Shown here one piece after another: positions 1-30,445 of a stretch of DNA of 30,445 nt. The position numbers and the translations under genes are program-made. Below the pieces are notes generated by a model. That model searched no databases. It was given only the letters and a program-made list of their open reading frames with translations, and had not been told where the DNA came from. The stretch is from positions 1 through 30,445 of the IMG/VR virus record IMGVR_UViG_3300022927_000081, one strand, 5' to 3'. Within the stretch, counting starts at the first letter, position 1, and each line of letters starts with the position of its first letter. The DNA is from a virus.

Positions 1-1
1 A

Positions 2-289
2 AATTATGCAATATCAACCAGCAAGTCAGACACAGCTTCGTTAACAGATAGTCCTAGTATAGAGTTTGTTACATCCTTCTCTGACAGTATTACATTAAGT
101 GAAGTATTGACATCTGGAGCTGGAAGTATCTATACGGATAGCACTTCCTTATCAGACGAAGAAGTGATATCTTTCTCGAAAGCCTTGTCAGACAATGCTT
201 CTATTACTGAATCCATTAATGTGGTTCTAATTTCAGGATCAAGCAGCGTTCTTAATACAAGTGCTTTTAACACAAGCGTATTAAATTAG
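2..289 (+). CDS. C-terminal end of a Ser/Asp-rich repeat virion protein (5' truncated)
   Basis: The reading frame is open from the window edge to the TAG at 287-289, so only the last 95 residues are present and the true start lies outside. The visible part is rich in Ser, Thr and Asp, with loose repeats of the type SD-S-x-x-LSE (SDTASLTDS, SDSITLSEV, TDSTSLSDE). Such low-complexity Ser/Asp repeats occur in phage fibres and large surface proteins. It is followed closely by another small virion-like gene. Function cannot be named beyond a probable surface or fibre protein. Confidence 0.6.
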   Translation, partial: NYAISTSKSDTASLTDSPSIEFVTSFSDSITLSEVLTSGAGSIYTDSTSLSDEEVISFSKALSDNASITESINVVLISGSSSVLNTSAFNTSVLN

Positions 290-298
290 GAGATTTAA

Positions 299-724
299 AT
301 GTTAAACGATGGTTTAAAACTTACAGGTAAACTTAAGATTGCTCTTAATGGAGAAACCGTTCAAGAAGTAAATAACCTTGTCGTCACAGACGGAAAGGAA
401 TATGTAGCTTCTAGAATGAAAGATGCTACCGCAACTGCTATGTCTCACATGGCAATTGGTAGTGGTTCTACCGCAGCCGCAGCTGGCGATTCCTCTTTAG
501 GAACTGAGCTAGGTCGTGTTGCTTTAACAAGTACTAATGTATCGGGTGCTGTTGTGACTTACACAGCTACTTTTGCAGCAGGTACTGGTACGGGTGCTGT
601 GACTGAAGCTGGTATTTTAAATGCCTCTTCTTCCGGTGACTTACTTTGTAGAACTGTTTTTTCAGTAGTTAATAAGGGTGCGTCTGACTCAATGACAATT
701 ACTTGGACTGTAACAGTTAGTTAA
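299..724 (+). CDS. Small probable tail or fibre structural protein
   Basis: 141 residues starting at an ATG preceded by aggag (spacing about six bases). The N-terminal third (GKLKIALNGETVQEVNNLV) looks like a beta-structured module. The middle is Ala/Gly/Thr-rich around MAIGSGSTAAAAGDSSLG, and the end (TVFSVVNKGASDSMTITWT) again looks like beta strands. No enzyme motif, signal peptide or membrane segment is seen. Similar small proteins with an IGSG-T-A-A-D-SLG-E pattern sit beside fibre genes in many phages, generally unnamed. The position between a Ser/Asp repeat protein and the S74 fibre supports a virion role. Confidence 0.6.
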   Translation: MLNDGLKLTGKLKIALNGETVQEVNNLVVTDGKEYVASRMKDATATAMSHMAIGSGSTAAAAGDSSLGTELGRVALTSTNVSGAVVTYTATFAAGTGTGAVTEAGILNASSSGDLLCRTVFSVVNKGASDSMTITWTVTVS

Positions 725-742
725 TTTTAAAGGAGTTAGCTA

Positions 743-3277
743 ATGGCTGTTAAGTTTACCAACAACGCAGCGACAACTCTTGCCGCAGGAATCAATAGCA
801 GCGTCACGAGTATCGCTGTAACCGATGGTTCTGTTTTTCCTACCATAACAGGTAGTGATCACTTCTATGTTACTTTTGATGACACCACCAACAGGGAGAT
901 TGTTAAGGTAACTGCGAGAAGTGGTAACACACTAACTGTAGTTAGAGGGCAAGACAACACAACTGCACAAGCTTTTAATTCTGGCGATAAGGCAGAGTTA
1001 AGGGTAGTTGCGGCTTTATTAGAGGACATAACCACAGAAGTTACCTCTACACTAAGCGTTGATACTTTTACGGGGGACGGAACCACAACAGCGTTTACCC
1101 TAAGCCAAGCACCATCAAGCGAAGACAACCTTATTGTATTTATAGAAGGTGCCTATCAAAACCCGGGGGACTTTGTTCTTTCAGGAACAACTCTTACCTT
1201 AGATGAAGCACCGGTCGTTGATCGAAACATTATTGTTTACCACGTTAAGGGTGCTGTTTCCGGTAACAACTTAAATCAAGATAGTTTTACCGCAGATGGA
1301 AACACGGCAGCTTTTACATTAAGTATTGCTCCCATTCATGAAAACAACACTCAGGTATTTATTGACGGGGTTTATCAACAAAAAAACAGTTATTCAATTT
1401 CAGGGACAACCCTAACATTAGATGCGAATCCTTCTAACGGTGCGACCGTAGAAGTCATGACCTTTACTCAAACAGAAGTAAACACCTTACCAGCATCCTT
1501 CGTGTCAGGCTTAACACAAGTTACAGCCGTAGGTGCGGACCACTTTATGATCTTCGATGCTACAGACAGTGCATTAAAGAAATCTTTGGTGTCTGATGTT
1601 TTAGAATCAGCAACCTCGATTAGCACAAGTGCAGACGCAACAGCAATCACTATTGACTCTAATGAGAAGGTTACTTTTACCAGTGACGTTACTACTGGCG
1701 GTCACTTATCTGTTGGTGGTAATAACAACGAACTAAGGTTCTATGAAGGATCTAACTATGTAGGCTTTGAAGCTCCTGCCTTATCAGCAGATAAGATATG
1801 GGTGCTTCCAGCAGCAGACGGTAGCAACGGTCAAGTTATATCAACCGATGGGTCTGGTAATTTATCTTTTTCTACTGTTAGCGGAACTACAATTAACAAC
1901 AACGCTGATAACAGAATAATTACTGGTAGTGGTACTGCTAATACTTTAGAGGGTGAAGCTAATCTTAGGTTTGACGGAACTAACTTGGTGCTTGATGCAG
2001 CAGGTGCTAGCGTATCTGCTGATGATGTATTTGGTGCAATTAATTTCTTTGACCAAGATGGTGGTTCTTCAGCAGCAGGAGTTACTTCAAGCATCAAATC
2101 AATAGCTGTTGGAGCAGTAGGTGCAAGTAAATTAACATTCAGCACTTCTACTTCAGGCGGTGGAGCAAGGTCATCATTAACTGAAAAAGTTGTTATAGAT
2201 GAGTCAGGATATATTGGAGTTGGTAATCTATCTCCTCAAGTCAATTTTGTTGTAGGCGATGGAACAAATGGAACAAGTTTAGAAGTTACACCAAACGAAT
2301 CAAGCGGTTTTGTAAACATGAACTCTTATGACAGAGGAAGCTCTGCATGGCGTACTATGAATATTGGCGGAGATGTAGTTACCTTGAATACAGGTGGCTC
2401 AGAACGCATGAGGATTGATAGCTCAGGACGAGTTGGAATTAATAGAACACCATCAATATCAAGCTCTAAACTAGAGATAGGTGGTGCTGATAATGTGCCT
2501 CTTATTAATTTTGAAGCAAGTGGGGCAACAGCAGGAATAGGAATAGGTGCACAAGCAGGTTCTTCTGCAATGAGGTTTTATTATGGAACTACAGAAAGAG
2601 CAAGTCTTAATTTGCATGGTGCTTGGAAAGTAAAAAGTACAAGTGGAGCGTATTTTAACAGCGTAAGTAAATATCATGAGATAAATTCAAATGATGGTGC
2701 TTTAACAACTGTACTTATTAGAAATGGTAGTACCTATTATGCAAACTGTGCAAACTTTTGGCTATATGGTGGAGCTCCTAATAATACACAATCTCAATTT
2801 TGGACCTGCAACGATACAGCAGGACAAAAAGCATCTCTACAATCAAATGGGGGATTACATAATTACCAATCAAACAATTCCAATCTTTGTGATGAAAGAG
2901 AAAAGAAAAATATAGAAGTATTATCAAGCACTTGGAATTCTGTTAAATCTTGGGAACTTAAAAAGTTTCATTATAATGAAGATGAGGATTCAGATGATAA
3001 AAGATTAGGAGTTATAGCACAGGAAATTGAAACGACTAATCCTGAGTTAATTACCGAACACACTAAAGTACAATCAAAGGATGAAGTTCTATGGACAGAA
3101 GAAGATGATCTACCAGAAGGCGTTTCAGTTGGTGATACAAAAACTGCTGCTCAAGATGCTGTAATTCGTAAGGGTGTTAAAGAACAGCAAATGTACATTA
3201 TGGCTATTAAAGCATTACAAGAAGCTATGACAGAAATTGAAGATTTAAAATCAAGAATAGAAACACTAGAGGGATAA
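743..3277 (+). CDS. Tail fibre with C-terminal S74-type intramolecular chaperone
   Basis: 844 residues; ATG preceded by aaaggag. The N-terminal ~95 residues form a phage-fibre attachment-like module. They are followed by two tandem ~60-residue repeats (about 103-163 and 178-240) built as D-x-F-T-x-D-G-x-T-x-AFTLS ... SGTTLTLD. Residues ~360-570 carry fibre beta motifs including TDGSGNLSF and ERMRIDSSGRVGI. The C-terminus is a Peptidase_S74 chaperone domain that drives trimerisation and is normally removed by self-cleavage. Its signature here is CDEREKKNI with Cys716 where the catalytic Ser of the Ser-Lys dyad normally lies; the partner Lys721 is present. A coiled coil (ALQEAMTEIEDLKSRIETLEG region) ends the protein. 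Likely forms a trimeric host-recognition fibre. Confidence 0.85.
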   Translation: MAVKFTNNAATTLAAGINSSVTSIAVTDGSVFPTITGSDHFYVTFDDTTNREIVKVTARSGNTLTVVRGQDNTTAQAFNSGDKAELRVVAALLEDITTEVTSTLSVDTFTGDGTTTAFTLSQAPSSEDNLIVFIEGAYQNPGDFVLSGTTLTLDEAPVVDRNIIVYHVKGAVSGNNLNQDSFTADGNTAAFTLSIAPIHENNTQVFIDGVYQQKNSYSISGTTLTLDANPSNGATVEVMTFTQTEVNTLPASFVSGLTQVTAVGADHFMIFDATDSALKKSLVSDVLESATSISTSADATAITIDSNEKVTFTSDVTTGGHLSVGGNNNELRFYEGSNYVGFEAPALSADKIWVLPAADGSNGQVISTDGSGNLSFSTVSGTTINNNADNRIITGSGTANTLEGEANLRFDGTNLVLDAAGASVSADDVFGAINFFDQDGGSSAAGVTSSIKSIAVGAVGASKLTFSTSTSGGGARSSLTEKVVIDESGYIGVGNLSPQVNFVVGDGTNGTSLEVTPNESSGFVNMNSYDRGSSAWRTMNIGGDVVTLNTGGSERMRIDSSGRVGINRTPSISSSKLEIGGADNVPLINFEASGATAGIGIGAQAGSSAMRFYYGTTERASLNLHGAWKVKSTSGAYFNSVSKYHEINSNDGALTTVLIRNGSTYYANCANFWLYGGAPNNTQSQFWTCNDTAGQKASLQSNGGLHNYQSNNSNLCDEREKKNIEVLSSTWNSVKSWELKKFHYNEDEDSDDKRLGVIAQEIETTNPELITEHTKVQSKDEVLWTEEDDLPEGVSVGDTKTAAQDAVIRKGVKEQQMYIMAIKALQEAMTEIEDLKSRIETLEG

Positions 3278-4501
3278 ATGGCAAACACTAAGATCACATC
3301 AAGAGTAATAGCAGACGATGCAGTAACAACTGCTGCGATTGCTGATGATGCTATCACAAGTGCAACTATTGCAGATGATGCAGTCGTAACAGCTTCTATT
3401 GCAGATGATGCTATTACCTCTGCTCTTATAGCAGACGATGCGGTTGGAATACCTGCTCTTGCTGTTTCTGATGGCTCTGATGGACAATTTTTAAAAACAA
3501 ATGGTAGCGGAACTTTATCTTTTGCAGATGCAGCTAGTGCTTTTGCTGATTTAACAGATGTAACAGTAGCAACCTCTAATCCTGCAACAAACACAAATCC
3601 ATCTACAGGAGTCGGAACTCTATGGCTTAACAAAAGCACTGGTAATTTATGGTGCTGTACAGGCGCTACAACTAATGATAATCAGTGGACTAATATTGGT
3701 ACAGGAACAACAAATATAGGTAATTTTCCAGTAACAGGCGGAACAGTAACAACAGCAGGCGGATATACATATCACACCTTCACATCTAGCGGCACACTTA
3801 CCGCACCAGTTGCTAAATCTAATGTAGATATTTTAATCGTTGCAGGCGGTGGCGGTGGTGGTGGTAGATATTATTCTGGTGGCGGTGGTGCAGGCGGGAT
3901 GCTTGAATATACAGGTCAAACAATTAGTGGAAGCCATACTGTAGTTGTTGGTGCAGGCGGTGCTGGTGGGGCACATAACTATGACGGAAGCAATGGCACA
4001 AATTCATCTGTTTCTGGATTATCTTTAACAACAGCAGTTGGCGGCGGAGGGGGTGGCGGTAATCCTAATCTTGGTTTTGGTAAGGCAGGTGGCTCTAGTG
4101 GTGGTGCATCTGGCTACAAATCAAGTGGTGGTCAAAGTGTTAATGTTGGTGCTGCAACATCTGGACAAGGCAATATGGGTGGTAATGGCGGAACTTATGG
4201 CGGTGCAGGCGGTGGCGGCAAATCAGCAGAAGGTGCTGCTGGTGGTAACCAAAATGGAAGTGCAGGCGGTGCAGGAAAACAATGGCTAGATGGCAACTAT
4301 TACGCTGGCGGTGGTGGCGGTGGTGCATATGGTGGAACTAAAGGTGCTGGCGGTACTGGTGGCGGTGGTGCTGGTTCAGATGGTGGTGCTGATAATGCGG
4401 TAGCTGGCACAGCTAACACAGGCGGCGGTGGTGGTGGTGCACAGAATTACACTGGTGCAGCTGGTGGCTCTGGAATAGTAATTTTTCGTTACGCAACATA
4501 A
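3278..4501 (+). CDS. Glycine-rich adhesin / fibre tip protein
   Basis: 407 residues, starting one base after the previous stop. The N-terminus holds five 10-residue repeats (IADDA[VI]xxAx), then a GQFLKTNGSGTLSF fibre motif. The C-terminal half (from about residue 165, YHTFTSSGTLTAP) is a glycine-rich domain with many GGGGG runs and ends in GGSGIVIFRYAT, a typical ending of phage glycine-rich adhesin domains. In known phages such glycine-rich segments form polyglycine-helix sandwiches carrying variable receptor-binding loops. The protein probably trimerises through the repeats and binds the host surface. The exact receptor cannot be inferred. Confidence 0.75.
   Translation: MANTKITSRVIADDAVTTAAIADDAITSATIADDAVVTASIADDAITSALIADDAVGIPALAVSDGSDGQFLKTNGSGTLSFADAASAFADLTDVTVATSNPATNTNPSTGVGTLWLNKSTGNLWCCTGATTNDNQWTNIGTGTTNIGNFPVTGGTVTTAGGYTYHTFTSSGTLTAPVAKSNVDILIVAGGGGGGGRYYSGGGGAGGMLEYTGQTISGSHTVVVGAGGAGGAHNYDGSNGTNSSVSGLSLTTAVGGGGGGGNPNLGFGKAGGSSGGASGYKSSGGQSVNVGAATSGQGNMGGNGGTYGGAGGGGKSAEGAAGGNQNGSAGGAGKQWLDGNYYAGGGGGGAYGGTKGAGGTGGGGAGSDGGADNAVAGTANTGGGGGGAQNYTGAAGGSGIVIFRYAT
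3308..3457 (+). repeat. Five in-frame 30-bp tandem repeats encoding IADDA decamers
   Basis: Codons 11-60 of the glycine-rich adhesin gene encode five consecutive decamers starting IADDA (IADDAVTTAA, IADDAITSAT, IADDAVVTAS, IADDAITSAL, IADDAVGIPA). The DNA copies are similar but diverged. The pattern suggests a regular trimeric stalk; a 10-residue period with I and A at fixed places is typical of phage fibre shafts. Confidence 0.8.
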
Positions 4502-4510
4502 GAGGAAAAT

Positions 4511-4828
4511 ATGGCATATTATGCAAAAATAGTAGATGCAAAAGTAACAAATGTAATCACAGCAGAAGAAAGTTTTTTTGATACCTTTTATGATGATTCA
4601 GCAGGGCAATGGCTAGAAACAAAAATAGATGGCTCTATAAGAAAAAATTATGCAGGTATAGGTTTTTCTTATGATGCTACAAGAGATGCTTTCATTCCAC
4701 CACAACCATACCCATCATGGACACTAGACGAAGATACTTGCCTTTGGGAAGCACCAGTTGCATATCCTGATGATGGCAATATGTATGAATGGAACGAAAC
4801 AGATCAACAATGGGATGAGATAACATAA
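4511..4828 (+). CDS. Small conserved phage protein (RKNYAGIG/SWTLDEDTCLWE type)
   Basis: 105 residues; ATG preceded by agagg. It contains RKNYAGIGFSYDATRDAF and SWTLDEDTCLWEAP, a pairing I recognise from short proteins beside tail-fibre genes in marine T4-like and other marine phages, where it has no assigned function. It is acidic, Tyr/Trp-rich and lacks membrane segments. The stop overlaps the next start (TAATG), so it is probably translated together with the neighbouring fibre genes. A fibre-tip or assembly role is inferred from position only. Confidence 0.6.
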   Translation: MAYYAKIVDAKVTNVITAEESFFDTFYDDSAGQWLETKIDGSIRKNYAGIGFSYDATRDAFIPPQPYPSWTLDEDTCLWEAPVAYPDDGNMYEWNETDQQWDEIT

Positions 4829-5508
4829 TGGCAAATACAAAGATACATGGTGAACAGTTAAAAGACTCAGTTGTACGCTTCACCGCTAAGGCGGGGGAAA
4901 GTATAACGAAGGGTCAAGCTGTTTATATATCCGGTATCTCTGGTGAAGTTCCTGTTGTATCTTTAGCAGACGCAGATGACGCTGCAAAAATTCCAGCTTT
5001 TGGTTTAGCAGAAGCAACCGTTAGCACCAACGCAGAAGTAGATGTTATTAGTTTTGGAACCCTCGCAGGTTTAGATACCTCCGGTTATTCGTTAGGAGAT
5101 ACATTATATGTAGACACCACAGCTGGTGCCTTAACGAATGATCCGGCTGGTGGGGAAACATTAAAACTACAGAACATAGGTAAGGTTCAAAGGGTCCATG
5201 CAAGCAACGGTTCTATTAAGGTGGGCGGAGCGGGGAGAACAGCCGCAACCCCAAACCTTAACCAAGGTAAGATATTTATTGGGGATGCTAATAACAAGAG
5301 CTCAACTTCGGTGTATACTTTACCTATTGCTGACGGAACCAGCGGACAGGCTTTAGTTACAGACGGATCCGGGGCTGTGAGCTTTGGTGACGTTGCTGTC
5401 TCTCAAACATTAACCGTGCTGGGCAGAAGTGGCAACACAGACATAACAATAACAAGTGGAACGCTGGTCGTTGAGGGACGAGCAGGCAACGTAAACGTAG
5501 GAGTATAA
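4828..5508 (+). CDS. Fibre/decoration-like virion protein
   Basis: 226 residues, start overlapping the upstream stop in TAATG. The N-terminal 115 residues (VRFTAKAGESITKGQAVYIS ... GKVQRVHASNGSIKVGG) resemble the small beta-barrel modules of DUF2190-like decoration proteins that recur in marine phage structural genes. A TSGQALVTDGSGAVSF motif follows, the same linker motif seen in the S74 fibre and the glycine-rich adhesin. The C-terminus (LTVLGRSGNTDITITSGTLV) looks like a short beta-helix. Probably an accessory fibre or baseplate component. Its codon use looks more GC-rich than that of the two genes just upstream. Confidence 0.55.
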   Translation: MANTKIHGEQLKDSVVRFTAKAGESITKGQAVYISGISGEVPVVSLADADDAAKIPAFGLAEATVSTNAEVDVISFGTLAGLDTSGYSLGDTLYVDTTAGALTNDPAGGETLKLQNIGKVQRVHASNGSIKVGGAGRTAATPNLNQGKIFIGDANNKSSTSVYTLPIADGTSGQALVTDGSGAVSFGDVAVSQTLTVLGRSGNTDITITSGTLVVEGRAGNVNVGV

Positions 5509-5509
5509 A

Positions 5510-5935
5510 ATGGCAGTTAGATTCCCATTAATAGTAGATGGCAGCGGAACACCAGCCATCGAGGAAATTGCAAGTGGTGATGTTCTGGACCTTACAGGAT
5601 GTCAAGTTAAATTAGGTAGTGAGGCTACCCTAACCGATGGTGCAACCATTGCATGGGATGTATCAACCTCCCCTATAGCAAAAGTAACTTTGGGTGGTAA
5701 CAGAACATTAGCAGCCCCAAGTAACGCAGTGGGTAGTGGTCAATACATATCCTTGCTAGTTATACAGGACGGCACAGGTTCAAGAACGCTAACATGGAAC
5801 GCAGCCTACGAATTTACGGCAGACACAGCCCCAACTCTCACAACAACAGCAAACTACGGAGACCTTTTTACCTTCAGATATAATGGGACTAAGTGGCTTG
5901 AAGTAGGCAGAAATCTTAACTTAGTACTAAGCTAA
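5510..5935 (+). CDS. Small beta-rich fibre-tip-like virion protein
   Basis: 141 residues starting just after the preceding stop. Sequence features are beta-rich with GTGSRTLTWNAAYEF and a C-terminal FTFRYNGTKWLEVGRNLNL. This arrangement resembles small phage proteins that describe a baseline-and-peak module at the end of fibres (an aromatic strand pair FRYNGTKW near the C-terminus). No enzyme signature is present. The stop overlaps the next gene's ATG (TAATG), suggesting coupled translation within the adhesion cluster. Function is inferred from context. Confidence 0.5.
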   Translation: MAVRFPLIVDGSGTPAIEEIASGDVLDLTGCQVKLGSEATLTDGATIAWDVSTSPIAKVTLGGNRTLAAPSNAVGSGQYISLLVIQDGTGSRTLTWNAAYEFTADTAPTLTTTANYGDLFTFRYNGTKWLEVGRNLNLVLS

Positions 5936-7356
5936 TGTCCTTACTTGCTTTATCAGGAACTAACTCAGCAGTTGCTGGTGGGTATGATATTGCAAACTCT
6001 TGTAAGTTTGAAGATGATAATGATGAATGGCTTTATAGAGCAAATGTTTCAGGAACAAATACGAAAACTTGGACTGTAAGTTGGTGGTTTAAACAAACAG
6101 AACTTCGTTCCGTAATGGGTACAGCTACAAATCATTGGACGGGTGGGGCTTATGGTGAAGCAACAAGAGCAGGAGTAGATGAGTATGATAGATTGTGGAT
6201 AGATGTAGGTGGTGGCGATGGTAATCCCGGAAGTCGTTTTAGAAGCCTATCTACAGCAAGATTAAGAGATACCGCAGCTTGGTATCATGTTGTTATAGCT
6301 TGTGATAGTACACAAAGCACCGAAGCTGATAGATTAAAAGTTTGGTTAAACGGTGTAGAAGTAACAGTATGGGATCAACACCAAATTCCTACTCTAAATT
6401 TTGGAAGTGCTCTTGCAGGTTTTGCTGGAATACAAATGAAGTGGGGTTCAACCGATGCTACTTATAGCGGATATTCAGGCTATCTTGCAGAATGTAACTA
6501 TCTTGATGGTGTAACAGCAACACAAAATGATTTTGGTGAGTTTGATGAGGATAGCGGTATTTGGAAACCAAAAGAATATACAGGTTCTTATGGCACGAAT
6601 GGCACTTATTTAGACTTTACTAATGCTTCAGACTTAGGTGATGATAAAAGTGGTAATGGTAATGATTACACCCTAAACAACATCACATCCGCAGACCAAG
6701 CAACTGACACACCTACTAATAGTTTTTGTACGCTTAATCCTTTAATGGCTAATGCTGGTCCAGCAAATTATTTACCAATAACTGAAGGTGGAATTAAAGC
6801 TGTAAATACTGCTGCTGCATATAAAATTGCTAACTCAACTTTTGGTGTTACATCAGGTAAATGGTATTGGGAAGTTAAGGCAACAGATGTAAATGGAGTA
6901 ACAGCAATAGGTGTTACCATGCCATATTTCTGGGATGCTGATTATACATTACAAGGTTGTATTTATTATGCTCAAGGTCCTCAAAGATATAATAATGCAA
7001 GTGCTTCTAGCTTTGGAAGTGGTTATACAGATGGAGATATAATTTCATTTGCTTTAGATATGGATGCAACTCCACCCACTATGGAAGTTTATAAAAACAA
7101 TGTTAGTGAAGGCAATTTAATGGCAGGACTTACTATTAATGGAACAGGTGCTGCATTTTTACCTGAAAAAGAAGATGGTTATTTTCCAAAGGTTGTAGGC
7201 TATAACGCAAATACTTTTGAATGTAATTTTGGTGGCTTTACAACTTTTTCAATCTCAAGTGCAGAAAGTGATGAAAATGGCTACGGAACCTTTGAATATG
7301 CACCACCATCAGGCTACTACGCCTTATGCACTAAAAACTTAGCGGAGTACGGATAA
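5935..7356 (+). CDS. Lectin-like protein with LamG/ConA-like and SPRY-like domains
   Basis: 473 residues; ATG overlaps the upstream stop. Residues ~15-190 (SCKFEDDNDEWLYRANV ... WTVSWWFKQTE ... WYHVVIACDSTQ ... LKVWLNGVEV) match the concanavalin A-like/laminin-G fold used for carbohydrate binding. Residues ~285-445 (SGKWYWEVKATDVNGVTAIGV, DGDIISFALDMDATPPTMEVYKN in part, YFPKVVGYN) have the order of strands of a SPRY-like beta-sandwich. The end, GYGTFEYAPPSGYYALCTKNL, is a common ending in marine phage fibre clusters. Likely a virion-borne glycan-binding protein. Domain calls are from visible motifs only. Confidence 0.65.
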   Translation: MSLLALSGTNSAVAGGYDIANSCKFEDDNDEWLYRANVSGTNTKTWTVSWWFKQTELRSVMGTATNHWTGGAYGEATRAGVDEYDRLWIDVGGGDGNPGSRFRSLSTARLRDTAAWYHVVIACDSTQSTEADRLKVWLNGVEVTVWDQHQIPTLNFGSALAGFAGIQMKWGSTDATYSGYSGYLAECNYLDGVTATQNDFGEFDEDSGIWKPKEYTGSYGTNGTYLDFTNASDLGDDKSGNGNDYTLNNITSADQATDTPTNSFCTLNPLMANAGPANYLPITEGGIKAVNTAAAYKIANSTFGVTSGKWYWEVKATDVNGVTAIGVTMPYFWDADYTLQGCIYYAQGPQRYNNASASSFGSGYTDGDIISFALDMDATPPTMEVYKNNVSEGNLMAGLTINGTGAAFLPEKEDGYFPKVVGYNANTFECNFGGFTTFSISSAESDENGYGTFEYAPPSGYYALCTKNLAEYG

Positions 7357-8429
7357 TGGCTTATACAACAATAGACGACCCATCTGCACATTTTCAGACT
7401 GTTCTTTGGACTGGTGATGGTCTTGATAATAAACAAATTACCAACGATGGTAATTCTGATTTACAACCTGACTGGGTTTGGTTAAAAGATAGAACACAAG
7501 CAGAAAGCCATGCTGTCTTTGATAGCACTAGAGGTGCAACTGTAAGATTACAACCTAATTCTACTGGTGCTGAATCTACCGAAACTGCAACATTAAAATC
7601 TTTTACAACTGATGGCTTTACTGTTGGAACAAGTGGCTCTGTTAATAATGGCTCAAATCCTGACCAATATGTAGCATGGCAATGGAAAGCTAATGGCGGT
7701 ACGACTAGCACAAATACAGATGGTTCTGTTAATACCACAGTACAAACCAATACTGATGCTGGGTTTAGCATTGTTGGTTATACCTGCCCTGACCCTATAA
7801 CTAATTTTACAATAGGGCATGGTTTGGGTGTAACTCCTGATATGTTTATTATTAAAACTAGGGATGGCTCAAGAAACTGGGCTGTATACCATAAAAGTTT
7901 AACTGCACCTGCTGCAAAGCGTAATTTAAGATTAAATCAATCAAATGCAGAAGCAACAGAAAGCACTTTTTGGGCTAACATAGCACCAACAAGTTCAGTT
8001 ATACAACTCGCACAAAATGCTGCTGTAAATTATCAGGGGCATAATTATATAGCCTACTGTTTTGCAGAAAAACAAGGCTACAGCAAGTTTGGCAAGTATG
8101 TCGGTAATGGAAATGCAAATGGTACATTCGTCTATACAGGCTTCAAACCTGCTTGGGTAGTGGTGAAACAAAGTAATACATCTAGAAATTGGCAAATTTT
8201 TGATAATAAAAGAGACGGATATAACAAAGACTATATGCCAAGATTAAAGGCAGATACTGCTGATGCAGAGACCGCAAATTCTGGAGCTAGTATGGATTTT
8301 GTAAGCAATGGTTTTAAAATACGAACAGACCAAACAGGAGCAAATCAATCAGGCGGTACATACATCTACATGGCATTTGCAGAAAATCCATTCACAACAT
8401 CAACAGGTATACCAACAACAGCAAGATAA
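7356..8429 (+). CDS. Fibre-cluster protein with duplicated beta module (DUF7483-like)
   Basis: 357 residues; TAATG coupling with the lectin-like gene. Two similar modules can be seen: QPDWVWLKDRTQAESHAVFD early and KPAWVVVKQSNTSRNWQIFD late, with a third variant TPDMFIIKTRDGSRNWAVYH between. Each is followed by a region ending in W/Y-A or IYMAFAE. This W-V/I-K-x-R-x-x-x-x-W pattern is characteristic of phage fibre proteins that I believe are catalogued as DUF7483; that name is from memory. The C-terminus IYMAFAENPF is typical of the family. Probably another surface-binding component of the adhesion array. Confidence 0.6.
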   Translation: MAYTTIDDPSAHFQTVLWTGDGLDNKQITNDGNSDLQPDWVWLKDRTQAESHAVFDSTRGATVRLQPNSTGAESTETATLKSFTTDGFTVGTSGSVNNGSNPDQYVAWQWKANGGTTSTNTDGSVNTTVQTNTDAGFSIVGYTCPDPITNFTIGHGLGVTPDMFIIKTRDGSRNWAVYHKSLTAPAAKRNLRLNQSNAEATESTFWANIAPTSSVIQLAQNAAVNYQGHNYIAYCFAEKQGYSKFGKYVGNGNANGTFVYTGFKPAWVVVKQSNTSRNWQIFDNKRDGYNKDYMPRLKADTADAETANSGASMDFVSNGFKIRTDQTGANQSGGTYIYMAFAENPFTTSTGIPTTAR

Positions 8430-8447
8430 TATATAATAGGAATTAAT

Positions 8448-9023
8448 ATGTGGGCATTAGTAGAAAACAATCAAGTAACTCAGGTTTACACCAGACCTAA
8501 AGCAATAACCATTGGGGACAATCAATATCCAAGTAATATTATGTCTGTATGGTCTGCCGAAGATTTAGAGGCAATAGGCATTTATGAAGTGGTTGTAGAT
8601 AACAGCAACTTTAAAAACCCTTCTTATTACATTAACACCAATCAATCTTTTGATTTTGCTAACGATGTGGTAACTGCATCTTATGGTACAGCTACTCCTA
8701 AAAACTTAGACGATACAACTGATCCTGATACTGGTGATGTAACTCATGGTCTTAAATGGAATCACAATCAAGTGATTATCAATCAAGCTTATGGTTTATT
8801 ACAGCCTAACGATTGGTATGTGGTCAGAGAAACAGAAGCTGGTACAGCTATTCCTGCTGATTGGACTACCTTTAGAACTGATGTCAGAAGCACAGCAGCA
8901 GATATGCAAAGCAAAATTGATGCTTGTACCACAGTCGATGAGTTAGCAGCCTTGTATGAATACAACGATGCTGAACCACCTGTTAGACCATTAGGTGAGT
9001 TTCCAACTCCACCAAGTGCATAA
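8448..9023 (+). CDS. Probable tail-fibre assembly helper
   Basis: 191 residues; ATG with upstream aggaa. The N-terminus MWALVENNQVTQVYTRPKAI resembles the start of phage tail-assembly chaperone-like proteins that open with W-A-x-V-x-x-N. A central beta region (ASYGTATPKNLDD) is followed by a helical C-terminal half (AYGLLQPNDWYVVRETE, TTFRTDVRSTAADMQSKID) similar in arrangement to DUF4376/tail-assembly helpers, and a proline-rich end. It directly follows the fibre genes, the usual place of such helpers. Assignment is moderate; it could instead be a small virion protein. Confidence 0.5.
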   Translation: MWALVENNQVTQVYTRPKAITIGDNQYPSNIMSVWSAEDLEAIGIYEVVVDNSNFKNPSYYINTNQSFDFANDVVTASYGTATPKNLDDTTDPDTGDVTHGLKWNHNQVIINQAYGLLQPNDWYVVRETEAGTAIPADWTTFRTDVRSTAADMQSKIDACTTVDELAALYEYNDAEPPVRPLGEFPTPPSA

Positions 9024-9030
9024 TTAAATT

Positions 9031-9510
9031 ATGAAAAAACTTAAATCAATATTAGGAACCTTAGCTCCAACTCTGGGTGCTGCGATAGGTGGACCAATCG
9101 GCGGTCAAGCTGGTCAGATACTCAGTAGTATTTTAGGTGTACCCAACAATCCAAAAGCAATCGAAGGTGCTATGAATAACATCACAGCAGATCAAATGGT
9201 TGAGCTCAAGAAAGCAGAAATAGATTTTGAATTGCAAATGAAAGAGCTTGAGGTAGATATTTTTGAGCTTGAAGTTAACGACAAGCAAGACGCCAGAGGA
9301 AAGTTTAATAAAGACTGGACAGCCAGAATAATGGGTATTGCTGTTGTCGGTGGGTTTATGGGATACATATTTTTAGTAACCTTACAGCCACCAGAACAGA
9401 ACTCCGAGGCACTGATTAATCTTGTGCTTGGCTACCTCGGCGGTTTAGCTAGTGCTGTTATTTCTTTTTATTTTGGTGCTTCTAACACACCAGATAAAAA
9501 TGAAGAGTGA
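9031..9510 (+). CDS. Holin, GTA three-TM type
   Basis: 159 residues. Residues ~9-36 form a Gly/Ala-rich hydrophobic stretch (GTLAPTLGAAIGGPIGG), followed by a charged helix (~50-90, rich in E and K) with KQDARGKFNKDWTARI. Two membrane segments follow (~100-118 and ~128-150) and a short acidic tail. This order matches the holin family with three TM segments used for release of gene transfer agents and many phages. Holins make membrane lesions that let the endolysin reach the wall. No endolysin gene is in the window. Confidence 0.7.
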   Translation: MKKLKSILGTLAPTLGAAIGGPIGGQAGQILSSILGVPNNPKAIEGAMNNITADQMVELKKAEIDFELQMKELEVDIFELEVNDKQDARGKFNKDWTARIMGIAVVGGFMGYIFLVTLQPPEQNSEALINLVLGYLGGLASAVISFYFGASNTPDKNEE

Positions 9511-9788
9511 AAGAGCTATTAAGTGTTGTAGAGACTATAGGTATCCCAGCAGCAGTAGCTGTAGGAATGGGATATCTTGTTTGGACGCTTTTTAAAAATC
9601 TTATAGCTGACATCCATAAAAAATTAGATACTCAACATAGCATGATTGTTGCCTTAATAGATAGAATAAGGCAGATGGATAATGATATGATAAGGATTGA
9701 TACTTTAGTCAGAACAGCACTAAAGTTACCACCCGATGTAGATAGGATCTCACGGGCAGATGGGAAGAAAGATCAGAGAAAAGATTAA
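9507..9788 (+). CDS. One-TM small membrane protein downstream of holin
   Basis: 93 residues, with a GTG start overlapping the holin stop (GTGA). A hydrophobic segment near the N-terminus (~10-29, TIGIPAAVAVGMGYLVWTLF) is followed by an amphipathic helix (KNLIADIHKKLDTQH ... RIRQMDNDMIRIDTLV) and a charged Lys/Asp tail. The layout (short N-terminus, one TM, long helix) fits an accessory lysis protein such as an antiholin or inner-membrane spanin-like factor, but no lipobox partner is seen. The stop overlaps the next ATG (TAATG). Role inferred from position next to the holin. Confidence 0.5.
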   Translation: MKELLSVVETIGIPAAVAVGMGYLVWTLFKNLIADIHKKLDTQHSMIVALIDRIRQMDNDMIRIDTLVRTALKLPPDVDRISRADGKKDQRKD

Positions 9789-11470
9789 TGGCAGGTTTTA
9801 AATTACAAACATTTACCGGACTTAACGAAAAGCTAAGCCCTAGACTTTTGCCAGAAGATGTTGCTCAAGATGCACAGAATGTTTTTCTTGATCGTGGAAG
9901 GCTAGAAGCACTGCCGCAAGACACCAACGATGCATCTGAAACCGGACCAACACATCCAGCCAGTCACATTGGGTCAACAACAAAAACAATATTTAAAGCA
10001 ACCAACGCCGAGTGGTTTACCTTCAACGACGAGGTAGATGTAATTAAAAGCCCGATAAAAGAAGATGTTCATGGACGTTTTTATTTTACTGGCATCGGAG
10101 GAGGCTCTGGATTCCCCAGAATGGTGGATGCAACCAACGGAATATCAGGTGCTGGACCTTATCCAACAACAACATATAGATTAGGGTTGCCAACCCCACC
10201 AGCATTTACCACTGGTCCCAGTGTAAACAATGCTACAGCAGCAGCAGGTGCAACAGAATCATCAAGGGCTTATGTGTATACAGAGATCACCGCATTCGGG
10301 GAAGAAGGACCACCAAGTACAGTTGCAACAAGCGATATTGTAGATGCCGCAAATGGAGCTACAGTCACACTATCTTTACCAGCAGCAACAAGTGGTACAT
10401 ACAATATTTCTAAAAGAAGAATTTATAGAACAGACCTCAATGGTATATTTAGATTTGTTAAAGATGTATCTGGAACATCGTCAGGGACAACAACAGAAGC
10501 TGTTCTGGACGCCTCTCTCGGGGAAGAAATAGAATCGGTCGACAATCTAGCACCGCCAGATGACACCTCTTCATTACACCCAGATGGACCTATGCTTGGC
10601 ATCACAACAATGCCTAACGGAATTACAGCAGGCTTTAGTGGTAACACATTATTATTTAGTGAGGCTTTCTTGCCACACTCATACCCACTTTCAAACCAAA
10701 TAACAACCAAAGATGACATAGTTGGAATAGCATCTATTGCCTCGGGCTTGTTAGTCACAACAAAAGGTAAGCCCTTATTAGTGTCAGGTACAGATCCTTC
10801 AGCCATGGCTATGGTTGAGATAGATGCGAATCTACCAAATAGTAATAAGCGTTCACTTGTTGACATGGGAGAGTATGCTATTTATTCCTCCCCCGACGGA
10901 CTCGTGCTTATGTCAAACTCAGGCATTAACCTTGTTACCGAACAAATATTTACCAGAGATCAATGGCAGGACTATTACCCGTCTAACGTAGAGGGCTATG
11001 AGTACGAAGGCAAATACCTAGGCTTTACATGGGACGGCTCTGACTCAAGCACCAAGAAAGGATTTATCTTTGATCCAAGGGGAGGAAAGAACGCATTTGT
11101 TAATTTAGATTTTTATGCACACGCAGGCTTCAACGACAGAGAGGAGGACGAACTATATTTAGTTATTGACGGTACCCTTAAAAAGTTTGGCAGATCTGCA
11201 AGCAAAAGAACATACTCATGGAAGTCTAAAGAGTTTTACTCAAACAGACCTATATCGCCGGGTGTAGCGAAAGTAAGTGCTGACTCTTATAGCAGCCTTA
11301 CATTTAAGCTATATGCAGACGGATCTTTAAAACACACACAGACCGTTACTAACAACAATATATTTAGATTACCCGGAGGCTATCAAGCAAAAGCCTTTCA
11401 TATCATCCTTGAAGGAACAGACGCTGTGAACGAAGTCTGTGTATATGAAAGCCCACAGGAGATTACCTGA
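9788..11470 (+). CDS. Tail nozzle/hub-like virion protein
   Basis: 560 residues. The opening, FTGLNEKLSPRLLPEDVAQDAQNV with FLDRGRLEALP, has the G-x-N ... LP-x-x-A-x-x-A-x-N-V ... G-L pattern of phage virion proteins that form the lower tail of short-tailed phages (P22 gp10-like or nozzle-like). Residues ~140-260 contain a fibronectin-III-like segment (YVYTEITAFGEEGPPS; RRIYRTDLNGIFRFV). The remaining half is beta-rich and resembles propeller blades (AGFSGNTLLFSEAF, YAIYSSPDGLVLMS, YLGFTWDG). No catalytic motif. Likely builds the distal tail tube or nozzle. A siphovirus baseplate protein is the main alternative. Confidence 0.5.
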   Translation: MAGFKLQTFTGLNEKLSPRLLPEDVAQDAQNVFLDRGRLEALPQDTNDASETGPTHPASHIGSTTKTIFKATNAEWFTFNDEVDVIKSPIKEDVHGRFYFTGIGGGSGFPRMVDATNGISGAGPYPTTTYRLGLPTPPAFTTGPSVNNATAAAGATESSRAYVYTEITAFGEEGPPSTVATSDIVDAANGATVTLSLPAATSGTYNISKRRIYRTDLNGIFRFVKDVSGTSSGTTTEAVLDASLGEEIESVDNLAPPDDTSSLHPDGPMLGITTMPNGITAGFSGNTLLFSEAFLPHSYPLSNQITTKDDIVGIASIASGLLVTTKGKPLLVSGTDPSAMAMVEIDANLPNSNKRSLVDMGEYAIYSSPDGLVLMSNSGINLVTEQIFTRDQWQDYYPSNVEGYEYEGKYLGFTWDGSDSSTKKGFIFDPRGGKNAFVNLDFYAHAGFNDREEDELYLVIDGTLKKFGRSASKRTYSWKSKEFYSNRPISPGVAKVSADSYSSLTFKLYADGSLKHTQTVTNNNIFRLPGGYQAKAFHIILEGTDAVNEVCVYESPQEIT

Positions 11471-13161
11471 TGGCTAAGGCAAGAGGTACTTTCGTTGTAC
11501 CAAGAGGTTTTGATCCAGAGGCAAAAAGATTTGCCACCCTTGTTAATGATTCTATTGCACAGATTAAAGGTGAGAAGGGAGATCCCTTAGACGCAGCAGT
11601 AACCTTTAGAGATCTTATTGATACTGGCATTGCAAAAAGAAACATAAGAATAAATGCTGATGGCAAGATTACTGGAACAAATTCAAATCAAATTGTTATT
11701 GGTGAAGAAGAGGTACTAGATATACCCCCACCACCCACAGGTGTAAGTGCCGATGGGGCTTTTCAAAATATTATTATTGAATGGGATACAGCCACATTCT
11801 TTGGGTTCTCACATGCAGAAGTATGGGCATCCAGCACCAACAGTTTTGCAAGCAGGGTGTTTGTTGGACAGACAACAGCGGCAGTATTTAGTCATGCGGT
11901 AGGTACAGGTCAAACCAGATATTACTGGATAAGATTTGTAAACACACAAGACATCCCGGGACCATTTAATTCTACATCTGGCACCGCAGGAACAACCGCC
12001 TTGATAGACACACAAGAAATAGCAGATGGTTTAATTACCGCAGCCAAGCTTGTTGACGGTGCAGTTACCGAAACAAAAATAGCAGCAGACGCTGTAACTA
12101 ACGCCAAAATAGCAGTCAATGCTATTCAGGGAGATGTCATAGCGGCATCAGCGATCACTGAAACAAAGATATCAACAGACGCTATTAGTTCAGCAAAGAT
12201 ACAAGCAAATGCAATTATTGCTGGTAAGATTGCAACCAACGCAATCGTTGCTGGCAACATACAGTCTAACGCTATAACGGCTGATAAGATTCAGGCTAAC
12301 GCCGTGGTTGCAGATAAGATAGCAGCAAACTCAGTAACCGCCGCTAAGATGGTAGCGGGTACTATCACCGCAGCTTCCGGTATTATTGGTGATCTAGCAA
12401 TCTCCTCAGCAAAAATTATTGATGGTGCGATTATCAACGCAAAGATTGCAAACGCTGCTATTGATGATGCAAAAATTGCAAACTTAAGTGCAACAAAAAT
12501 AACCTCAGATCAGATAGATACAGCACGAATTAATGTAGCGGGTTTAATCACTGCCGGGGGATTAATTGTTGGTAGTGACCTTTCTACCAATGGTGGCACA
12601 ACTATTCATGGCGGCAACATTATTACAAACACAATTGCTGCAAATAAATTAACGATCACGCCCCTTGAGGCGGGTCAAGCTGCGGCAGATATTAACAGCA
12701 ACACGACTACGATTGACGGGGGAAAGATAACAACGAACTCTGTAACCGCTACTCAAATCAATACAGCCAACTTGGTCCTTCCATCATCAGGAGCAGCCGC
12801 ACAAACAATAGGTCCTTGGACCCCATCAAACACTATGCAGTATAAATATGTTACAAGTGTTGGCTCAGGAGCTGGTTTTTATCATGGCTTTGTAAGACTT
12901 CAAGGAATTACTAATCACCTTAAAACGGTGAGCTTGGTTTATTTTGATTCAGGAACCTCTGCTATAGTTTACAACAGCGGCACAACAGATAAGCTGCCGG
13001 GACAGGTAGATAGGTTTTTTTCTACCTCTGATTCTGCAAATATTCCACAAGCATTTGAATACACTGGAAGCAACACAGTTAACTTATTTATTCTTGCACA
13101 AGCGGACTCTGCACCAGACACAATAACAGTTACAGCAAGATTCTATAAATATAGTGTCTAA
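11470..13161 (+). CDS. gpJ-like tail fibre with FN3 domain and decamer-repeat shaft
   Basis: 563 residues, start overlapping the upstream stop (TGATGG). An N-terminal ~75-residue module is followed by one FN3-like domain (~76-180; PPPPTGVSADGAFQNIIIEW, YYWIRFVNTQDIPGPF). A long shaft of ten-residue repeats with the pattern A-[IV]-x-x-x-K-I-x-x-[ND] lies at ~190-360. The shaft ends in a region (KITSDQIDTARINVAGLI, TIHGGNIITNTI) similar to the central-fibre part of lambda gpJ-type proteins (DUF1983-like). The C-terminal ~120 residues form a beta-rich head (GAGFYHGFVRLQ). Probably a trimeric central fibre; the lack of the rest of gpJ argues against a full siphoviral tip protein. Confidence 0.55.
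   Translation: MAKARGTFVVPRGFDPEAKRFATLVNDSIAQIKGEKGDPLDAAVTFRDLIDTGIAKRNIRINADGKITGTNSNQIVIGEEEVLDIPPPPTGVSADGAFQNIIIEWDTATFFGFSHAEVWASSTNSFASRVFVGQTTAAVFSHAVGTGQTRYYWIRFVNTQDIPGPFNSTSGTAGTTALIDTQEIADGLITAAKLVDGAVTETKIAADAVTNAKIAVNAIQGDVIAASAITETKISTDAISSAKIQANAIIAGKIATNAIVAGNIQSNAITADKIQANAVVADKIAANSVTAAKMVAGTITAASGIIGDLAISSAKIIDGAIINAKIANAAIDDAKIANLSATKITSDQIDTARINVAGLITAGGLIVGSDLSTNGGTTIHGGNIITNTIAANKLTITPLEAGQAAADINSNTTTIDGGKITTNSVTATQINTANLVLPSSGAAAQTIGPWTPSNTMQYKYVTSVGSGAGFYHGFVRLQGITNHLKTVSLVYFDSGTSAIVYNSGTTDKLPGQVDRFFSTSDSANIPQAFEYTGSNTVNLFILAQADSAPDTITVTARFYKYSV
12037..12550 (+). repeat. In-frame ~30-bp degenerate repeats of fibre shaft
   Basis: The encoded protein repeats a ten-residue unit about fifteen times, with Ala-[Ile/Val] followed four residues on by Lys-Ile (for example DAVTNAKIAV, DAISSAKIQA, NAVVADKIAA). 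The units are diverged at DNA level. The pattern indicates a regular trimeric shaft rather than a DNA element. Confidence 0.7.
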
Positions 13162-13173
13162 TGGAGAATAGCA

Positions 13174-13542
13174 ATGAGTGAGTGGATAATGCGAGATTAT
13201 ACTTATACATATGAGCTTGTATCATACAAGGTAGAACAAGAGGGTGATATTGCTGATATAGTAACAGAGGTTAATTTTAATGTTACTGCCACAGACACAT
13301 CTTCTAATACCGTTACTTTTCCTTGGAGATTTGTTTTTTGTAAATATACAACATCGGGTACTTGTCCAATGACTGGCAAAACAATTAACTATACACCCCT
13401 TACAGACCTTACGGACGCAAAAATTATTGCTTGGATTAAATCAGCCTTTGCATATCAAGATAGGGACATAATGTTAAACCATCATGCCGCTCAATTGCTT
13501 GAGGGTAGAACTTCTGATAATCCAGTTCCGCCGTCTGAATAG
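13174..13542 (+). CDS. Conserved hypothetical phage protein
   Basis: 122 residues; ATG 12 bases after the preceding stop with weak upstream gaga. The sequence is beta-rich at first (YTYTYELVSYKVEQEGD ... EVNFNVTATDTSSNTVTF) and helical later (DAKIIAWIKSAFAYQDRDIM, HHAAQLLEG). No known catalytic motif. Similar small proteins with V-x-x-V-x-W-x-x-x-A are found among phage structural genes, and I cannot assign a role. Its place between the central fibre and the gp13-like gene suggests a minor virion or assembly component. Confidence 0.5.
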   Translation: MSEWIMRDYTYTYELVSYKVEQEGDIADIVTEVNFNVTATDTSSNTVTFPWRFVFCKYTTSGTCPMTGKTINYTPLTDLTDAKIIAWIKSAFAYQDRDIMLNHHAAQLLEGRTSDNPVPPSE

Positions 13543-13591
13543 TAACAAAGGGCTACATTAATGGTAAATTTAGTGATATCTTACGGACAGA

Positions 13592-13996
13592 ATGCTATCT
13601 TTAGTTGATGTAAGATTATATTGGGACGACATCCTACCCGGTATTAAAAAGATCAAGGATGAGTCACAACCAGAGTGGCGGATTGAGGATGTCTATGCAT
13701 CGCTTGTTTCTGGGATAGCTGAGCTGTATGTTGATCTTGAACAAAGACCAAATACAAGCTTCATTGTGTTGCAAGAAAAACCCTTGATCTTCAAACCGGG
13801 AAAAGGTTTATTGGTCTGGATTGCCCATGACGATAGGGCGGATGCAGCAAAGAAATATATGGACGAGGTTGAAATGATAGCTGAAACAAAAGGATGTTCT
13901 AAGATAGAGTTCTGGACTCCTTGGGATGGTTTAGTGAAAGCACTGAACACCAGAGGCTACAACCTTAAATATTACATAGTAGAAAAGGAGATCTAA
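13592..13996 (+). CDS. T7 gp13-like / GNAT-fold small internal virion protein
   Basis: 134 residues, close to the 138 of T7 gp13. It reads as alternating helix and strand: WRIEDVYASLVSGIAELYVD, then FIVLQEKPLIFKPGKGLLVWIAH, then a helix AAKKYMDEVEMIAETKG, then CSKIEFWTP and LNTRGYNLKYYIVEKEI. This order (strand pair, helix, I-E-F-W strand, R-G-Y-x-x-x-Y turn) resembles a GNAT acyltransferase fold. Proteins of this kind sit before the ejection-protein genes in T7-like phages. Acetyltransferase activity is not implied, because no clear acetyl-CoA pyrophosphate loop is seen. The start is preceded by a weak ggacag. Confidence 0.5.
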   Translation: MLSLVDVRLYWDDILPGIKKIKDESQPEWRIEDVYASLVSGIAELYVDLEQRPNTSFIVLQEKPLIFKPGKGLLVWIAHDDRADAAKKYMDEVEMIAETKGCSKIEFWTPWDGLVKALNTRGYNLKYYIVEKEI

Positions 13997-14586
13997 TGTC
14001 AGGTGGCGGCGGAAGCACAACAATTAAAGACACCCCAGCACAAAAGTCATTGGCTAAAATTGCTGCACAAAGGTTTAATCTTTATCAACAGTATTTTGTA
14101 CCTTTAGAAAATCAGTTTATCGCTGACGTTCAATCATTAAAAGATCCTTCTAATTTTGAAAATGTTGCATCTTTTGTAAATACAATACAGCAACCAGAGT
14201 TTCAAGAACAAAGAAGACAGCTAGCACAACAAGCATTTCAACAAGGCGTAGATCCAACATCCGGTCAATACCGAGGCAGAACACAACAACTATCTCAGGC
14301 ACAGGCAAGAGGTCTAGGCATAGGAACCGCTGAAGGTATGTCTGGTCAGGTAGATAGATACTACCAAGGACTACAAAACATTATTGCTTTAGGAGAAGGA
14401 CAGGCTGGTCAGGCTATGTCTGGTCTAGGTGATGTCGGAAAAATAGCACAACAAAGAGCACAAGCGGAAGCAAAAACTAGTTTTGCAAAAGCACAAACAG
14501 TACCGGCGGCTATTGGTACAGGTGTTGGTCTTGGGGTGGGATATACTCTTGGTGGTTTTGGAAATAACTCTGGTGGTGGCAGTTAA
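13996..14586 (+). CDS. Candidate internal virion / ejection protein (Gln/Ala-rich)
   Basis: 196 residues; TAATG coupling with the preceding gene. It starts MSGGGGSTTIKDTPAQKSLA, then long helices rich in Gln, Ala and Arg (QEQRRQLAQQAFQQG, RGRTQQLSQAQARGL), and ends with a glycine-rich hydrophobic segment (IGTGVGLGVGYTLGGFG). Helical Gln/Ala-rich proteins with a Gly-zipper C-terminus at this position match the class of T7 gp14-like ejection proteins, which form the membrane-spanning part of the DNA channel. Homology is not demonstrated; the call rests on composition and context. Confidence 0.5.
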   Translation: MSGGGGSTTIKDTPAQKSLAKIAAQRFNLYQQYFVPLENQFIADVQSLKDPSNFENVASFVNTIQQPEFQEQRRQLAQQAFQQGVDPTSGQYRGRTQQLSQAQARGLGIGTAEGMSGQVDRYYQGLQNIIALGEGQAGQAMSGLGDVGKIAQQRAQAEAKTSFAKAQTVPAAIGTGVGLGVGYTLGGFGNNSGGGS

Positions 14587-15122
14587 TGGCTGATCCTATG
14601 ACAAATTTATATCAGGGAGCATCGTTTGGGTTAATGCCACAAACGAGAATGAATTTTGATCTTGGTCGTGGAGGATATCAGCCTGCAAACCAAGGTCAGT
14701 TTTTTGTAGACCCATATAGAACCGGAGATCAAGCTGCACAGGAAACTTTAGCAGATTTATATGAAGCAGAATATGCGGATTACTTAAACAGATTTTTTCC
14801 AGTACAGCAACAGATGATCTCTGAAGTAACAGAACAGTTTCCGGGGCTTAGACAGGAAGAAATTTCACGGGCACAACAGTCTGTGGCTAAGGCTTACGCA
14901 AATATATCTGGTCAACAAAGAAGAAGAATGGGTGGTTTTGGTTTAAGAGAATCAGAGAGTTTTTATAAAGACCTTGAAAGATCACAAACATCTGCAACTG
15001 TCGCAGCAAGAAATCTAGCAGGACAAAGAGCGGATGAAAGAAGAATGGAATTAATGTCTGGAAACATAGGCGGAGCCCTAGGAACCAGAGCAATTGCAAC
15101 TCAAGGAGGAGTAGGTGGCTAG
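14586..15122 (+). CDS. Candidate virion/ejection protein, helical
   Basis: 178 residues, with the ATG overlapping the previous stop (TAATG). After a Gly-rich N-terminus (DLGRGGYQPANQGQF) comes a helical stretch ADLYEAEYADYLNRFFPVQQ followed by QRRRMGGFGLRESESFYKDL and RADERRMELMSGNIGG. The helix plus L-x-x-x-x-G-Q-R arrangement parallels that of the preceding gene (both have a Y-x-x-x-F-x-P-x-x-x-x segment before Q/R-rich helices), suggesting the two genes are distant paralogues. Probably packaged in the virion, with no enzyme signature. It ends eight bases inside the next gene. Confidence 0.45.
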   Translation: MADPMTNLYQGASFGLMPQTRMNFDLGRGGYQPANQGQFFVDPYRTGDQAAQETLADLYEAEYADYLNRFFPVQQQMISEVTEQFPGLRQEEISRAQQSVAKAYANISGQQRRRMGGFGLRESESFYKDLERSQTSATVAARNLAGQRADERRMELMSGNIGGALGTRAIATQGGVGG

Positions 15123-15567
15123 TTTATTAACAACAGGCAGACAGATTAAAGGATCAGCTTTGGCTGGTTTAACATCTGTAGCACAACAAGAAGCATCTAA
15201 AAATATTGCAGAAGAACAGCTCAAGCAGGCAGCAGAAGCTCAATCACAACAACTGATTGGTACAGGTCTTGGTGTAGCGGGTGCATATGCGGCACCTAAA
15301 GTTGCAGCAAGCATGGCTTCAAGAAAGGCACTTGCGGATGTTGGTCTTACCGGGGTGGATATGTTTGCGGCTCCCGGCTCACAGGCAGCAACAAGCGTTG
15401 CAGCTATACCTGCTGAGGTTGCGGCTGGAACGGCAACAGCAACAGAGGCAGCGGCGGTAGCTGAGGGAGGCACAGCAGCGGCTGGCGGAACCACAGCACT
15501 ATTAACTAACCCATACACTTATGCAGCTATAGCAGCAGCATTTTTGTTAAAAAAAATATTTGATTAA
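15115..15567 (+). CDS. Ala/Gly-rich small protein with hydrophobic C-terminus
   Basis: 150 residues from a GTG start with a near-perfect aaggagga site; the start overlaps the upstream gene by eight bases. The first 45 residues are helical (EEQLKQAAEAQSQQLIG), then GTGLGVAGAYAAPKVAASMA, an Ala/Thr-rich low-complexity part (GTATATEAAAVAEGG), and a hydrophobic C-terminal segment (YTYAAIAAAFLLKKIFD) that could insert in a membrane. With its neighbours it belongs to the candidate ejection-protein block. No catalytic residues are visible and the family is not recognised. Confidence 0.5.
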   Translation: MASLLTTGRQIKGSALAGLTSVAQQEASKNIAEEQLKQAAEAQSQQLIGTGLGVAGAYAAPKVAASMASRKALADVGLTGVDMFAAPGSQAATSVAAIPAEVAAGTATATEAAAVAEGGTAAAGGTTALLTNPYTYAAIAAAFLLKKIFD

Positions 15568-15569
15568 TC

Positions 15570-17165
15570 ATGTCATTTGCAGACGGACTAGAGAGCGGAA
15601 TTAATTTAAGTCTTAAGATTTCTGCCTTACAATTACAGAAAGAACAAGAAGAAAGGCTTAGAGATAAAGCCACATTAGATGCAATTACTGCACAGTCAAC
15701 AATTCAAAAAAATCTTTTAGAGGCTGAAAAAACTCAAGCAGAAATCCAAGATTTAAATTATAAAAATACTGCCCAGTACAGAGCGAGAGAAGAAGCCGTT
15801 GTTGAATCAACAATTAATTGGCGTGATGCTGTAACATCAGATATTAAACAAAGCACCGAAGAGGCTGCAAAAATTGCACAACGAAATGACGACGTAGAAG
15901 ACTGGAATCTTACTACTGAGTTTTTATCAAGTGCTATGCGTTGGTCAAAAGACCCGCAGCTAGTTGAGCTTAGGCAGTCTAACGCACCTGAGTGGCAGGC
16001 TTGGCAAAATAACTCATTAAAAATTATTAATAGGCTTCAAGAAAATGGAAGCGACATACCTGAATATTTTAATCCTAGGTATGCACAGGCTCAGGCAAGA
16101 CTGGCAGAAGTATTAGAACCAACAAACCCAGAGCTTAATTTAGAGACAATAGATCTTGGTGACTATGCGGAAGATATTAGTGCAGTATTTAGACCAAAGC
16201 TTTCAGCGTATTTAGGCAAGCAATATAAAGACGATAAGGGTAACGAGGGAGAGATCACAGACATAAGAATGACTGGTGCCTTTGAATCTATAGAGGGTGG
16301 CAAGAAGTCATTGATAGGTACTCAATATACTATCTTAACCCCGTCAGGCGAAACCAAAACAGTAGAAGGTTTTTTACCCGATAGATCACAAAAAGTTATA
16401 AGAGGTGATATTGAAAAATCAGACGCAGTAGCCGTGTCAACAGCGGACCTTATTGATCAGGTATCTGCTGGCAGACATTTGCTTGGCACCGCCTTAGATA
16501 ACCCAAGCATGATTCAAATTATGCAGGAAATAAACAGCATTAACTCAGCCAAATATTTTCCACCAGATCAAAAGTTTGAAGGTTTGATATTAGAAACCGC
16601 AGAAGAACTAAGAGATCAAAGCAATCTTGATATAGAAGACAAAAAAGTAAAGCTCGGAATCGGAAGATTTTCTAGACTTCCCTTTGACAGCACAGATAAA
16701 GCAGATATGGAAACAGTTGATTCTGGTCTTAGATCTTTATCTCAAGGATTTGATGGTTTTGGAGATTATCTAAATAAAAAAACTATTGATGGCAAAACAT
16801 ACCTCACTCTTCCTCAAGGCGAAACTATTGATGGAATTATTAATAAAACAAAACTTACTGTAGAGGAATCATTAAGACAGGCTAGGTCTGCAACAAGAAT
16901 ACCTTCTGGGAGTGCGGCGTCTGGTGTTAGATCTAAAAAATCATATGATTTCACAGTTGGCAACCAACCATTAGCAATTAACAGAAATGAACCACAAGCC
17001 AGTTATTTGCCAAAACTTAAACAAGCTTATGGCAATGATGTTATTGATAACGCAATTACTGATATTCAAAACGAGCTTTCACAAACTTATTCTGGCGATG
17101 TAACAGACAATGACTTTGCCTTATTAAGCGAACTTTATTACTACCTAGGAACAAGGAGAAGATAG
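15570..17165 (+). CDS. Candidate ejection protein with coiled-coil N-terminus
   Basis: 531 residues. A long N-terminal coiled coil (~20-75; LQLQKEQEERLRDKATLDA, NLLEAEKTQAEIQDLNYK) is followed by a mixed helical region (~85-180, DVEDWNLTTEFLSSAMRW) and a beta-containing segment (~205-290, GKQYKDDKGNEGEITDIR, YTILTPSGETKTVEGF). The C-terminal half is helical with a Ser/Gly linker (RIPSGSAASGVRSK). It directly precedes the giant polyvalent gene, the place that T7 gp15-like ejection proteins occupy. Function is inferred. No Shine-Dalgarno is obvious before the ATG, which lies three bases after the preceding stop. Confidence 0.5.
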   Translation: MSFADGLESGINLSLKISALQLQKEQEERLRDKATLDAITAQSTIQKNLLEAEKTQAEIQDLNYKNTAQYRAREEAVVESTINWRDAVTSDIKQSTEEAAKIAQRNDDVEDWNLTTEFLSSAMRWSKDPQLVELRQSNAPEWQAWQNNSLKIINRLQENGSDIPEYFNPRYAQAQARLAEVLEPTNPELNLETIDLGDYAEDISAVFRPKLSAYLGKQYKDDKGNEGEITDIRMTGAFESIEGGKKSLIGTQYTILTPSGETKTVEGFLPDRSQKVIRGDIEKSDAVAVSTADLIDQVSAGRHLLGTALDNPSMIQIMQEINSINSAKYFPPDQKFEGLILETAEELRDQSNLDIEDKKVKLGIGRFSRLPFDSTDKADMETVDSGLRSLSQGFDGFGDYLNKKTIDGKTYLTLPQGETIDGIINKTKLTVEESLRQARSATRIPSGSAASGVRSKKSYDFTVGNQPLAINRNEPQASYLPKLKQAYGNDVIDNAITDIQNELSQTYSGDVTDNDFALLSELYYYLGTRRR

Positions 17166-17166
17166 T

Positions 17167-20100
17167 GTGGCAAAGAAACCTATATCTGAATATGAGCCAA
17201 GATTCCCAGAGGAAGAGGTAGAAGAAGAACTACAGCCGATAGAAGAGCCCGAGGTTAGTCTTAAGCCAATATCTGAATATGTTCCTCGGGAAGAAGAGCT
17301 AGAGCCAACCACATCTGATATTGCTTTTGGAACTAAAGCACCAACATTAAACTATAGAACGGGCGAGCTTACTTTCCAAGATGAGGAAGGTAACGAAAAA
17401 AAAGATCTTGTAGATATTCCCAAGTTTTCTGATTTTATTTCTAGTGTATATTCTGGCACAAAAGATTTTTTATCTGGTATACCAGTTGGTGCACAAGCAG
17501 CCCTTCCCGGTTTCTTGCAGGGATTTAACGGAATTAAAAGAAAAGCAGTAGAGTCTTATTTTTCTGAACTAAAGGGTGAGAGACCGGCTTCTTGGGTTAC
17601 AGATAACCCAATGCTGTTTGCCGACGCATCGATCATCACAATGCAACAAACAGGTGAGTTGCAAAAATATGATTCAAACCCTGAATATCAACAACAAATT
17701 AAAAATGATTTGCTTACGTTTCTCGGGGAAAATGAAAAAGAATATACAAGGCTACAAAAAAAATTAGATAAAATTTATAAAGACGCAGATCTTGGTGATA
17801 TAGGTACAGCCGCAGCACAGGGATTTCAAAGTTTTATTCAACAAGCACCTGTGCTTTTATATGCTGGCTATACAAAAAATCCATATGTTGCATATTCAAT
17901 GCTGCCAATGTTTGCAGTACAAGAATCTGGTCGATCCTATCAACAGGCAAGAATGGAGGGATTGTCAATTGATGCAGCCAGCTTAAATGCAAACATAAAT
18001 GGCACGTTAGAATTTATTACAGAGGCAGTGCCAACAAAAAAACTATCTGATCTATTTACAAAATCATATAAAAAGAACGAGAGCGTTTATAAAAGTTTAG
18101 CCAGAGATGGGTTCAATGTGACTCTTAATGAGTTCGGTTGGGAAACTGTAAACGGTGTTGCACAAGAGCTAAACAACACAGCCTTTGGTCTACAGACACA
18201 ATTAAGGGAAGTCAGAGAAGCGTCAAAAGACCCTTTGTACACAGGACCAAGAGAAATAGATGTTTTTAGAGACATTGCTTTTAATTCTTTCTTTGCTTCT
18301 TTAGCGGGAAGTGGGTCTGCAATTACTGCAAGAGGAGTTTTTGAATTAGCACCAGAAGTAAAACAATCTTTATTAGAGCTTGATCCAAATAAAGCACGTG
18401 TGCTTGCTAGGGAATTGGAAACAGCCGTAAAAAATGCAGACTTCCTTGGTCAGGCAATAGACCAAACAACTCTTGATATATTAAACACGGGTATAGATGG
18501 TACAACCCCGCTAGACCCTGAAGACTTTTTAACAAATAACTATTTAAACTATCAGCTTGGTGAGGTCGTACAGCTACCACCAGAGCCAGAGATAGACGAA
18601 CTAGATGTCATGAGACAAAGAAAGTCTGCTGGAGAAATAGTAAGACCGCAAGACCTAGAGGCTGCACAAAAGGTTTTTAGTCCTACAACCACAGAGATAG
18701 ATGAGGATGTTTCTCCGGAAGTTAGAGAGACCACAGAAGATTTATTAAATGATATAGAAATATCAGAACTTGACGGTAAGATAAATCCAATAAGTTTCCA
18801 AGAAATAAACCCACAAGAGAAAGATGCTATTAAATCTAACATAGTAAATTCTAGAAGATTCAATATGGATGACTTTTTGGTTGAGGGCTTTACCGAACAA
18901 GACATGGACGACTACACCTCAAGACTTAGGGACTTTAACGAGGTTGAGTCAGACAACTTATCCACATCTATAGCGGTTCTTAATCAGGCAGGGATGCCTT
19001 TTGAAATAATAGAAGACATCACATTCTTTGGAATGATTGGTAACGACGAGCGTTCAGGAAAAGCAGTTAGCACACCGTATGCTGTATATAATCCAGCTTT
19101 TAGAAATGTAGGTTTTACAAAACTTTCGGGAATTTCTTATGACGCTGACACCGCAAGAAAAACCCTTGTCGGCTTATCAACCCACAACCTTAATACAACA
19201 GCAGCTCTTGCTCATGAGCTAGGTCACCACATAGATTATGGTTTCTTTGATTACGGAGAATCTGCACACTTTGACAGTCCTCTGTTTGAAATTCCAGAAT
19301 ATGAAATAGCAACCTCATTGGCTGACGAAATTGAAAAAGTACCAACCAGATTTAAGCAGCGAACATACAACGATGCTGGGTTTAGACAAAGAAATCCAGA
19401 GCTTGTCATTAAGTCTGGTACCAAGGGTCCAATTATTAGAGAAGCCTTTGCAATTCTTAATAACGAAAACCTAACACGCATGAATCTAAAAAAAGAAGAT
19501 GGTGTTTATTTTGAAGGACGTTTACTTGAGTACCCAATGAGCTCTTATATTTCTACCATGCATGCGATAGCACAAGGAGCAGATCCTGCGGTAGCACAAA
19601 GACAACTTAGATTTATTAAGGGTGAGATTTTTGCACAAATGCACAACCTGTATTACACTAACAGGAGTCTACTAGAGCAATATGCACCAGAGACAGTTAA
19701 ACTTATTGATAGGGTAAACAATGAAATTTCAGTTGACGGATTTGGAAACAAAAGCAGCGGAATACTTCGTGCGTTTCGGTCACCCCGTGCCCCTAGAAGT
19801 GTATCGGTTTCAGCCGAAAGAACAGACACAACAACAGATAGAACTATCCCTTCAGAAGGACCAGCCGGTGGAGAGCTGGCAGCAGAGGTCCCAACAGAAG
19901 GACGGGACGATATACGACCTCCAGTACGAACAAGGGTCGGAACAACAGGTCAATATGTAGGAGCACCCGAGGGTGTCACAACTCCCCAAGCTCTTGGGGC
20001 TTTAAGAAGAAAAATAGCAGGACTTACTCAAGAGGGTGAAGCTGGTAGATTTTGGTATGAACAAAGCGGTCAAGCTCTACTCGATGTAACAAACGGCGAT

Positions 20101-23100
20101 AAAAAAGAAGCAGATCTTTTAGCACAAGCTATAGCCATCACATCTCCCGGTACACCAGTAAGCACAAATATGGTTTATGCAATACAAGCCTACAATCAAT
20201 ATAAGGCTGGCAGACCAATTAACACTGGTAGATTCCCACAATCAATGAACAAAAAGTTAGAAGATATTTTTTCGGGAAAAGATTGGGGCGGTAGAAAAAC
20301 AAATAGTTTTTATGCAAACATTATAGGATTTATTGATCCAACAAAAGAGCAAGCTGTTACTACAGACCTTTGGATGGTAAGAGCCTTTGGATATAAAACA
20401 GAAGCACCATCTCCAAGACAATATGATTTTGTAGAACAAGAGGTGCAAAGAATTGCAAACGATCTTGGATGGGAACCAAGGCAGGTACAGGCAGCTATAT
20501 GGGTTGCTAAAAAATCACAGGACGAAGGAACCTCACCGGAGGTTTCTAAATATGATTACAGTGATGCGTTAAAAGAAAACCTTGCACAAATTAGCTGGGA
20601 GTCTAAACCCGGAGATACAACCAACCACATGCCAGAGGTAAAAGATGCAACCTATGAACAACTACAAGAATATCATGTAGCAGTATCTAAAGCTTTTCTT
20701 GATCAAGACGGCAACGACATTATTGCAAAAGAACTTGACTTATTAACTCCCGGTAACTTTGAAGCACCGGGATATTTTGAGCAGGCTGTAAGCCCGGGAA
20801 CACAAACCGAAGCCGTGCTTGCTAAAAAATACAAAGCACAAAAAGATGAAATAACAGCATTAGATCCAGCATCGCAAGATTTAGCAGAAGCATATGCAGC
20901 TGTTGTTGGTATTTTATTAAAACAAGATGGTGTTGGTTATCATAAACCTTTCTTTCAAAAGAACATTGCAAAGAAAGACTTAAATGGTTTTGAAATAAAT
21001 ATTGGCAGACCACTGTCCCAACAAGAGACTGTTGCTGTTGCTGAAGCAATTGCACAAGAGTCAGGCAATACAGAATATAATCCTATTGCATCTCCAAGGG
21101 GAGCAAGAATAATTAACTTTGATTATGTTGGAATTGACAACATCAAGTTTAGGTCAATTGTTGAACGAGCACTAAATAGTGTACAATTTGATAATAACGA
21201 AGATGTTAGGCTGACACACTTTGCAGCTAACACTGGTTACCTAGGAAACAACTGGGAGGTTGACAAAAATGGCGAAGGTTACTTACGAGATAGCAGACGA
21301 ATTTCACCCGATCTTCAAGGAAGGGTTGAAAGTCTCATCAGGAAAATCCAACCGAGAATTCAAGAAGTTGATCAAGACTTCTCAGAGCGATATGGATGGA
21401 CAAGAAATGAATCCATCAACACCAACTACAGACTCAGACCAGAAGACCTAGACGCAGAATCCAGAGCAGCAGTATTTGAGGGCAACAGGCTTGTTGAACC
21501 AGCCTATGTTGATTTTCCAATGCAAGCAATTAAAAATATTCAACAAAGGTCTTATAAAATTTATCCAACTCTTTTTCCCAAGGCTTACGACTCAGAAGAG
21601 GACCTAAAAAAAACAAGAGATTGGATTGATGAAAACAATATAAATCCATATAGGTCTGGTGATGTAGTGTTTGGAAGCCCGCAAGTAGTAAGTGATTTTA
21701 TTATTAGAATGCCCATTAACGATTTTCTAAAATTAACAACAACAACAGATGAACAAATTGAAAACATTAAGCTAAGGGGTCCGGCGTACAGTCTCCGTAG
21801 ACCAAGAAAAGAAGAAGATGGTGTGTTTAAGGAAGATGTATCTTTTAGATTTGACCCCGCTGAAATGGATGAAAACCCATCACGAACAATAGCAACATTT
21901 CTTGCTATAGACCCAGATGGTAAGGTGATTGGTCATGAGGGTAGACATAGATCAGCCTTAGCTCTACAAGACGGAGCACAAACAATTCCAGTAAATATAC
22001 AAATAGGCTATAACACAGAGAGCAGAGCTGCCTTTGAATCTATTGCAGAAAAAATGTTCAAAGAAACAGGGGATATTCCAAGAACATTGAAAGACTATGG
22101 AATTGATATTTTTAAACCTCAGTCTTTTTCGGGGCTTGAAGCAAGAAAAAACTATGAGTTTGATACTAACAACTATGAGTCAGCAGCAATTATAGGAGAC
22201 GGACAAGCAGCCCTTGATGTTGCTCAAGGACAAGATACCCCGGGAGTCATGAAGCCCGAAGATTCGGATATGCTTATGGAAGTCCCACCAGAGAAAGGAA
22301 GCAAACCACCACCATCAGACCCAAACCAAAATAGACAATTTACTTTAATGGATGAGAACTGGTTTGAAAATAAGTTTAGAAACTTTAAAGTAAATATTGT
22401 TAATAACTTTGACCCGGCTTTTACTGTAGAAAATACAATTAAATCTCAGTTCGGACCCGAGGCAATCGAGGGAAAAAGAATAACTGACGAAACAGATTTA
22501 TATCACGGCAAAGTAAAAACTGGTGTAGAGAAGTTTGAAAGACAGGCTGAAACTTTAATTAAGTTTATTGTTGATAACGGATACACAATAGATCAATACA
22601 ATAAGTTTATATACAACCTACATGCACCCGAAAGAAATGAATATATAAATAGCCTTAGAGAACCCGGACAACCCGGATCTGTTAAATATAAAGACAGAGG
22701 ATCTGGAATTAAAACAGAGGATGCTATTAAGTATTTAAAAAGAAACGGTGTTATATACAAAGACGGAAAAGCAAGAGCGGTTGCTGCCAAAGGTAAAATA
22801 TTAATGGAGGCTTACAACAAATACCATAAGCCAATTATAGATAACACAATAAAGCTTTATAAAGACAATGGTCTTGTTGATCAAGAGAACCTTGCAGACT
22901 GGAAGGATAGATATGACTATTATGTCCCGCTTGCCGGTTTTGCAGCAGACACACTTAAGAAAGGATCTTCTCCATCTAGTAAGGGCAATGGTTCTATATC
23001 TCAAGCCTTCTCTGTATCCGGTGCTGAAGTTAAAAGAGCTAAAGGAAGAACATCACAGGCTGACTTTGCATTAGAGCAAACTTTAGGCAGGGCATCAGCC

Positions 23101-25275
23101 GCCGTTATTAGATCAGAAAAAAATAATATTGTTACCAAGCTAGCAAACTTAGCAAGAGAATTTCCTAACGCAGATGTATGGGAAGTTAAGGGTAAGAATA
23201 AATTTATGGCAGCCAAGCCACAATGGGATGGTCAGAAAGCTATATTCTCATTTAAAGAAGATGGTAAAGAAAAGGTTGTTATTATTAGAAACGAGAGACT
23301 TGCTAAAGGTATGGCTGGATGGGACACAGATACAAGCGGCAGAATAATGAGTACCGTTGCAAGTGTGACCAGAGGTCTTGCTATGGTAAACACCGTATTA
23401 GATCCAGAGTTTATGATTACAAACTTTGCTCGTGACTTTCAAGCTGCCGGTTTAAATTTGGCAGCCGAGCAAGAGCTTGTTGGTGGAAGAGCTGAAGGTC
23501 TTAAAATCCTAGAAGAAAAGTTTGGATTTAGAAGCGTATTTAAAAACATGGGCGTTTTAAAACGTGGAGAAACTTTTAAAGAGATGAGTGCGGAAGATCA
23601 AAAATATTATGATGCATTTAAAGAGTCTGGAGCCGAGACAGGATATGTGGTGCCACCAACTATTGAAAAGATACAGAGTGATCTTAACAACATGGCAGAT
23701 ATGTACAAAGGAACATTTAAAGGCAATGCTAAAAAAGCCATACAATCAGTTTATAAGCCAATTGAAATAGCTAACACTGTTGTTGAAAACGGCACTAGGT
23801 TTACTGCCTTCAGATCAGCCATAGAATTACAAGGTGGCATTGATAATGTAACCCCGGAACAAATTAAGAAAGCCGCAATATTGGCAAAGAATTTAACTAT
23901 TAACTTTAATAGAAAAGGAATACAAGGCAATGGTCTTAATGCAATGTATATGTTCTTTAATGCGTCAGTTCAGGGCTCTGTTAATTTCTTTAGAGGTTAT
24001 GGTCCCGGTGGAGTATCACAAAGAAAACTAAAACTTGCAGGTGGATTGGTATCTATAGGATTTATTTCAACCCTTTATAACTTAATGTCTTCACCAGAAG
24101 ATGAAGATGGAATGTTGATATATCAAAAATATCCAGATTATAAAAAGAAAACAAACTATTTAATTATGTTAGCAACGCCTGAAATTAATTTTAAAGATGG
24201 TGAATTATCTTTTGAAAGAAAAGATTCTACAGAGGTAGTTAACTTTAATGGTAAACCAGTTGCGGTTACTATACCTTTGCCCTATGGGTTTAATGTTTTT
24301 CATAATCTTGGTCGCACAATGGCTGAGCTTATGTACACAAATTCAGTAGAGGGAAGTAACATAACGTCGCTAGAGAACGCAGCTGTAGAGCTTGCTGATG
24401 TAATGACAGGATCATTCTCACCAATAGGCATTGCAGAAACCAAAGAAAAAGGCTTTGGATCTATTTTTCCTAAAGCATTAAAAACAGGAACGCCGACTAT
24501 CGCTAAACCAATAGTAGAACTCTCAATGAATGAAAATTGGTTTGGTGCTCCAATATATCCAGAACAATTCCCGGGAGATTACACACCAAAATCTAAACTT
24601 AGAAAAAGATCTGATAATGAGTGGATAGCTGCCGTAACAAGTTTTATGAATGATGTTACTGGGGGCAATGACTATTATGCCGGTCAGGTAGATCTGTCAC
24701 CACAAACCATAGGTTACTTAGTTGCATATGGCACAGGCGGTATTGGTAGGACCATTGGTAGATCAAGTCAGCTGGTTGTAGATGGTGCTAAAGAAATAGC
24801 CGAAAGAGGTTTTGGTGAGGGTCAGGGTGCTATAAGAACAAGAGAACTTAATCAAATACCTTTTGTTAGAAGATTGTTAGCCGTCCCTGAAGACCATGTA
24901 ACAAGCAGATTATTTTACGATGCGGTGGTTGATGTTGAATCTTACTCTCAAAACTATTTAAGAAATGAACAAGATCCGAACGTGTCAGTGGAAGACACAA
25001 ATAAAATTTATAATGCGAGACCAAACCTTCTTGACTTATCTGACACCATTCCATTGTCAGCCAAAGCTGATCGTGCAGAAGTTGTTTCTGAAAAAGAAAG
25101 CAGTTTAAAAATTATTAAAAATTTACGCAAAGAAATGATGGACAATGAAGAATATAAAAAATCTAATCCAAGGTTTTATTATAAAGAACAGGAAAGAATT
25201 GAAGATGAGATACTCGCAGAAATGAAAGTTTTTATTAGATCTTATAACGCAGCAATAGCAAAAGATAAAAAGTAA
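17167..25275 (+). CDS. Giant polyvalent ejection protein (zincin, ParB-like, LPD38-like)
   Basis: 2702 residues from GTG with aaggag upstream. In order: acidic N-terminus with KPISEYxPR twice (4-12, 33-41); helical, partly hydrophobic region (~95-420); metallopeptidase-like domain with HELGH at 683-687 and possible third zinc ligand Glu820 (KGEIFAQ); disordered linker (~855-935); domain with TTDLWMVRAFG and LGWEPRQVQAAIW (~940-1160; resembles the phage-polyvalent domain I know as DUF7178); alpha/beta region; ParB-like segment (~1505-1640) with GHEGRHR at 1589-1595; and from ~1725 a C-terminal LPD38-like region with DPEFMITNFARDFQ (from 2079) and a hydrophobic helix near 2294. Such proteins are packaged and injected with DNA to open the envelope and act in the cell. 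No transglycosylase motif is evident. Confidence 0.75.
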   Translation: MAKKPISEYEPRFPEEEVEEELQPIEEPEVSLKPISEYVPREEELEPTTSDIAFGTKAPTLNYRTGELTFQDEEGNEKKDLVDIPKFSDFISSVYSGTKDFLSGIPVGAQAALPGFLQGFNGIKRKAVESYFSELKGERPASWVTDNPMLFADASIITMQQTGELQKYDSNPEYQQQIKNDLLTFLGENEKEYTRLQKKLDKIYKDADLGDIGTAAAQGFQSFIQQAPVLLYAGYTKNPYVAYSMLPMFAVQESGRSYQQARMEGLSIDAASLNANINGTLEFITEAVPTKKLSDLFTKSYKKNESVYKSLARDGFNVTLNEFGWETVNGVAQELNNTAFGLQTQLREVREASKDPLYTGPREIDVFRDIAFNSFFASLAGSGSAITARGVFELAPEVKQSLLELDPNKARVLARELETAVKNADFLGQAIDQTTLDILNTGIDGTTPLDPEDFLTNNYLNYQLGEVVQLPPEPEIDELDVMRQRKSAGEIVRPQDLEAAQKVFSPTTTEIDEDVSPEVRETTEDLLNDIEISELDGKINPISFQEINPQEKDAIKSNIVNSRRFNMDDFLVEGFTEQDMDDYTSRLRDFNEVESDNLSTSIAVLNQAGMPFEIIEDITFFGMIGNDERSGKAVSTPYAVYNPAFRNVGFTKLSGISYDADTARKTLVGLSTHNLNTTAALAHELGHHIDYGFFDYGESAHFDSPLFEIPEYEIATSLADEIEKVPTRFKQRTYNDAGFRQRNPELVIKSGTKGPIIREAFAILNNENLTRMNLKKEDGVYFEGRLLEYPMSSYISTMHAIAQGADPAVAQRQLRFIKGEIFAQMHNLYYTNRSLLEQYAPETVKLIDRVNNEISVDGFGNKSSGILRAFRSPRAPRSVSVSAERTDTTTDRTIPSEGPAGGELAAEVPTEGRDDIRPPVRTRVGTTGQYVGAPEGVTTPQALGALRRKIAGLTQEGEAGRFWYEQSGQALLDVTNGDKKEADLLAQAIAITSPGTPVSTNMVYAIQAYNQYKAGRPINTGRFPQSMNKKLEDIFSGKDWGGRKTNSFYANIIGFIDPTKEQAVTTDLWMVRAFGYKTEAPSPRQYDFVEQEVQRIANDLGWEPRQVQAAIWVAKKSQDEGTSPEVSKYDYSDALKENLAQISWESKPGDTTNHMPEVKDATYEQLQEYHVAVSKAFLDQDGNDIIAKELDLLTPGNFEAPGYFEQAVSPGTQTEAVLAKKYKAQKDEITALDPASQDLAEAYAAVVGILLKQDGVGYHKPFFQKNIAKKDLNGFEINIGRPLSQQETVAVAEAIAQESGNTEYNPIASPRGARIINFDYVGIDNIKFRSIVERALNSVQFDNNEDVRLTHFAANTGYLGNNWEVDKNGEGYLRDSRRISPDLQGRVESLIRKIQPRIQEVDQDFSERYGWTRNESINTNYRLRPEDLDAESRAAVFEGNRLVEPAYVDFPMQAIKNIQQRSYKIYPTLFPKAYDSEEDLKKTRDWIDENNINPYRSGDVVFGSPQVVSDFIIRMPINDFLKLTTTTDEQIENIKLRGPAYSLRRPRKEEDGVFKEDVSFRFDPAEMDENPSRTIATFLAIDPDGKVIGHEGRHRSALALQDGAQTIPVNIQIGYNTESRAAFESIAEKMFKETGDIPRTLKDYGIDIFKPQSFSGLEARKNYEFDTNNYESAAIIGDGQAALDVAQGQDTPGVMKPEDSDMLMEVPPEKGSKPPPSDPNQNRQFTLMDENWFENKFRNFKVNIVNNFDPAFTVENTIKSQFGPEAIEGKRITDETDLYHGKVKTGVEKFERQAETLIKFIVDNGYTIDQYNKFIYNLHAPERNEYINSLREPGQPGSVKYKDRGSGIKTEDAIKYLKRNGVIYKDGKARAVAAKGKILMEAYNKYHKPIIDNTIKLYKDNGLVDQENLADWKDRYDYYVPLAGFAADTLKKGSSPSSKGNGSISQAFSVSGAEVKRAKGRTSQADFALEQTLGRASAAVIRSEKNNIVTKLANLAREFPNADVWEVKGKNKFMAAKPQWDGQKAIFSFKEDGKEKVVIIRNERLAKGMAGWDTDTSGRIMSTVASVTRGLAMVNTVLDPEFMITNFARDFQAAGLNLAAEQELVGGRAEGLKILEEKFGFRSVFKNMGVLKRGETFKEMSAEDQKYYDAFKESGAETGYVVPPTIEKIQSDLNNMADMYKGTFKGNAKKAIQSVYKPIEIANTVVENGTRFTAFRSAIELQGGIDNVTPEQIKKAAILAKNLTINFNRKGIQGNGLNAMYMFFNASVQGSVNFFRGYGPGGVSQRKLKLAGGLVSIGFISTLYNLMSSPEDEDGMLIYQKYPDYKKKTNYLIMLATPEINFKDGELSFERKDSTEVVNFNGKPVAVTIPLPYGFNVFHNLGRTMAELMYTNSVEGSNITSLENAAVELADVMTGSFSPIGIAETKEKGFGSIFPKALKTGTPTIAKPIVELSMNENWFGAPIYPEQFPGDYTPKSKLRKRSDNEWIAAVTSFMNDVTGGNDYYAGQVDLSPQTIGYLVAYGTGGIGRTIGRSSQLVVDGAKEIAERGFGEGQGAIRTRELNQIPFVRRLLAVPEDHVTSRLFYDAVVDVESYSQNYLRNEQDPNVSVEDTNKIYNARPNLLDLSDTIPLSAKADRAEVVSEKESSLKIIKNLRKEMMDNEEYKKSNPRFYYKEQERIEDEILAEMKVFIRSYNAAIAKDKK
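19721..19960 (+). CDS. Candidate nested gene in another frame inside the giant gene
   Basis: 79 codons, ATG preceded by ataggg with six bases spacing, ending TAG. It lies in the +1-shifted frame exactly over the low-complexity linker of the giant protein. The product looks protein-like: LTDLETKAAEYFVRFGHPVP, then LEVYRFQPKEQ, a Gln-rich helix, and PVESWQQRSQQKDGTIYDLQ. The giant frame here uses Arg codons CGT, CGG and CGA that are scarce elsewhere in this gene. Against it: third-position AT bias favours the giant frame, and chance open frames of 60-75 codons are common in this window. Treat as a hypothesis. Confidence 0.3.
   Translation: MKFQLTDLETKAAEYFVRFGHPVPLEVYRFQPKEQTQQQIELSLQKDQPVESWQQRSQQKDGTIYDLQYEQGSEQQVNM
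21269..21451 (+). CDS. Second candidate nested gene inside the giant gene
   Basis: 60 codons in the shifted frame, ATG preceded by GGGAGG with nine bases spacing, a better ribosome site than many accepted genes here. The product begins MAKVTYEIADEFHPIFKEGL and continues with a Lys-rich helix (SNREFKKLIKT) and a polar tail. The main frame over the same bases (LQGRVESLIRKIQPRIQEVD) also looks like a real helix, so both frames could be functional or this could be chance. No function can be named. Confidence 0.28.
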   Translation: MAKVTYEIADEFHPIFKEGLKVSSGKSNREFKKLIKTSQSDMDGQEMNPSTPTTDSDQKT

Positions 25276-25315
25276 AAAGCGAAGCCGCCAAACATACAGT
25301 AAAAAGGGGGGTTAT

Positions 25316-25372
25316 ATGATTAACTGGCAGCCCCGCAAGAAGGTATCAAACCTCAAGATATCAAAGATATAG
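25316..25372 (+). CDS. Tiny 18-codon reading frame at the end of the late block
   Basis: ATG at 25316 with a strong G-rich ribosome-binding site (aaaaagggggg, spacing four). The peptide is MINWQPRKKVSNLKISKI, basic with one Trp, ending TAG. It lies 40 bases past the giant gene on the same strand and its last 20 bases overlap the 3' end of the convergent integrase gene. The leader ggggggttatatg is nearly the same as the leaders of the 88-residue gene and of the helix-turn-helix gene, which supports real translation. Function unknown. Confidence 0.4.
   Translation: MINWQPRKKVSNLKISKI
25341..25372. other. Repeat-rich stretch at integrase 3' end, possible attP region
   Basis: Two copies of TATCAAA (25344-25350 and 25359-25365) lie 15 bases apart around the integrase stop codon, with AGATATC between. 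Attachment sites of temperate phages often lie next to the integrase gene, so this short repeat-rich stretch is a candidate arm or core site. No tRNA-like 3' end is recognisable, so the call is weak. Confidence 0.18.
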
Positions 25373-26153
25373 TATTCTCACAAGCCTCATTAAGATAATC
25401 TTTCGACAGGTGAGCATACCTATTTACAATATTAAAGTCGGACCACCCACCAAGATGTTGCAGAGTATGTAAGGGAGTACCATTCTGCACATGATGAGTA
25501 GCCCATGTATGTCTAATGTCGTGCCACCTGAAGCCCTCTAAGCCACACTTTTTAAGTGCCTTATACCATCCAGTGTTTGACGTTCTTGTAAGCTTCCTAC
25601 CAGCGTATGTGAAGACGTAGGGACCAATTTGTTTTATGTTGTTCAACAACTCTTGTGCATCTTTATTTAAAGGCACCGCAAGAGATCTCCCGTTCTTGGT
25701 CTCGTCTGCATGAATGGATACCCATCCATCCTGTATATCTTCCCACTTCAGGTTTAGGCAGTTGGACATCCTGACACCAGTCATAAGGGAGAAAACAAAC
25801 ACAGGTTTGAGGTGCTCAGGCAAAGCCTCGTGCAACCTAGCACACTCTTCAAGCGTAAAGAACTTCACCCTCTTGGATGACTCTTTTACTCTTTTAAGAG
25901 TTGGCTTTGTGTCCAACCAGCCTAAATCTTCGTAGCAGTAATTAAGAACTGCTCTTAAAAAGTTTATGTATCTATTGACAGTACCGGGAGATTTTTTTAT
26001 CCCCGCCCTAGCGTTGGCTAGATCTTCTTTAGATAACTTATTAATATTCTTTTTACCAAAACACTTAGTAAAATATTTTATGTAAGTGGGATCGTTCTTC
26101 CCGGGATTCTTAACCTCATAATATCTTTGTACGGCTTCATTAAAATCTTTCAT
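25353..26153 (-). CDS. int: Tyrosine-type site-specific integrase
   Basis: 266 residues. Residues ~1-90 form a helical core-binding domain (TYIKYFTKCFGKKNINKLS, TVNRYINFLRAVLNYCYED). The catalytic domain has the full set: Arg128 in TGVRMSN, Lys153 in DETKNG, His211-x-x-Arg214 in WHDIRHTWATH, Trp237 in LGGWSD (the usual His/Trp place) and Tyr246 in RYAHLS, the nucleophile. It cuts and rejoins DNA through a 3'-phosphotyrosine to insert the phage at attB. It lacks a long arm-binding N-terminal domain, so it is on the short side. Its start overlaps the stop of the small basic gene (ATGA), placing it last in the promoter-led operon from 26768. Active residues all look intact. Confidence 0.93.
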   Translation of the reverse strand: MKDFNEAVQRYYEVKNPGKNDPTYIKYFTKCFGKKNINKLSKEDLANARAGIKKSPGTVNRYINFLRAVLNYCYEDLGWLDTKPTLKRVKESSKRVKFFTLEECARLHEALPEHLKPVFVFSLMTGVRMSNCLNLKWEDIQDGWVSIHADETKNGRSLAVPLNKDAQELLNNIKQIGPYVFTYAGRKLTRTSNTGWYKALKKCGLEGFRWHDIRHTWATHHVQNGTPLHTLQHLGGWSDFNIVNRYAHLSKDYLNEACENTISLIS

Positions 26154-26290
26154 TTACCTTGCCCCCTATATTTTTTAAAGTTAGCTTTTTTCTTTTTGTT
26201 CATGCCCGAACCATAACTAAGTCTTGAATTGCCTATAGAAGTTTTTTTCTTAACTGGGGTAATTGATTGTACTGTTTTTGCTTTAGCCAT
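26150..26290 (-). CDS. 46-residue highly basic protein
   Basis: 46 residues, ATG at 26290 with aggaag upstream. The sequence has VTPVKKKTSIG-like order (ITPVKKKTSIGNSRLS) followed by NKKKKANFKKYRGQGK. I recognise this shape, KKTSIG ... N-K-x-K/R ... YRGQG at the C-terminus, in tiny genes of many marine phages, where it is unnamed. With about one third Lys/Arg it could bind nucleic acid. It overlaps the integrase start by four bases, so translation is probably coupled to the integrase. Confidence 0.7.
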   Translation of the reverse strand: MAKAKTVQSITPVKKKTSIGNSRLSYGSGMNKKKKANFKKYRGQGK

Positions 26291-26500
26291 TTATCTTCCT
26301 ATTTTATAGTCAATAGTATTGCCACAGTATGAAGATAATTCTTGCATTGCTCCAAGCACACTGGCTGTTTGAGTTTGTTTAAACTCAATAGGTTCTTGAA
26401 CTAAAAAACCATATTTGTTGCAATCTTTTATCATGGCTTTTTTGTTGGTGTAAACATAAACAATTTCATGTTCATGACATTTGGCTACATAAAATTTCAT
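26291..26500 (-). CDS. Hypothetical protein in integrase operon
   Basis: 69 residues; start preceded by ggagg with ten bases spacing, stop directly abutting the next gene's ATG. The fold looks alpha/beta: MKFYVAKCHEHEIVYVYTNK, then helix KKAMIKDCNKYGF, then a helical C-terminus AMQELSSYCGNTIDY. It carries three Cys and two His but no regular zinc pattern. No family recognised. As a small gene between the operon's first gene and the integrase it may be an integration or regulatory accessory (an excisionase would be expected here), but no winged-helix features are seen. Confidence 0.55.
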   Translation of the reverse strand: MKFYVAKCHEHEIVYVYTNKKAMIKDCNKYGFLVQEPIEFKQTQTASVLGAMQELSSYCGNTIDYKIGR

Positions 26501-26501
26501 A

Positions 26502-26768
26502 TTACGCTGACCTCCAAACTCTCCAAAACGTATTTCCGTTTTCGTCTGTTTGTGTTCTTAACGAAAACTCCTTATCAAAACCTCTTAAAGATTTTTTAAT
26601 ACTTTGAGCCCTAGATCTGAAACGTGTTGCTTCTCTGTAATCTAAAAAAGTTACACAATCTTTTACCTCCATTGCAAAAATTGTTTTCCTTATATCGTCT
26701 TCTTTGGATTTGCCGTGATTTTCTTGCCATTGATCTGGCATCGGTATACCTTTTTCTATTTTTAACAT
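26502..26768 (-). CDS. Hypothetical protein with IEKGIPMP motif (DUF7303-like)
   Basis: 88 residues, first gene behind a strong promoter; leader gggaggttatatg. The start MLKIEKGIPMP followed by a basic stretch and IFAMEVKDCVTFLDYREATRFRSRAQSIKK resembles the small phage family that opens IEKGIP(M/I)P and later has an ME-x-x-D-S/C-x-x-F segment, which I believe is listed as DUF7303. The C-terminus SLRTQTDENGNTFWRVWRSA reads as a beta hairpin, and the basic helix suggests nucleic-acid binding. Function is not established for the family; here it leads the integrase operon. Confidence 0.6.
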   Translation of the reverse strand: MLKIEKGIPMPDQWQENHGKSKEDDIRKTIFAMEVKDCVTFLDYREATRFRSRAQSIKKSLRGFDKEFSLRTQTDENGNTFWRVWRSA

Positions 26769-26796
26769 ATAACCTCCCTGAAATGTTTAACTTAGA

Positions 26797-26824
26797 ATTA
26801 TAAAGACTTTGTATACTAAGTCAA
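26797..26824 (-). promoter_or_regulatory. Sigma-70 promoter of the integrase operon
   Basis: Reading on the - strand: TTGACT at 26824-26819, a 16-base spacer, and TATAAT at 26802-26797. The -35 has five of six and the -10 six of six consensus bases. Transcription would begin near 26790, giving a leader of about 20 bases before the ATG at 26768 that includes its ribosome site. Confidence 0.8.
26805..26822. promoter_or_regulatory. 18-bp dyad between -35 and -10, probable operator
   Basis: GACTTTGTATACTAAGTC reads the same on both strands except for the central T/T pair on each side (16 of 18 positions). It fills the spacer and overlaps part of the -35 of the integrase promoter, the position where a bound repressor blocks RNA polymerase. 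No regulator gene can be tied to it from the window. Confidence 0.6.
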
Positions 26825-26825
26825 C

Positions 26826-27317
26826 TTAATAATACTCATCCAATAAATTTATTTGTTTTAATTCTGAGATTGGTACGTTGTAGCAACTTGTTAAAACCTT
26901 CCAATTATTACTTGGATCTATTGTTCCCTTTTTTAAAAAATTTGCTTTTTTAAAATATAAATCTTTTTCTAAATATCCGAGGACCCAGATTATGCTGTAG
27001 TCTTTTTTAACTCTAGTAAATACATAGATGTCACAGTTTTGATGTGTACTGGTTTCAGCTATTGAACACTCATAACCTAACTTAGGTCTTGTAGAAACTC
27101 TTTTGGTTTTAACATCTATTTTTTGATTGTTATAAATTAAATCATAGTCGTAAGTATTGTTGTGTTTAGCGTTTAAAAGTTTGGCAACGATTATTTCACC
27201 AATAAATCCAGCGACATTTCCTTCTCCTTGGGTGATTGAATTGTTAAGCATGCCCATTTTTTTTGACATAGCTGTAGCCTGTTTGATGCATGAGTCTGGA
27301 ACATGCACCTCTAACAT
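26826..27317 (-). CDS. PD-(D/E)XK nuclease-like protein
   Basis: 163 residues from the ATG at 27317, chosen because it sits seven bases after the upstream stop and begins MLEVHVPDSC, a plausible domain start; longer starts at 27362 or 27458 would overlap the upstream gene. The core has Glu41 (GFIGEIIVAKLL), Asp59 (TYDYDLIY) and Asp68-x-Lys70 (KIDVKTKR), the order of metal-binding and catalytic residues in the PD-(D/E)XK superfamily. The rest (IYVFTRVKKDYSIIWVLGYL) supplies the beta core. It may act as a nuclease in recombination or in attack on other DNA; substrate unknown. No clear Shine-Dalgarno is present, so translation probably depends on the upstream gene. Confidence 0.6.
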   Translation of the reverse strand: MLEVHVPDSCIKQATAMSKKMGMLNNSITQGEGNVAGFIGEIIVAKLLNAKHNNTYDYDLIYNNQKIDVKTKRVSTRPKLGYECSIAETSTHQNCDIYVFTRVKKDYSIIWVLGYLEKDLYFKKANFLKKGTIDPSNNWKVLTSCYNVPISELKQINLLDEYY

Positions 27318-27324
27318 GGTTAGA

Positions 27325-27813
27325 TTATTTTTCGTATTTTGATTTGATTGTTTGATAGTCATCTTCTGAAAGAATAGACTGAAGCGATATGTCATTAAAC
27401 TTATGATCTGAAGTAATGATCTTTGTAAGTATAGCAATACACTTATGGTCTTGATCAAACATTTCGCCTTGGCTGGTAGCCACAGAAATAACTCTTTTTA
27501 TGGCGTCTCTGATTGTAAGGTTGTCTATAGTTTTCAATTTTTGATACTCCGCCCAACGCTCGTCTTGCGATTCTAGCTGTCGAATTTTAAATCCAGCAGC
27601 AGCATTTTTTATGTTAATAAGTTTCTTTTGATGAGAAGACAAAGTGTTCCAGTCAGTGATCTCTGTTTGAGTTCTGCCACAGGTATGACAGTGAAGATCG
27701 CCGTATGTCGTAGAGCACACTCCCCTACAAGGGCTGCCGTCTAATCTAGCCTCCCCTTGGAGTGAAGCAAGCCTCTCATTAGATGAAAGGCTCGTTGTTT
27801 CTATTAGAGTCAT
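27325..27813 (-). CDS. DUF1289 zinc/Fe-S-type Cys motif fused to helical domain
   Basis: 162 residues. Near the N-terminus SPCRGVCSTTYGDLHCHTCG gives Cys29, Cys33, Cys42 and Cys45, followed by GRT-x-x-E-I-x-x-W, the hallmark order of DUF1289, a short family usually about 60 residues that is thought to bind a metal. Here ~100 more residues follow, mostly helical (HQKKLINIKNAAAGFKIRQ, TIDNLTIRDAIKRVISVAT). The combination is longer than the stand-alone family. It lies between the SSB-like gene cluster and the nuclease in the recombination operon. Role unknown; a DNA- or redox-related accessory is an inference. Confidence 0.65.
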   Translation of the reverse strand: MTLIETTSLSSNERLASLQGEARLDGSPCRGVCSTTYGDLHCHTCGRTQTEITDWNTLSSHQKKLINIKNAAAGFKIRQLESQDERWAEYQKLKTIDNLTIRDAIKRVISVATSQGEMFDQDHKCIAILTKIITSDHKFNDISLQSILSEDDYQTIKSKYEK

Positions 27814-27822
27814 TTCAAATAT

Positions 27823-28110
27823 TTACGAATCTTTTTTTGTCTCGCTTGTATTTGATTCTACTTCATCTGCTTTACTTTGTACAACCGTAAAGCCGTCGCT
27901 GGGGAGCAAAGGCGTAAGCTCACTTTGTAAAACCCTCAAACCCATCTGCATTAAAGCAAGCTCGCTTGAGCGTGTATTAATCAAGGTGTTTGATATCTGA
28001 AGATCACGTACCTTGTTTTGGGCTGCCTCAGAGAAAGCACTGCTATCGTACTCTCTCTGTTCGCCGTCAACAAAGACAACAACTTTATTATTGTCAGATA
28101 AGTCGCTCAT
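27823..28110 (-). CDS. Hypothetical protein of recombination operon
   Basis: 95 residues; the ATG shares a base with the upstream stop (TAATG). The N-terminal part VVVFVDGEQREYDSSAFSE is a beta hairpin plus helix cap, followed by a long helix (EAAQNKVRDLQISNTLINTRSSELALMQMG in part) and an acidic Ser/Thr-rich tail (DEVESNTSETKKDS). This VDG-x-x-x-Y/F ... helix pattern is common in small phage proteins of unknown function, which may form coiled-coil oligomers. No enzyme signature. Its partners are ssDNA-handling proteins, so a binding-cofactor role is possible. Confidence 0.55.
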   Translation of the reverse strand: MSDLSDNNKVVVFVDGEQREYDSSAFSEAAQNKVRDLQISNTLINTRSSELALMQMGLRVLQSELTPLLPSDGFTVVQSKADEVESNTSETKKDS

Positions 28111-28352
28111 TAGAAAGGCAGATCTTCTGCTTTTACTTGTGCCGCTGGTGCTGGTGTTGGTCTAACCCCCGCATTGTTTGGCTCAACAAAACTTAAATTA
28201 AGAGCTGGTGCTCTGTCATTTTCAGTTTCATTTTTATATGCAAATACAAGCATCTCTTTACCGTCAACTTTTACCTTGCCGTTTAAGATATATTTCTTAG
28301 AAGAGTCCTCTGTTTTCCAAAGAGCTCCCTTGTTATTATCATCATATTCCAT
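28110..28352 (-). CDS. Small SSB-like protein with acidic C-terminal tail
   Basis: 80 residues, ATG preceded by aaggagg. The start NNKGALWKTEDSSKKYILNG resembles the KGALW ... opening of DUF736-like small phage proteins. Then come beta strands (KVKVDGKEMLVFAYKNE, APALNLSFVEP), a Pro/Ala-rich linker (RPTPAPAAQVK) and the end EDLPF. An acidic tip ending in aromatic Phe is the signature through which bacterial SSB binds partner proteins (DDxPF). The protein is far shorter than SSB (about 170), so it would be a minimal version. Flanking ERF and YqaJ genes support ssDNA binding. Homology is not proven. Confidence 0.55.
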   Translation of the reverse strand: MEYDDNNKGALWKTEDSSKKYILNGKVKVDGKEMLVFAYKNETENDRAPALNLSFVEPNNAGVRPTPAPAAQVKAEDLPF

Positions 28353-28521
28353 TGGCTTCTACCTCCTTTTGGTACCAATCTTCTAAAATTTTAGCAACCT
28401 TGTAAGACATGCCTCTGTCATAGAACCTATGTCCTTCTTGGTTACTAACCCTTTCAAGATAATCATGAACATCATGATTAACTCTCGAACTCACTGATTT
28501 TTTTGGATTTAAATCATCCAT
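28342..28521 (-). CDS. Ribbon-helix-helix-like small protein
   Basis: 59 residues starting at 28521, chosen over the upstream in-frame ATG at 28611 because ggagg lies directly before it and the longer version would overlap the exonuclease gene by almost 100 bases. The sequence KKSVSSRVNHDVHDYLERVS has the strand followed by helix of the Arc/CopG ribbon-helix-helix fold, and SYKVAKILEDWYQKE supplies the second helix. Such proteins bind DNA as dimers and often autoregulate. It overlaps the exonuclease stop by eight bases. It is the only visible regulator candidate in the window apart from the HTH gene; fold assignment is tentative. Confidence 0.5.
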   Translation of the reverse strand: MDDLNPKKSVSSRVNHDVHDYLERVSNQEGHRFYDRGMSYKVAKILEDWYQKEVEANGI

Positions 28522-29482
28522 TTTTGTCCTCCACAATTCTTGTGTAAATTCTAGTATCGCCCTCTGATCTATATCCCTCGACCTCGTGTACCGGAATATC
28601 TTTATCTTCAATCAATCTTTTATAATCAATCCTCCCGGTAGCTTGAGTTAAATGACATTTCACAGATGGGGTTCTAAAAGCTCCGTTGTTATCACTAATC
28701 AACCTTGCTGATATTTCTTTTTTATCAGCATCAAGCTCTTTAATTTTTTGCTGTAATATTTTAATTTCTAACATAACGCTTACTAATTTTTTAGTGTCTT
28801 CGTTATCGTCTACATCTTTATAAGGAACACCGGGTTCTTTATATTCAACAGACCAACGTGCAATATTCTCGGGGTCTTTTTTAGCAGTGCTATACCATTC
28901 AATAAACTCTTTTGCTTTTGGTAAATATATATTTGCCCAGTCGGGGTCTCTATCAACCCACTCAGAAACATGGTCACCAGTTTCATACCACTGAAAGAAA
29001 AGCATTTCATCTATGTCCATACACTCCATGCCAAGCTGCATCTGATGCCAGTAATTTCTTTTTTGTTTTTTAACATCCTTAACAGGTTTTGTTTGTGGAC
29101 ATTTAATTTCAACAGCAGCTGGTCCGCCTTTTCTACCTTTTAAAAGTATTCCATCCGGGCTCATTCCAAGCCAATCATGGTCGGGGTGTTTTACAAATGG
29201 TGAGTCTTGAATAACATAACCAAGGTCTGATAGGGTCTTGATTGCCTTGGGCTCATTCTCTTTTCCTCTTGTAATGGCAAACAATGCTCGAGAATCAAAG
29301 GGGCGTTGTGGTAGGTTATGCTCTTCTCTGAACATATCAATCGCTAGGTCCTCCCATTGATCTCCCTTAGCCCATATATCTTCCTTAACAGCACGTTGTA
29401 TTCTTGTGCCAGTAAGCTTTCCCATTCTTAAGGCAAACCATTCTTTGGTTCCTTGAACTATTTTTTTTGCTGGTTCGGTCAT
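28514..29482 (-). CDS. YqaJ/lambda-exonuclease-type recombination nuclease
   Basis: 322 residues; ATG overlaps the ERF stop (ATGA). Motifs run in the order of the YqaJ family: GTKEWFALRMGKLTGTR (residues ~11-27), RGKENEP (Glu77 region), GMSPDGIL with Asp110, AVEIKCP with Glu125 and Lys127 (catalytic D-ExK), and YWHQMQLGM (~144-152). The enzyme degrades one strand 5' to 3' from a double-strand end, making 3' overhangs for the annealase. The C-terminal ~110 residues add a coiled coil (MLEIKILQQKIKELDADKKE), longer than minimal lambda exonuclease (226). With ERF just upstream this is a Red-like recombination pair used in phage replication or repair. Confidence 0.88.
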   Translation of the reverse strand: MTEPAKKIVQGTKEWFALRMGKLTGTRIQRAVKEDIWAKGDQWEDLAIDMFREEHNLPQRPFDSRALFAITRGKENEPKAIKTLSDLGYVIQDSPFVKHPDHDWLGMSPDGILLKGRKGGPAAVEIKCPQTKPVKDVKKQKRNYWHQMQLGMECMDIDEMLFFQWYETGDHVSEWVDRDPDWANIYLPKAKEFIEWYSTAKKDPENIARWSVEYKEPGVPYKDVDDNEDTKKLVSVMLEIKILQQKIKELDADKKEISARLISDNNGAFRTPSVKCHLTQATGRIDYKRLIEDKDIPVHEVEGYRSEGDTRIYTRIVEDKNG

Positions 29483-30087
29483 TGTGCACCTGCCATTTTT
29501 GTATAGTGCAAGTTAATTTTCTCTCTTGCTTCTTTATCGCCAGCAAGTGTTGCTACCTTGTCGTAGTTCTTAAATATTTTTTCTTGCTGTGATTTATCTT
29601 TGCTTGCTGATATTTCACTTACAAACATGTCAAATATTTTTTCCTCTTCCGGCTCGCCCTCATCGCCAACCATTTCCGGTTCTACTGTTTGCTCAAATGG
29701 TACGCAGAAGAATTGAATCAGTGCATCACGATATGCAAAAGATTTTGCAGCCTCTAAGTCTCTGCCTTGAGTTGACTTGCTTTGTCCAACATATGCAGTG
29801 TCAACAAAAGATCCATCTTCTAAAGATAGAAATCTTAAGGTTCCTTTCAATAAGGAGTATGACGTTTTGCCGTCCTCGGACAGTCTTGTTCTTACCTTTA
29901 GATCGGGCAAGAAGTTTGTTGTTACCTTGTTCATCGCCAAGGGTTTAGCGAGCGACGCATAGACATCGTCTATACCTCTGTAGTTATATTTTGAGAAGCT
30001 ATTGTATTTAGATTTCTCGATTGGGTTTTCTAATAAGTACTCTTGTATGTTCGCAAGAGCATTAAATATTTTACTATTTTCTGACAT
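29479..30087 (-). CDS. erf: ERF-family single-strand annealing protein
   Basis: 202 residues, ATG with ggagg five bases upstream, first gene of the recombination operon. KYNSFSKYNYRGIDDVYASL (~27-46) followed by LAMNKVTTNFLPDL and, later, QGRDLEAAKSFAYRDALIQF (~107-126) are the conserved ERF blocks. The C-terminal part is acidic (EGEPEEEKIFDMF) and helical, where such proteins often contact ssDNA-binding partners. ERF proteins form rings on ssDNA and anneal complementary strands, working with the exonuclease encoded next. Leftward promoter lies just upstream. Confidence 0.88.
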   Translation of the reverse strand: MSENSKIFNALANIQEYLLENPIEKSKYNSFSKYNYRGIDDVYASLAKPLAMNKVTTNFLPDLKVRTRLSEDGKTSYSLLKGTLRFLSLEDGSFVDTAYVGQSKSTQGRDLEAAKSFAYRDALIQFFCVPFEQTVEPEMVGDEGEPEEEKIFDMFVSEISASKDKSQQEKIFKNYDKVATLAGDKEAREKINLHYTKMAGAQ

Positions 30088-30111
30088 TGATACCTCCGTT
30101 TCTTAAGATAC

Positions 30112-30140
30112 ATTGTAAATTAATTGACAAAAGAATACAA
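30112..30140 (-). promoter_or_regulatory. Leftward promoter of the recombination operon
   Basis: On the - strand: TTGTAT at 30140-30135, a 17-base spacer, TACAAT at 30117-30112. The -10 has five and the -35 four of six consensus bases. Start of transcription would be near 30105, about 18 bases before the ERF ATG. It overlaps the opposing promoter. Confidence 0.55.
30113..30130. promoter_or_regulatory. 18-bp dyad overlapping both divergent promoters
   Basis: TTGTAAATTAATTGACAA is self-complementary at 16 of 18 positions. It covers most of the leftward -10 and the whole rightward -35 (TTGACA), so one bound dimer could shut both operons. Its middle is AT-rich, so some symmetry may be chance. 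Confidence 0.45.
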
Positions 30141-30152
30141 CAGAATTATTCT
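30124..30152 (+). promoter_or_regulatory. Rightward promoter of the HTH/replication gene
   Basis: TTGACA (30124-30129, full consensus), a 17-base spacer, and TATTCT (30147-30152, four of six). The -10 is one arm of a second imperfect dyad, AGAATA ... TATTCT (30132-30137 and 30147-30152, nine bases apart). Transcription would start near 30159, leaving only about 13 leader bases with the ribosome site aaggagg. Confidence 0.65.
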
Positions 30153-30171
30153 ACTCGTCAAAGGAGGTTAT

Positions 30172-30445
30172 ATGTCATTACAACACATCACATCGGTCGT
30201 CAGTTTAGAAGGGATCACACCAACACAAAAATTAATTTTATTCATACTTGCAAATTACTCAGATGAGTTTGGTCAGTCATACCCGTCACACGGCAGAATT
30301 ATGAAAATAAGTTGCCTTAGTAGAAATGCTGTCATATCAAATTTAAATATTCTTAGGGACCAAGGTTACATTGATTGGGAGAACCGGGACAACTTCTCAA
30401 ATCTTTATAAATTACATGTTAATCAAGGGGGTACTTCTGAAGTAC
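30172..30445 (+). CDS. Helix-turn-helix protein, probable replication initiator N-terminus (3' truncated)
   Basis: 91 codons are visible and the frame is open at the window edge. The ATG follows aaggagg by four bases. Residues ~15-75 form a winged helix-turn-helix: TPTQKLILFILANYSDEFGQ, SYPSHGRIMKISCLSRNAV (recognition region) and ISNLNILRDQGYIDWENRD, matching the HTH_36 pattern at the N-terminus of phage replication-organiser proteins (lambda O or DnaD-like), which would then carry an origin- or helicase-binding part downstream. It is transcribed away from the recombination operon. A repressor is the main alternative, though the T-x-x-Q-K-L-x-L opening favours the replication family. Confidence 0.7.
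   Translation, partial: MSLQHITSVVSLEGITPTQKLILFILANYSDEFGQSYPSHGRIMKISCLSRNAVISNLNILRDQGYIDWENRDNFSNLYKLHVNQGGTSEV

Follow-up and report, generated by a model that had tools for sequence, protein, structure and literature searches.

The window analysed here, 30,445 bases long, is the entire IMG/VR virus record IMGVR_UViG_3300022927_000081, from a phage known from environmental DNA alone. It encodes a giant protein, P0001, in a single open reading frame whose limits, given in an earlier note on this DNA, stand on re-examination, with a good ribosome-binding site upstream of the GTG start (Table 1). The gene lies in the late-gene region, adjoining virion genes. Directly before it is a gene for a 531-aa protein, and in phi296, Vibrio 252E42.2, and BcepMigl the giant likewise has a mid-size gene before it, a likeness of size and position; in BcepMigl this gene is annotated 'virion associated'. 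The window also encodes a 560-aa internal virion protein (phrog_511), and the phages possessing it are largely the same set as those possessing the C-terminal region of P0001, which we call the chassis. The presence of an integrase gene indicates that the phage is temperate.

Several other genes of the window could be assigned. Minus-strand genes for a YqaJ nuclease and an ERF annealing protein (28514-30087) make up a recombination module. At 743-3277 lies the gene of a tail fibre whose C-terminal domain is S74 (endosialidase chaperone), and at 7356-8429, amid the tail fibre genes, that of a full-length DUF7483 protein (E 2e-118).

An identical P0001 is present in one other record (L003, 100%), and further homologs show 96% (L001), 72-76% (L002, L004, and L010), and 36-40% identity (L013 and L036). 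Residues of the HELGH region and of GHEGRHR are kept down to 36-40% overall identity; because they are invariant across the compared homologs, the two motifs are not chance occurrences. Both motifs, and DPEFMITNFARDFQ from residue 2079, are located where the earlier note had placed them. Its list of domains was correct for these motifs and left two domains unnamed, LPD38 and DUF7178, and the most interesting part of P0001 is not the one that it flagged.

Table 1. Location of P0001, its domains and motifs, neighbouring genes, and related plasmid gene pairs
Feature	Position	Strand	Basis or remark
560-aa internal virion protein, phrog_511	9788..11470	+	PHROGs match
531-aa protein directly upstream of P0001	15570..17165	+	position, size
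Shine-Dalgarno AAGGAG	17153..17158	+	8 nt 5' of GTG; read directly from sequence
P0001, polyvalent, ejection-type protein	17167..25275	+	GTG start, 2702 aa
Acidic N-terminal tail, KPISEY twice (aa 4-9, 33-38)	17176..17280	+	candidate packaging signal by analogy
Helical N-terminal region, aa 90-560	17434..18846	+	model of 225-560 of low confidence; no family match
Zincin-like metallopeptidase region, aa 585-875	18919..19791	+	ATLF match, invariant residues
HELGH, aa 683-687	19213..19227	+	sequence, conservation
Glu820, proposed third zinc ligand	19624..19626	+	ATLF match, conservation
DUF7178, HhH-GPD/Ogg2-like DNA glycosylase domain (predicted), aa 925-1130	19939..20556	+	Pfam, model, structure and profile comparison
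Lys1044, in place of HhH-GPD lyase catalytic lysine	20296..20298	+	K in 27/27; aligned with Ogg2 Lys
Asp1067, in place of catalytic aspartate	20365..20367	+	D in 27/27; aligned with Ogg2 Asp
MID, aa 1131-1416, often after DUF7178	20557..21414	+	alpha/beta; model pLDDT about 85
Exchangeable cassette, ParB/sulfiredoxin-like (putative), aa 1427-1677	21445..22197	+	gap in L013, identity jump in L036, structural matches
GHEGRHR, aa 1589-1595	21931..21951	+	sequence, conservation
C-terminal chassis, aa 1735-2620	22369..25026	+	profile search
LPD38, aa 2319-2537, inside chassis	24121..24777	+	Pfam E 2.4e-32
Tyrosine integrase	25353..26153	-	Pfam E 2.5e-27
Plasmid methylase and Ogg2-like gene pairs	L081 1-1157, L082 1-1157, L084 1-1166, L085 1-1175

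Polyvalent identity, chassis and cargo

What kind of protein is P0001? The earlier description of a polyvalent protein, a type that is injected, is supported: LPD38 and DUF7178 both score above the Pfam cut-off, and the protein thus combines several domains, an LPD among them, with a late-gene setting. Profile searches with the chassis, roughly 880 residues long, matched giants in three phages: phi296 (2796 aa, E 9e-248), Vibrio 252E42.2 (3066 aa, 3e-237), and Burkholderia phage BcepMigl (4658 aa, DarB-like, E 9e-162). It is common to podoviruses of Stx-type, Vibrio, and Bcep22-like affiliation, and gene order around the giant is similar in these three phages and the window. The domains ahead of the chassis are different in each: phi296 has LPD5, LPD1, and MuF_C; Vibrio 252E42.2 has a weak methyltransferase-like match; BcepMigl has an SLT transglycosylase, an Eco57I-like methylase, an SNF2 helicase, and PBECR1; and P0001 has the protease, glycosylase-like, MID, and ParB-like parts. 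Direct comparison thus presents these giants as a conserved chassis with exchangeable cargo. The counterpart in the Bcep22-like phage JC1 is virion-associated, with 51 unique peptides detected by mass spectrometry (PMC9144972). By analogy, P0001 is probably carried in the particle and injected with the phage DNA.

In P1 DarB the packaging signal lies within the N-terminal 30 residues (PMC9024508). The acidic N-terminal tail of P0001 bears the repeated hexapeptide KPISEY, found in no other ORF of the window, and is by analogy a candidate packaging signal. Of the helical region that follows, residues 225-560 were modelled, modelling having begun at residue 225, with a pLDDT of about 25-60. Sequence searches of Pfam, PHROGs, and NCBIfam found no transglycosylase or lysozyme family anywhere in P0001, in agreement, at the level of sequence families, with the earlier remark that no lytic transglycosylase was visible. 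NCBIfam and PADLOC gave no match to P0001 of any kind, and nothing significant came from searching PDB sequences with P0001 in full or with profiles of DUF7178, ParB, and MID. The DarB-like giant of BcepMigl (L095 2739-16715) carries an N-terminal SLT transglycosylase (residues 79-178) and the chassis in common with P0001, from which it seems that the cell-wall module, too, is optional cargo.

Predicted protease, MID domain and exchangeable cassette

ATLF is the zincin family of anthrax lethal factor, and its Pfam model was matched consistently, below the cut-off, by 6/6 sequences of the protease region (best E 6e-4). The match falls at the C-terminal end of the profile, which in this family holds the third ligand, and so places Glu820 in the third-ligand helix. 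Across the seven sequences compared, H683, E684, H687, H688, D690, H701, E759, and E820 are invariant; E711 is invariant as well, and E711 and E759 are further candidates for the third ligand beside Glu820. The structure model, with a pLDDT of about 25-70 across residues 673-844, is too low in confidence for the geometry of the zinc site to be measured. The ATLF match and the invariance support a lethal-factor-like zincin in the HELGH region with Glu820 most likely its third ligand, and with it the metalloprotease proposed earlier. An Asp three residues past HExxH is a feature of one clade of phage polyvalent zincins (PMC5512222), and P0001 has it (D690).

The MID domain matched no sequence family. 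It follows DUF7178 in several distant giants (L021, L022, L024, L025, and L089-L091), and the best match of the model containing it among predicted viral proteins spans 505 columns at 51% identity. In fold comparison the phage SAM lyase 6znb scores Z 7.3 over 119/125 residues, tied with AcrB porter domains. Judged by eye, MID has no conserved Glu at the position expected from the SAM-lyase set (Gly56, Tyr58, Glu69, and Gln104), and a SAM lyase is a weak lead from the modelled fold. A first scan of genome contigs found no relative; a second identified three MAG contigs with the DUF7178 and MID unit. A contig binned as Rickettsiales (Tara Red Sea; L089 1-5217) encodes a protein with DUF7178, MID, and chassis that is 51% identical in the DUF7178 and MID unit. 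The binning is possibly a clue to the host, or the contig is mis-binned viral DNA.

The segment between MID and chassis behaves as a unit. In L013 a gap takes out residues 1427-1677 precisely; the sister sequence L036 has them, and in the other segments is 68-84% identical to L013. Between L036 and the window, identity is 67% in this segment versus 24-46% in other segments. Slow evolution was considered and ruled out: between L002 and L004, identity is 72% in the same segment, by far their most divergent, versus 97-99% elsewhere. Since slow evolution cannot account for the two patterns together and exchange between lineages can, sequence comparison shows residues 1427-1677 to be an optional cassette swapped between related phages. 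The earlier note had called this part ParB-like. Structural matches for residues 1484-1640 include sulfiredoxin (Z 4.4), ParB (3.9), and Osa (3.5), the most coherent family among the matches, at low Z (3-4.4) and a pLDDT of 45-70. E1591, R1593, H1594, and R1595 are identical in 6/6 sequences having the segment, as would befit a conserved-Arg pocket. No member of the alignment (A9) matched any Pfam ParB model, and the segment does not classify as a DdrB-like ParB. With its low Z, the ParB/sulfiredoxin-like fold, and with it the earlier assignment, is plausible but weak.

DUF7178, a glycosylase-like domain

The Pfam DUF7178 match covers residues 955-1116 (E 1e-14). The model of residues 925-1130 is confident, with pLDDT mostly above 80, and HhH-GPD enzymes fill the top seven rows of the structural comparison with VIA-align (Z 11.8-9.1), the eighth row dropping to 7.6. 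These are MjOgg (Z 11.8, rmsd 3.3, 166 aligned, and again at 11.3), TmOgg (11.8), SsOgg (11.5), D. radiodurans EndoIII-3 (9.9 and 9.5), and Pa-AGOG (9.1), with 166-172 residues aligned to enzymes of 206-208 residues. For helical domains a Z below about 13, as in the 11.8 obtained here, may reflect a common arrangement or coincidence, and Foldseek alone ranks glycosylases weakly (best E 0.8, prob 0.75); the other lines of evidence, profile comparison and invariance, therefore matter.

A two-sequence EndoIII/MutY template for profile comparison gave weak values (P 0.02-0.035) and was replaced by seven Ogg2-like plasmid proteins. With these, hhalign yields P 4.9e-5 (probability 68%), compared with 0.33-0.54 for control pairs (n=3), and pairs the Ogg2 catalytic Lys with K1044, the Asp with D1067, and the later QAAIW with DLLLW. 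The result is weaker, P 0.0025, when the DUF7178 alignment omits free-standing proteins. Y964, S993, K1044, F1048, and D1067 are invariant in 27/27 distinct DUF7178 domains, free-standing proteins included. The Lys-to-Asp spacing is 18 in MjOgg and in six DUF7178 domains, one of them free-standing, and 23 in that of the window. In some PDB Ogg2 chains, precisely the catalytic Lys and Asp positions carry residues other than those of related chains, which fits engineered active-site variants.

Neither PF00730, the HhH-GPD family model, nor PDB sequence searches matched the domain, and we therefore call it HhH-GPD-like, a distant branch and not a classified member. The HhH-GPD fold of DUF7178 is well supported, and the invariance suggests that the domain is catalytically active as a DNA glycosylase/AP lyase, with Lys1044 and Asp1067 as its active-site residues. 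DUF7178, a family so far without an assigned function, can thereby be tested as a predicted DNA glycosylase whose catalytic residues are specified, and a new kind of cargo is suggested for virion-delivered proteins. More than 20 different long phage proteins were seen to contain DUF7178, as were three free-standing phage proteins. Our literature search turned up no paper naming DUF7178 and none describing a glycosylase within a polyvalent protein, and the word glycosylase is absent from the main text of the polyvalent-protein paper of Iyer et al. 2017 (PMC5512222). Judged from the literature, a glycosylase-like domain in a polyvalent protein is not recognised before.

Two genomic settings of related proteins deserve mention. 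One free-standing DUF7178 protein, gp111 of Tunturiibacter phage Tunturi_3 (L087 4624-5498), is annotated 'portal protein', a probable misannotation, and its gene adjoins that of an ATP-dependent DNA ligase. On Pseudomonas, Citrobacter, and Synechocystis plasmids, a DNA adenine methylase gene is followed directly by that of an Ogg2-like 8-oxoguanine glycosylase, which abuts or overlaps it. The pair recurs and could form a modification-restriction-like unit; the two plasmid glycosylases tested have no model in PADLOC.

Proposed role at entry and comparison with known systems

Why would a phage inject such a protein? We propose that P0001 is a polyvalent virion protein of a temperate, short-tailed phage of the 933W/Bcep22 type. 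As its relatives suggest, the LPD38 chassis would hold it in the particle and then carry it into the cell with the DNA. The lethal-factor-like zincin, with HELGH and Glu820, would cut the chain into working pieces, at assembly or after entry, and the DUF7178 domain would excise bases as a glycosylase/AP lyase through its invariant Lys1044 and Asp1067. The ParB/sulfiredoxin-like cassette would probably serve as an NTP-linked nuclease or counter-defence part. The least certain step is the job itself: most likely the domain would act on the phage genome as it comes in, excising bases that are oxidised or altered in some other way. We consider this reading as a whole evenly poised between right and wrong. 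The wider proposition, that tailed phages pack an active base-excision enzyme into the particle, built as one module into an ejected protein that cleaves itself, with other modules such as the ParB cassette swapped between phages on one chassis, is more tentative, and we lean somewhat against it. If it is true, the tools for repair or base removal enter the cell together with the genome.

Could the glycosylase be a weapon instead? For counter-defence or superinfection it would remove a base, for example an epigenetic one, from host, plasmid, or competitor DNA and thereby create breaks or abasic sites, the ParB cassette acting as an accessory nuclease. DUF7178 is surrounded by conflict-type modules, polyvalent proteins have been interpreted as anti-defence tools (PMC5512222), and bacteria use glycosylases in the opposite direction, against phages (Brig1, PMC11078745). 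However, a temperate phage would harm itself by damaging host DNA indiscriminately, so the integrase argues for a target in the incoming genome or among particular altered bases, and the ligase gene adjoining the solo DUF7178 gene in Tunturi_3 fits repair. On these two grounds we consider the weapon unlikely and favour repair over host killing, the least certain of our preferences. Decidedly less probable is an HhH-GPD fold that only binds DNA, holding the giant on the genome during packaging or ejection. Likeness of fold is no proof of activity, and packaging of giants needs some interaction, but binding does not require the Lys and Asp that all 27 domains retain, the free-standing ones among them.

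The earlier note had supposed that the protease opens the envelope or degrades host proteins. The zincin signature is present, and zincins of polyvalent proteins are possibly effectors in some cases, but they are thought mainly to process their own chain (PMC5512222), which suits a protease lying inside a multi-module chain, and sequence searches found no peptidoglycan-acting domain in P0001, unlike the BcepMigl giant with its SLT. We regard this model as very improbable, and the opening of the envelope is not upheld. Smaller still is the chance that P0001 is never packaged and acts only in the infected cell after its synthesis there. Packaging in the window phage is indeed deduced from relatives; the late-gene position adjoining virion genes and the virion-associated JC1 counterpart both argue against such a protein. 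We therefore retain the virion-borne, self-processing protein with a base-excision domain as the preferred reading.

How does P0001 compare with known systems? T7 gp16, a large ejected protein of a short-tailed phage, carries a transglycosylase, whereas none was detected in P0001 by sequence search. The N4 virion RNA polymerase gp50, which is ejected and of giant size, has an HExxH domain and a C-terminal part that is large and helical (PMC12633501), and resembles the ejection-type P0001 in these respects; homology between the two is not convincing (P 0.04 for the C-terminal parts and 0.18 for the zincins), and P0001 has no RNA polymerase match. Among the Ogg2 8-oxoguanine DNA glycosylase/lyases (MjOgg, TmOgg, and SsOgg), the fold match extends over nearly the whole enzyme and the active-site Lys and Asp correspond, but DUF7178 is only about 11-13% identical, is missed by HhH-GPD sequence models, and is embedded in a giant phage protein. 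The giant of phi296, a Stx-type Traversvirus, has the closest annotated chassis, with a mid-size gene before it and an integrase gene after it as in the window, but differs in its cargo and is without DUF7178. The DarB-like giants gp69 of BcepMigl and gp69 of JC1 share chassis and position with P0001, and that of BcepMigl differs by its cargo. P0001 falls among the phage polyvalent proteins of Iyer et al. (2017), which like it are giant, multi-module products of late genes with zincin and LPD38 parts and, as is plausible for P0001, a ParB-like part, and to which it adds an HhH-GPD glycosylase-like domain.
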